DNA of 64,000 nucleotides, from positions 17,157,501 to 17,221,500 of the forward strand of contig JAQISU010000081.1 of the NCBI GenBank assembly GCA_029339505.1, given 5' to 3'. Below are positions 1 to 64,000 of the stretch, piece after piece; position 1 is the first letter of the stretch, and every line of letters begins with the position of its first letter. The position numbers and the translations under genes are program-made. The DNA comes from Unio delphinus. Its lineage: Eukaryota; Mollusca; Bivalvia; Unionida; Unionidae. Under the pieces are notes generated by a model. It saw only the letters and a list, made by a program, of their open reading frames with translations. It was not told the origin of the DNA and searched no databases.

Positions 1-217
1 GTATCTCCATCTTTTTTCTCTCAGTATCTTAATTAGCATTTTGCTTACATTTTATTCTCTTTCTCTACATCTCTATTTCCATGTGCTGCAGTTGCACTTG
101 TCGGTTGCTTTCGTCTTTCTGAAAAAAACAATTATGTCTTCTTTTTCTAGCTGCATTGTTTCTCACTCCTGTTTTTTAATCTGGATTTGTATCTCATCTT
201 TCTCTTTCTTTGCATCT

Positions 218-1690
<1,473 letters not shown>

Positions 1691-1691
1691 G

Positions 1692-1692
1692 A

Positions 1693-1776
<84 letters not shown>

Positions 1777-1781
1777 AAATG

Positions 1782-1810
<29 letters not shown>
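1692..1810. repeat. (ACT)n followed by (AAT)n microsatellite
   Basis: A trinucleotide array of ACT passes into AAT/ATA. It yields poly-Ser, poly-Val and poly-Ile shadow frames on the minus strand that are not genes. Confidence 0.97.
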
Positions 1811-1812
<2 letters not shown>

Positions 1813-2045
1813 CACAACTCATCATCAAAATTTTTGAAACATTTTTCTCAGTTTCAAAGTTTGAAATATTAAGACATAGAAGTTATATATAACTCTTGTT
1901 TCGTTTCAATTTTCAAGTTCATTAATTCGAAATAAACATGAATTTCTAGTAACACGCTTGTATGTACGCAATCCTTAAACATTTGTATAAGTAATAATAT
2001 ATTCACCCCCATCGTATTGTAATAATAACAGTCTTTCTTCAGCTG

Positions 2046-2346
2046 AGATCACTCCGGTATACTAAGTTGTTAGAGGTTCCGCCTAGGATGGCGAGGTTGC
2101 GTGTTCGAACCCGGGGAGAGTCATACAAAATAAATAAATATGGTAATTGTAGATACTTCGCTAGGCGCTCAGCATTGAGATGTTAGCATTAGAACGTGTC
2201 GGCCTGATACCAAGATAATGTGAATGGGTGGGACATGATGACACATGTCTGCTGCATGATGCCCCAGTGTTTGACATTACTATAAACTGTCACACTGCAG
2301 ACATTGTAGTTATATGACTCAAATGATTAAAACTAGGCTAAAAATC

Positions 2347-2390
<44 letters not shown>
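2046..2390 (+). mobile_element. tRNA-derived SINE, plus strand, with CA tail
   Basis: The head carries a pol III B-box-like GTTCGAACCC at 2103-2112. It is followed by a body shared with copies near 8.4, 8.7, 16.1 and 33.1 kb (landmarks GGCCTG..., ATAATGTGAATGGGTGGGACATG and GCATGATGC). The copy ends in a (CA)n tract at about 2351-2388. The head is tRNA-like but too degenerate to be a functional tRNA. The family is characteristic of molluscan repeats by style; I cannot name it with certainty. Confidence 0.75.
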
Positions 2391-2391
<1 letters not shown>

Positions 2392-2394
2392 CAT

Positions 2395-4155
2395 TTGGAA
2401 GGCCTTGCGCATATGTTAATCTTTATTTCTTGTCTTTGATATAATATTAGTAATGGAGCTTCAGCACTTGTAAATGATCGAATATGAACATTATCAATGT
2501 ACAGTTCAAGCTGCAAAGGAGTAATTTTTACTTCAGTGAAAGCTCCTTTTGAATTCCGTGACGGTTCCATCCAGTTCAGAACGATCTTATCAGTCTATTG
2601 GCTTTTGTAATATAAGTAAATATTGAAATAACGCTCACCCCTTGATTGACCCACACTTCATTGAATCACATTCTTGATAGAAAGTCTATAACTGAATAAA
2701 TGCAGGTTAGTTAATGTAATTTAATGTGGTAGTTGTGCAAGGAGGTCTAGCGCAATATCTAATATATTCCCATCTTGAGAAGTAAGAATTTTAAACCATT
2801 TTTTATCCATTGCATGATATTCTTTTGCAATAAAGAAAGTACTCATATAGGTAAGTACAAATAATTTTAATACATCCTTTAACTTTACATAACCTTTTCA
2901 ACACTGTACAGGTAATTATGAATTCTTATTGGCATGTTTAAAGCGTTACTTTACAAAAATAGTTTATACCTGGCGATATTAACTTGTAATAAAATACGAA
3001 TATAGTGCCGTATCTTCCAAAAAGTAAATTTATAGACAGTTGCTGTAATAACAACTGTTTTTGTGGACCTAGATAGTTTGCATGGTCAAGATGGTTTTGC
3101 TTGTATTCATTCTCTGTTTCAATACGTGATATGAAAAATTGTTTACTAATTCTACTTTCGTGTACAATAAATAGATTATGTAATTGTTATCATTATATTA
3201 CCTTCCCTGAATATCAGAGGAAGGTTAACTTTAAATTTCCATATATTGTAATACTCATGCAAAGAGATCTAATCCATTTAAAAATCATGCACACGAACAA
3301 AAAACATAACAATATCATCTGCACAGGCTTCAAGGAATAGCATTATGTTAATGCCTATACCATCTATACAATAAAGAACAAATTCATATTCTATATAACT
3401 CAAAACACAGATAATGACAAAAGCATTAGGCAATAACCCTTTCGAACCCCAATGATTCATACAAATGTATTTTTTATTATTTTATCTTACCCATGATTCA
3501 ACTGTGTCATACAAAGATTTCATAATGGCCAAAATATTTTCAATTAGACTTGATTTGTTTAGTCTTCTCTTGCCACGTAATCGAATGTTGCAAGACAACG
3601 AGTACAGCATAAAACTGTTGTTTCCTTGCTCAGATGTATATAATAAAGAAACGCCAACGAAAATAAGGAATATCAAATAAAACCTCTATTAAAACATATT
3701 TTGTTTAAGTCCAGCCTCGATTTGATAAACGCTTAAAAGTTTCAACGCAGTTATATTATCAGTTATTATTTTCCATTATCTGACGAGAGAACCCAAGAAC
3801 ATTGCCATACCCTGCATGTATTTATGTTTACTGCCATACTCTGTATATATTCATGTTTACTGATATAATATGATGAATCTAAATATAAAGCCATTCGTTA
3901 TGTATTCACGTTTGCTAACATATTATGAATGTACCTAACGAATATTTAAAAAGTGAAGGATTTGAACACTTGTGAAAGTAACTAATTCTTTCACACTTTT
4001 GTGTTTTTATACTAGTATAACTTAATCTTGAAGGTCCACAATTTGTATTATACGCAATACTAGCAAACGGTGATGGGGTAGCGGCATGTATATCTCAATA
4101 GGAACATATTTACCAGAGTAATTGTTTCCTTCCAAACATGTCATTCAAAAATGAG
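2395..4155. other. Non-coding stretch, nothing recognised
   Basis: AT-rich sequence with short open frames of up to 79 codons that lack domain signatures. No conserved element was seen. Confidence 0.55.
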
Positions 4156-4157
4156 AG

Positions 4158-4290
4158 GTGTCAACATGTCATTGAACGAGAATTGTCAACATGTCATTGA
4201 ACAAGTTGAACAAGGGTTGTCAGCATATCATTTAACAATAAGTATCAGCATGTTATTTAACAAGGAAAAGTGTCAACGTGTCTTTTAATA
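4158..4290. repeat. Degenerate ~25-35 bp tandem repeat
   Basis: About five diverged units built on TGTCAACATGTCATTGAAC. Confidence 0.8.
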
Positions 4291-5084
4291 TTCCGCTGTC
4301 AAATGTCTGATCTTGACACATTGAACTATTTCGTACGAATCCCATGAAAATGAAATTCACGTACATTAAAGTAAGAGGAACAAGCAAAAGACACAATTAT
4401 TAGGGATAATAGCACGTATTTTTGTATCTGTCGTGCTGGCTACAATATTAAACGAGCGGTCGCCATGATCAGCAAATTCAATGAAGAAGGTGGCTATTAG
4501 AATTGATTCGATGAAAGATTCCTTTTCATCTTTCTTACTTAAAAGTATATTGTAGCAGAGCCTGACCTCTGTTCATCACTGCCAAGAACAGAAGTCGAAG
4601 TCCTGCAATAATACAATCTGAGTTCGTCTATTTCAAGATCGGAATTAACATTTGAAGCATCATCAAATATTCAATATTGAAGAAATATACATTACTGCAC
4701 ACATCTCATAAGCCGCAGATGTTCTCGTTGCGTTGTGGAGAGGTGGGTACAATGGTTTTGACGGATTGTTTAGCCAATAAATGTATGTCTTTGTCATCTG
4801 AAAATAATAGTTATATAAATACCGATATCATTAGAGATACATTTAATAAAGAAGAAATATTATAATGTTAGTTGTTTAAGATATAAGTGGAGAATGAACC
4901 GATTGGTTTCAAGCGTATACACAGACGTGATTACCAAACGACTATAATTTTGTGACCTGAAAACGGTGAGAATTTCATATTAACCTATATCTAAATGAGA
5001 AAGCAATAAATATAATGGTGAAGATAAGACATTCTTCTTAAAACAAGGATACATATCTGCTGACTTCATTGATTTTAGCGGGGG
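4291..5084. other. Non-coding stretch, nothing recognised
   Basis: No coding signal or repeat was recognised. The 62-codon frame at 4677 has no family features. Confidence 0.5.
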
Positions 5085-5580
5085 CTAAAATACACTAACT
5101 ACAGCGCTTGATATAGCCTAATCACAAGGTTTGGGATCACAAAAAAAACTAATCACAGTGCATGTACGTTAAAAAAAAAACACTAAATCGTAGGATTTGG
5201 AATGGCAAGGAAACTCGGGCGGAAACCTATACTATCATTATGTTAGGGCAGACGCATATAGGATTTAGGTTGATAAATACGTTAATTATAGAGCTTGTTG
5301 GTGAAATACACTAATTACACTGTTTTGTCTGACAACTACAACTTTGGCAGCTATGGACATTTGGGCTGACAAATGCAATAATCATACAATTTGGGCTGAA
5401 AAATACACTAATCACAGGGTTTGGGCCGAAAGATACACTTATCGCATTGTTTGCGATGACAGATACGTATCCCGTTGAGTTTGGATTGACAGAGTAATCG
5501 TTTAACTTGGGCTGACTGATACACCTTTCATATGGTTTCGGCTGGCAAATACATCAATCATAAGTTTGATTTGACAAATC
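5085..5580. repeat. Diverged ~40-bp tandem array
   Basis: Repeated units of the form GGGCTGACAAATACACTAATCACA follow each other with many substitutions and indels. It is an old, decayed satellite-like array of roughly ten units. Confidence 0.75.
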
Positions 5581-6505
5581 TAGTTTTAGCTAGTCATGAA
5601 ATAGTGAGCACTTTTTCATCACATGTTAAATCTAGGACGTAGGGACACTATTCTCTTCATATGACGAAATATGAAATGTTTATAGTTGTTGATATATTAC
5701 AAGTACATATATCAAAAATGTTTGTTATACCTTTCGATTCCTGGTTGCAACTTTTTCACTCACAATGCAATTACTTTTGAATGTTTTATTAATTTCCTTT
5801 CATAGGCAAAGAATCTGAAGTATCCATTATTTTTAAAGAAGGTGTTTATTTCATACAACCTTGTATTGATTTTGAACATTCTTACTGTATAGTTGAATAT
5901 TTTAATCAATGAGTCATTGTCAAGAATGCTTTTTGAATTACGCCCGACGATTAGGAGTCTATTTAAAACATGTTCGATAAACAACCCACTTTTTGTTGCC
6001 AAGCTTCTCAAATTATAAATTATCAGAGTAATGTAGAAGCTTTATTTCTAAAATGCAGGTCCAGATTTATGAGTTTACTATTTTAAAGTAGATTGTTTTG
6101 AAGTTTTCCCCATCAAAAGTCAAAATAAATTATTTTTCATGGAGAACAGTAACTCGGCCCATCGACTAGCTTCGAATTATTTGAACCATAATATATGACT
6201 AGATAATTAGGAAGGAATCCCTCGGGAAAATCGTTTTTTGGATATTAGTTTCACAAAAACGAGTTCAAATAAATCGTCTTGCCCCAGGTAATTTGACTTT
6301 TTCCGTACACCCAACCCCACCCCACCCAACACACACAGAAAGATGAATGAAAAAAATACTCATCAATGGAATTCTCAATGAAAAATAAGGCGGATTTTGA
6401 TGGTCCAAGGAAACTTTTGTTACCAGATCCACATTGTTTTACCTATGTCATATGACACACACGCATTATGCTCTGACAGATCTGGGTCTTGGAAGTTTTT
6501 TAAGA
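5581..6505. other. Non-coding stretch, nothing recognised
   Basis: AT-rich. An 83-codon minus frame at 5760-6011 shows no recognisable domain. Confidence 0.5.
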
Positions 6506-6760
6506 GTTGTAAGTTGTTGTAGTGTTTAACGCCATTTTTCAGAAAAGATAGGCTATACATGGCGGCCAGTACTAATGGTGGAAGAAGAACCTAGGAAAAC
6601 CCCCGAAAATAAACCACCGACCCACGAGAAACTACTGGCATGTTTTCTCACATAACCACATTAACCGAATCTGAGACTCGAAAGCACACAGAGGTGAGAT
6701 GGCAGTGATCCGTAACGGAAAGCGCTTTAGACCACTCGGCTAATCAGAGCCTCATTTTAA
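6506..6760. mobile_element. Dispersed repeat, mollusc-type SINE or MITE relic
   Basis: It contains GTGTTTAACGCCATTTTTCAG and TGGCGGCCAGTACTAATGG, followed by GGTGGAAGAAG and an ACCACCGACC block. These are hallmarks of a dispersed repeat I know from bivalve genomes. A tRNA-like segment (CGCTTTAGACCACTCGGCTAA) lies at the 3' end. The classification rests on memory of the motif, not on a search. Confidence 0.5.
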
Positions 6761-6872
6761 GAGTAATCAGTAGAACAAACAGTACAGTTCATGATCTGCG
6801 GGTGCAATATGCTACGGCAGATCATAATATATTTGTTGTTTGCAGTTTGACTCGGCTTATAGGCAAGAATGC

Positions 6873-6904
6873 ACGTTGTTGTTGTTGTTGCTGTTGCTGT
6901 TGTA
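6873..6904. repeat. (GTT/GCT)n microsatellite
   Basis: A short trinucleotide run that gives poly-Cys or poly-Gln in shadow frames. Confidence 0.95.
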
Positions 6905-7127
6905 GACCGCTCGACCACTCGGGGCCCCAATATGCACGTAACCTGATTAAACCACAATCGACGTACTTTCTATGTATGATAAGATAGATGTCATTATACA
7001 AGCACAATATAGCAGCTATGACTGTTCTGCTCATCTCTTACCTAGCTCATTTCCTCAGGAAAGCAAGATAATTGAGATGACATTCGTGGTGTCATATATA
7101 TTTTGGTTCCAATGTTTTTTAAAATAT

Positions 7128-7351
7128 CAGTGGTATTTTGGTATCAATGGTATTTTGGTATCAGTGGTATTTTGGTATCAATGGTATTTTGGTATCAGTG
7201 GTATTTTGGTACCAGTGGTATTTTGGTATCAATGGTATTTTGGTATCAATGGTATTTCGGTATCAATGGTATTTTGGTATCAGTGGTATTTTGGTATCAG
7301 TGGTATTTTTGGTATCAATGGTATTTTGGTATCAATGGTATTTCGGTATCA
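7128..7351. repeat. 17-bp minisatellite, ~13 copies
   Basis: The unit is GGTATTTTGGTATCAAT with A/G and T/C variants, repeated about 13 times. Because 17 is not a multiple of 3, all three frames stay open and read as repeated WYFG/WYQ peptides. This is a by-product of the repeat, not a gene. Confidence 0.95.
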
Positions 7352-8390
7352 AACAACACATGCCAATCTTCCCGTGCTGTGTGTTTTTCGTACATGCATG
7401 AAATATTAGCGTATGCAAACAGCACACATATACACGTCACACATTTCTGTAGACATTCACTCTTCTCTGAACTGTATTGGTCATATGTATGGTAAACATA
7501 TCGAAGTCTACAAAATGCCCTAAAAATAACGTTATATTCAGAAGATGCTAAACTGTGAGCATATTATATAATACACTGTAGTATTGAATACATAACATAA
7601 TATAATGTAATAACGATGTAAGAACTAGTGTATATAATCTCCCACGGAATCAGAATTGTTATTAACAGATACGAAAATGAAACAAGCATAATCATATACA
7701 TGTACATGTATATCATAACATACATATTTAGCTATACATTTCTTAGCTTTTACATAAATTAATTGTGTTGTCAAAACAGTCAATAGGATAGACAACAATG
7801 ACAACAACCATTTACTTCCTCTTGCTTACACAAACCAATCATATGTAGTATAACGTAACTATCCGCGGCGTTTCTCAGTATTGTGGAATCTGACAGATGT
7901 TACTTGTGCAAGCTAGAAATAGATAATAGGAGACGCAATAATACATTAATTATAATCACTCTTTCTAAGGCTGGATTATGCTATGAGGCATTTTACAAAA
8001 ATATTACATGTATGCTGTCACTTACGAAAGATTAAATTAAAGGACTCGTCTGTATTTAACGTAGCCATTTTTATATCTTTATTTGGCTTCATAGAGACAT
8101 TAATGTTTTGACGTACCGTTAATCATAATGCACACCTGCATCAACCATGGAGAGTGGCTCTGTAGGAAGGTTTACTAGGTTTGATAGCATTGATAAGCAG
8201 CAGAAAGCAAATAAGAAAATTTGTACATGCATTGTGCAAAACAAAATAGACATACGTGAGATGTAGAAAATGCTCGACATCTTTGTATTATTACAAAAAT
8301 TCGATATACATGTTTTATGAGCGTGTGTTGTGTGTGATTTTGATTTTTAACGTAGCTTTAACAATTGGTCAGTCATGTCGTATCGCTACG
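7352..8390. other. Non-coding stretch, nothing recognised
   Basis: AT-rich sequence without coding or repeat features that I can support. Confidence 0.5.
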
Positions 8391-8392
8391 AT

Positions 8393-8652
8393 AACTGGAG
8401 TGTGGCAGATTTATGGTGATACCTAGCACCGGGGAATAATGTCGCAGACATGTACTCATAATGTCCCACCAAGTCATTTTATCCTGACACCATGCTGACC
8501 AGTCCTAACGCTAACATCTTAATGATGAGCATCTAGCGAGGCAGCTGTTTGTACCATTTTTGTATATCTTTGATATGACTCGGCTGGGGTTCGAACACAC
8601 GACCTCCTTCTTATGAGGCGGACGCTCTAATCACTAGGCCACCGGAGCGGTA
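8393..8652 (-). mobile_element. tRNA-derived SINE, minus strand
   Basis: Read on the minus strand, the head contains a gcggtggcctagtgattagag A-box region and a GGTTCGAACAC-like B box. The shared body follows. It lies head to head with the plus copy that starts about 50 bp away. Confidence 0.75.
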
Positions 8653-8705
8653 CATGTATAGTAACGAGTGCTCCACATGTATTAAAATAAATACTCGACA
8701 TACAT

Positions 8706-8978
8706 GTGTTGGAACAAATAATTGAGACCGCTCTGGTGGCCTAGTTGTTAGAACAAACAAACAATCTATTTCAATATAGTGGTTAGAACGTCCGCCGCGG
8801 ATACGGGAGGTCGTGGGTTCGATCCCCAGCCGAGTCATACCAAAGACTTACATACATCGTATTAACAGCTGCTTCGCTTGGCAATCAACATTAAGAGGTT
8901 AGTGTTAGGACTGGTCGGCCTGGTGTCAGGATAATGTGAATGGGTTGGACATCATGATACATGTATGCGGCATGATGC
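8706..8978 (+). mobile_element. tRNA-derived SINE, plus strand
   Basis: The A-box region (TGGCCTAGTTGTTAGAAC) is followed by about 30 bp of extra sequence and a second TGGTTAGAACG block. The B box GGTTCGATCCC and the shared body come next. The copy runs directly into the CA/TA array. Confidence 0.8.
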
Positions 8979-10817
<1,839 letters not shown>

Positions 10818-12600
10818 TCATTGATCATCATTATTACCATCAGTCTCTTGACCTAGTGCGGTCGTTGAGGCACTATGCTGCTGAACAACTGACCAGTTTC
10901 CTCCACTTGTCTCTATCATGTGCCAATGCCTGTGTCTCAGCAAAACTTTTCCTGGTACATTCCGTGATGTTATTCGTCCACATGTTTCTCTGTCTACCTC
11001 TCCTTCTGCTACCCTGGACGCTGCCATGCAGTACTGTTGTTGATAGAATGTTCGCTCTAGTGACTTGGCATACAATTTCAGCTTTCTCTTTTTGACAGTG
11101 ATGAAGAGGTCTTCATAATGACCTACTTTGTGCCTGATGGTGTTGCACACTTCTTCATTTGTGATGTGGTCCATGTAAGAGATGCCAAGGATGGTTTTGT
11201 AGCATCTCATTTCAGGTGCCTGGAATCTTCGTTGTAATTCTGCTATCAGGGCCAAGGCCTTACATGAATACAAAAATATTGAGATGACTAGTGCTCTCAA
11301 TAGTCTGATTCTAGTTTTCAGACAGATAGTCTTGTCTCTCCAGATGGGTGTTAGCATTGACATAGCTGCAGTTGTTTGTGCTGCTCGTGATATAATTTCT
11401 GCTCTTGATCCCTCTTCGGTTATTATAGAACCAAGATGTTTGAAATGGCCCACTGTTTCCAATTACTTTCCTCTAATTTTAATCTTGGCTGAGATTTGTT
11501 TTGCACTATTTGTCATCAGCTTTATCTTCTATGCGCTTATCTCCATGTAAATTAGGAAGATGTTTCATTCAGGTTCTTCACTAAAGTAGCGAGTTCATCT
11601 TCACTGCTTGCCAGCCCATCAATGTCGTCTGCAAAGCGTAGGTTGGTGATGTTATGCTAACTATCACACAGTGGTTTAACACAGCTTCGCTCATGATGCG
11701 TTCTACGCAGATGTTTAAAAGCGTGGGGGACAGTACACAGCCTTGGCGTACTCCAACTGTAGTCTTGAACCAGTCCTCTACATAACCTTGCATGATTATT
11801 GCACTGGTAGCCTTGGCGTACAACTGCCTGATGGCGATAGTACTGGTCACCTTTTGACCCATGTTTTACTTCTGTATTGTGGCCCACAATGCCTCACGCC
11901 ACACTCTGTCAAAAGCCTTTTAGAAATATATAAACACATGACAGATATCTTGTTTTCCACTTTTCACAGAGAACCCTGAGATTGAATATTTGTTCTGGTA
12001 TGCTTCTTCCACTCTGGCACCCTGCCTGTTCTTCATCGATTATTTCATCTGCTTGTAGTTTCAGTCTGTTTAAGATGATCTTCAGCATCACCTTAATAGT
12101 AATGCTGATCAAAGTGATAGTTCTGTAATTATGGCACCGCTGGATGTTGCGTTCTTTGGAAAGTGTTATAATCAGTGACTGGGTCCACTTTTGTGGCCAT
12201 TCACCTGTCTGCCAGATCTTGTTGCAGATGTTTGTTAGTAGCTCTATCACTGATTCCCAACCCCTCACCCGCACCCACCCCATTCTTGATAAGTTCAGCT
12301 GAGATGTCGTCTACTCTAGCTGCCTTCCCATTATCCAGTGCTCTTATTGCTGACTCCACCTCTTCTTTGAGAATGGGGGAATCATCATCATTTGTGAAGT
12401 TTGGTTATATGGGGCTCCTGCGGACGGATGATTGTAAAGTTCTTTACAATACTCAGTCCATCTTTTTGCAGTGTCACTTGCTTCTGTGAGACATTTTCCA
12501 TTTTCGTCTTGAATTGTACTGACTCTTGGTTGCTTTTGGGGAGGTATTTCACAATTGAAAATGCATTTATGTAATTGTTCTTTCAAGGTTTTCTAATACT
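10818..12600 (-). pseudogene. RTE-like non-LTR retrotransposon reverse transcriptase, broken
   Basis: Minus-strand relic spread over several frames. From 5' to 3' it has a linker (12586-12344) and RT fingers with the NYRTITLISI block and EEQAGCQSGRS (12283-11909). Next comes the palm with VRQGCVLSPTLLN (11862-11650). The catalytic FADD is encoded at 11635-11624, but in another frame than the palm. The thumb and C-terminal region contain FKHLGSIITEEGS, SIFLYSCKALAL and MRCYKTILGISY (11462-10818). No apurinic endonuclease domain was seen upstream, so the copy is probably 5'-truncated, as is usual for LINEs. The frame changes and stops mean it is dead. The clade assignment (RTE-like) is from motif memory. 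Confidence 0.85.
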
Positions 12601-12619
12601 CTTGATTAATTTTCGGTAT

Positions 12620-13004
12620 TCCATTGTCCCTGTTGTGTGTCTCGAACCATGACGTTTTGGTACCAACAAGAGGATTAACATCAAAAGATTACACATTATC
12701 CTTAAGATAATTAGAGGCCATGTCGTCATTTACAACAGTATTGCTTAAAAAACAACAATATAAGAAGGACGCTTAAGATATTTGACTATATTTATATATT
12801 GTCCTGTGAATAATCACCACTTAAGAATTAGCAATTTAACCTTTTGATGTCTAACGTGTTATTCATATTTGAAAATGAAAGCTATGATAAGGTAAAATAC
12901 GTCCACGCAAAGGATTAACTATTTAGCCATTTAGGCTCAAACCCACTTCTATATAGTTGTTTGTTTATATACGTGAGCTGTCGAATGTATTAACGTAAAC
13001 GTTT
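12620..13004. other. Non-coding stretch, nothing recognised
   Basis: AT-rich sequence between the LINE relic and the FLYWCH fragment. Confidence 0.5.
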
Positions 13005-13010
13005 TCGGAA

Positions 13011-13361
13011 ATGATCTTTATGAAATTGAATCGTGGTCAAGAAAAGTACGTGTATGATGGATATCAATATGTTTTTGATAAATACAGTGCCGATAAGCTT
13101 AAAAAATATTGGCGATGCGAGTTGAAAAACGAATGTAAAGACCGTCTTCACAGAGCTGCAGATGACGGCCAATTCATTTTAGGGATGACTCAACATAATC
13201 ATGGGAGTGATGTTGCAAAAGCAGAAGTGGACAAGATTGTGAATGATATGAAGGCATCCGATACAGTAGAAATCTCATCGATAATACTGTACAACGCTTT
13301 GCAAGGAACATCAGTTGCTCTCCGTGGAAAGATGCCGAAGAAAGATGCGGTTCGCTCATAA
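13011..13361 (+). pseudogene. FLYWCH zinc-finger domain fragment
   Basis: A 116-codon frame. Residues about 5-63 match the FLYWCH pattern: a VYDGYQYVF segment, then KYWRC, a second cysteine in NECKDRLH, and a closing HNHG. After the domain comes a charged helical stretch seen behind FLYWCH domains in transposon-derived and host proteins. The frame ends without a transposase or a visible splice donor, so it is probably a relic of a MULE-type or similar gene. A single exon of an unseen gene cannot be excluded. Confidence 0.6.
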
Positions 13362-13604
13362 TTCTCTAATGAACAAAACACAATATTTACTGACAATCAG
13401 TTTTCAAAAGTTTTAGCTATGTTGCTGTTTAAATGCAATTTACAAATCAAGAACCTTTCACTTTTATGTTTCACTTATAGTTTTAGTTTACGTTATTTTA
13501 ATAACACATTTGCTGATCATTGGAATAATTGTACTTTTATTTTTATTTTATATTTCGCTGAGCTAATCAATGTCGTTCTTCCCTGCTCCACTAATGTAAC
13601 AGAT

Positions 13605-13692
13605 GCTCGATGCCAAAGCGGCCGGAGCCAAACCGTACGTGCCAAAACGGCCGACGCCAAACCGGTCGTGCGGAAACGACCGGCGCCAAAAC
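13605..13692. repeat. GC-rich ~28-bp tandem repeat
   Basis: About three units of the form CGGCCGACGCCAAACCG stand out in base composition from the AT-rich surroundings. Confidence 0.8.
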
Positions 13693-13924
13693 ATCTTGCT
13701 GTGTGTGTGTGTCTGGTGTATTTGAGGTCTCTTCAGGCATCACACAGATTCAGAATCTCGTCTGTAACCCAGGGACTTTTCTTTGGAAGATAGAGGCCAA
13801 TAATAGCCTTTGCAGCTGTTGTAATGTCTGTCATCCCTTTAACATCAACATCCATCACAAGGAGTGGAGCAAATTTTCTGAATAATGGTGCACAAACTGT
13901 ACCTAAAGATGCTATAAGACTTTT

Positions 13925-14125
13925 AGTATGTTTGTACATAATTTGTATCTCACGTTTCTATTAGATGGCAGATTATTAGTACACAAACTGTACCTACAGT
14001 TTCTATTAGACGGCAGACTGTACACAAACATCACCTAACGTTTTTATTAGATGGCAGACTGTTCGTACAATAACTGTACATGATGCTACTATTGTATGGC
14101 AGACTGTTCGTATTCAGATTGTACC
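13925..14125. repeat. Degenerate ~45-60 bp tandem repeat
   Basis: Four or so diverged units with TATTAGATGGCAGACTGT and ACACAAACTGTACCT blocks. Confidence 0.75.
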
Positions 14126-16060
14126 TGAAGCAGCTGGATATATCTTTATATGATTCTGTAATCAATCAAGAATGATGAACTAATTACTGCGATTGATGTA
14201 CCCGCAGTGATGAATATGAGAATCTGTTGTATGCAGCAAGATCAATTACGTCTGAATGCAGACTCATTATGTCAAGACCATTGTATGTACTCGTTTATAA
14301 GACACGTCCAACTGCAAAATTCACAGGCCCATGTATGCCGGTGCATTATTCGCCTCCAGATCTTGGTCTGTTCAATTTGTTTGGAGTAAACTGTAAAAGA
14401 AAAAGCATGATCATGATCTGCAGGGGCATTATGCTACGCCATATCGGGATCGTTGTTATTTGTGGTTACTATACATACGATATCAACAAGGTGCGACACC
14501 GTAGTATCTGCATGCAGCAAAACAACATTCTATGTGAACAATTTCAGCCTTCATCTCTCCCCAAATACTAAAACATCTGAAAAGACAACACAATACCTGC
14601 ACATTCTTGATCTTACCACAATGACATTACATACCTTTTTGACAAAGGAACTGTTCTTGTGTGTACTCTAGTTAGAGCAATTCATCAAATGACATTTAAT
14701 TGTTGTTGACAACTTTATTTACTGTAGTGAAATAAGACATACGACAGAAACTTATTTCCCTCGCAAACAAATACGTTGCTACTCACACAGTGAATTTCCA
14801 CATTTTCAGAAAAAAACATGTAAATAATAAGCGTTTATTGGCAAAGATAGATGTGCAACGAACCATTATATTTGATGCCAGAGATCCTGAATTATTTTTG
14901 AAGAATTATATTCACAACAACAGCCTTCATGTCCTATCTAATCTTTGTACAGATTGTACCAGATTTGGACATGAATTCGTACGTATATGGCATCCTTGTC
15001 CATAACTTACCTAACGGAGGATGAAGATTTTTATCGCGATAATTTTGTAAGTCAAGCAAGTAGTCACGATCTCAACCGCTAAAGCTGTCATGTATTCAAT
15101 CAAATACCGTCACAACACGTATTAATGTACTAATACGTGAGTACTTCACATTCTTGGATACTGTAAACGTTAAGGCTACATCTAAAAGTGATAATGATAA
15201 GGATCCTGTTCTTAATTCATTACTTTTACTTTCTATTAGTTTGACAATCCAAAGCAAGCACAAAAGCAATTTTGTGGCACCTTATCATATAACTGACCTA
15301 AAGGATACACACTGCATTTCGTTTTATCGCTCAAGAAATGATTTACAAATTGGAATGCAGACACAAAACACTGTTTCAACTATGACGTTGAATAAGGATT
15401 CCGTGAATATTGTAGGGTTATGTGAAACCTTTAAAAACTCAAACATTAGCAATTAAATACGTGATTGAGAGATTTATCAGCTAGAAAGGAAATCTTGTAT
15501 GTGCATTAGTAGAGGCCGTCTATTTTTTACATTTCTAATTCAGTTAGTAATACGCACCGATGTGACACTAAACCAAAGTAAAAAGATAAAGATGAAATCG
15601 AATATATATGAACACAAAAAAACATCAAGTAGACTAAAACAATTATAAAGTGCTTCGTCTATAAGACACTCGCGTTCTGTAACAGATTGAATATTAACTT
15701 AAGGAGGAAATTTAGAAAGCACTTGAGACAACTGATAACGAGACAATCACTTGTTGAGACATGACATAGAATCCTTCAAATATTACCTGCTGATAAATGA
15801 GCCCAATGTTCCAAAAATACAGATTTGTATACTTCATAAAGAGTTGGCCAAGGAACACGAACATGCTTAAATTGTTAAGAGACATTTATTATGTGTAGTT
15901 ATATTTTTTTTTAACTAATTAATGTATTCATTATTTATATATATATGATTTTATGTTTTATTTATTTATGCTTTTATTTATGCTTTAACGGCACTTCAAG
16001 CACATTATTGGCTGTATTCTGCCTTGATAAAGGAGTTCTTTATAAAGGGACTTATACAAA
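14126..16060. other. Non-coding stretch, nothing recognised
   Basis: Several open frames of 60-114 codons occur, but none has recognisable domains or consistent splice signals. Confidence 0.5.
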
Positions 16061-16064
16061 TCTT

Positions 16065-16310
16065 ACTAACAGCTGCACTTAGGATTAATGAGTTACTGTT
16101 AGCACTGGTCAGCATAGTATCAGAATAATGTGACTGGGTGGGACTTAAGGCTACATGTCTGCGGCATGATGCTCAGTACTGCACATTACCATAAACTGTC
16201 ACGCTGCAGATATCGTAGGGATATGAATGAAACATTATGAAAGCTACGTTACAAATCCTAATCACACACACATTGACACACACACCTTTATAAGGAAGAC
16301 CTGGACAGTC
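16065..16310 (+). mobile_element. SINE body fragment, plus strand
   Basis: It shares the SINE body landmarks ATAATGTGACTGGGTGGGAC, TGCGGCATGATGCTCAGT and ACCATAAACTGTCACGCTGC with the 2.0 and 8.7 kb copies. The tRNA-like head is missing. It ends in a short CA tail. Confidence 0.7.
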
Positions 16311-17527
16311 CAACAGTTTGGACTCGGGGGATGCACAGTTGTGAACAAATTTGTTATGGTTTGTTATTTATATATAATTTGTATTGTTTATTGGCTTTCT
16401 CAATGATTATATGGTATGTATATTTATATTTGATAGCAGTCCTAGGTCCAAAATCAAGTTAATGATCTTACCTACCAAGTACTTGTATTTTATAAGTGTA
16501 ATACATATCAGAAACTTCTCAATGATTATGGAATAAATATTCAGATATGTGTTAAAATAGTAAACATATTGGTTTGTATCTGAGTCTAGGATATATGTTT
16601 TCCGCTTGGAAATTTCAAACTTTGCTTGAAAAAACGTTGCATGCTTTAAAACGGAGACTGCCATGCAGTCTATTTCTATTATTTTAGATCAATATTGATT
16701 ACTTGAAAAGTATTCATTCTTGCCTTAACATATGAAGCGCTATTAGTCTTGTTGTTGTGTTACGTTTTTAGTTGAATAATTTATTCAATTATTCACGGGA
16801 ATTCCAAAGTGATCAATAATATTCTTGGACTAAAATATTGTTTTGGAATTATAGTAAATTCAGACATGGACATTTTTGGTATTATATTATTGTGATACAT
16901 CAAAATGCTTTTAACACATAACCACGTTTCAACCCATGGCATATTAGCACGTTTGAGACTACATTCTACACACTCAATATTGGAACTTATTCGGAAAAAC
17001 ACTGGAATTCAATTGGAACCTCATACATTTGAGCTTGTGATAAAACGTTTAGGACTATTTTGGGATTTTATCGAAAATGCTGTAAGATTTTTCTTCACCT
17101 TTTAATTTTGTATTTGAAGTAAATAAAGTAATTGCAGAATTTTACAAAACTTGTTGGTTTTTGCTCTGTTATTTAGTATAAACTATAGAGTCGTAACAGG
17201 TATGATGAGATACTTTTTACCCAGTAGTAGAGTTAGGCATCATTTAACATGTCTTAGAATGAGTTCTAATGTTTATTTTACAATTTAATTCTGCTTTGTG
17301 TTGCACTATGTTACAAATAGTTTTCAAGCTAACGAATTTAGCCCGGGTGAAGTTAAATTTTGTTCGACAGATATTATTATTGTTTTTCTAAATGGACCTT
17401 TGCAAAACAACAAAACTATATTTAAAAACTCATAAGTAAATTAACATACTAAGTTAAACGATAACTTAAAGAACAAAACAGCGATTTTACTTTTTTTTTA
17501 CACACAGCTGTTTTGACCACGTTGATG
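16311..17527. other. Non-coding stretch, nothing recognised
   Basis: AT-rich, without supported features. Confidence 0.5.
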
Positions 17528-17965
17528 ATTTTTAAGGTAAGTCATCATGTGAAAGGCAAACATAAAACACTGAAATAAATAATGATTGAGCAGTATCTCT
17601 CTTTTTAAGGTAAGTCATCATGAGAAAGGCAAACATAAAACACTGAGATTAATAATGATTCAGTAGCATCTCTCTTTTTAAGGTAAGTCATCATGAGAAA
17701 GGCAAAAATAAAACAATGAGATTAATAATGATTGAGCAGTATCTCTCTTTTTAAGGTAAGTCATCATGAGAAAGGCAAACATAAAACACTGAGATTAATA
17801 ATGATTCAGTAGCATCTCTCTTTTTAAGGTAAGTCATCATGAGAAAGGCAAAAATAAAACAATGAGATTAATAATGATTGAGTAGTATCTCTCTTTTTAA
17901 GGTAAATCATCATGACAAAGGCATAATTAAAACACTTAAAAGTATCTCCTTTTTTAAGATACATT
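17528..17965. repeat. 73-bp tandem repeat, 6 copies
   Basis: Copies begin with TTTAAGGTAAGTCATCATG at 17531, 17604, 17677, 17750, 17823 and 17896, an exact 73-bp spacing. Alternate units share sub-variants (GATTGAGCAGTATC versus GATTCAGTAGCATC), suggesting expansion by a two-unit step. Confidence 0.95.
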
Positions 17966-20264
17966 CGTTGTCACTTAAACGGTTTTCTAAATGAATGCTA
18001 ATTTCAAACCTAAGAGAGACAGACAGACCTGGTACCTAATTTAACGATGCTGAAAGCCTGTAATAAATTAGACCAAAAACAAGATATTGATTTTGGCAAT
18101 GAGAGAAAATAATCATAGCTCTGTTGTTTAAAATGTTACGACGAAATGCTTTAAAGCATCGAGAGATTTATTAGTGCAACTAGATGTGATATTTTCAGTA
18201 GTTTCAAAACGATGTAACAGTTTGCAAGATACGGGATTTTGTAGTAGTTGCGTTATTTTACCCAGCTTGCCATATAATGTAAATATGATAGGGTTCGTGA
18301 CAGCTGTGTTTTTAATCAACCGTGAGGAGTAATTCAATACACCCGAACGAGATAGATTCATAATGACAGGAAACTATATATCATTCATTGTTAACCTGAA
18401 TGTAGTAAACTGCGTTATGTTTTATATTTTGGATCAAATCGTTGTTTTACAAATTATGTTTAGCGACTGTGTCAATCAGAAAGGGTCTTATGACCAACCC
18501 TCTTTAGACACGTAACGGTATTGGGTGTATTAAATAAGAACGTGCAATTGGAGATGAATAGAAATTTGTTTGTATATATTTTGGTAATATTTACCGAAAG
18601 GTGACAACATTATCCTCAATTTTTGTTGAATAAAACATAAATATTATATTAAGTTTTACGGACGAACATACCGCCTCATAAATGATAATATTGTTTTGTC
18701 GACTCCTGTGAATATATGAATCAAGCCAAACTCTGTGGCTGACCGTCCTTCTAACTACATGGTAGTCTCAGCTATAATGCGTCAGTGTTTAAGCATACAT
18801 CATGCTGATGTAGATCAATATTATGGATCATCATACCGAGTCTATATTAACATTAGTACTCTAGTAATAGTATCCATAGACATTCAATAAGATTAATCCG
18901 TTTCCTTCAGCTATTATAGAGGTAACAAATACAAATTGGAATAGTGCTCTCCATTTTGTAGCTGTTCAATTCTTATGGAAAACCTAGCCTGAGTAAATCT
19001 TTTACAGCCAGAATTGATCTAATCATTAATCAACGGCGTGGGTAACTGGTTCTTTACACGCCAAATACACTAGTAATAATGTCAATTTCACAGTTCTGAG
19101 AATATGGCATTTGGAAATAATTGAAAGTAGTCGGTAATAAATTTAGTATATGTATCTGTGGTTGGGGAGTAGATGATAAGGGTTAATAAATAAACGATAT
19201 CTTACATTAATATTTTCTTTAAATATTACCTGATTTGGTGGATTGCAACGTTTGTATATAAACAAAGACCTCCACCTATCTATTTGGTTTTGATGTCTAT
19301 GTGATCCTATCGTAGATTTGCATATAGAGGGTATTGTTTCACGACAATCTCGACAATTTATCTATATAATGTGTTGGTATGTTGCTCAAGATCTCAAAGC
19401 TACATCGTAATGACCGTAATCTGTATTTAAACGATTGCGTCCCTATAATGAATTACAGCAAAATGTTGGGGGAGGGGGGTTTGCCTGTTATTTGACTCTC
19501 TTATGCCATCCGTGGACCTAAAAAGTGCATTAGGCAGTATTTTCAAATTCTTCAGAACCTATGTTCTTTAATAACATAATCACGAAGTAGTACGTTGTTT
19601 TTAGTATTGTTGTCTGCATATAATTTTATATTACCATGTTTTTTGCATTGAAACAAGGTATGATGTCGGTTTCTAGTCATGATATGATATATTGAAAGTA
19701 CCGTATGTATACAACATAAAGCCAGCAAGAAACTATACTAATCTGCATGCACGTATCATTAGCCATATACGATGCACAAAATTATTATTGTTCTAGTTCA
19801 TACACCAACCTACACCATATTTTTCCGATGTAATAATTAATCCAGTCTAAGCATTAGGTAGTAAATCTATAAATATATGTAATTTGTGATTACCATGGCA
19901 ATATCATGGTAAGTATTGTCTCTTTCGACACTCAAGTAAACTGTGATATTATTTAATCTTCGATTTGCTTTTGTTACAAATCTTACAAATTATTAGATTT
20001 CTATATATGCTTTCAAATTTATCCAACTCAATTGCCATATAACAATATAATTATAGTAAGAGACCGTCTGTATCTCTCTAAAGATCAGTTTCGAATACTC
20101 CATATATAACTATTTGATCAAACACTATACTGCAGCAATAATTCTTTAAAACAGACGAAAAACTCTTCAGCTGTACACCAGCTGTAAGAATAAAATATGC
20201 CAAATGCTGCCAGAAAGTGTAAGACAAGTGCATAAAGGTTCCGTCGCTGTCATGTAATGAATAA
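17966..20264. other. Non-coding stretch, nothing recognised
   Basis: AT-rich. No domain-bearing open frame or repeat was recognised. Confidence 0.5.
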
Positions 20265-20790
20265 TGATACGCGTTTAGGCTCTCTTAAAAATTAATAAAG
20301 AAACCAAACATTGTGTAAAATTTAACAAATAATATATTTCCTTAGAAAAACAAAGGGAAAATGAAAAATAGAACTTAGGGTTTTAAGAATCCAATCTAAA
20401 ACTGATCCGACAATAATCCCAGAATTAAACATTAGAAGTCCTAGTAATCAATAAGTTCTGATACCGTTAAGTTCGAGTCTTTGCAAAACCCAAAATGGAT
20501 AGCGATGACGTATGCTGTAGCCTGTATAGCACCGAAGTGTCAACAGTTCTTTGGTGAATCACAGAAACAATCCGGTGTTTGAATTCCGAATAAAGTTTTA
20601 ATAAATGCCTTTTTCCAAGAATGCATTCCAAGCACAAGTATTTCCAGGGTAAAATTATCTCTTATGATTCAAATAATTAGAAGCCAAATTATAATAAGAC
20701 TCAAAAACTCAAAACACAACAGACGAAAACACTTGACGCCGAAGTGTTTTAGCCCAACAGAAAAATATCTCTCGGAACATCACTATTAGA
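20265..20790. mobile_element. Older relative of the 44.26-kb insert
   Basis: Landmarks occur in the same order as in the insert at 44257-45078: ACGCGTTTAGGCTC, GGTTTTAAGAATCCAATC, CGAGTCTTTGCAAAACCCAAAATGG and ACTCAAAAACTCAAAACACAAC. Ends are not defined. No coding capacity was seen. Confidence 0.45.
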
Positions 20791-20799
20791 TGTAATTAC

Positions 20800-23700
20800 T
20801 GCGCAATTTGAAGGAAAAAAACATGAATTACGAAATATAGGCTGTTTACATAATATGTCAACTATCCCTAGTATGAACTTGCGATAAACCAATCATTTAA
20901 CTCCAAGAAAAAAGTATTAAAAAGAAAGTAATTTACTGGTTTCAGTTATTTCTGAATCATGGTCGGGAATAATAGGATTTTATGAAACTGACCTTTCTTA
21001 AGACAACAAATGCCAACAAGATTATATTCCAACAGCATGTAATGGAATAATACAAAATTTAATCAGATATACATAACAATAACAGAACTAAAGACATATA
21101 TTTGAAAGGTAATGTTTCTTATTTGACTGAACACAGACCTGACACCACACCTATTTATAATAATATTTTTCCAAGAGAAACCTACATTATCTAATTCATA
21201 ACGATAGGAAATAGTTTTAGCACACACGCTAATTAAAGTTGTGGTTGCTGGTGGTGCTTGACCATTTGGTCTCGATGAAGTCAATACTGCCCTGGTTTTT
21301 GCGGCTGATGAGTCTGATACGAAAGTAATGTTAAAGTAATACCAGAATAGTTTTTAATATTATTAGGATCTCACTTCTTGGAAATGGAATGAGCGTATAA
21401 CTTTGTATCCATGAGCATGTGAGTCTTGTCAACAGCCATGAAAGACTTGTTGAGGCTAAGACACGAGCCACTTATCAATCCACCAAGCTTGGCATTTTTA
21501 TTGGTTTTAATGTAGAAATTGCTTCTTGAATTTCCACTTTATTCAAATCATCCAGTTGATTATTTGATCTATTATGGGATTTAAGAATATTTTCTATAAG
21601 CATTGAATTAACGAAATTATATGACAAAGACTATTAATGCGATAAACTTATTCAAAAATGTAACTTAAAGAAATTCATTGTAGAATCTAATATTTATTAT
21701 TATAGTAGAATAATATTCATGTTTTTGCGTCCAAACTGAGAAGGATTTTCTTCACCCAATCAAAGTTTGCCATTTTCCTTTTGGATCAGCTGTTTTCTGA
21801 ATGTCCGTCTAGCCTTCAAATATATGTATTCAGTTATTGTTACAATACTCAATAAACCAGTCTGGCCAATTTTGAATTTTCCGACGTCAAATACAATATC
21901 ATAGATTTGCTTAATTGAATATTCACAAACTCTTCAAATGATCCATTTCAGCAGCAGTCCTTTTATCAATGAATTGCCTAATATCAGCTGTAAACACTAT
22001 TCTGAATTTTTCTAATTTTTATAGCAAAAAGCCAAAATCGTACTGTACACATCTTTCAACTTTTTTTATATAAATTAATCCCAATCCAACATACAGTCTT
22101 AGAATGCTATTGTTGCTTTGAAAACACTCGTTTCTGCTCATCTTAATCTAGAATATTCATCATTCCTTGCCAATCATCTTTCACAGGTAAGACTAGATCA
22201 TAATCTTTAGTAAATTGTAAAACTTTATTATCATTTAAAGTTTAGAAAGTTCTTGGGAATTCTAAAAAAAAGTGCTGGGGAGAAGACTTGCACTTTCGAT
22301 CGCCTTGTTATTATCTCAGACAGAACGAGAGTGACCAAGATCAAGTATGAAGATGGTTATTTAAGCATACCTGAAACATCTTCTACTGATACTAATGGCA
22401 AAGTCAACTTATGTTTAAAATCCAAAAACATATTTTCGGACAGATTCTATAACCGATAACAAGAATTTATAATTTGGTTGGATACAGTCGGTAATTCATT
22501 TGTATGGAATATTCTCTTTGAATACCAAGCACGATTCCTGTAAAGCATTGGAAAGTTTAACCAGACATATGATGCTAGCTTTAAAAAAAAGTAGTGCATG
22601 AAGAGTCTACGTTTCACATCTTTTAGCCTAATATGCAGCGAGATAATTTACGTTTAAGCTCATTCCAATATATACAAGGTAAGAAAACGAGGAAACGTTT
22701 CCCGTGTCTTATTCCACAAGAGATATTAAGTTGATATGACAGTTTGCCTTTTATCCTGTCGGCATTGTCTATGTGGCAAACCACACAGCAAATATCTGCC
22801 ACACAATCCCAAGTCAAATAAATTTATCAGCTAACAATTGCGCCAAAAATGTCCGACAAACGCTTGGCATGTGTCTAAAATTGCAGCATATGCACTGCCG
22901 CTATAGTATAAATTATTAGACATGATTGCATGCAAACTAAAACCACCTGTGATGCAAGTTAATGTAGTTTTGGGCCTATGTTTGATTTAGGGTAAATACA
23001 TATTTTTATATTCGATGAAGTCATCTCTTCATTGTACACCTTTTCCTAATAACTTTTACAACAACTGAAGCAGAGTAAATGGACCGTAGGTACCAAAAGG
23101 TGATTCCTTTGGACAACCTTTACGGTCAACTCTCTTTCAACAACAGTCATTAATTCAGAATATTCCTTCAAGATGTGAACATCATCGAAAAAAAATTCTT
23201 TAAGTTGTAACATAATATTTATCACCATAGAAAACATAATTGTGCTGTATCATCCCGCATACTTATGCTTTGATTTCGTCAAAAACCTCATTGAAGATTT
23301 CAATCTGCTCCAGCTGATTTCTTGTTCAAACTAAGTTTATTTGCTTTGTTTTGTTTCCGAGAGTTGTGGGGGTGGGGAGGTTGTTAATCTTTCTCGTTCA
23401 TATCGTCCTTTGGGGGTATATTTTATTTGTTTTGCTTTTGTTTTGTCGTTTTTGTCCTTGTTTTGTTTCCATCCAAGCGTTTCTCGATTTCAACATGAAA
23501 TGTTTCATCATAGTTTTCATTTGAATTTCAAGAATTATTTTCCCTTAAGTAATCCGCATATACGCCTGAAACTGGTTTGTGGTCAGAGTACATTTAACGT
23601 TTCGACGTTTAGTTAAACTTCAAAAGCTTTCGTTCATTCGACATGCTACTATCCTTTCCAAATCGTGAAAAAGTTATTTAAATTATTCTTCGCTGGCCTT

Positions 23701-23870
23701 CAGATGACGATGTTATCCGTCCTGTAACTTTACATTTTGTTATTTCGCCAAGTCTTACATATCTCTAGGACACAACATCCAATTCGAACTGGAACTACCA
23801 TTTCTCAAGAATAAGAATCAGTATCAATATAACAACTAAGAAGCTAATCTGCGTATAAAGTCTAGACTTT
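20800..23870. other. Non-coding stretch, nothing recognised
   Basis: AT-rich. Short open frames without domain features. Confidence 0.5.
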
Positions 23871-23875
23871 ACCCC

Positions 23876-24118
23876 AACATGAGTACACATCTGTGTTGAG
23901 GCTATGCATAGCCTATGCGAACTAGGCTTTACCGCAATATGAGTACACAGGCATGGCCGCAATATGAGTAGACATATGTGTGGAGGCTATGCTTTGCAGG
24001 TGCGGATGGTGTTTGACCGCAACATGAGTAAACATCTGTGTGGAGGCTATGCATTGCAGGTGTTGACTAGGCTTGACCGCACCATGAATACACATCTGTG
24101 TGGAGGCTATGCACACAT
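23876..24118. repeat. Degenerate ~57-bp tandem repeat
   Basis: Four units with GACCGCAACATGAGTA and CATCTGTGTGGAGGCTATGC. The minus frame over it (MCIAST...) is a repeat shadow. Confidence 0.85.
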
Positions 24119-24182
24119 TTTAATATAAAATTATTACAAATTAAAATTATAGCACCTTCATGGTTTAAAATAAATACATATT

Positions 24183-24430
24183 GTCAAACATTTGTTGCTA
24201 TACTGTTTCTAGTATAAGCCCCACGTACATATTTGTCAAAAATTTGTTGCTATACTGGTTCTAGTGTAAGCCCCACGTACATATTGCCAAATACTTGTTA
24301 GAATACTGTTTCAAGTGTAAGCCCCACATGCATACTGAGTAAGCCTTGTTTCTATACTGTTTCTAGTTTAAGCCCCACATTCATACTGAGGAAGCCTTGA
24401 TGCTATACTGTTTCTAGTTTAAGCCGTAGA
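24183..24430. repeat. ~52-bp tandem repeat, 5 copies
   Basis: Units built on TTGTTGCTATACTGTTTCTAG and TAAGCCCCACGTACATA at about 52-bp spacing. Confidence 0.85.
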
Positions 24431-24648
24431 TCCATAATATCGGTGAATATGTAATGAACGGTCTACGGTGTTCAGCAGAAAATTTAAACTATTATAATAC
24501 ATTTTAAGCTACAAAAATAAGAACAGTTTACACCAGTAAATTGAAGTAAAACGGTTAATGTATAAATAAACTATTGATTAATTAATTAATTAATCAAAAT
24601 AAAGATGATGACTGGGCATAGTGATCTGTTGGAAAATTACTAAATATA

Positions 24649-24800
24649 ACACACACATACACACACACACATACGTACGTACGTACGTACATACATACAT
24701 ACATACATACATACATACATACATACATACATAGAACATACATACATACATACATACATACATACATACATACATACATACATACATACATACATACATA
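24649..24800. repeat. (CA)n, (GTAC)n and (CATA)n microsatellites
   Basis: Simple-sequence block; minus-strand MYVC open frames are shadows. Confidence 0.98.
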
Positions 24801-26096
24801 GTTTTTCTCGTAAACATAATCAGACTAATCTTTTGTATTCGTGCTTTATTCGAGAAATGCAACTTGCATCAGCTAAAACTCATGACTGTTTTAATGCAAA
24901 TCATGAGGTTTTTTTTTTAAAAAATTACAAAGTTTATAAGAATAATTATATTAGCAGTTTATACCGATAAAGCAAATTTCATCATAGGATCGAGTGAATA
25001 ATTGAAATCGATTGCCTGTATAATCTAGTTGCTTGCCGGTCCTTCAAAATTCAACCTTGGTGACAGGTTAGTGTCTTCTTATTCCTTTTTATCTTTTCAC
25101 TCTCCAGCATCATTTGGGTCATAAACCGTAATAGGGTTGTCTCCCACCTTTTCCAAATGTATGGTTGTATATAAGGAACTAATTCTCGTTCAGAAACAAA
25201 TAATAAATTGGCAGCGTAAATATTTATCAAGTATTTTGTTTCCTTCAAGTGTCTAGTCCAATATCTTCCCTCGTTAGGTAAGAAATCATCATATCAAAAT
25301 TCAGCAGATACTAAAAACAGCATCGGTTAATTGGCAGCCTGACAGCTAATACATTAACCCAAGTACAAGAAAATGGATGTATGTCCTTAACGTCTTTTTA
25401 GTACCCTTAACTGAGCTAACATAATCTTGACATAATAAATGTACGCAATGCTCTAAACTACAAATTATTGACTGGCTTACCTTGTCGGCCGGCAGGCGAT
25501 CAATTTTTCGGCTAAAAGAGTTGACATTTAATTATAAATTAGACCAATGAGTTTCACTTCATGTCTTAACTAGAATCTTTGCGAACTAACAATTCAACGT
25601 GTGAAAATCTTACGACACATGACTACTCATTATTAGTATAATTAATCATAAAATGTAAGACAAATAAATTCACACAATTGTGTCACGAAATTCTAAGCAA
25701 CAAAAAAATGTACGAAATTCATAGAATAAATGAATTATATAAAATTCAAGAAGAATTAATGTAACAAATTAAATTTCGAACCTATCAAAAATCTATATTT
25801 GAATTTAAAACAAAATAAATTCAAACAAATAAGTACAAACCCAAATCACGAACATCTCATGATGCTGAGACAAACATCTTGTGCTTTCCAAGATTCACTC
25901 GCTCCTACGTAGCAGACTATCTCCAGACCTTAAGGTTTCTTTTCCCTTAAACTTCCAGACACCTGTCCCTTGGATAATTTTAGCGAGAAAATATGCTCGT
26001 TATTTTTCCTCTGGGCTTAATATTATACTATGCAACAGTACGTAAACTGGCTAATTTTTCGATGAATGATAATTAAAACGTTGAATTTAGTCTGGG
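24801..26096. other. Non-coding stretch, nothing recognised
   Basis: AT-rich, no supported feature. Confidence 0.5.
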
Positions 26097-26145
26097 AACA
26101 CACACACACACACACACATACACACACACACACACACAAACATAT

Positions 26146-26177
<32 letters not shown>

Positions 26178-26178
26178 T
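26097..26178. repeat. (CA)n microsatellite
   Basis: Interrupted CA dinucleotide array. Confidence 0.98.
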
Positions 26179-27284
26179 TAGTTAGCTTAGCCAGTCATGA
26201 TTAAATTTTTGTAACGGCTGTTATTAATACAAGACCATCTAAGTTAGAATAGGTCTTTCTATTCCACCCTTATTAAAAATCATTTCTGGGAAATTTCATT
26301 TTATGACACTTATTTCAAATTCCACAAAATTGTCTCTGCACCGTCTCAACTTTGTCATTTTTCTAGTACTAAAACCCAAAAAGTCACCTTAACCATCTGT
26401 CTGACAGTTATCACGGACTCTAATTAAAATCAATCACTCCCCAAAACCATAGCATGTTATCAATTAAATACGGTGCCTAGCCGATTTATCCTTTTTAAAT
26501 GTTACGTGTCACACTCACCGCGGCGAAATGTGCTGAATGACATCTACAAGAATATGTGCTATTTAACTGAATCTAGTAATTTTTTAGTCTTAAAGACAAA
26601 GAACTGCAGAAGCCGTCAACAATAATTTTTAATGATTTAGAGTAATATCGAAAACTTTAAGAATCCGAAACAAATCAACTATGAAAAGTCATTACATCTT
26701 TGTCTTTCGTAGCTGTGCGAAATCCTCATACATTTCGGCGGGGATGTATGTACATGTTATAACTAAGATATTTTGACTGATCAAAAAGTTGAGGTGTTAA
26801 CTGAACTTAGTCTAGTATATTCATCCAATCATTTTAAAGTCTTTTATATGCAAAAGTTTAAGGGAACCTTTAGATGCCAAATTTTGACCAATGACCAGTG
26901 ACCTTGACCTTCTGTTATTTTGATCAATTTCGTTTAGGCTTCGAAATAAAGGCACTGAAAACTCATCAAGCATACAATCGTCTGTTAAACCGCTGTATGC
27001 ATGCATCGAAAACCAGACATCTCATAGGAGTGCTGTGTTTTCGACCTCAACTGCATTTCTATAAACAGTTGCTACAATGAATAAAACATGGTTTCTGATC
27101 GTATGTACACAGATACAAGATATTATTTACGTTTACAAATGTTGTTTGCACATAAAATTGCACATAAAATTGATTTTGCAGTCCTCGTTCCAAAAGCGTT
27201 CATGTGATTATTATTATTAATCCGTTTTAACTATACTTTACAAACTATCCTAAAAGAATAGATTCATGCTACAAAAAATTTAAC
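26179..27284. other. Non-coding stretch, nothing recognised
   Basis: AT-rich, no supported feature. Confidence 0.5.
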
Positions 27285-27915
27285 TTGTAGTATTTAAGTC
27301 AGATTTAGTCCACAAAATCATTTATTTTGTCGTACTGAGTCACATTTAGTCTACCAATCATTTATTTTGTCGTACTTAGATTTAGCCTACCAATCATTTA
27401 TTTTGTCGTATTTAAGTCAAATCTAATCGACAAAATAATTTAATATGTCGTATTGTAACATGTCGTATTTAACTACCGTCAAGTCTCCAAACTCATTTAA
27501 CTAACCCTGAGTTTAGTCGCATCTAGGTTTCAATATTATTTAACTTGCTGTATTTAAGTTGGATCGAGCCTCCAAGGCCATACAAATGCCGTAATGAATT
27601 AACATCTAGGCTCAAAACTCATTTAACATGCCGTATTTAAAATATTCTAGTCTTTTAATGTGCCGTATAGGCTCCAAAATAATGTAACATGCCGTATCTA
27701 CAAGTTGAATCTAGACTCCAAAATCATTTAATTAGCAGCATTTACGTCGAATCCAGACATGAAAATCATGTATGCTGCAATAGTTAGGTAGAATTTAGGC
27801 TAGGCGCCATAATCATTTAATATGCCGTAATCAATTCACATTTAAACTCCAAAATCATTTAAACTTAAGTATTTAAGTAATATCTCGGATCCAAATATCG
27901 TTTAAATTGTCGAAT
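27285..27915. repeat. Decayed ~45-50 bp tandem array
   Basis: More than ten diverged units built on AAAATCATTTAA, (T/G)CCGTATTTAAGTC and AATCTAGGCTCC. Early units carry CATTTATTTTGTCGTA. Confidence 0.8.
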
Positions 27916-27920
27916 TCACG

Positions 27921-28675
27921 TCAGTTTTATTTCATTCAAAGATAATTAAAAAAATAATAGTAATATAAAGGATTGATCAAAAATATTAGTGCTGTTTTAT
28001 TACGGAAGCAGTTCTCGCTATTGGTGTACAATTCAATTGATTTTTGTGTTGTTTTGTTTTGAGGGTTTGGGGCTTTTTCTATGTTTTATCTCCTGCTGTA
28101 CCGTTTAGTGACAACCCAGTAATTCCTTTTACAATCAGAGGCTATTCAGCTAACAGAAAAGAGACAACCAGGGTGATTTTAAATGACAAGCTTATTTTAA
28201 CAAGTGAATGAACTCTGTAAACCTCTTAGCTATGACGGATTAAATTACTTTAGAAAATCCATTCTTCCTTCACGGGTCTTAAATTAACGCACAGGTGGTA
28301 GCACACATTGTCGAAGCAAAATGTACTAATTTCGGAGACTTGGCTTCCAAAACCTGCCATATGCTCTCTTTTGCAAAATGGGTGAGTGTTACAGCTATGT
28401 TGTTTTAACTTCTAACGGCCAATTTGAATCAGGGGTTGCAAATCTGCGTCAGACGTCACGAAGGTAGGTGTGGGGGTGTTCGGCATTTTAATATTTTATT
28501 AGCATAGTGTAAAGCGCTCAAACTGCCTGGAATATTAGACCCAAACGTTGACCGCAGAATTGACGGATGTATACATATTTGTATTGATTCTTGATCATAT
28601 CAGATACGACCCTTTGTATCCAATCAGACTGCAGAAAATTCGGTCGATTCATAACGAACACAAACACATAGCAAT
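27921..28675. other. Non-coding stretch, nothing recognised
   Basis: AT-rich, no supported feature. Confidence 0.5.
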
Positions 28676-28842
<167 letters not shown>

Positions 28843-28843
<1 letters not shown>

Positions 28844-28960
28844 AGGAAAGAGAACCATGGAGAACCGTCTTTATTTCCCCCTACATAATTTTCATTTACA
28901 GTGTCAGTTATACATACACGTTGTGACCATCTCATTATTCTCAATGTTCCTTGACGTGTA
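28843..28960. repeat. Dispersed repeat, copy 1
   Basis: Closely similar to 32097-32205 over about 105 bp. Both share CCCCCTACATAATTTTCATT and TGTGACCATCTCATTAT. Confidence 0.8.
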
Positions 28961-31900
28961 GCGATTGTAACGTTTAAATAACGTAAAATTAAGTTTCAAG
29001 CTTGCTTTTATCAGAAGATTTTCTTATTTTTAATATATGCGTGTGTGCCTGTGGTCAAATCCCCATCACATCTGTTGACATATATTGATTGTTACAATTT
29101 CCTTGTTATTGGAGAGAACTTTCAGTAAGATGTTAGCTTCTTAATGAATTTCCAGATATTGCATTGCCTGAATTATATGGTATGTAAGAATAGTTTCTTA
29201 AATACGTATTATTTAGACTAATGACATCATAAGTACAATAAGTCTATGTTCCCAGTACATAGATGACATATAACTCAAACTATGTCCACAGTCTCCTTGT
29301 GTAATAGATAGTATTCACACACAAATAAACCACTCCCATCATCTTTCATCTTTGTAAACACACAGTACACATCCGTACCAAGTAATCAGTTTTAGTATTG
29401 TCACTGTTCCATAGGTGACTAAGTAAATGTCTTGTGCACCGCTAAAACTTTAAAATATTCAATGACCTTAACCCAATGCTTGATTCAGCAAAATACCAGG
29501 GAAGGTCGGAGGAAATCGGACGAATGTTAAGTAAGAATTAAATGGTTACATCGCGAAAAGTAAAGTAACATAACGATTGTGCTTCCAAGCTACGGATATA
29601 ATGACTTTTGCATAATCTGACAAATAAATACACAGGCAAATAGGAGATTATGTGCAGATATTAAGTTCATTACGAGACTAATAACATATGTCTAAAAGTT
29701 TATTGACACTTTCATTTTTGCGGTCTGATTTTGACTGAAAAGAAAAATTCTGGCAACTGATACAATGATTAAGTACATTTTTTACTTGCTTGATGTTTTT
29801 CCATTTGGGTCAAATACGGTTCGCTGAAGTTCAAATCTGTGCTAGAATAATAGGGAAGATTATCAGCAAAAAGCGGAAGCCTTCGGGATCAAGTTATTTT
29901 TCGAGTGTTTTTGCAAACCGTTGAACATTACCGTTGTGTTATGCATGTTTGCTATTCATTCATGAATAATAATTACACATAAGAATCCATCTTCAAATTG
30001 CGCTAAATGGGATTCCTTTGTTTGTCTATACCTGAAGTTTGGATTATTCAACATCCTAAGTAATTTCATCTTATTTTCGATCAGGATAAATTGTTTTGTT
30101 AACTTAAAGTCTAGATGCATTAAACATCATCACTGTTTAGGTATTATATGACTGACGATCTGAATGAACTCGGATATTAAAGTACTCGATATATTTTTTT
30201 AAACAGGTTTTGACTATACATGTATACGTAAACAATAACTGTTGTATGCTATACTCGTATTACGGTCCAAACATCATTTATTACGTTTTAATGCTAACGT
30301 TCGAATGTCATTTATAACGTTATATTGTTAACGGCCCGAACGTCATTTATAATGTTATAAAAACTAACGACCCGAATGTCATTTGTACTTACATCATTTG
30401 ATTCTCATCCAAATTTTATCATAATTAAAAAATGGTGAAGACAAAAGATTCACTCAGACAATTAACTAACAACTGAATAAATGCATAAATAAATAAAGTC
30501 GTGCGTCAACAGATTCCAGAAGTTGGATAAGTAGTAAAACAATGTTTTTCTAGTATATCATTTAAAACCGTTTTATAAGCTGGAGGGAAGATTATCGATG
30601 GTGGGTGTTGATCATTGTTGTAGGTCATAATTACTTTTATCCTGATTTGAAGTTGACGTTCGTTAAGACAAGCGTATAGTATTACAAGGTTGCTCTATTA
30701 CAAAATTCAGTTTTATTGCAGGATTTTACGTTGTTACAAACGTAAAGAATTTTATTTTACATATCTCCTAAAACATAAGATTTCATGATTAGCTAAATGA
30801 GCAAAATTCGCTTCGGCAAAGGAAAAATTTAATATAATTATTGCAGCATCAAAATAAGTCTTTGAAGCTGTATTTAGGTCAGTTGCAGTGTCGGGCATTA
30901 AGTCTCAATGCAAGATAATATTACAACATTAGCTGATTTTGAAAGTTATAAATATATCAGTTTGCAATCAGCAACCTCGTGACTTAAAACCAGATCCTTT
31001 CCATCACCGGGAACATATAAAGTCAATACTGTTACAAATACAATTTCTTAGATGCCTTATTATGGCTGTTTGTACATTCTAATTAGCTTTCCACATTTCA
31101 ACTATGCGTTTATAAAATTGTTTTGCCAATGTAAGCATTTTTGTCGTTATGTTTATCATACATTTTTTAATCATGGGTCCAAGCAAATGTTACTGTGATG
31201 CACAAGGGACTCACGAATCCGTCAAACGTATTTATTTTCCAATGTGCAAATCAACAGATAAAAGTAATTATCTAGCCACTCAGATATAAAGGATGTGTGT
31301 GTAGATGTCAGTGTTTGCGCACTTGTACCTTATATATGCTATAGCATAGAAAGTAGAAATAGTAATTATAGTTTACTGTAATTGTACTGGAAAATGCTAC
31401 GAGAATTTTTCTCGGATTAATTCTGTACGACCTCTGAAAAGAAAATATCCATCAAAGATAAAGAGTTTATATTTTACTATACCATCACAATACTCTTTTA
31501 ATTATACACTCATTCTATTATTCTACCTAATGCTTAATTATAAAAAATACCCCTACAGAAACAAATAATTACATTTATGCTGTATTCCAAAAACAATTTA
31601 CAACCGGACATTCATCAATAATCAATCTATTAACAATAGTAAACCATACCTTATTTCATTGTCAAATTGGTTAATTATATCGTTTAATAGGCTGGTATTT
31701 TCTCTATTCAATCTTCCTTTCATATATTTATTTTGAGCATCACTGAGTATTGATGGAAAAAACTTTTAGTCCTAGTTGCGATGGCTCGCGAAGAAATATA
31801 TAAATATATAGTCAATATTTACAAGTGATATAGGACTTCAGTTTTTAAAATATATTCTGTCTTATCTTCCTTCTGTAGACATGTAATGACTCCTTGAGTT

Positions 31901-32096
31901 AGAAAATCTGAAACTGTTCTTTGAGTACATCCTTGATTTATTGATCTACATATAAATCCCCCAAAAGACTTTCACCAACATTAATAGAACTTTACAGGGA
32001 ATGCATCTAAACCAGAACTTTTTCAATTTTCCATCCGTTTTACGGACATACCTAATTCATAAATTGTAAGCAGACCCTATTATGATTCTCATTAAG
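28961..32096. other. Non-coding stretch with a minor repeat at 30265-30390
   Basis: AT-rich. At about 30265-30390 there are three diverged units with GTCATTTATAACGTTAT and CTAACGGCCCGAAC. Otherwise nothing is supported. Confidence 0.5.
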
Positions 32097-32205
32097 GGAA
32101 AAAGAAACATGGAGAGTCATCTTTATTTTCCCCCTACATAATTTTCATTTACAGTGTCATTTATAAATACACTTTGTGACCATCTCATTATACTCAATGT
32201 TATCG
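32097..32205. repeat. Dispersed repeat, copy 2
   Basis: Second copy of the 28843-28960 repeat, in the same orientation. Confidence 0.8.
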
Positions 32206-33094
32206 CCAGTTGAGTATTATAGTTCCAATATCCTTTTCCCTTTGGACACGTTGGAAACACCACACTTAAAACAATAGCTGAATGACCTGTATTATACGCT
32301 GGTAAGATACTCATCAGCTTTTATCATATGAATGTCATCCGATACAAGAAAGTAATCTAATCTACTTTTTAAAATGGATAGTTGTGCCTCCAGAAATACA
32401 TATATAAGTCCTGATTGGATTTCGCCAAGGATAAATTTCTTCAAATTCATTTTTCAGGTCTGGAATCGCTGCCTTAGACTGTTGGTGCTTGTCATGTAAA
32501 TTATTATAAGTATCAAAATCTAGTCTTGAACAGTATTCCAGTCTCCGCACACTATCATTGATAAGTTCCCCATTCAAACAAATGTCATCTTTAAACTTTC
32601 TATAAACAAATGCTAGGATTATCACCATTATAACCGTACAATTTCACGAAGGTTATTCGGTTGCCATTAATTGTAATATCTGAAACAATAAATCTCCCTT
32701 AACGTGTCTTTCTCTATGAATTGCGAAAAAGTATAAATCCTACCAAATCATCAGTTGGTTTGGAACCAACATTGAATAACGAAATACGGAAACAAAAGTA
32801 ACAACTTCATATTCGATAGCGAAAAAAATTACTTTCTTGAGATGTTACTGTTTTCATGGAGTAAAATTTAAAATTGAAAATCAGAATTAATATACAGAAT
32901 CACTCAGTACTCGATACGATTTTCATCGTATCCTATTTTAACAAATTTGAGGATTAAGACTTGACCGCCATACAAATTAAGATTGTTAAAGCTAATTGTG
33001 TCAGAAGGTTTGTCTGAGTGACTAATGACTATCTAATTAAAACTGATGTGCTGCCTAATAAGTCTCTTTATATAATTACATCTATCGTTTATAT
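32206..33094. other. Non-coding stretch, nothing recognised
   Basis: An 88-codon minus frame at 32362-32628 lacks a recognisable domain. Confidence 0.45.
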
Positions 33095-33097
33095 TGT

Positions 33098-33310
33098 TTA
33101 AGTAGTTAGAGCGTCCGCCTCGGATACCAAGTCATAGCAAAGACTTGAAAAAATGGTACAAGAAGCTGCCTCGCTGGGCGCTCAGCATTAAATGGTTAAT
33201 CTTAGAATGGGTCGTCCTGGTGCCAAAATAATATGACTAGATGGAACACGCTGCCAATTCTAGACATCACTGTTTACTGCAACACAGATATTGTAGAGCT
33301 ATGAGTGACA
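33098..33310 (+). mobile_element. tRNA-derived SINE, plus strand, damaged
   Basis: TAGTTAGAGCGTCCGCCTCGG marks the tRNA-like head, with the B box lost. The body shares GCTGCCTCGCTGGGCGCTCAG and GTCGTCCTGGTGCCAAAATA with the other copies. Confidence 0.7.
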
Positions 33311-36300
33311 ATATTGAAATATTAATATCCGGCCTGTCGACGGATACCGAATTAGAACTAACTAGCCGGTTTGTAAATGACCAAGTCACTTTACATCTAT
33401 GTTTCGTAAGTTTACATCTATGTTTCGTAAGTTACAAATACTTAGCATTATACTACCCATCCATCAGATATGCCAAAGCGACGACCCATCTAAAGAGACA
33501 AGAATATCTGTCTGAAAAATATAATCAGACTATTGAGAGTACTAAACATCTCAGTCTGTTTGTATTCATGTGAGGTCTGGACCCTGACAGCAGAATTATA
33601 ACGAAGAATCCAGGCACTTGAAATGAGATACTACATAACCATCCAAACGGTGGTCACAATAATGTTTGAAACAATATTACCACCTGTATGAGAAGACATG
33701 GCAAGTTCAATACTTTCACCGTGGTTTTGACCAAATGAATAACATCGTCGAAACCATCTTAGCCATCAACACTAAAACAATACTCCCATCTTTATGAGCA
33801 TAAAACACAGTCAAAATTATTCAGTTTTGCCATGTTTTCGTTTGAATGTTCAACATCAAACGAAGCCGACGCAGCCATCAATACCAGACCAATCAGTTGT
33901 TTAAGTACAGATGAATGATCTCTTACTTGAAAAAGCAAGACAAGCAAGAATGTTCTAATTTACTAAAATCACCCCTTGATTTATCAAATACAAGTAGCAG
34001 TGTTTATGTCTTGGAAAAGAACACTCTAAAAAGAACGGGGTGGTCATCATCCTAAATGAAATATGAACTGAAATATCTGAAGGAGTAAATTTCTCTTTGC
34101 TGAACTATAATTTTTCCTTGCAAACAACATTTTGCAATTTATTAAAGGACAAACATCACTATTCCATATTGTGAAATTTTGTCTTAATACACTTCTCTTT
34201 TCTGAGCTAAGTAAATTATAATTGCAACACAATATAGTTTAAATAATTTAAACGCTGTCAATCACTTGTCACTCCCAAGAATATTTTTAAGTCAAAGAGC
34301 AAAATAAATACACAAGCTATATTTCTGACACACTGTAGTTCAGTAAAATGAATGAATCGGTTACGATTTCAAAACGTTTAGTCCTGTTTCACATCCGAGT
34401 TATATTATCATTTGTGTGTGTACATGCGATGTCTCAACAGACAGTTTCGGATCGCAAACATGATTCGTAATTCTATTTTCGGCTGGCAATTACTCCTGTT
34501 TCATAAATTTGATATAGTGATGTGTATTCATTTGAATTAGGCTTGTTATGTATCAGATGTGGAAATTTAGCCATTCGTTCAACAGAACAACGCGTCAGGT
34601 CTTACAAAAGATGTATTAATTTATCATGATCAGTTTCAGTCTCTTCTTCAATAATATTTTCATTACACGCTTAGCCTTGAACAAGTGTGACCCAGTAAAG
34701 CCCTTTCAAGGTTGTATTTCGATTAAATTGAAAAGTCCGAGGGTACATATACTGTTTTGTCTATTCTGGCGAATGTTTTCTAAAAATTAGAATGACTAGA
34801 CACAGTTGTCACAGATTACAACAACACAACATTAAGACTTGCCGCCACTTTTCCTGATCGGTAATGTTAACTCTCAGTAATGACTTTAACGTAATGAGAC
34901 TAATGTATATCGCATGCCTTTTTCCTTTGTCACTTATAGATCACAGCATTAACAAGCTCTGGATTTTGTTATTATTTATTTATTAATGATCATTGCACTT
35001 GAAAACTAATACTCTTTACTTATTACATTTTCGCCTTATCTTGGATCACCAAATTATCCTAAGCAGTGGCAAAGACCGAATGTATAAACCATTATTCATA
35101 TTGTGCACCCTTCCAAAACCATTTAAACTATCGACTTTTGATGCTTTCTTGTCATATTAAGCGAAAAGAAAATTGGATACGAAAGAATGAACGTTTTGTA
35201 TGTGTATCTTCAACATATTCATTTGTATTGCTTACAATGTTGACATTAAAAAGCCTGTGCGACTTCCTTTATCTCAATGAATGGCATTTTTATATAACAA
35301 AATATGAAAATGAGGGGTATACGGCATGCTTACGTAACGAGGTTCTTGTGTTTTTGTTGTTAAGTCCTTGTTAAATTCTCTTTATCGAATATGATGGGGA
35401 TCCATTAAAGAGTTCGACATTAACTCACAAACGCGTCTTATATAGCTGTCTTATCACCGTATATATCATATTATTCAATACTCATCTGGACTTAGAACGC
35501 CATGAGAAACTTAGATATTGAGAGACTATTATTTTTATATTTTTTTTTCAAATATAAGGCTTTCAACGTTTGCACTGCTTATTTGAAACATAATGTAGAT
35601 TGTCACGTTAACGATGTGACAGACTAAGATGACGTAATGCATAATTCGTTTGTTCTTATTATACATTACTGAGATAAGGAAACGAAATATCGAATTCCCG
35701 AGTGGATCAGGCTTCAACGAATTATAACTTAATCTCTTGAGATGCTTTCCTCGAGTATAAAAATCAACGATAATATATATTTGCCTTGGACAGGCACAAC
35801 GTAGGTCTGTATCTAAATCTTAAACACAAAATGATAATTTATTAGTCACGAAAGAGCATCTGTTTTAGATTACATCAATTAACTGTATATCATCAATCAG
35901 ATAGTCATGTTATTTCAGGGTATATTTCAAAGTATTACGAAATCATAATGTCTAATTTATCTTTCCTTCCAGAGTTTCGCTTTGTTATCTCTTAGGTCGA
36001 CTTACATTCATTTTATGCTTCACCTAACCGATTTGATAAAAACTGGATAAGAAGCATAAAAAATAATGAAAACATAATCCATTCGCTATTTACACTATTT
36101 TGTTTTTGTTTTTAATAATAACAAAATCACGATAATCATAACAAGGACGTTTAAACGATTTTCATGTTTTACACAAAGCTGTTTATTTTAATTTTTAATA
36201 TATTTCATCAATGTCCATGTATTCGTAAGAGCCTGTGGGTCGCGCTCTAAAATGTGGTCCAAAGCGGGACATGTTTAAAAAAATCATGAAGTTCTACAGT

Positions 36301-37190
36301 GGCGAAAACAGGAAGTATTTCCACATTTTTAAACTAAAGATTAATTTGCCAAGAACAATTTGAAAAGGTTAAATTTCTGTCTATAATTGTAAGTTGAACT
36401 GTCCGTGTTTAATATCTTGTGGGATCTGTAGACCTGCTCAGAAAGTGTTGATATGAAATAAATTGGGTTGACCGTAGTGGCTAAGTAATATACCTTAAAT
36501 AATAAGCTATTTCCTTTGTATCATTAACTATGGTTCCATATCCCTGTTCTCTTAATTCAGTGATTAGGTGATTTTAAATTTTGTTTTATTTTTTTTAAAT
36601 CTACGTTTGTCAAAATATTCCATCGTCTTGATAAACGGATATATCATCACCACTGAATGTTGACCCGCAATCCCAGCTCGATGACTGTTTCGACAGTTGA
36701 GACATTTGAACTGGTACCACGATCAAGATAAGTATTGTCATGAGACAAATGTATGATTCCCGTCAACGTTTTCTGATAATAGTTAGAATAAAATATGAAA
36801 GCAGTCAAACCTGTGAACAATTCGAGCGAAGTTTTAAAACACACACAACACACGCTGTTCTAAGAACTCTCTTATACTAGAAGAAATATCAACAGACACG
36901 TATAAGCAAACGTGGAAAACGTTAATTTTTACACTGTGATTTCTTTTTTTTATAGCAACGTCTTAGCTTTTGTGTAAAGTTGGACGCAATTGCGTTGCAA
37001 GATTTGACCATTGGTATAAAAATGAAAATTTCTAGTTCTAACAAACTAGTTTAGTTTTCGGAAACGAAATCTCTCAGCGTCTACTTTGATTATGTTTAAA
37101 GAAAATTCTATCAAAATAACGTTATATTTTTCAATCAAAATAAGATATAAAGGTAGCCAATCTAACATTGTTATCAACACTCGCCCTCTT
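33311..37190. other. Non-coding stretch upstream of the GPCR gene
   Basis: AT-rich. Nothing supported apart from distance to the receptor gene; its promoter and 5' exons may lie here. Confidence 0.45.
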
Positions 37191-37198
37191 TATTGCAG
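37185..37198 (+). promoter_or_regulatory. Possible 3' splice site of a 5'-UTR exon
   Basis: A pyrimidine-rich CTCTTTATTGCAG precedes the receptor ATG by about 560 bp and could be the acceptor of a 5'-UTR intron. It rests on the motif alone. Confidence 0.25.
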
Positions 37199-37760
37199 AC
37201 AAAATTCGCCGAAGAACAAGACAAACGAGTCGCAAATTAACCGAGAAGGGTAGACAAGCTGTTTGATGAGGCATCACAGAAGCATGATGTTGTAGCAAGA
37301 AAGATCTCAGCGCAACAGCAAAAGTGAATTGCTTTTAACTGTGCAGTGTATTGTCATGGACCAATATCCATGAATGTCGTAGATTAAAAGACCTTCATGT
37401 GCTACATCTGAGTGTTAATCGATTTATAATATGGCACTACGAAGATGTTCTGCTCAAGATGCTTTGAGGACAGAATCCGTTTCTGGAAAAGCTACTTGAC
37501 TACTATAAAATATATGTTATCTATACATATATATTGAGCGTACAGCGATAATTCGCAGAAGAATTTATATATGCTAATTTACAACAATTGTTTGAGTGAG
37601 TTTTCTGGAACGATGAATAGCAAGGGCGATTTGGTCGATTGGAATTTGTACTGGAATTGCTCCATCTCCTGCTGACAGATTCAGCTAAATTGTGTTGCAT
37701 CGTTTTAATCACCGACGTCACTATTATATCTCTAAGATTCAGTTAGAAGTGTGTTCGGCA

Positions 37761-38480
37761 ATGGATTATAACAATTCTAGTTTTACTGAGGAAACTTCAT
37801 ACACTCCACTCGTCATACCTGCTTACCAGAAAGCCATAATCATAACCATGTACAGCGTGATCATCATCTTCTCTGTGGGCGGTAACAGTATCGTATGTTT
37901 CATCGTTTTCCGCGCCAGGCGCATGCGCACAGTTATGAACTTCTTCATCGTTAGTCTGGCTATGAGCGATCTTCTAATGGCGGTTCTGTGCATTCCTTTT
38001 ACATTTGTTGCAAATTTAATCATTAATTCCTGGCCTTTTGGCGCCGTTCTATGTCCGGTAGTTACATTTCTTCAAGTAGTTACTGTCTTTATGAGCTCCT
38101 TTACTCTCGTTGCAATTAGTCTGGATAGATACTTCGCCATCGTATATCCCTTAAGACCCAAAATGACGAAGCAGCAAGCGTGCATGGTCATTACTTTAAT
38201 TTGGATGCTGTCAATTTTGATCCCTCTTCCGACAGCTATAACATCAAGAGTTCATCGTTATGTAAATGTATCTAGTGCCCCCGAATTTTGTGAAGAAATA
38301 TGGGAAAACACCACAGCGAAATCTATTTATAATTCGATTCTTCTACTCCTACAATATTTTATTCCATTGCTTATTCTTATGTTTACATACGGTCGCATTA
38401 GCATTGTTTTGTGGATTAAAAAGACTCCAGGGGAAGCTGTAGGCACAAGGGATCAAAGAATGGCGAAGTCTAAGAGAAAG
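37761..38480 (+). CDS. Luqin/RYamide-type neuropeptide receptor (class A GPCR), exon 1
   Basis: Encodes residues 1-240 of an about 383-aa rhodopsin-family receptor at the plasma membrane. TM1 has the GGNSIV motif (about 40-45), TM2 has LAMSDLL (66-72), and the TM3 end has DRY at 122-124. C98 and C177 can form the conserved extracellular disulfide. N-glycosylation sites lie at the N-terminus and in loop 2. IPLPTAITSRV in TM4 and KTPGEA...RDQRM in intracellular loop 3 are typical of RYamide/luqin receptors within the NPY-receptor-like group. The start at 37761 is preferred because the 23 upstream in-frame codons do not resemble a receptor N-terminus. The exon ends at AAG|GTAATT. Reading on gives only a short tail and a stop at 38570. 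A closely related NPY/NPF-type receptor is the main alternative. Confidence 0.9.
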
Positions 38481-39140
38481 GTAATTCACATTGTTTTATC
38501 CTGCACTATCACTGCTTTCTTTGGAATAAGTATAAGGAGTACGATTTTTTTTATCAATTTGGACGAATAATAAATGTATTTCTTGCTTGACATTGACCAC
38601 GTGCATGCTAGATTTAGAACATTTCTGAAGTTTTACTGTAGTAGCTGCGTAACTAATGCTTCAGACAAACAGAGGGGTTAAGTATTCCTGATGGAATGTA
38701 CTTTTTTTAAATCAGACTGTGAGAGTGTTTCCTCCGCAAGTATTAATTCTGCTTCAGGATATATTTATTACCTGAATCAGAGAACCGGATATAGCAATAG
38801 AAACAAACGAATAGTATGTCATGACTTCAACAAGGAAATGTAAACGGATACAATATTTTACTTAGATCATTCAGATGAAGTTACTGTAAAAATGAATGTA
38901 TAGTCATTGGCAGTCTAATCGTAGAAAAACAGAAAATTACATTATTTTAACTGTACTGATATCTCATTAAAAAATAGACGCTAATGCGAAATCATACTAC
39001 TAGAAACAAGCGAAAGAAATCTTGATCGGAAATAGTTGATAGTGCAAGACAGAGACAACGCAATATCGTGTTTTTCAAAACATCGATAAATTAAGTTATT
39101 TGTGCACAATATTATGTTATGTCCTACGATATGATACATG

Positions 39141-39164
39141 TAAACACACACACACGCACACGCA

Positions 39165-39202
<38 letters not shown>
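39141..39202. repeat. (CA)n microsatellite
   Basis: Interrupted CA/CG dinucleotide run inside the receptor intron. Confidence 0.97.
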
Positions 39203-39204
<2 letters not shown>

Positions 39205-39353
39205 ACGTTCCCTCTAAGCGAATGGTAAATGAGCGCGCAATGCTCGCTGCATTGTGCCAGCATTACGGAGACGTGCAAACTTTAATGTTGGATTGACAAT
39301 TCAGCTGCGCAAGGATGTCTGAGTAGCTGCGCGCAGCTTAGAGGGAACATTGC
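39203..39353. mobile_element. ~150-bp MITE-like element in a CA repeat
   Basis: The ends are imperfect 18-bp inverted repeats: GCAACGTTCCCTCTAAGC on the left and the complement of GCTTAGAGGGAACATTGC on the right, with one mismatch. The inside is GC-rich (GCGCGCAATGCTCG, GCTGCGCGC), unlike the surroundings. CACACAC flanks both sides, so a target duplication is possible but not distinguishable from the array. Confidence 0.65.
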
Positions 39354-42300
39354 ACACACGAATGCACACGTTTTAAAGGGAGAGTGCATAGCATATATTT
39401 TACGATAAATTGTTTTCTCTATATAATAAGCAAGATGACAGATTTATTAAAGATGTTTAAGACTAATATAATTAATGCTGAAATTATGAAGTCATTATAT
39501 GGAGAGAAAAAGTGGTGAATCGTTTCGCGGTTGTAAAATAGCTGAAAACAGAATGTCACTAAAACAGATGATGTACCAGTTGTATATTTCTCTACCGATA
39601 CGTGTTCATCCGCCACATTTTAAACTTTTTATCAGATTAGATAATGAGAGTGCAACAGTTTTTAAGTGGCTACATCATTAATCAGGGTTCCTTAAAGACT
39701 TATTTTATCTTTGCGTCTAAATGTTATTGTCACGAACGTAAAATCAAGTTGATTTTTTTCTTCTATATTCTCTCAAAAACATTTAATCCAAAAGAAGTTG
39801 ATATCTGACTGATTACATCATTTTACTTTCCACACTTGTGCTCTGTATGTGTGCCTTCGATGTCAATCTGTAGAGACTAAGAAGAATTCTGGCGCATAGG
39901 TTTGATAAATGGAACATACAACGTGCAAACGGGTACATATTTCCATGAAACAAAGCTAAAACAACAAACAAATGAAAATAACGCATCAACACACATAGGA
40001 AATCATTGACAATGCTGGAGATGCTATCGTTTCCAAATTACTGTAAAGGATGCTAATCTATATTTGATATCATTCATCCACAAACTTTCTGCTACCAACA
40101 CATTTTTTTAAAGTATGAACTGTAAAATAATTATATTACACCAGATTGTATGACATACTTCACTTTTGCCAATTTAAGCAGCGTTGCCTCAGTCTGCACT
40201 GAGTGCAGGTTTGATAGGATCCAAACACACCAATTTCAGGAAGCCATCATAACAAAGACGAAAATCGGGAAAATAGATATTCAATAGCGAAAATATGTAA
40301 TGTTGATAAATGTGTTACTTTAGCAACAAAGGATTTTCACTGGTTCTTAATCATGAGCAATTTCTTGCCCTAAAACTAAATTGAAAAGTGAAAAACTGTC
40401 TAGGAAAATAGTGTTAAAAATTACCATTCTTGAAAGATTCAAACCATTTCTTGTGTTTCAGTCTCTCCTTCAAAATGAGCATATGTTTTTATCTCTTTCC
40501 GCTGCCTATAATGTATCTAGTGAAACAGTTTGTTTCTTGATCAAGGTCAGAAATGCCAAAGAAGACAGATAACATGACAGGGTATATTTGTTAACCATTT
40601 TCGCTAACTGATTCAGCATTTGCAAAATTTAACCACCTTCGTTAGAACTCTAATATTTTTATTTCGTGTCTCGTTTTAAACTTTGTATCCGTGCATGCAA
40701 AATTCAACTGTTTAAATTGTTAAATAATTTGAAATTATAATATAATCACTTTCATTGCTGTATTAAGTTAATTGTTATCTGCTCCATTCTCTTTATCTTT
40801 TGGTTCATTTCATTTCACAAAGTTTATATTGTCTTTGCTTAGATATTACATGTTTATATATTTAAACGTTTGACAGTCAGAACATCAACAAAATGGTTTT
40901 ATTTACCGGATTAAAATTTTTCATTTTGTTTCAATCTTAAATTGGCATTTGGAAGATGGTGATTCGCAAAAGTAACCTACTTTTGGTTTAAAATTAATTT
41001 TCAAAATAATTTAAATTTGCATTAAGTTAACTTTTCAAATTTCTTTCAACTTATAGAAAGGGAACACATTGTAAAAGAAAACGATGACTGTGTTTCTTTA
41101 CAAAATATAAAGAATCTCTTTGACTTGACTTTGGCGCATTATTTTCTGATAACCATATAATTCTTAAATAAACATTTACAATTACCAACATGAGTTTGCA
41201 GATCATGCCTGCCTCAATAGGAAACATGTTCGGATTGTGTCTAATAAATGATACCTGTGTCTAGCAGATAAATGACGAGTGAAGCAAACGTATTGTCAAC
41301 AAAATTTTCAGATGCAACGCCAGTCTCTTGTATATGCTTTTGAAAAAGATTGTAGTCAGTTACAACACTATAGCCTTCAATACAATAACAAAAAAGCAGA
41401 ACCAACAAGTTTATTCAAATTCAACTGATTATTTATTCAATACAAAGTGAAAGTTTCAGGAAATTGCTGTTTTGCAAATTAAATCCGAAACAATCATAAA
41501 CGTTTTATCATAAGTCGAAAGATTAGCATAAGTCCAAAAGTCTAGTGTTAATTATAAATTCACGTTGTTCTGTTGTACCAATAGTCTTTAATATGCTTAA
41601 CTATTATTAATATTGATGTATTACAGTGATATAATACAGAATATGTTTTAATGGATTTACACTAATCCCAAAATATTGTTTTAGACCCAGATGTCAATAA
41701 GTACACTAACATTCCAATTAATAAGCTGAATTATCAATTATGCTCAAATAATTACTGAATACAACGAACAGTGATTACAAAAAGAGGGAAAATAAAAAAT
41801 ATAAATGAATAATTGTTTACTTTGTGTTCATTATATACAGGCAGTCACGTACCTCATGACACAAAAAATGCCCTGGAACTAGATCATTTCCAATTTTTAA
41901 TCAGGATGTACGTAACTGTCGGCCACTTTTATGTATCAGTCACTACACATCAACGCGGGTTTGGTATATGTAATATTCGTGCGCCTAAACAGTCCTGACT
42001 GAAGACATTTAATAAGGCCGTACTAATGTCCAATAAATCTAGTAATTGTTAATTTGTGAAATATTCAAATTAGATAGGTCCTGCTGACGGCATAAAACTA
42101 TTCGCGGTTTTATTAGTACTGTACAGGATTAACAGAAATTATACAATTAATCTGCGCATGATTGACAATAGCACATTTGTGTCTGTTTCACAATTTCCAT
42201 ATTAAGGGTGTACAATTTTAATGAGATAAATGGGGAGTAAAGTCACAATGGCAGATTGTAAGTACTGACGCAGCCTCAAAAAAAAAAAAAACGATAATTG

Positions 42301-43299
42301 AACATAATGCAAATCGTACAGATTAGATTAATTCAATGTTAACGCCAATAGAGAATTAACGTAGATCATAACAATTAAGTCTATTCAGTAAAAAATGCTA
42401 ATTGTACATTAAGGTAGATCATAAAAATTAGGTATAATCAGTGTAAACGCTAATGGAATATCAAGGTTGATCGTAATAATTAGGTCTAGCCAGTGTAACC
42501 TCTAATTGAACATTAAGGGAGATCACAGTATTAGTCTATCAAGTGCACACATTAAAGAGCATTTAATCGTAGTATGAGACCTTCAAATAAATTATATATA
42601 GTGTTTAATATTGTGTACTGAATACAGCTTGCACTATGATACAAATGTGAACAGGTACAAAAGTGATGTTTACTTTTATCTCTAAGCTTAAACTAGACAT
42701 ACAGAAAGTAGTTATATAGTTTACATTTGATGTACAACTGATTTTACTTTCATAAATAATAACGATAAGATACTTTAAGAAACAGTTATCACACCCATGT
42801 TTTTGTCAACTCGAAACCGTTATACTAATTCATCTCATGTAACCTGATCAACATGTGCAGAACGTCCTAACTGCAATTACAAGAACTTAAACCGTTCTGC
42901 AGATTCATTTCATGTTTACTGGTTGATATATGCAAAACGTCATGTTTGCAGTACAATAGTTCAAACCGTTTCACGTTTTAATATGTTAGCATGTTGCAGT
43001 TGATAAATTCAGAAAGACTGTTTACTTTTGTCAATTGCTTGCACTATGATCGGAGTAAAATATAAAGTGATTAAAGACGATAATTACGCTATAAATAATA
43101 CAGATATTCCCAATCGCTGTTCTACGCTGATAAGCACGATTATAGTCACGTAGATACAAACGAATGCTCTCCCCGTTGCAGACATATGTTATGAACGTAT
43201 TATTATTTTTTTACATAGCAATATGTCACAATATTTATATTTAACAAAGGCTAGTGTTTAATTTAATCCTCTTTTATTCTCTTATTTCTTTGCTTACAG

Positions 43300-43731
43300 A
43301 TAATCAAGATGATGATTACGGTGGTAATAATATATTCTATTTGTTGGCTACCACTTCACGTCATCAACATCGCCGGTGACATAGACAATTCGTTTTATAA
43401 CGCCGAAGGAATGAATATAATGTGGATGGTGTTTCATTGGTTGGCCATGAGCAACAGTATGTATAACCCTATCATATATTGTTGGATGAATGCCAAGTTT
43501 AGAAACGGCTTCCTGGGCGTTATGCATTGTTGTACGTGTGGTGCAATAAAGACGTCAAATGATATAGAACTTCAACGTTTTCGATACAATAGCACGATGA
43601 TGACTTCGCTAGGAAGTAGTTTCCGACAGCAGTTTCCACTAAAAAATAACAGTCACGTCAACCCTGAATACATTGTGATTAACGGTAAAGTTTACTGCAG
43701 AGAGATAACGGAAGGAAGTTCTAGTCAGTAA
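43300..43731 (+). CDS. Luqin/RYamide-type neuropeptide receptor, exon 2
   Basis: Encodes residues 241-383 and the stop. TM6 carries CWLPLH (C255 to H260) and TM7 carries NPIIY (296-300). A cysteine pair just after TM7 (HCCTC) could be palmitoylated. The Ser/Thr-rich tail is suited to kinase and arrestin regulation. It follows an acceptor TTGCTTACAG and continues the frame of exon 1 in phase 0, giving a receptor of normal class A length. No signs of damage are visible, so the gene is probably functional. Confidence 0.9.
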   Translation: MIKMMITVVIIYSICWLPLHVINIAGDIDNSFYNAEGMNIMWMVFHWLAMSNSMYNPIIYCWMNAKFRNGFLGVMHCCTCGAIKTSNDIELQRFRYNSTMMTSLGSSFRQQFPLKNNSHVNPEYIVINGKVYCREITEGSSSQ

Positions 43732-43975
43732 TATGGAGCCAATGCACGCGCGCTGGTATTGAAGAAACAAAAGGTCGTGTTGCCAAACTGACCCAGTTTT
43801 ATCTGTATTATCTCACTTATCTCCCTCACAAGCTGAGGCCAAATCAACCTATCTTTAAATGACTATCCTTAATGAACCTTCATGAGAAACCCATGGCAAC
43901 ACAACTTGGAATTTGTATTAAATTACATATCGCAGACTGACTAAGAATCTGATATTTCCTAACCGAGACAGGGAA

Positions 43976-44256
<281 letters not shown>

Positions 44257-45072
44257 TGTTACGTGCTTAGGCTCGAATAAGCAGCAACACAGAAAGAGTG
44301 AAAACTAACAAGCTTGTATAACTTGAACAATGAATTTATTAAGTACAATTATTTTCATAAAATAAATAAACTTACGGTTTTAGAGAATCAAATCCAACAT
44401 TAATCCAATACAGAATTCACAAAAATAATCCACTAATGGAATTACAAGAGTCCTGATAAATAAATGTTCTAATAGTTCCAGATTCGAATCTTGACGATGT
44501 AATCCAAAATGGCTGACAATGTCACGTGATACAGTTCTTGTTTTATAATCATCCAAATGAAATTATGAACACAGGTTCTTTTCCAAATAATTCCTCTTGC
44601 TACGACAAAATGACACAATGTCCAGAACAAGGTAATTAAAATTAACACTCAAATATAAAAACACAACTTAACTTTAAAAAGCCCAGATTCTACTGAATCT
44701 CTCTCCCAGTACAATGATTTAAATACCCGTTTTCTAATGTAAACATAGGATCACTTGATTTTCTGGAAGGTCAAAGAAAGAAGCTACCTTCACTATATCA
44801 CGTACTCAAAGAAAGATCTAGATATTTCCTACCCCAAAAACTAAAAATAAAAAATTGTCCTTGAAATTAACAAATAGTTTTAGAAGCTTGTTGACAATGT
44901 CTAAAGCAGGATCAGGAATTAGGTCAACAAGCCAAGGTCATAAACTTGTTTACAGTTAAAGGACGGTCATAGAGATTTTTCTAGAATAATCTCCCAATTA
45001 ATTAATTTTAAAGGCAAAATGACAAATTTGGATTTAACATTCAAAAATAAATAATTTAAATCCAATAGACGT

Positions 45073-45078
<6 letters not shown>
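44257..45078. mobile_element. Non-autonomous transposon-like insert with short inverted ends
   Basis: An 822-bp segment begins TTGTTACGT and ends with its complement ACGTAACAA. It is embedded precisely between two (TA)n arrays. It has no coding capacity. A diverged relative lies at about 20265-20790. The 9-bp inverted ends and insertion into TA suggest a non-autonomous DNA element, but the class is unknown. Confidence 0.6.

Positions 45079-45158
<80 letters not shown>
45079..45158. repeat. (TA)n microsatellite
   Basis: Pure TA array that flanks the right side of the preceding insert. Confidence 0.98.
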
Positions 45159-45162
<4 letters not shown>

Positions 45163-48100
45163 ATATACAATGCTAGAAACCACATTCATCAGCAATTTTT
45201 TAGACCACTTAATAGACGTAACATTTTTTTCTGAAACGAATATTAACCATACCAATCTAGCAAACCTCGTTATATAAGTTGCAATTGGAGCATAAAACGG
45301 GAACTCCATTGAACAAAAATAAGTCAGGCGATAATTAATACTCTGACAACAAAGTCATTCGCGTATAGTCATGACTCACGACGAGCTTTGAAGAGATTAA
45401 AGTCTGAAACAAACATATCTATCATTCGTTACACATGTACATTAAGATCAGTGCAATGTGAAATGAGGCGCCAATAAAAAAAAGAAAGGTATTGAGATAA
45501 TAAACGTTTGATAATTGGATCTCCATTCTTTTTTTACAATAATGGAGATAAGACTTTCTACAAATTGGTGAGAGTTCAAAAATAGTGATGAAAACGTTTG
45601 ATGATCGACCCGTGGTCGACTTGTTTTTGTATCACTCAAATCATGCACAGCTGAGTTTTCATAATTTACTTTTCACTTGTCGAAAAAGAACAATTGGTGT
45701 TTCAGCACGAGTTTGATCTGAGAGAAATTTGGTTCCCTCCATTTTCAACATAGCCCAGACTATTTCAATTTAGATGTGGAAGAAAGAACTGTATATAGAA
45801 ATCCTAAGGAGTCATCACCTCTTCAACGTCTCCTTATGTGATGTAATTAATTTCAAACAAGAGTAGATAATTAAGACACTTTATCATATGATGTCTTAAT
45901 CATGATTTGCAAATGGTGTACCTTTTTTAACGTAGCTCAAGATAAAATGGGTTTATTTCACAGAAACCAGATGCAGATTCATTTTTTAGGGGCTGGAAAA
46001 TATAAGGACAGACAAAGTCTTGGTATAAAATATTTTGATGAGATAATAATACGATGGAAAAGTATTTGATGATGCAAAAAGTGTTGACTTGTTGCACATA
46101 AGATAAAATGGAATGATGATACCCTTGACGGCCATTTCACTGGTCATAACATAATTGTGGTTATATTATTTATTTTTGATTATCTTTGTTATGATACGTC
46201 TTGAATTTTGACCCCTTGACCTTTGCATCAGTATTTACCAATGACCTGAATTCAGCGAAATAAAACAGATTTTATGCTATATGTAAATATTTTGATAATA
46301 GGCAGCACTGGAAAATTAATTCTGAAAGTCGAATCAAAAAACGTTTTATATGTGCTTCATTACCCAGAACTATAATATTCCTATAATCTTGATGTGCACG
46401 AGTCAGCTGAGAGGTAAAAGACCACGTGATCAACGTATATCATAGAGATCAATTTGACGGACGTTTTCTAAATTGAAACATTTGATAATTTAGATAACTA
46501 GGTAAACTTCATCACACCATTAACATCATTTATTTTTTAAGTATGGTTCTGACATGGATCCGATTCAATGGGGACGAATGCGAATAAACTTGTTATATGT
46601 TCTGCGACTTTCAACTTCATAATCTCAACTTAGATCAAACTTGCTGAAGATCTTAACATTTCTGGAATTTCAGAACTAATAGAATGTAAATGTAACATAA
46701 ATGAGAAAAAGCTATGCACAGTTATTAGATATCCCGTGTTAAACAAAATTGAGGTAGGTTTTTACTGATATTGTAATTTCATAAATCGATTCAAATACCG
46801 GATATGTTTTCTTGGCGTTTTGGACTCTATCACTCTTCATTTGTGAAAAGACGACCTAAATGAATCAGGCAGAATATTTAAACGGATAATAACTATTATG
46901 ATTATGATTAGGAAATAAAGAAAGAAAACAACAAATGGATTTCTGGTACATTATTTCTCAAATCAATATAGCAACTGCTTTTCCAAATTTCTTGAAATAA
47001 TTCTTAAGTATTTTACAAAACTTAATGCTACTCCATGTATATTGAAAGAGCAGTATATTAACTCACAAAACATACATATATATATATGACATAACATCCA
47101 TTGTATAATGCGTTGGATGGGTTACAATTTTGCAGAGTATATATATTTAGCGGTCCTTTAGACAAATAAATGATTCCACGGACACTACGTCATCAGAAAG
47201 ACTTTGTACAGTTATTCAACTGCTGCAGTAGGTAAGAGTTGACGTTATAACTCGACAATTGTCACCAGATAGAATGTATGCTGTTATTCAGATAAAGTTA
47301 ATGGTTGAAATTTTGCAAGATGACAGCTGAAACTAAACATCAACTGAAATCACCTACACGTGCCATTTTGGTTTCAGTAAAAACGAGTAAAACAAAAATG
47401 ATTCAGCAAAATGTTTTTCGTTTTGAATGGCTTTTTCTGTCAGTCAGAGGAGAGCGGATATATACAGGTCTTATGTAGTTTCAAGATCGATACATTTTCA
47501 TCCGCCGAACTTGATGTCATGACTGATTAAATAATTAATTATCATTTTAGTTTGGTTATTTTTAACGGCGTATCAACACCAGAAAGTCTATTTATTAACA
47601 AGTCAATGGAAATAAATCAGATTGTTCATAAACTCAACAGGAGCCCACTCGACTTGGTTTAGACAGGATATCAGTTCATAACCCACTGATTGTTAGTCCA
47701 GCATGCTAAACTACTGATCCATATAATCTAATGAATGAAATGCCGGAATACCGATTCAAGATACTGTATGCGTCACTCTATATGACGGATTCCCTGATTA
47801 GTAGTCGTAGCGTGCATTTTCTGGTTACCATCACTTTTTATTTGTTATTGTTGAAATAATCCATAGGTTTTCGTTTCGGCTCTGCTGAGGTGAAAGAGTT
47901 ACAAATTGAAACAGTGCACTCTTTAATCATCCAGACGAAACTTTACATAATGTTGAATCTGACCGAATCGTTCTTTGAATATGGTGATTTGCACGCAATA
48001 TATTTGATTAAAGATTTCTCAGTGTAAAGTGATAGCCATATATTATATCCCGGAAAATGCAAAATCTCTTTATGAACAATAACCAGAACAACAATGCTAA

Positions 48101-48325
48101 TACCATTATTGGTAAGCAAACACGTAATGACCTAAATAAGCCTGTTTTGTAGGATTTTACTAGTGATATACGGCATATAGTCGCAAAAGTGGCCGTGTAG
48201 TACCAATTAAAGGTCAACCCCGAAAGAGACAAAGTTAAATCTTCCAAAATGTAGAATGCAGCACAAAAAGATAAACATTACGGTAATGACGGCGTTAAAC
48301 AGATATTGATTTTTTTATCAGTAGC
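45159..48325. other. Non-coding stretch, nothing recognised
   Basis: AT-rich. Short frames of up to 79 codons without domain features. Confidence 0.5.
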
Positions 48326-48329
48326 TATT

Positions 48330-49360
48330 ATTTATTGCATTATTCAACGCTCAGTCAGTAGGATCACCGGAAAATCGCACAGAAATTCTTAATTTTATTA
48401 ACGACCAGAATATTGACGTCTTCTTCCCGACAGAAACTTGGTTACATTCCGCAGGTGATGAATCTAAGTGTGCGGATTTAACACCCAGCGATTACTCCAT
48501 CAAGTCGTTTCCCCCGCAACTCTCGCGGAGGTGGAATTGCTGTAATTACAAAGACTTCCATGATCAAATGCCTTAATTACAACACAAACTTCAATTTCTG
48601 CCAAACATCGTTTGAACTAGTCCAAACAACGCTCACACTGGAACAAAGGTCAGTCCATTTGTTTATGTCTCTACCGTCCTCCTCCTAGTAGAAAAAAAAA
48701 CTGACTGAATCTCTCTTTTTGGAGCAATTTCCAAATCTTCTAGATTATGGAAATTCGATAGGTGGCAACCTAATTATTCTTGGAGATTTCAACTTTCACT
48801 TTGACTGTCCTGGTAAACCATACATGTCAAAACTACTAGATTCCATTCATTGTTTTCAATCTTAAACATTCAGTTAACCAACCTACCCATAAACTTGGTT
48901 ACATTTTAGACTGGCTTCTTTATAGACCTGATGATAATATTCTGCAATCCACCCTTGTATCCCACGAACTTGCATCGGATCACCTCTGCATTGTATGCCA
49001 TCTCGACGTATCAGTCCCTAACCCTTCACCTCTATTTGCTACTAAGAGAAACATCCGTATGATAAATAGAACCAAATTCATGCATGACATCCAAGAAAAC
49101 CTAACAACTTTCTTACATCCAACAGCGGAACAACTTGATAACTGCCTGCGTTCATTGCTTGAAAACACGCCTCAGCCACCAAATGCAGAGTATCAATAAA
49201 AAAAAGTGTTCTCCATGGTATAGCAGTGTTAGGGACCAGCTTCGGACTGCTAAAAGACATCGCCGAAGAGCAGAGAGGCTTTGGCTTTCCACCATTACTA
49301 TCACTATTCATAATTAAGTCTACGAAGCCGCTAAGAAGAACGTCACAAACATAGTCCATT
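48330..49360 (+). pseudogene. LINE endonuclease fragment, interrupted by the virus-like element
   Basis: Fragments in shifting frames read as an apurinic-like endonuclease of a non-LTR retrotransposon. TETWLHSAGDES comes first (about 48430-48470), then RGGGIAVI (about 48527-48550), ILGDFNFHFD (about 48778-48808) and SDHLCIVCHL (about 48977-49006). The linker towards RT follows (YEAAKKNVTNIVH) and stops at exactly 49360. The sequence then changes to the terminal repeat of the integrated element. The frame breaks show the LINE was already decaying or has decayed since. The RT part should continue beyond the right end of the window. The clade is probably CR1/Jockey-like. Confidence 0.8.
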
Positions 49361-49650
49361 AGCAGCAGAGAGGGTGAATCCTACAACGTTTTTAGACAAA
49401 ATTTGATTGAAATCCTAAAACGAGCCGTCTTATAATCTTATTTTAACCAAAAAAAAGGCGAACCCTACAACGTTTTCAGACAAAAAATTGATTGAAATCT
49501 CCCTACGAAATCATTTTAACTAAAAAAATGAAAACGATTTTTTAATCAATTTTGGTCGCAACTTGTTGTCATCCACCCTCTCTGCTGCTAAAGTTTTCAG
49601 TTCTGGGTTAATAATTCTTTTACGATTTTAACCGAATATTTGATCAAGTC
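49361..49650. repeat. Left terminal inverted repeat
   Basis: The outermost bases AGCAGCAGAGAGGGTG (49361-49376) recur as a perfect 16-bp inverted copy at 49574-49589. Between them are two 84-bp-spaced direct copies of CTACAACGTTTT...GACAAA...TTGATTGAAATC (about 49381 and 49465). Positions 49541-49589 match the complement of 63952-64000 at 48 of 49 bases. Homology continues inward at lower identity to about 49650 and includes a copy of the last codons of the ATPase gene. Confidence 0.9.
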
Positions 49651-49660
49651 TTTAGGACGA

Positions 49661-49676
49661 AAATCATTTATGATTT
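49661..49676. terminator. Gene-end palindrome AAATCAT-TT-ATGATTT
   Basis: A 7-bp inverted repeat with a 2-bp loop contains the stop codon of the 462-aa gene. The same sequence follows the ATPase stop at 63909-63924. Confidence 0.4.
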
Positions 49677-51056
49677 CACAAACAGACTAATCGCTAACAC
49701 CTCTTCTTGTAAATCAATCAGATTATTTGACTGGTCGGTGAGTTTGAAATTAATTCTGGTTAATGAATTATTATGGCATCGCATATAGACAGGATTAATT
49801 GGGTTTTCAATAATTAGGAATCCTGGAGGAGCTGTTGGTGCAAATGAATAAAGAATATATCCTTGCTGAGCTTGATTTGATCGTTCGAGATTAATTTGAT
49901 AGCTTCCTTCGATAACATCACACACTAAATTAAGTGCAATCACTGAGGATATATTCACGTTGAACGGAGCGATATGCCTGCCGCCACCGTCTGGGTCATT
50001 ATTGTGTTTGAGGATTTTTATTTCCGGTGATGCTGTTTTTTTCCATGCATCATGAATTATTCTAAAACCAACATCGATGGTGTCACTGAGAAGTTTTTTT
50101 AGTTCCGGTACGTTATATCCTGGTAGTTTAAATGTTGGGATATCTTCAACGCGGATTTTATATTGATTTGCAAATCCTGTTCTCGATGTGGGGTTTTTAT
50201 CATCGAGAATTACTTGAATAATTTGTGAATTAAATGTTTCCATATCGTCGATAATTTTATTGCATGTTTCTACGATGCTGATAAATTCATCTCGGCTGAG
50301 AGAGCCGGATTTAAGAGATATTAACAACAGCGATAAATCATTATTCATTGCTGTGAAGTTTTTAATGATTTCAGGTTCGTTAACAAAATTATATTCCTGC
50401 AATGGTCCACCCTCCGCCCTATGTTCGTATGCTAACCCAAAAAACTCTATAAATATGTTGTATTTTTTATAACTCCTTATTGGATTTTTAGGTTTTATTC
50501 TGTCGGTGATATAATCAGATTTTTGTGGTTCTGGTACATCAACGGTTTCCTCCAGAGTTTTACTCTGGGGCGGTAATTCAGGCCATCCTAGTACGGTTCT
50601 TATTGAGCTTTGATAGATATCTACGACGTATCCTTCTGTGCTTATTTCAATGGCAGATGATAGCGTCGGTTCATGAACTGTTATAGCAATTTTTGACTCT
50701 GCTCCAGTAATCGATTTTATTCTACGCGCGAATTCATCATTGATTTGTTCGATTTGGTAAGACCCTGTTGGTATTGAAACGACGTTCCAGTCTGGAGTTC
50801 CGTCGGGTTTATTCTTATTTGCAAACACCAGTGAATTATTGGGTTGTTGACCACCAAATGATTTTGATCTGATATTAGGCCAACTGTGATACATTCGTAG
50901 TTTTGCTAGCGCTATCTCCTTCACTGGGACCGGAGAGGGGAAATTCACACTAAACTCGGGTTTCGTAGATGTTATTGATATCATACTCGTTTGTACTGGG
51001 TTCGTGTTCTCCACTACTCGTTGAAGTAATTCCTGCTGTGTCGTCATTATACTCAT
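49668..51056 (-). CDS. Probable structural protein (462 aa), minor capsid or vertex candidate
   Basis: No enzyme motif. The middle has a GSYQIEQINDEF segment and a TVLGWPELPP segment. The C-terminus has a beta-rich block containing DVIEGSYQI, APPGFLIIENP and KLTDQSNNLIDLQEE. From memory, proteins with this N-to-C arrangement accompany the capsid gene in related invertebrate elements, which suggests a virion component such as a penton or spike; this is inference. It is the last gene of the leftward block, and its stop lies in a palindrome at the edge of the terminal repeat. A TTAGA box lies 13 nt before the first ATG and 22 nt before a second ATG at 51047, which may be the true start. The first 107 bp overlap the 85-aa ORF. 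Confidence 0.65.
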   Translation of the reverse strand: MSIMTTQQELLQRVVENTNPVQTSMISITSTKPEFSVNFPSPVPVKEIALAKLRMYHSWPNIRSKSFGGQQPNNSLVFANKNKPDGTPDWNVVSIPTGSYQIEQINDEFARRIKSITGAESKIAITVHEPTLSSAIEISTEGYVVDIYQSSIRTVLGWPELPPQSKTLEETVDVPEPQKSDYITDRIKPKNPIRSYKKYNIFIEFFGLAYEHRAEGGPLQEYNFVNEPEIIKNFTAMNNDLSLLLISLKSGSLSRDEFISIVETCNKIIDDMETFNSQIIQVILDDKNPTSRTGFANQYKIRVEDIPTFKLPGYNVPELKKLLSDTIDVGFRIIHDAWKKTASPEIKILKHNNDPDGGGRHIAPFNVNISSVIALNLVCDVIEGSYQINLERSNQAQQGYILYSFAPTAPPGFLIIENPINPVYMRCHNNSLTRINFKLTDQSNNLIDLQEEVLAISLFVKS

Positions 51057-51207
51057 GATTTATTTCTAATTTTGGTATCGAGGAATCATAAATACTGACC
51101 ATCACTGAGAATTCACAATCTGGTAATGTTGATATTATTGAGATCATTTTGTTTTTTGGGTTCGTGTTTTCTGATTCCATCGGTGTTGTCATTGTTATTA
51201 TACTCAT
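50950..51207 (-). CDS. Chimeric 85-aa ORF created by tandem duplication
   Basis: The first half (MSIITMTTPMESENTNPKNK) resembles the N-terminus of the following 462-aa protein (MSIMTT...ENTNP...MISI.ST). The second half (EFSVMVSIYDSSIPKLE..HEYN) resembles the C-terminus of the preceding 182-aa membrane protein (EFSAMVSIFDSAISKLERQHEYN). The DNA shows a tandem duplication with a 151-160 bp offset that explains both. It overlaps the 182-aa gene by 95 bp and the 462-aa gene by 107 bp in different frames. A TTAGA box lies 13 nt upstream of the ATG, copied with the duplication. Whether it is translated is unknown. Confidence 0.45.
   Translation of the reverse strand: MSIITMTTPMESENTNPKNKMISIISTLPDCEFSVMVSIYDSSIPKLEINHEYNDDTAGITSTSSGEHEPSTNEYDINNIYETRV
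51065..51069 (-). promoter_or_regulatory. TTAGA box before the 462-aa gene
   Basis: TTAGA on the minus strand, 13 nt before the first ATG and 22 nt before the second. Confidence 0.4.
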
Positions 51208-51661
51208 GTTGTCGCTCTAATTTCGATATCGCGGAATCAAAAATACTGACCATCGCTGAGAATTCACTATCTGATATAATCGTATTATCGAGTGACGACG
51301 ATATCATCAATGATAATTGCGAGTATGCGGTTGATGCAATATGAAATTGAAGTAAGTAATTCTGCAGTTTACTCTGGCTGCATGATGATATCTTTTTTGC
51401 TATCCCGGTTAATATACCCCCGATTGTAGCCACCGCAGAAATGCAAATTGGAACTACGACCGGGGCAATCATTGTAACAGATGCAAGTATTATTCCGGCA
51501 CCAGTGAGAACGCTTGACACCGAGTATATAATAACATCAATTGCGGTGATTCTTCGTCGGTATTTTTTTATTTTTATTTGATACTCCTCAGTGAGGGTTT
51601 TGAGTCTATTCTGAAATTCTCTGACCTGATCATAGCGACATTGCGTCGATGACAAAGTCAT
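51113..51661 (-). CDS. Two-helix membrane protein (182 aa)
   Basis: The N-terminus is a charged helix (VREFQNRLKTLTEEYQIKIK). It is followed by two hydrophobic, Ala/Val/Ile-rich segments at about residues 42-66 and 68-88, separated by a Pro. The second half is helical and ends in an acidic and Asn-rich tail. This layout (coiled coil, hydrophobic hairpin, coiled coil) suggests a membrane or virion-associated protein, perhaps involved in entry or egress. No enzymatic motif is visible. It is the gene downstream of the fibre-like gene. Between them lies a palindrome at 51699-51713. The last 95 bp overlap the chimeric ORF. Function is not known. Confidence 0.65.
   Translation of the reverse strand: MTLSSTQCRYDQVREFQNRLKTLTEEYQIKIKKYRRRITAIDVIIYSVSSVLTGAGIILASVTMIAPVVVPICISAVATIGGILTGIAKKISSCSQSKLQNYLLQFHIASTAYSQLSLMISSSLDNTIISDSEFSAMVSIFDSAISKLERQHEYNNNDNTDGIRKHEPKKQNDLNNINITRL
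51216..51220 (-). promoter_or_regulatory. TTAGA box before the 85-aa ORF
   Basis: Minus-strand TTAGA 13 nt before the ATG, copied together with the tandem duplication. Confidence 0.35.
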
Positions 51662-51698
51662 TGTTGTTTATTTTAAAAACACTAGCGTTTTCATTGTT

Positions 51699-51713
51699 AA
51701 ATCCGAAGGATTT
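51699..51713. terminator. Gene-boundary palindrome AAATCC-GAA-GGATTT
   Basis: A 6-bp inverted repeat with a 3-base loop lies between the fibre-like gene end and the membrane-protein start. CTAGCGTTTT is next to it. Similar palindromes lie at 55101-55115 and 55614-55628. Role is inferred; it could be a transcription end signal. Confidence 0.4.
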
Positions 51714-51727
51714 TCCTTTCAATTTAG

Positions 51728-52672
51728 TTATTTACTTAAATCCGCTACGAATTCCAGATACCATGTTACTGATGCCTTAGCCAAACTTTTATCATCGGCT
51801 TTTATCGTTAACCGTTCAGTTTTATCCTTGTCGATGATCGTTGAAATCGTATTGTTGACCCCGGATGAACTCGACGATGATATATTAAATTGAATTGGTG
51901 CTACCAGCGTTAATCGATAAATACCCTTGATAGTAGCTGTGATATCTAATTTGTTGTTTGCAGGTGTCCACTCAAATGATCCGTGTTGGATTGTATATAC
52001 TACGTTGTTGGTTTTCTCATGAGGAATTTTTGTTTTTTCAATGATTGTTATCATCCTCGAAAAATCACCTTTGACGGCTTCGATGAAAGTTTTCGTCTCA
52101 TCGATGGATTTTTTAATATCAGGGAGTTTTATTTCAATTTTATCCAACGTGGTTCCAATAAATTTATCCATGATGTTTCTACGAAAAATTGAAAAAAAAT
52201 TTCCGTTTTCTTCAATTTTAGATTCAAGTGTTGTTAGTACAATCACAGAATTGTTTACCACATCGCTGAGAAGTTCTAATCGATCTGTAATCGTCGAAAC
52301 GAGTACACCCGGTTTTAGTTTACCCTGATCGGAAAATAACGCGATAGTATCCTCGATTGCGTTTTGTTGTTTAACCAAAATATCATCCAGAGAAATATTA
52401 CTGGTTTTCAATTTACCCTGATCGGAAAATAACGCAACGGTGTTCTCGATTGCGTTTCGTTGTTTAACTAAAATATCATCCAATGACACATCACTGGATT
52501 TCAATTTACCCTGTTTGTCTTGAAATACAACTATTTCATTAGGATCAACACTTGTTAAGTTCAACGTCTCAGCTATTTCATCTTTGATTAGTTTTTTTAC
52601 ATCTTTGACAGAATCAGGTGGTGCAATGCCATCGGGTTTGGGTTTCAAAGATCTCCCCCAAATATCAATCAT
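51728..52672 (-). CDS. Fibre/spike-like protein with internal repeats (314 aa)
   Basis: A short N-terminus (MIDIWGRSLKPKPDG) could be a capsid anchor. It is followed by two and a half 31-aa repeats with GKLK(T/S)S(N/D)(I/V)SLDDILVKQ (about residues 55-118, DNA period 93 bp). A long helical stalk follows (about 120-210). The C-terminal domain of about 90 residues is beta-rich (QHGSFEWTPANNKLDITATI...YRLTLVAPI). The order anchor, repeated stalk, globular tip resembles viral fibres. This is inference from architecture only. It starts 1 bp after the protease stop and has a TTAGA box 27 nt upstream, inside the protease gene. Confidence 0.5.
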   Translation of the reverse strand: MIDIWGRSLKPKPDGIAPPDSVKDVKKLIKDEIAETLNLTSVDPNEIVVFQDKQGKLKSSDVSLDDILVKQRNAIENTVALFSDQGKLKTSNISLDDILVKQQNAIEDTIALFSDQGKLKPGVLVSTITDRLELLSDVVNNSVIVLTTLESKIEENGNFFSIFRRNIMDKFIGTTLDKIEIKLPDIKKSIDETKTFIEAVKGDFSRMITIIEKTKIPHEKTNNVVYTIQHGSFEWTPANNKLDITATIKGIYRLTLVAPIQFNISSSSSSGVNNTISTIIDKDKTERLTIKADDKSLAKASVTWYLEFVADLSK

Positions 52673-52673
52673 G

Positions 52674-53111
52674 TTATTGTAAAACTCTTTCTCTCTCTAA
52701 AAAGCGATTGCTGGTGTAGTCATTTACGACAATATGTGGTGGTTTTCCGCTTGGGTTACCCAAGGAGTTAGAAATAGCGTCAAGGACATTTAATACTTCG
52801 CTGCCACATATTGGTGGGTCAATCATCGTTTGTGTTGGTAGCGTAGAATACCAAGTCTTCATTGGAAGGGTTTTTATATACCGCATAAACTCTTTTGGCG
52901 GGGCTAATCCATATGAATCAAAATAGACAATCCCACGTGGATTAATAGCGTATGCAACCCAGTGAGTTCCAGGTCCGGTGCTGTTATCTAAATTAATGAT
53001 TCCGGTTTCAACGCTGTTTGGTTGATGTGGTAATTGATCTTTCATAAAGACACCTCTGAAGTTTTTAATCGCGAGTTTTTTAGCCGCATCCATTAAATCA
53101 AAATTGGACAT
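52674..53111 (-). CDS. Adenain-like cysteine protease
   Basis: C5-family (adenovirus-type) maturation protease. Numbered from Met 53111 (145 aa), the triad reads His50 in GPGTHWVAY, Asp65 in YFDSYG and Cys102 in PPICGSEVL, with Gln94 as a likely oxyanion residue. The family processes capsid and core precursors inside the assembling virion, often at (M/I/L)XGG-X or (M/I/L)XGX-G sites. Such sites occur in the pVI-like and core-like proteins next door. The frame is open up to a Met at 53177, but that would overlap the core-like gene by 46 bp. The start MSNFDL is preferred because the domain begins there. It lies 20 bp after the core-like gene stop. Confidence 0.88.
   Translation of the reverse strand: MSNFDLMDAAKKLAIKNFRGVFMKDQLPHQPNSVETGIINLDNSTGPGTHWVAYAINPRGIVYFDSYGLAPPKEFMRYIKTLPMKTWYSTLPTQTMIDPPICGSEVLNVLDAISNSLGNPSGKPPHIVVNDYTSNRFLERERVLQ
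52695..52699 (-). promoter_or_regulatory. TTAGA box before the fibre-like gene
   Basis: Minus-strand TTAGA 27 nt before the ATG at 52672. Confidence 0.4.
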
Positions 53112-53131
53112 GGGAACCATAGGTTCCTCAA

Positions 53132-53611
53132 TTAATAAATCGTTCCTGGTAGTCTTAGACCCTTTCCGCTGTACCACGAATACGGGGTTCCTGGTAGTCT
53201 TAGACCCAATCCGTGAACGGATCGTCCCTTTTTTTTATATCCTTTCCCAGTTGCCTTCTTTAGTGCCATTCCTGCTGCAGTACCAACGGCTCCTAACGCT
53301 GCCGCTTTAGCCACCGCTGGGGCTGCTGCTGCAATTAGCGCTGGAATCGCAGCTAACAACGGAAATATACCGCCTGTTTTAATCATATTTTTGATAGCAG
53401 CCGCAGAAAGAGTAATCTGAACACCTTTTTTGGCTGCAAGTGCATCATTGAAATGTTTCACCTGACGAGTTGTCAGCGATAGTTTATTTGCACCACCAGT
53501 CATTTGGTTGGGTTTCAACGTGATTGTGGTTCCACATCGCTTAACCGATTCTGATTGCAATTTTTTTAATTGACCGGGAGTTAACGTAACACTAATAACA
53601 CTATATGACAT
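53132..53611 (-). CDS. Core/minor-capsid-like protein (159 aa) with an adenain-type site
   Basis: The N-terminal half has two related segments (LTPGQLKKL... and LTTRQVKHF...), each ending near TGG. The first contains MTGG|A (about residues 38-42), which fits the adenain consensus. An Ala-rich hydrophobic stretch follows (about 86-117), then a basic segment (KKATGKGYKKKGR). The C-terminus has two copies of GLRLPGT(P/I)Y 15 residues apart, matched by a 45-bp DNA repeat at 53143 and 53188. The mix of basic, hydrophobic and cleavable parts suggests a packaged core or membrane-active protein, similar in role to adenoviral pX or pVI; this is inference. The gene lies between MCP and protease. Confidence 0.6.
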   Translation of the reverse strand: MSYSVISVTLTPGQLKKLQSESVKRCGTTITLKPNQMTGGANKLSLTTRQVKHFNDALAAKKGVQITLSAAAIKNMIKTGGIFPLLAAIPALIAAAAPAVAKAAALGAVGTAAGMALKKATGKGYKKKGRSVHGLGLRLPGTPYSWYSGKGLRLPGTIY

Positions 53612-53629
53612 TATACATAATAGATTGAT

Positions 53630-53634
53630 TCTAA
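53630..53634 (-). promoter_or_regulatory. TTAGA box before the core-like gene
   Basis: Minus-strand TTAGA 23 nt before the ATG at 53611. Confidence 0.45.
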
Positions 53635-53650
53635 TTCAATGAAAAATCAA

Positions 53651-55069
53651 TCAAAGATTTTCTACTGGTGCATCTACCACTCTCATTCTTCCTCCAACAC
53701 CTTCGAGTAGCATTGATTTGTCGCTGAGAATGACAGCAACCGCTCTATAATTATCAATAGCATCAGGCTTATCTACATTAGCTCTAAAGTGTATATCAAC
53801 GACGGATTGTCTTGTTAAATCGAGATGTTCCAGTGAGAAGTAATAGATCGGATATAGATTTTTAAAATCAAATTGTGATATTTGCAAACCAGTATCAACA
53901 TTTTGATCGCGTGCCATAAATGACAACAGACGATGATAAACTCGTGCAATATGATTTTCTTTGTAATTAAGTTGTATATCCTCGGATGGTTCCTGTTGGC
54001 CATTTATTCTCAGTGAGACGTCTTTCACACCTAATTGATCAAATATCATATGACTGTAACGTTGATCTCCAACTCTTTTATTATCTTGTAACGCTACAAA
54101 TATATGACGTGGCGCAGTAACACCTTGTTTTGATGCTAGATTCCACGTGAATAACCCGTTGAGATTTGATTGTTTAACATCTGTACTCACGGTTAGCCAA
54201 CTCAACAACGACTTTCCTCCTTGGTCCATAAATGATAGTAATCGTTCTTCTGCGGTGATTGCTGGAGTCAACACTGGCATCCACAATGATATTTTTGTTA
54301 ATTTGACTTTACCGGCATCATCATTTACATGATCTGCAGCTGGGTTTGCTGGAATCCTCCAAATTGCGTCATTATCATCACCCTTTCGTACAAGCGATAC
54401 TGTATGCTTCGCCCCATAAATAACTTTTCGGACGTTTCTACAGAATCCAAATATATGATGTAGTGGAATCGCGCATGAAAATGATTTACGCTCTCCTTGC
54501 AACATTGCGTTTCGTGTTGCGGCTCCTAGATTGAAATTAACGTCGTTGTTTATAATCATATTCTCGACATCAGCATCACTATTATCACGTTTTTTTGGTC
54601 GTCTTACAACAAATGGATTTCCTCCAGCGGTATTCTTACCATCTTTTGCAAACATCATAGAGGGTCCTGCTGATCTTGTATAATCATCAGAATATCTCGC
54701 TAACCCGATTATTGTTGTAGCCATATCAACATCGCGATCTATGGACTCAATTTCTTTACCATCAATGAGATATCTAGCACTCTCAAATAACGCCATAATA
54801 CCATTATTGACAAAACCGACTTGAGTACCATCTGGATACGGTGCTGGTACAGCAGGAGTATCATCAGCTGTTACAAGTTCTCCTTCTACTTCAATAAACG
54901 CTTCACAGGGCAAAAAGTATTTACTGGTATCATGGACTTGAAGTTCAATTCGCGATCGACTATTTGCGTCTATTGCATGATAAGCGTAATATTGATAATC
55001 GCGTACAGAATCATCCTTGCCAACTGGGGCGTCTATATCAAACGCCGGATCATGTGATTTTTTGAACAT
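53651..55069 (-). CDS. Major capsid protein, probable double jelly-roll type (472 aa)
   Basis: Length, beta-rich composition and context fit a double jelly-roll capsid protein. Segments I recall from capsid genes of related invertebrate elements are FLPCEAFIEVEGEL (about 51-64), PLHHIFGFCRNVRKVIYGAKH (about 201-222) followed by TVSLVRKGDDNDAI, and near the C-terminus SVVDIHFRA. The N-terminal SVRDYQYYAYHAID starts the fold without a signal peptide. It lies between pVI-like and core-like genes, as expected for a morphogenetic cluster. A TTAGA box lies 24 nt before the ATG and a palindrome lies just upstream. No structural prediction was possible here; a model would be decisive. Confidence 0.75.
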   Translation of the reverse strand: MFKKSHDPAFDIDAPVGKDDSVRDYQYYAYHAIDANSRSRIELQVHDTSKYFLPCEAFIEVEGELVTADDTPAVPAPYPDGTQVGFVNNGIMALFESARYLIDGKEIESIDRDVDMATTIIGLARYSDDYTRSAGPSMMFAKDGKNTAGGNPFVVRRPKKRDNSDADVENMIINNDVNFNLGAATRNAMLQGERKSFSCAIPLHHIFGFCRNVRKVIYGAKHTVSLVRKGDDNDAIWRIPANPAADHVNDDAGKVKLTKISLWMPVLTPAITAEERLLSFMDQGGKSLLSWLTVSTDVKQSNLNGLFTWNLASKQGVTAPRHIFVALQDNKRVGDQRYSHMIFDQLGVKDVSLRINGQQEPSEDIQLNYKENHIARVYHRLLSFMARDQNVDTGLQISQFDFKNLYPIYYFSLEHLDLTRQSVVDIHFRANVDKPDAIDNYRAVAVILSDKSMLLEGVGGRMRVVDAPVENL

Positions 55070-55088
55070 TTTATTCTATTTATCAGAG

Positions 55089-55093
55089 TCTAA
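55089..55093 (-). promoter_or_regulatory. TTAGA box before the capsid gene
   Basis: Minus-strand TTAGA in the context GATTTAGACTC, 24 nt before the ATG at 55069. Confidence 0.5.
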
Positions 55094-55100
55094 ATCGTAA

Positions 55101-55115
55101 AAATCCGTAGGATTT
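55101..55115. terminator. Gene-boundary palindrome AAATCC-GTA-GGATTT
   Basis: Lies between the pVI-like gene end (55132) and the MCP start. A second inverted pair (AAATCG...CGATTT) is adjacent. Confidence 0.4.
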
Positions 55116-55131
55116 TCATCGTAAACGATTT

Positions 55132-55581
55132 TCATCGACGTAGTTTTTTAAAGCCGCTTCCTGCTATCATATTTGCAATATTGCTTTGGTCCCCTTGATT
55201 TATCAAGGGAGTTAAAGCCATCGACGCTAATTTTTCGTCTACTGCGTTATTTATAATTCTACTAACACTTGCAGGCATTTCCGCTGTAGACGGTAACGGT
55301 TTCTTTTTTCGTGATTTCACTAATGATGTTAATTTATTCCTCGCAGTTGAAAACGCTTTTCCAGCAAGATCTCCAACAGCACCAATACCCTTATCACGAA
55401 TAACTTCAATTGCTTTCATTCCTAGTTGTTTAGCCAACGGCATCACTTTTGGAGCCATTCTCGCAAATAACCCTGCAATGGTATTGCCTAAACCATCTCC
55501 GTAGTATGCTCTATAAACTGGAAACCGTGAATTAACTACGTAGACGGGGGCTGGTTTATCATGATTGTAGTGTATGATCAT
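55132..55581 (-). CDS. pVI-like capsid cement protein with cleavable basic tail (149 aa)
   Basis: After a short N-terminal arm (YRAYYGDGLGNT) comes an amphipathic helix (IAGLFARMAPKVMPLAKQLG, about residues 35-54). A Gly/Ala-rich helix, a basic linker (KSRKKKP) and a helical tail follow. The last residues are IAGS|GFKKLRR, a fit to the adenain site (M/I/L)XGX-G that would release a 7-residue basic peptide. In adenoviruses pVI has this design: an N-terminal amphipathic, membrane-lytic helix and a C-terminal basic peptide that activates the protease. The parallel is by layout, not by sequence alignment. The gene is directly upstream of MCP in the leftward block and shares a 30-bp leader with the 342-aa gene. 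Confidence 0.65.
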   Translation of the reverse strand: MIIHYNHDKPAPVYVVNSRFPVYRAYYGDGLGNTIAGLFARMAPKVMPLAKQLGMKAIEVIRDKGIGAVGDLAGKAFSTARNKLTSLVKSRKKKPLPSTAEMPASVSRIINNAVDEKLASMALTPLINQGDQSNIANMIAGSGFKKLRR

Positions 55582-55611
55582 TATTTGAAATCAGAAACCA
55601 TTTTTCAATTG
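55582..55611 (-). promoter_or_regulatory. 30-bp leader shared with the 342-aa gene
   Basis: Directly abuts the ATG at 55581 and matches 56689-56718 at 29 of 30 positions. Its core is GTTTCTGATTTCAAATA. It lacks a TTAGA box and so may be a second promoter class. Confidence 0.5.
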
Positions 55612-55613
55612 TG

Positions 55614-55628
55614 AAATCCTTCGGATTT
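55614..55628. terminator. Gene-boundary palindrome AAATCC-TTC-GGATTT
   Basis: Lies between the 342-aa gene end (55660) and the pVI-like start. ACGCTAGCGT is adjacent at 55631-55640. Confidence 0.4.
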
Positions 55629-55659
55629 CCACGCTAGCGTTTTTATTCAGTCTCGGTGA

Positions 55660-56688
55660 TTAATCACTGTGATAATCCTCCACTAACTCGCCAATGAATT
55701 CTCGATATGTGCTGATATCCATGATACCGCCGGCAAATAACCGTCTACAGATATCAGATGCTTCATTAATTATTTCCGGTGAGTTATTTCCAGCTCGGAA
55801 CCCTCCTACAAGAACTTCTAATCGTGATATATCATTGATAACACTACCAGGACAGAAACCCGAAGAGTTTCCAACTAAACCACTGCCTGAAAATCCTTTG
55901 GTTTTATCAGTGATACCGGTTGCACCTTTTTCATGATCAGCTTCTCTCGTTATTTTCATCTGTTGGGGGGATTGTGTTATATCAATAAATTTTGATTGTT
56001 CTGGTAGTCTAAGAAATCCGGTATCCGATTGCTCCCCTATAGATGATTCAGCTTTTTTTATTGCTGCCATATATTCCTGAAATGTTTTATCATCTCCTTT
56101 TGCTTGAGAGGAACCTGATAGTATACGATATAACCCCCTATACCAATCTTTTTTAGGGGGAAGATTATAATCACCTTGAATATATTTTCTTCTCTGATGA
56201 AAACTCCTAGTGACAAATTGGGCTAATTCTTCCATAGAATCAAATTTTTTATTTCTCAATTCATCTAATTTACCGGGAAGAAGTTTTTCATTGAATGCAA
56301 CTCGTCCACTAGTAGTATCCTCCCCTTCTTCTTGAAATTCGGGTGGGGGGAGATCTTGAAGTTCTCGTTGTTGTTCTGAAGCGGTTGATATATCCTGAGG
56401 AAGTGTTTTCAATGATTTTTTTGTTTGTTTAGTTCTTTTTGCTATTTTTTCTAACACAGGAAGAAAAGACTCTTCTTGTTTTTTTCCTTCTTCAGAGATT
56501 GTTGACACTATCTGTTTCGTTGCTGTGGTTACTGGTTTAAACAATTCTTCAGACCCCACAGCAAAATCAGTTTGTAAACTCTGTCGTTGTTGCAGTTTAT
56601 TCCGTACAGAGTCGCGAATTGGTACAAATTTCTTAATTGCATCCAGTCGTTCACGAGCCAATCGGGTTGTTAATGCTTCATTGACCAT
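55660..56688 (-). CDS. Unknown helical protein (342 aa), possible virion component
   Basis: I do not recognise a family. Residues about 1-110 are rich in Lys, Glu and Gln and likely form coiled coil (LFKPVTTATKQIVSTISEEG, then KIAKRTKQTKKSLK). A Pro/Glu-rich linker follows (DLPPPEFQEEGED). A middle region contains LDELRNKKFDSMEELAQFV and a YIQGDYNLPPKKDWYRGLYRIL block. The C-terminal part is helical, with LVGG|F, a loose match to the adenain site. The position upstream of the pVI-like and capsid genes, with the same leader as pVI-like, suggests it is co-expressed with the morphogenetic cluster. Whether it is structural is inference. Confidence 0.6.
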   Translation of the reverse strand: MVNEALTTRLARERLDAIKKFVPIRDSVRNKLQQRQSLQTDFAVGSEELFKPVTTATKQIVSTISEEGKKQEESFLPVLEKIAKRTKQTKKSLKTLPQDISTASEQQRELQDLPPPEFQEEGEDTTSGRVAFNEKLLPGKLDELRNKKFDSMEELAQFVTRSFHQRRKYIQGDYNLPPKKDWYRGLYRILSGSSQAKGDDKTFQEYMAAIKKAESSIGEQSDTGFLRLPEQSKFIDITQSPQQMKITREADHEKGATGITDKTKGFSGSGLVGNSSGFCPGSVINDISRLEVLVGGFRAGNNSPEIINEASDICRRLFAGGIMDISTYREFIGELVEDYHSD

Positions 56689-56718
56689 TATTTGAAATCA
56701 GAAACAATTTTTCAATTG
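56689..56718 (-). promoter_or_regulatory. 30-bp leader shared with the pVI-like gene
   Basis: Abuts the ATG at 56688. It differs from the pVI-like leader by one base. Confidence 0.5.
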
Positions 56719-56796
56719 CAAAACACTTTTTCAATCCCGACCTAACACCATCGATTTTTGACATCCCTTGAGGGTCGGCTAAAAAAAATGATTAAT

Positions 56797-56888
56797 GGTC
56801 GGGCAATCAAATAATGATAAATAGTCGGTCAATCAAATAATGATAAATAGTCGGTCAATCAAATAATGATAAATAGTCGGTCAATCAA
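56797..56888. repeat. 26-bp tandem repeat, ~3.5 copies
   Basis: Unit GTCGGTCAATCAAATAATGATAAATA with exact 26-bp spacing (56824, 56850, 56876 plus a variant first unit). It lies in the only notable non-coding gap of the leftward block and could be an enhancer or origin; this is speculation. Confidence 0.9.
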
Positions 56889-57241
56889 AATTGTTCATTT
56901 TCTTGAATTAACGCCCGTAGGTTTCTAACTTTAGAATTAACCTCCTTTTTCAATTCGTATTCGTACCCCAATTCTTTTCGTATTCGTTCTACGATGGTAT
57001 ACAACGGAGCGAACACACTTACGTCACTGGAAAATGCGAGAGAGTCCTTAATAGAATTCTGAATTCTTTTGATGAGCGCATACTTCTTTGGTAGCATATA
57101 CTTGTTAGTGCTAACTCCGTATTCTATGTCCTGAAAATCAGACATGATTTGATCAGGATTTAACCCATCTGATAGTTCAATATCCCAACCTTTCAATTTT
57201 GAAATCTCGGATATGATGTTATTCATGTTTTCAGAATTCAT
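56885..57241 (-). CDS. Unknown small helical protein (118 aa)
   Basis: No family recognised. The protein is charged and helical throughout, with ISEISKLKGWDIELSDG near the N-terminus and IVERIRKELGYEYELKKEV near the C-terminus. It has no cysteines, signal peptide or membrane segment. The stop lies in the last copy of the 26-bp repeat, and a TTAGA box is 27 nt before the ATG. It is placed between the HNH gene and the structural block, a site where small regulators are possible, but no function can be supported. Confidence 0.6.
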   Translation of the reverse strand: MNSENMNNIISEISKLKGWDIELSDGLNPDQIMSDFQDIEYGVSTNKYMLPKKYALIKRIQNSIKDSLAFSSDVSVFAPLYTIVERIRKELGYEYELKKEVNSKVRNLRALIQENEQF

Positions 57242-57263
57242 TATTCTATAATAATGATATATT

Positions 57264-57268
57264 TCTAA
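57264..57268 (-). promoter_or_regulatory. TTAGA box before the 118-aa gene
   Basis: Minus-strand TTAGA in the context CATTTAGAAAT, 27 nt before the ATG at 57241. Confidence 0.45.
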
Positions 57269-57285
57269 ATGAAAAATATGACGTA

Positions 57286-57777
57286 TTAGACATAACTAAA
57301 TTGAATTTTCTGTCCGCTCTTTTTTGAAATAGCCGATCGACAAACCCCCTCTGCAACATATCGTACTGAGGGTCTACAAATATTGAAATACTTGCCGGCT
57401 TCATATATTGATTTAAATACTTTTTCTTCGTTAGTTATTGTATTCAAAGATTTCACAGGTCTCGCTTTTTTCGAGTATTTCCCAGTCCTTCCTCGTTTGG
57501 TATTCTCACTATGTGTGATTGCTTGAAGATTTGATAAGGAATTGTTCTTCGGATTAGAATCAATATGATCAATAACAAAACCATCTTTGATCAATCCATG
57601 GAAACATTCATACACGAAACGATGATTGTAATATTTCTTCTTTCCAACAGTAAAGAACAAATACCCCATACCATTATCCCACCCAACTGGGTTCTTCAGT
57701 CTACGGTTTCTTACAACACCATCACTGGATGCTTCATAATTTGTACTCACTGGGTGTGGTCTGAATTCCTGGTTCAT
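57286..57777 (-). CDS. HNH homing-type endonuclease (NUMOD4-HNH-NUMOD1 layout)
   Basis: Residues about 8-50 resemble a NUMOD4-like module (YEASSDGVVRNRR then GYLFFTVGKKKYYNHRFVYECFHG). The HNH core follows with DGFVIDHIDSNPKNNSLSNL (about 66-85) and a downstream SENTKRG. The C-terminal part (KVFKSIYEAGKYFNICRPSVRYV) fits a NUMOD1-type helix-turn-helix that binds DNA. Such genes are free-standing homing endonucleases of phages and large DNA viruses, cutting at specific sites and spreading their own gene. It is transcribed away from the polymerase gene, with 97 bp between the start codons, and carries its own TTAGA box 24 nt upstream. The gene appears complete. Confidence 0.85.
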   Translation of the reverse strand: MNQEFRPHPVSTNYEASSDGVVRNRRLKNPVGWDNGMGYLFFTVGKKKYYNHRFVYECFHGLIKDGFVIDHIDSNPKNNSLSNLQAITHSENTKRGRTGKYSKKARPVKSLNTITNEEKVFKSIYEAGKYFNICRPSVRYVAEGVCRSAISKKSGQKIQFSYV

Positions 57778-57796
57778 TCGTATACTATACTATTTG

Positions 57797-57801
57797 TCTA
57801 A
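57797..57801 (-). promoter_or_regulatory. TTAGA box before the HNH gene
   Basis: Minus-strand TTAGA in the context GAATTAGACAA, 24 nt before the ATG at 57777. Confidence 0.5.
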
Positions 57802-57832
57802 TTCATTGACTGATCCATTTGCAGTGATTCAT

Positions 57833-57840
57833 TATATAAA
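57833..57840 (+). promoter_or_regulatory. TATA-like box of the polymerase gene
   Basis: TATATAAA, 42 nt before the polymerase ATG. Confidence 0.4.
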
Positions 57841-57850
57841 AATCTTTCAT

Positions 57851-57855
57851 TTAGA
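57851..57855 (+). promoter_or_regulatory. TTAGA box before the polymerase gene
   Basis: TTAGA in the context CATTTAGACAC, 24 nt before the ATG at 57875. Confidence 0.5.
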
Positions 57856-57874
57856 CACTTGTTTTTAGTATAGC

Positions 57875-60800
57875 ATGATGAAGTTCAAGAGATTGACTTC
57901 GAGAAATGCTAAATTTAATGCTGATAGAGAGTTTAAGAGATTATTGAAAATCAGTCCTAGATTTAATCTCGATAGACCCAAAAAACGTAACAAACGTCCA
58001 AGAGACGGAAACATGAAAGAGTTTAAGAGATTATTGAAAATCAATCCTAGATTTAATCTCGATAGACCCAAAAAACGTAACAAACGTCCAAGAGACGGAA
58101 ACATGAAAGAGTTTAAGAGATTATTGAAAATCAGTCCTAGATTTAATCTCGATAGACCCAAAAAACGTAACAAACGTCCAAGAGACGGAAACATGAAAGA
58201 GTTTAAGAGATTATTGAAAATCAGTCCTAGATTTAATCTCGATAAACCAAAAAGACGTAACAAATTTAATCTCGATAAACCAAAAAAAACGTCCAAGAGA
58301 GATTACCCCTGGAAAGATGCTCAATTCAATCTCGATATAGCTTCTAATACACCAAAGAATACAATTCTTGATAAAGCCATGATTAGTAAAATCAGAGACT
58401 GTTTTAATGAATTTAAGCGTGATGGAGCATCTTATTGTTGGTCAACATTTCGAATTGATGGTGTTGTTGATGCTACCATGAATGATGAAAAAGCAGCAGT
58501 GATAATTTCACGTGTTGGGGAAAAACGGCATTTTTTCCGAATCAAATTCATTATCGAAGTCGAAGGCAAATGGATTATTAAGGATAAATTTGAACCAATC
58601 CTCAAGAATAAAAAAGCTGTCATTGTGAGTAGAGATTCCAAACCAGGGATTCTAACCGGCATTGATAAACCATACTACGAAAGATCTTATCCCGTAACAG
58701 CAATGGTTTATGGGATATATCCGTTAAATGATAAACCCGATATCGCAAAACTAGCTCCTATGAAATATTCGTCAGGGCTTAATTGTGTAGCAGAACGAAT
58801 AATAGAACACTTCACAAATGCATCCCGAGGAAATAAACTAACTGATCTGCGACGTAGGAAAATAACCGAGTGGGAACTGACAGTGAAACAGAACGGTGCA
58901 AAGATTTCTGATATAGCTAAATTAGAAACATCATTAAGATTTCCAATAACAGTTATGACGATAACCGGAGAGGTTTTATACGAACCGAAATATAACAAAA
59001 ATGGAGCACCAATACAGATTATTGATCATAATAAACACGCGTGGACACCTGCGGTAACAGTATTTCCACGAGAACGAACCGTGAAATATATCCCTAAGGA
59101 GTTCGTCCGGGATGTTTTCTATGAAGAGAGATTATTTGATGCTATTCATGCGTTGTGTAAGGATGATCCTGTGTCAGTGTGGTTACTTAGAAGTGATGAA
59201 GAATTCGATCAATTTGTAAAACCAAATGGTGAATTATATCGCGTTGAAGAATTAGATAACAGAATGAGAAAAATCGCTAGTGATTTTTCAGCGGAGAATT
59301 CCCATGAAAAACTACTCACGGATAGTTTTACTATTCCATCAGTGGTAGCTCACTTCGCAAGAGAAAAAAACTCATGGCGTCCAACACGAAGTGATTTTCT
59401 CGAGGATGTTAAATTGAGTTGCGTCGAATTTGGTCATGGAGGACTGTGGAATACGAAATACTCACGTGATGGTATGATTTCAATTGATATAGCCGCGTGT
59501 TATCCCGGAAGTTTTCTCGGGTATGGGGAATGCGCTGAGTACTTCAAACGATTTGGACACCCCACGCATGAAATGACTCGTGTTGCGATTAATGGACCAT
59601 TGCCTGATTTTGATTTAACCGGATTCGCTCGTGTGATATCATTTGAATTAGCTACAGGGTTACATCCGTGTAGTTATGTTTGGCTCGGTAGACACCTTTC
59701 TGAAAAACACTGGATGCCAATAGTGCTATTGAGATATATGATTGATTGTGGTATGCTAATATCGTTGATTGTTTCCGAGGCTATTATATGCTATCGAGCT
59801 CAGAAAGAAGTTTGGCTACCACAACCCGATCTAGATAGAATAATCAACGAACTACGAAAACAGTTTCCAGATTTCAGTGAAGAAGAAATCATAAATTGGT
59901 CTAAGAAGTTATTTGAAATTAAAAAAGAACAAGCAAAAGATCTCGGAAGAAGAATAATCGGTAAATTTACCCAGGGTGGACGATACGATAACGCAAAATA
60001 CTCTTCGCGGTTGATCATAGATGTCGCTGAATACGATTTTATTGTAGCGGATTTAATGAAACAGGGAAAACTTGTATCCCGTAAGGATGCTTTTCTATCC
60101 AATGGTGAGAAATTAGGTACGGTCGTTACCTACTGTGATGGATATAATTCCCAGTACACACACTTAAGAAGTTCAATGTTAGCCTATGCTTGCATTAATC
60201 TATTTTCGATGATAAATAGATTTCCTAATACCGCGGTTAGAGTGGCCACTGATTCGATGTATATACACAATAAGTTCAAATCAGCTGTAGCGGCATTCAC
60301 AGATCCCGAAGAAAATTGGGGGCGTTGGCGATTTAAAAAAGAGATGCTACATGAGTATTGTGAATCCGCAGACGTTGCCATGGATGATAAATATCTTTGT
60401 TGTAACCGTATTGAAATTCAATCAGAATTTTCTAATGCACCACCGGTATCTGATCCAGTATGTAGATATAAGACAGTTTATTTAAACGGTTGTGGTGGGT
60501 CAGGAAAGACAACTCGTGCAATTGAATTATATCGTGGTGGTGGAAATACTTGTATTTCTACTAACATGATTGTGCTAACACCGACTCACAGACTCGCCAG
60601 AGAGATGATACAACGAGGGGTAAATGCTTGCACTTATCACAGCTTCTTTCGATGGAAGGGTGACAAATGGACTCCTGATCGAATGGGTGATAAATTCATT
60701 CCTGAAATCATAATCTGGGATGAAATATGCACAGTGTCATTAGATGTATTAAAAACATTTCTTGAGTGGTTGTTAACCAAAAACACAAAAGTCGTCATGT

Positions 60801-61570
60801 GCGGGGATCAAGGCCAACCACCACCATTTGTCGGTGCATCTCCACATGAATGGCTAAAGGGTTTTGTAGACTACTATGAAGAAATCACCACTGATTATAG
60901 ATCACTTGATGAACGATTACGCGAGTTCAAAGCGCTAATTAGATTACAACCGGATAGAATCCAATGCGAAATAGCGCGCGAAGTGATTTCAGAAACTCCA
61001 ATGAATGATTTCTGGGAAGCGTGGAGACCAAACGATTTGATCATTGCAAGTAGAAAAATAGTCAGGGATACACTTCAGATGAAGTTATTTGAATTGCATA
61101 AAGAAAAATTTGCAACGCTTCCAGTACCCCTTTGTTATAGGCCATCGGATACACGAAAACAAAACATTGAAGTTGATATTCCAGGACAGAGTGAAAAACA
61201 AATTCTGGTATTAAATGATATTGTGCTGGTTGATATCAATGTCGTTGAAGATGCATTGCGTGCTAATAAATCCCCGTGGACGCTAGGATACGCAGCAACA
61301 ATACACTCTTCACAGGGATTGACTATATCGGATACAATTGTTTGGATGGTAGATAATCGCATCGAATGGTCAAATTTAGTCTATCTCGCAGTATCCAGAG
61401 TACGAAACATAAATCAACTTCGAAGAATTGTCTTCGATGATGAAATCATTGGTGATGATAATGACACAACAATAAGTGATATTGATGTTAGCATCATTAA
61501 TAAAAAACTCTCCGGTTACAAACAACAGGACAAAAAAAACAACGAGAATTTGATATTGATGCTAAATTAA
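57875..61570 (+). CDS. DNA polymerase B - SF1 helicase fusion (1231 aa)
   Basis: Replication protein of the element. Residues 1-150 are basic and contain 30-aa repeats. Next comes a region with NCVAERI (about 307) and a DHNKHAW motif, of unknown role. The polymerase palm has motif A DIAACYPGSF (D538), motif B RRIIGKFTQGG (K697) and motif C ATDSMY (D793). No clear 3'-5' exonuclease motifs were seen. The C-terminal third is a superfamily 1 helicase. It has Walker A GCGGSGKTT (K878), Walker B IIWDEIC (D949-E950), motif III GDQGQPPP (D978), motif V TIHSSQG (H1144) and motif VI AVSRVRN (about 1175). Polinton polymerases are protein-primed; the terminal-protein part cannot be identified here. The ORF ends ten codons after a slippery A-run. 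Confidence 0.88.
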   Translation: MMKFKRLTSRNAKFNADREFKRLLKISPRFNLDRPKKRNKRPRDGNMKEFKRLLKINPRFNLDRPKKRNKRPRDGNMKEFKRLLKISPRFNLDRPKKRNKRPRDGNMKEFKRLLKISPRFNLDKPKRRNKFNLDKPKKTSKRDYPWKDAQFNLDIASNTPKNTILDKAMISKIRDCFNEFKRDGASYCWSTFRIDGVVDATMNDEKAAVIISRVGEKRHFFRIKFIIEVEGKWIIKDKFEPILKNKKAVIVSRDSKPGILTGIDKPYYERSYPVTAMVYGIYPLNDKPDIAKLAPMKYSSGLNCVAERIIEHFTNASRGNKLTDLRRRKITEWELTVKQNGAKISDIAKLETSLRFPITVMTITGEVLYEPKYNKNGAPIQIIDHNKHAWTPAVTVFPRERTVKYIPKEFVRDVFYEERLFDAIHALCKDDPVSVWLLRSDEEFDQFVKPNGELYRVEELDNRMRKIASDFSAENSHEKLLTDSFTIPSVVAHFAREKNSWRPTRSDFLEDVKLSCVEFGHGGLWNTKYSRDGMISIDIAACYPGSFLGYGECAEYFKRFGHPTHEMTRVAINGPLPDFDLTGFARVISFELATGLHPCSYVWLGRHLSEKHWMPIVLLRYMIDCGMLISLIVSEAIICYRAQKEVWLPQPDLDRIINELRKQFPDFSEEEIINWSKKLFEIKKEQAKDLGRRIIGKFTQGGRYDNAKYSSRLIIDVAEYDFIVADLMKQGKLVSRKDAFLSNGEKLGTVVTYCDGYNSQYTHLRSSMLAYACINLFSMINRFPNTAVRVATDSMYIHNKFKSAVAAFTDPEENWGRWRFKKEMLHEYCESADVAMDDKYLCCNRIEIQSEFSNAPPVSDPVCRYKTVYLNGCGGSGKTTRAIELYRGGGNTCISTNMIVLTPTHRLAREMIQRGVNACTYHSFFRWKGDKWTPDRMGDKFIPEIIIWDEICTVSLDVLKTFLEWLLTKNTKVVMCGDQGQPPPFVGASPHEWLKGFVDYYEEITTDYRSLDERLREFKALIRLQPDRIQCEIAREVISETPMNDFWEAWRPNDLIIASRKIVRDTLQMKLFELHKEKFATLPVPLCYRPSDTRKQNIEVDIPGQSEKQILVLNDIVLVDINVVEDALRANKSPWTLGYAATIHSSQGLTISDTIVWMVDNRIEWSNLVYLAVSRVRNINQLRRIVFDDEIIGDDNDTTISDIDVSIINKKLSGYKQQDKKNNENLILMLN
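57929..58290 (+). repeat. 90-bp in-frame repeats in the polymerase N-terminus
   Basis: Units start at 57929, 58019, 58109 and 58199. The first three are nearly identical; the fourth is cut short and followed by a further partial copy. Each encodes EFKRLLKISPRFNLDRPKKR followed by NKRPRDGNMK, a strongly basic 30-residue segment. The near identity means recent expansion. Confidence 0.95.
61534..61540 (+). promoter_or_regulatory. Slippery heptamer A AAA AAC, putative -1 frameshift site
   Basis: In the polymerase-helicase frame the codons are AAA AAA AAC (61532-61540), giving the canonical X XXY YYZ heptamer. The zero frame stops at 61570. The -1 frame is open from 61504 to 61755 and encodes a treble-clef HNH module. 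No strong stem is obvious by eye in the next 10-15 nt, which are AT-rich. Confidence 0.55.
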
Positions 61571-61755
61571 TAATCACTTTGAAGAAACAACAGAATAATC
61601 ACTGCGCGAGTTGCAATTGTATAATGCGTTGGCAGTATTCGGATAAGGATCCTCGCCAATTCACCGTAGACAGAAAAAATAACAATCTCGGTCATGTCAG
61701 AAATAATGTGATGTTGACTTGTCTTGAGTGCAATAGACGCAACGGCGCTAGTTAA
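61540..61755 (+). CDS. HNH/treble-clef module in the -1 frame of the polymerase-helicase
   Basis: Seventy-one codons and a stop. A CxxC pair (61603-61614) is followed by VDR, GH and N residues and a closing TCLECNRR (CxxC at 61720-61731). This spacing fits an HNH or endonuclease VII-like zinc treble clef. The first ATG in this frame lies after the first CxxC, so a start there would lose the metal site. The module is therefore likely reached only by -1 frameshifting from the upstream gene, or the A-run has lost a base in this copy or assembly. Its stop overlaps the end of the convergent integrase gene by 8 bp, as expected in a compact genome. In related elements I recall a similar zinc module at the end of the polymerase protein, from memory only. 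Confidence 0.65.
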   Translation, partial: QREFDIDAKLIITLKKQQNNHCASCNCIMRWQYSDKDPRQFTVDRKNNNLGHVRNNVMLTCLECNRRNGAS

Positions 61756-62710
61756 GACCATGCGGTGGCAATTGAGTATCCTCGGGAATCACTTGCAGTT
61801 GTTGTCGAGTAAATCCTCGCTGAGGAGCAGTTGAATCCAGTTTATAGATTGCTGGTCTACCAGTTGATCGTGTTATACTAGATATCTTATGCGTAGTGAC
61901 GCTCCAAATAGGATCAGTAGCCCTTTTTCTACCCCCTTCAAGCTCTCCTGGTTCGTATAAGTACCTAACAGTGACATTACTACCAAGAATTGGTTGGGAA
62001 ACGCTAGCGTTTCTAGGGAAATCTTTTTGTGGTTGTACGGGTATAGACTTCTTTTTAATCGCGTTGATAGGTTTCATGTTGATTGTTCTAGTAATCTCGT
62101 TATTCAGTGCAGTAATCACAGCTGGTAACCTTTTGACCCATTCACGGGATCGCTTTTCTTGAATGAATTCTTTTGCGTATTGATATCCAAATAACCGCTC
62201 AGCAATCGTCCGATTAAATCGTTCTACAATGGCCTGATCGCGATGTAGCGCAGTATGCCCTCGTCGTATGGTGACATTATGATGTTTCATTGTAGATAAC
62301 ACTGCACCCTGAAATTCCTTGCCAGGATCAACTTGTAACAGATTTGGCCAGTGCAGAGGACCTCGTCGATAAATCCTTTCAAATGCAGAAGCGACTTCAG
62401 TGGCCGATTTTGTCCTTAGCGGTTCTGCTTCTTTGTATCGACTCGCAACATCAACTACGGTTAGCGCGTATTTGTAACCACGATCATGTGGCAGAAATAA
62501 TATATCAGCCTGATGAACTTCATTAGGAGCGGTCACATCAAAATGCGAGAATTGAATTTGTTTAGGCGGTGGTAGATAAATTTGCCATAGTGCCTGTTTG
62601 GATAACCAATTAGCCGCAGTGGTTTTTTTCACTTTTGCAGCTCTAGCGAGTTTATTGATTGCAGCGTTACCCCTCCAGTATCCCCTCGGAGAATAATAAA
62701 TTGATTCCAT
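61748..62710 (-). CDS. Retroviral-like DDE integrase (320 aa)
   Basis: rve-type integrase of Polintons, which joins the element ends to target DNA. Counted from Met 62710, the N-terminal domain has YYSPRGYWRG and a helix-turn-helix-like ALWQIYLPPP region. The catalytic core has D69 in HQADILFLP, D128 in LLQVDPGKEF and E163 in QAIVERFNR, with about 35 residues between the last two. The C-terminal part (about 250-310) is beta-rich and ends RGFTRQQLQVIPED, like the SH3-type C-domain. The ORF is open up to a Met at 62728, but 62710 is preferred: it begins at the conserved MESIYY segment and lies 4 bp after the PLA2 stop. TTAGG lies 22 nt upstream. It converges on the polymerase unit. Confidence 0.92.
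   Translation of the reverse strand: MESIYYSPRGYWRGNAAINKLARAAKVKKTTAANWLSKQALWQIYLPPPKQIQFSHFDVTAPNEVHQADILFLPHDRGYKYALTVVDVASRYKEAEPLRTKSATEVASAFERIYRRGPLHWPNLLQVDPGKEFQGAVLSTMKHHNVTIRRGHTALHRDQAIVERFNRTIAERLFGYQYAKEFIQEKRSREWVKRLPAVITALNNEITRTINMKPINAIKKKSIPVQPQKDFPRNASVSQPILGSNVTVRYLYEPGELEGGRKRATDPIWSVTTHKISSITRSTGRPAIYKLDSTAPQRGFTRQQLQVIPEDTQLPPHGLN
62000..62011. other. Palindrome AACGCTAGCGTT inside the integrase gene
   Basis: A perfect 12-bp palindrome. CTAGCG cores also occur next to the gene-boundary palindromes near 51681 and 55631, so it may be a recurrent element motif. Confidence 0.35.
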
Positions 62711-62714
62711 ATTA

Positions 62715-63074
62715 TTAATTACCAGCACCTAACATCAATTTACTTTTCATAGCCGATTTTATCAAAAATGAAGCCAATTTTTCTTTGAAAGATTTATCAG
62801 GAATAGCATTTAACGCATGAATTAATTTCACATCCGCGAGATGCCTGTTTTGCAGATTGCTGCTTTTATAAGCAACATCATGAAGGTGACAGGCCTTATC
62901 AATGGCATTTATTGGTTCTTCACCGGGGTTGGGTTGATTTTGATTATTGAGTCTGATATCAAGTCTGGTTCCCGGTCCACAGTAGCTATATCCTGGAAGG
63001 TGCTTTTCTCCGGGGTATTTTGCCCATGGGGTTCCAGGGAGTTTTGCTAATTTGGCTGCGATATCACCTCCTCG
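62715..63074 (-). CDS. Phospholipase A2 domain in the -1 frame of the zinc-ribbon ORF
   Basis: 119 codons. The calcium-loop segment SYCGPGTRLD (about residues 30-39) and the catalytic ACHLHDVAY (His65-Asp66) match the parvovirus VP1-type PLA2. Parvoviral capsids use this domain to breach the endosomal membrane. Upstream is the typical LPGTPWAKYPGEKHLPGY entry. The first Met of this frame lies near the C-terminus, and a TGA in this frame lies four codons before the slip point. The domain therefore cannot be made from its own AUG. It begins exactly at an A AAA AAC heptamer in the zinc-ribbon gene. A frameshifted fusion protein is the simplest reading; a homopolymer error is the alternative. It ends 4 bp before the integrase ATG. 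Confidence 0.82.
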   Translation of the reverse strand, partial: RGGDIAAKLAKLPGTPWAKYPGEKHLPGYSYCGPGTRLDIRLNNQNQPNPGEEPINAIDKACHLHDVAYKSSNLQNRHLADVKLIHALNAIPDKSFKEKLASFLIKSAMKSKLMLGAGN

Positions 63075-63232
63075 TTTTTTTTTAAATCAGATCTCATAGA
63101 CACAAATCTAAATTTCTTTGTACCACATTGCACGCATTTACCAGAAAGCGCTGATCGGTTATTTTTAGTTGTAACCGTCGTCACATCATCTGTGCCAGTA
63201 CGCGTTTTACACTTCACACAATATAGATCCAT
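63047..63232 (-). CDS. CxxC zinc-ribbon protein (61 aa), zero-frame product
   Basis: Two CxxC pairs, C5-C8 (YCVKCK) and C33-C36 (KCVQCG), with a TTKNNRSALSGKC linker, fit the small viral zinc-ribbon family I recall as DUF5679. After KFRFVSMRS comes the A-run with the slippery heptamer at 63080-63074. The zero frame then runs nine more codons to a stop at 63047. Frameshifting would instead attach the PLA2 domain. The start codon lies only 5 bp from the divergent ATPase start, so promoter elements must lie within coding sequence. Confidence 0.75.
   Translation of the reverse strand: MDLYCVKCKTRTGTDDVTTVTTKNNRSALSGKCVQCGTKKFRFVSMRSDLKKNEEVISQPN
63074..63080 (-). promoter_or_regulatory. Slippery heptamer A AAA AAC, putative -1 frameshift site
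   Basis: On the minus strand the zero-frame codons are TTA AAA AAA AAC, so the heptamer is in the canonical register. Nine As are present (63083-63075). The -1 frame continues 119 codons as PLA2, while the zero frame stops after nine codons. Confidence 0.6.
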
Positions 63233-63237
63233 AATTT

Positions 63238-63909
63238 ATGTATAGAAATATGGATATAATTGATTTTTCAGCGACTAAAACAAGAGAACCAATTAAGCAT
63301 CATGCAGCGCTACCAAACTCTATCCGGATGATTATAATCGGGCCATCTGGATCCGGTAAAACGCAATTGTTGCTCAATTTAATAATGAGATGGATGAAGT
63401 GGGATAAGTTGTATTTAATTGCCCCTAGCGTAGATGATCAACGATGTTATGAAGTGCTAAAAGATTTTAACGAGAATGCATCAGAAATTAAGGGTGAGAA
63501 CGCCATTGATTTTATAACCGATATCGATGAAGCACCGAGTATTGATGATATTGATGGAGATATTAACAATTTAGTCGTATACGACGATATAATGTTGGAT
63601 AAACAAAAGAATCCTGCTAGAATATTTTCCCGTGGGCGTCACAAAAACACTGACGTGATATATGTCACTCAACGCTACACTCAGGTTCCAAAAGTCATCA
63701 GAGATAACTGTAATTTATTGTCTGTATTCAACGGAGTTGATACTCATACGCTACGAAATATTTGGCAGACATGGTGTTCTGATATGGACTTCAATCAATT
63801 TCGAGATTTCTTTAGTTATGCTCAGTCGACTCCGCACGGATTCGCAACAATAAATCTACATGATCCTCGGACACGATATCGTATCGGACTGGATCAAATA
63901 TTCGGTTAA
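63238..63909 (+). CDS. FtsK/HerA (A32-like) genome-packaging ATPase (223 aa)
   Basis: Pumps the genome into the procapsid in Polintons and related viruses. Walker A is GPSGSGKT (K41), and Walker B is LVVYDDIM (D116-D117). After it come FSRGRHKNTDVIYVTQRY, the arginine and sensor region typical of A32-like ATPases, and a C-terminal DMDFNQFRDFF segment. A second Met at 63250 (MDIIDF) could be the true start, since the first ATG leaves only 5 bp to the divergent zinc-ribbon start. The last codons are part of the terminal-repeat homology, and the stop is followed by the same palindrome as at the left end. Confidence 0.9.
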   Translation: MYRNMDIIDFSATKTREPIKHHAALPNSIRMIIIGPSGSGKTQLLLNLIMRWMKWDKLYLIAPSVDDQRCYEVLKDFNENASEIKGENAIDFITDIDEAPSIDDIDGDINNLVVYDDIMLDKQKNPARIFSRGRHKNTDVIYVTQRYTQVPKVIRDNCNLLSVFNGVDTHTLRNIWQTWCSDMDFNQFRDFFSYAQSTPHGFATINLHDPRTRYRIGLDQIFG

Positions 63910-64000
63910 AATCATTTATGATTTTTTGTTAACCCAGTGATGAAATCACTAAGCAGCAGAGAGGGTGGATGACAACAAGTTGCGACCAAAATTAATTAAA
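63905..64000. repeat. Right terminal inverted repeat, partial
   Basis: 63952-64000 is the complement of 49541-49589 with one mismatch in 49. The inner part from about 63890 also matches, including the end of the ATPase gene. About 180 bp of the repeat should follow outside the window. Confidence 0.9.
63909..63924. terminator. Gene-end palindrome AAATCAT-TT-ATGATTT
   Basis: It follows the ATPase stop directly and is identical to 49661-49676. Confidence 0.4.

Follow-up and report, generated by a model that had tools for sequence, protein, structure and literature searches.

A candidate −1 recoding site between a zinc ribbon and a phospholipase A2 in a Unio delphinus Polinton, and a look-alike site that is most likely a run-length variant

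The window, a stretch of 64,000 nucleotides of Unio delphinus DNA, contains a Polinton (Maverick) element with two A_AAA_AAC heptamers, each placed where a −1 slip would add a C-terminal domain to the upstream product. Comparison across related copies suggests that the second (site 2), which joins a DUF5679 zinc ribbon to a parvovirus-type phospholipase A2 (PLA2), is a genuine −1 recoding site, while the first (site 1), near the end of the large open reading frame (ORF), most likely is not; we place the probability of this combined reading at roughly two in three. The slip at site 2 would most likely be ribosomal.

The element is complete, with nearly identical terminal repeats (TIRs) of ~229 bp and a 5-bp target duplication, CCATT (window 49356-49360; L002 283-287), whereas target duplications of Polintons are usually of 6 bp. 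Its features are collected in Table 1. The large ORF presumably includes a polymerase (PolB) part, so named from motif order and size only, as profile and structure-sequence searches of this ORF matched the Pif1-type helicase part only, with no polymerase profile or solved structure. Scans of viral_contigs with PLA2 and PolB, using both single-sequence and alignment queries, yielded no relatives. A scan of genome_contigs matched a single archaeal MAG contig, only in part and at 43% identity, and this match was left out of the analysis.

Table 1. Features of the window, in window positions.
Feature	Position	Strand	Remarks
Polinton (Maverick) element	49361..64000	.	extends ~182 bp beyond the window end
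Adenain-like protease (putative)	52674..53177	-	weak Peptidase_C5 match, E 0.0066, below the Pfam cut-off
Major capsid protein, double jelly roll	53651..55069	-	PF21738, DJR-like match above cut-off
Large ORF, zero frame	57875..61570	+	stop TAA 61568-61570; C-terminal Pif1-type helicase from profiles
Site 1 −1 frame, HNH/endonuclease VII-like tail	61504..61755	+	main-frame in the majority of relatives
Site 1 heptamer A_AAA_AAC	61534..61540	+	within an 8-A run; in phase with ORF 57875-61570
rve integrase	61748..62728	-	38 bits against a cut-off of 32.6; in-frame yardstick for selection
Site 2 −1 frame, parvovirus-type phospholipase A2 (PF08398)	62715..63086	-	no ATG before residue 113
DUF5679 zinc ribbon (PF18930), zero frame	63047..63232	-	stop TAG 63049-63047
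Site 2 heptamer A_AAA_AAC	63080..63074	-	end of a 9-A run; in phase with the DUF5679 frame
Packaging ATPase	63238..63909	+	Pox_A32 match above cut-off

The earlier note had described two recoding sites of one design, sharing the heptamer and the −1 direction, each adding a C-terminal domain and each followed about 30 nt downstream by a zero-frame stop. Within the window this description is accurate: both heptamers lie in phase with their zero frames, and the stops follow after 27 nt at site 1 and 24 nt at site 2. The −1 frames are open over 61504-61752 at site 1 and 63086-62718 at site 2. The one at site 1 encodes a tail with the motif CxxC...GHxxxN...CxxC, matching the PHROG endonuclease VII profile (E 2.8e-8) as well as HNH families, with the Pfam HNH match reaching an E-value of 0.015 only, under its cut-off. 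The PLA2 at site 2 matched PF08398 with an E-value of 2.3e-12 (47.5 bits against a cut-off of 23.9), and both the Ca loop YCGPG and the HD pair are present. The heptamer alone is unsurprising, since the 38 AAAAAAC occurrences in the window, 19 of them inside the Polinton, fall within the range of shuffled sequences (31.9, sd 4.8; reached by 11 of 100 shuffles).

What sets site 2 apart is the consistency of its register across copies. Same-genome copies were drawn with a query touching neither junction, and 59 of 70 were readable (11 unreadable): 54 had the −1 register, three were fused and two were +1. A 30-locus sample that included the window gave 19 −1, three fused and three +1 copies (n = 25; 18, 3 and 3 with n = 24 by the first script). 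Over both samples 73 of 84 copies were −1, the window's own copy (L030) among them, and this register recurred across spacer classes, in 41/45 copies of the VSM.. class, 11/11 of ISTKSKILQSGDVL and 2/3 of VSKPKEPL. In other sources all three registers occurred at the junction, and 19 of the 28 zinc-ribbon ORFs reading into it had the −1 geometry, as sorted by eye. Assembly error was rejected as the cause of site 2 on the strength of the 54/59 −1 copies together with the −1 ORFs from other sources. As far as these copies represent it, −1 is the family state at site 2.

The heptamer accompanies this register, as AAAAAAC was found at the junction in all 73 −1 copies; the earlier note had proposed searching related elements for it. 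The slip codons read AAA AAA AAC in 54 of 54 −1 copies, and outside them the same genes use AAG for 27-35% of Lys codons and AAT for 55-72% of Asn codons. The nearby zero-frame stop, whose conservation the note would also have counted as support, did not prove conserved: the zero-frame products of the 73 −1 copies measured 61-68 aa in 52, 107-114 aa in 20 and 50 aa in one, and the stop was dropped as support for site 2.

Selection on the out-of-frame domain provides the second line of evidence. The PLA2 frame was full length in 71 of the 73 −1 copies, and among the VSM-class −1 copies (n = 39) its pN/pS was 0.092 versus 0.328 for the integrase, with values of 0.153 versus 0.226 over all 52 −1 copies. 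Two −1 copies, L020 and L092, had diverged to a dS of 1.22 with a dN of only 0.043, and at dS > 0.05 the zinc ribbon had a dN/dS of 0.24-0.33, with that of PLA2 also far below 1. Judged by these substitution patterns, the PLA2 in the −1 frame is under strong purifying selection. A conserved −1 register coupled with selection on both frames was found at site 2 and not at site 1.

A polymerase stuttering on the A-run could instead place both domains in one frame in some of the mRNAs. Such transcriptional slippage is consistent with the length of the runs, as 54 of the 73 −1 copies have nine A, 18 have eight and one has seven, and with L107, a divergent −1 copy with a long A-run and no heptamer, and L103 and L109, with runs of 10. 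Four of six more divergent −1 copies retained the heptamer; L107 weighs against a recoding site, as does L108, which shows neither a clean A-run nor a clean frame. Slippage also accords with the outcome of pseudoknot-free folding, in which no stable structure was found downstream of site 2 relative to shuffles (z −0.22 and +0.54), and with the scarcity of covariation there (1/35 pairs changed on both sides), two results that likewise speak against site 2 as a recoding site. On the other hand, by junction context over both samples the shorter-run class was −1 in 15/17 copies and the longer-run class in 38/45, and the exact heptamer was kept throughout the −1 copies; neither point is decisive, and we regard transcriptional slippage as an unlikely alternative to a ribosomal slip.

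Site 1 behaves differently. Of 52 database homologues, 41 keep the tail in the main frame, as do 61 of the 70 same-genome copies read; only one of these 70, a set biased to intact main frames, was −1. These copies were the first 70 of 150 listed and hold a larger share of intact frames than the whole list, and 61/70 overstates the fused share because short open frames are concentrated in the remaining 80 copies (52, against 10 in the first 70); by open-frame length, site 1 was intact in at least 88 among the 150 copies listed. With an A-run of similar length, site 1 served as an internal control for site 2, and the two differed with a Fisher p of 3e-29 in the 70-copy set and of 4e-12 under the conservative assumption that all 62 short-frame copies of the 150 listed are −1 at site 1 (compared with 73/84 at site 2), both values being nominal because the copies are related. 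The window is not alone in its state, and a −1 register private to it was ruled out: the 30-locus sample, to which the window belongs, held 15 −1, 11 fused, three +1 and one unread copy at site 1. This sample was not used for the ratio at site 1, since its query began upstream of the A-run and favoured copies with the window's state. The −1 state at site 1 is a minority variant common to other copies.

Might those copies that share the window's state nevertheless use site 1 for a −1 shift? Its heptamer is in phase, its tail frame is open, half of the biased sample is −1, and ~100 among the 150 matches listed for the biased query match the window's open-frame length by eye. Set against this are the main-frame tails in homologues and same-genome copies, and the at least two upstream haplotypes that carry the −1 state and also occur fused, a pattern expected from recurrent drift; the tails differ too little to test them for selection. 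A working subset is distinctly improbable, and site 1 is most likely no recoding site, just a frame-changing run-length variant in a minority of copies, with the large ORF and the tail joined in one frame in most copies.

Fused frames in most relatives had been named in advance as evidence against recoding; they were found at site 1, whereas within the element's own family they were not at site 2, so the two sites do not stand or fall together as a single design. The accompanying caution, that loss of an A from a fused ancestor would yield the same register, fits site 1. A rival account, in which dead or mis-assembled copies with homopolymer indels explain both sites and no recoding takes place at either, draws on the site 1 counts, on the occurrence of all three site 2 registers in other sources, and on real drift in run length (off the modal value in 4 of 67 measured copies at site 1 and in 6 of 50 for an integrase T-run). 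Drift of such size cannot alone yield the share of −1 copies at site 2, nor does it sit with selection on PLA2 among these copies or with −1 ORFs from other sources; for site 2 this explanation is largely refuted, and as an account of both sites it is very unlikely. Introns occur in some Polinton genes, yet access to the PLA2 through splicing or through −1-frame initiation at a non-AUG codon is also very unlikely, since in the window a stop closes the −1 frame shortly before the run and its first 112 residues contain no ATG, and a simple register-changing intron would cut into the GGDIA...PW stretch conserved in −1 copies.

Counting against recoding at site 2, the same genome also abounds in fused lineages, as a fusion-spanning query listed ~150 matches in which a single frame holds both zinc ribbon and PLA2. 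In a separate set of 96 PLA2 matches, the zinc ribbon shared an ORF with PLA2 in 35. Also against it, on the PLA2 tree the seven rows read as −1 need seven changes (6.6 in shuffles), a scatter indicating that the −1 state was gained or lost repeatedly, and P0165 (−1) and P0168 (+1) have identical zinc ribbons. With the odds modestly in favour, an animal Polinton lineage may have converted an ancestral fusion of zinc ribbon and PLA2 into a programmed −1 frameshift gene, with PLA2 dosed as a minor product; its sister lineages in this genome stay fused.

Under the preferred reading of site 2 as a ribosomal slip site, translation of the DUF5679 zinc ribbon would shift −1 at A_AAA_AAC in a minority of passes, yielding mostly the short zinc-ribbon protein and in part a zinc-ribbon/PLA2 fusion, whose PLA2 may, by analogy with parvovirus VP1, serve membrane passage of incoming particles. 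If this is true, a dsDNA transposon-virus would set an enzyme dose by retrovirus-style recoding, and the fused and −1 lineages would lend themselves to a paired comparison of why a virus-like element should limit the supply of a membrane-passage enzyme; the many natural copies of both architectures make recoding directly testable. We know of no earlier selection-supported −1 recoding site in a Polinton, and this would be the first as far as known. The comparison also illustrates how easily a single copy misleads, as site 1 resembles site 2 yet most likely reflects variation in run length.

Frameshifting by −1 at A_AAA_AAC is familiar from retroviruses such as MMTV, whose gag-pro site shares with site 2 the heptamer, its phase and the principle that a fraction of a small N-terminal protein gains a downstream enzyme domain; it differs in that site 2 lies in an animal DNA transposon/dsDNA virus and that no stimulatory structure was found there. 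The earlier note knew of no −1 frameshifting in adintoviruses, which calls for a qualification, as −1 slippery sites have been predicted close to the 3' ends of certain adintovirus Penton genes, the only such prediction found in a limited literature search (PMC11071296). That case resembles site 2 in the related kind of element and in a −1 shift that supplies an alternative C-terminus. It differs in concerning another gene and in being a KnotInFrame prediction of an isoform, the −1 domain at site 2 being a recognised enzyme with evidence of selection. The same paper defines adintoviruses by a PolB with an N-terminal OTU-like domain, a hexon that is reciprocal by BLASTp and an integrase chromodomain (PMC11071296); the present element is assigned to the Polintons only. 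The PLA2 of parvovirus VP1 belongs to the same family (PF08398) as the site 2 domain, and PLA2-type lipases are encoded by some Polintons (PMC4642659); unlike in these, the PLA2 is here attached to a DUF5679 zinc ribbon, and in the present family it is read in the −1 frame. The fused elements (P0003, P0005, P0009, P0010 and others) hold these two domains in an identical order, read in one frame with no frame change needed.

The element at the right end of the window is a Polinton, as identified by its terminal repeats, rve integrase, packaging ATPase and double jelly roll capsid; an adenain-like protease, weakly matched, is encoded in it as well. The terminal inverted repeats (~229 bp, with one mismatch and one 2-bp gap within) reach beyond the window end and are bordered by a 5-bp duplication, CCATT, which makes this a complete copy, and probably a young one. 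A Pif1-type helicase part was found in the large ORF, while its polymerase part had no match among profiles or solved structures; the label PolB for that part is tentative and follows its motif order. Relatives of the large ORF also occur on a contig from an archaeal (Diapherotrites) MAG (L001, JAADDH010000070.1) and in a protein labelled Candidatus Thiodiazotropha (P0141), both of which may come from eukaryotic DNA that was binned with microbes. The closest match carrying an organism name for the parvovirus-type phospholipase A2 (PLA2) is P0081, from the mussel Sinanodonta woodiana. The 2.5-Gb Unio delphinus genome returned 28,108 first-look candidates for the HNH-endonuclease VII-like tail of the large ORF and 54,397 for the zinc ribbon/PLA2 protein, with 150 scored per search, and the family may thus be very numerous.

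Features of the Polinton and their positions in the window
Feature	Position	Strand	Remarks
HNH_3/NUMOD1 protein	57286-57777	-	Homing-endonuclease-like; adjoins the large ORF within the Polinton
Large ORF N-terminus	57875-58300	+	About four near-identical tandem repeats, each ~30 residues
Second A-run	61502-61507		Just upstream of site 1
Site 1 heptamer A_AAA_AAC (large ORF/tail)	61534-61540	+	In zero-frame phase; zero-frame stop 27 nt on
Site 2 heptamer A_AAA_AAC (ribbon/PLA2)	63080-63074	-	In zero-frame phase; zero-frame stop 24 nt on

The geometry that the earlier note had described as common to both junctions, namely the same heptamer, a -1 shift, an added zinc- or calcium-dependent domain and a nearby zero-frame stop, is present in the window, with an open -1 frame carrying a domain of metal-binding type at each site. 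A useful AUG is lacking there for both -1 domains: a stop shortly before the A-run bounds the PLA2 frame, in which no Met occurs ahead of residue 113, and the tail frame lacks a Met ahead of the first CxxC. The heptamer alone is common in such AT-rich sequence (38 occurrences in the window, 31.9 expected).

At site 1, a working -1 recoding site is unlikely. The tail lies within the same ORF in 41 of 52 large ORF homologues (only in part in P0138 and P0148), including the nearest, P0097 (71% identity, 92% in the tail); the remaining 11 stop ahead of the tail, as P0100 does ~20 residues before the junction, or continue into unrelated sequence, and P0134 appears out of frame from just before the junction. 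Within the same genome, 150 copies of 28,108 first-look candidates were scored with a query beginning downstream of the site 1 run, and the register was read on the DNA of the first 70 rows: the tail was in the main frame in 61, +1 in eight and -1 in one, the last missing a base near, but outside, the run. The fraction 61/70 overstates the fused share, since short open frames (≤134 aa) occurred in 10 of these 70 rows vs 52 of the other 80, the ten short rows reading as eight +1, one -1 and one fused; with longer frames in 88 of 150 rows, fusion is therefore still the commonest state, though less so than 61/70 implies. In another sample, whose query favoured the window's state, 15 of 30 copies (window included) were -1. 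The window's state is thus a minority variant also found in other copies. Because the -1 copies are spread over two or more upstream haplotypes that are also found with fused frames, recurrent drift of the run fits site 1 better than one programmed state. The second A-run likewise varies in length among copies (L003-L017), so that the large ORF C-terminus has two drifting A-runs close together.

At site 2, PLA2 was -1 relative to the ribbon in 54 of the 59 readable copies among the same 70, fused in three and +1 in two, the locus having ended or a motif being missing in the other 11. Since the large ORF and tail share one frame in 49 of these 54, those copies are not broken at site 1. The -1 state is kept across classes whose ribbon-to-run spacers differ by whole codons (VSM.., 41/45; ISTKSKILQSGDVL, 11/11; VSKPKEPL, 2/3). 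The heptamer AAAAAAC, which the earlier note had proposed to look for in related elements, occurs in 73/73 -1 copies of both main samples (window included); the slip codons are AAA AAA AAC in 54/54, although these genes often use AAG and AAT at other positions. Among seven more divergent copies, hand-picked from 150 matches to P0002, a query biased towards the -1 state, six were -1 and one +1; four of the six carry the heptamer, L107 has an A-run but lacks the heptamer, and in L108 the shift seems to lie at another place. In one copy, L022, a ribbon and spacer resembling those of the ISTKSKILQSGDVL type are joined to a window-type PLA2, which suggests recombination between lineages.

The full-length PLA2 frame is retained in 71 of the 73 -1 copies, and an untranslated domain should not show the constraint observed. 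In the VSM class (39 -1 copies), pooled pN/pS was 0.092 for PLA2 (0.066-0.112 over random disjoint pairings), against 0.328 for the integrase that these copies encode; over all 52 -1 copies the gap was narrower (0.153 and 0.226). In young pairs (dS < 0.02) the ratio was 0.27, which is what one would expect of copies that drift once inserted, with constraint kept up in the active lineages. Since the VSM class is nearly all -1, this constraint most likely acted on PLA2 while out of frame; in the deep pair L020/L092, both -1 (dS 1.22, dN 0.043), the constraint could also date from an ancestor in which the domains were fused.

The ribbon/PLA2 fusion is itself likely ancestral, because all 15 more distant PLA2 matches with a recognisable ribbon are fused, although shifted distant copies would escape view. 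Outside this genome, the ribbon is in the same ORF in 35 of 96 PLA2 proteins; six others, as judged by eye, begin in the ribbon's -1 reading and one in its +1 reading. A protein search, also outside this genome, that leaves out fused ORFs by length gave 28 zinc-ribbon ORFs, sorted by eye into 19 crossing the junction in the window's geometry, six in +1 geometry and three ambiguous. A fusion-spanning query, biased towards fused copies (150 scored of 54,397 first-look candidates), returned 151 matches from within this genome; every listed match but the last has both domains in one frame, with open frames of 166-222 aa and internal stops in about a quarter (by eye). The -1 copies do not form one clean clade: their state requires seven changes for seven rows on the PLA2 tree (6.6 in shuffles) and 11 on a poorly resolved ribbon tree (17.1 in shuffles). 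Neither RNA folding nor covariation revealed a downstream structure at the junctions. On these sequence comparisons, we consider it about two-thirds probable (0.67) that recoding is real in the window's lineage, by a -1 slip of ribosomes at site 2, and hold that neighbouring lineages manage without it; transcriptional slippage at the same site is an unlikely alternative source of the shift.

In the parts of the literature consulted, parvovirus-type PLA2 has already been recorded in Polintons (PMC4642659), and -1 sites have been predicted for the Penton genes of adintoviruses (PMC11071296). A literature search, largely of records short of full text, turned up no description of such a site for the ribbon/PLA2 gene. 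The A_AAA_AAC heptamer is used in retroviruses, and site 2 would work like retroviral -1 frameshifting.
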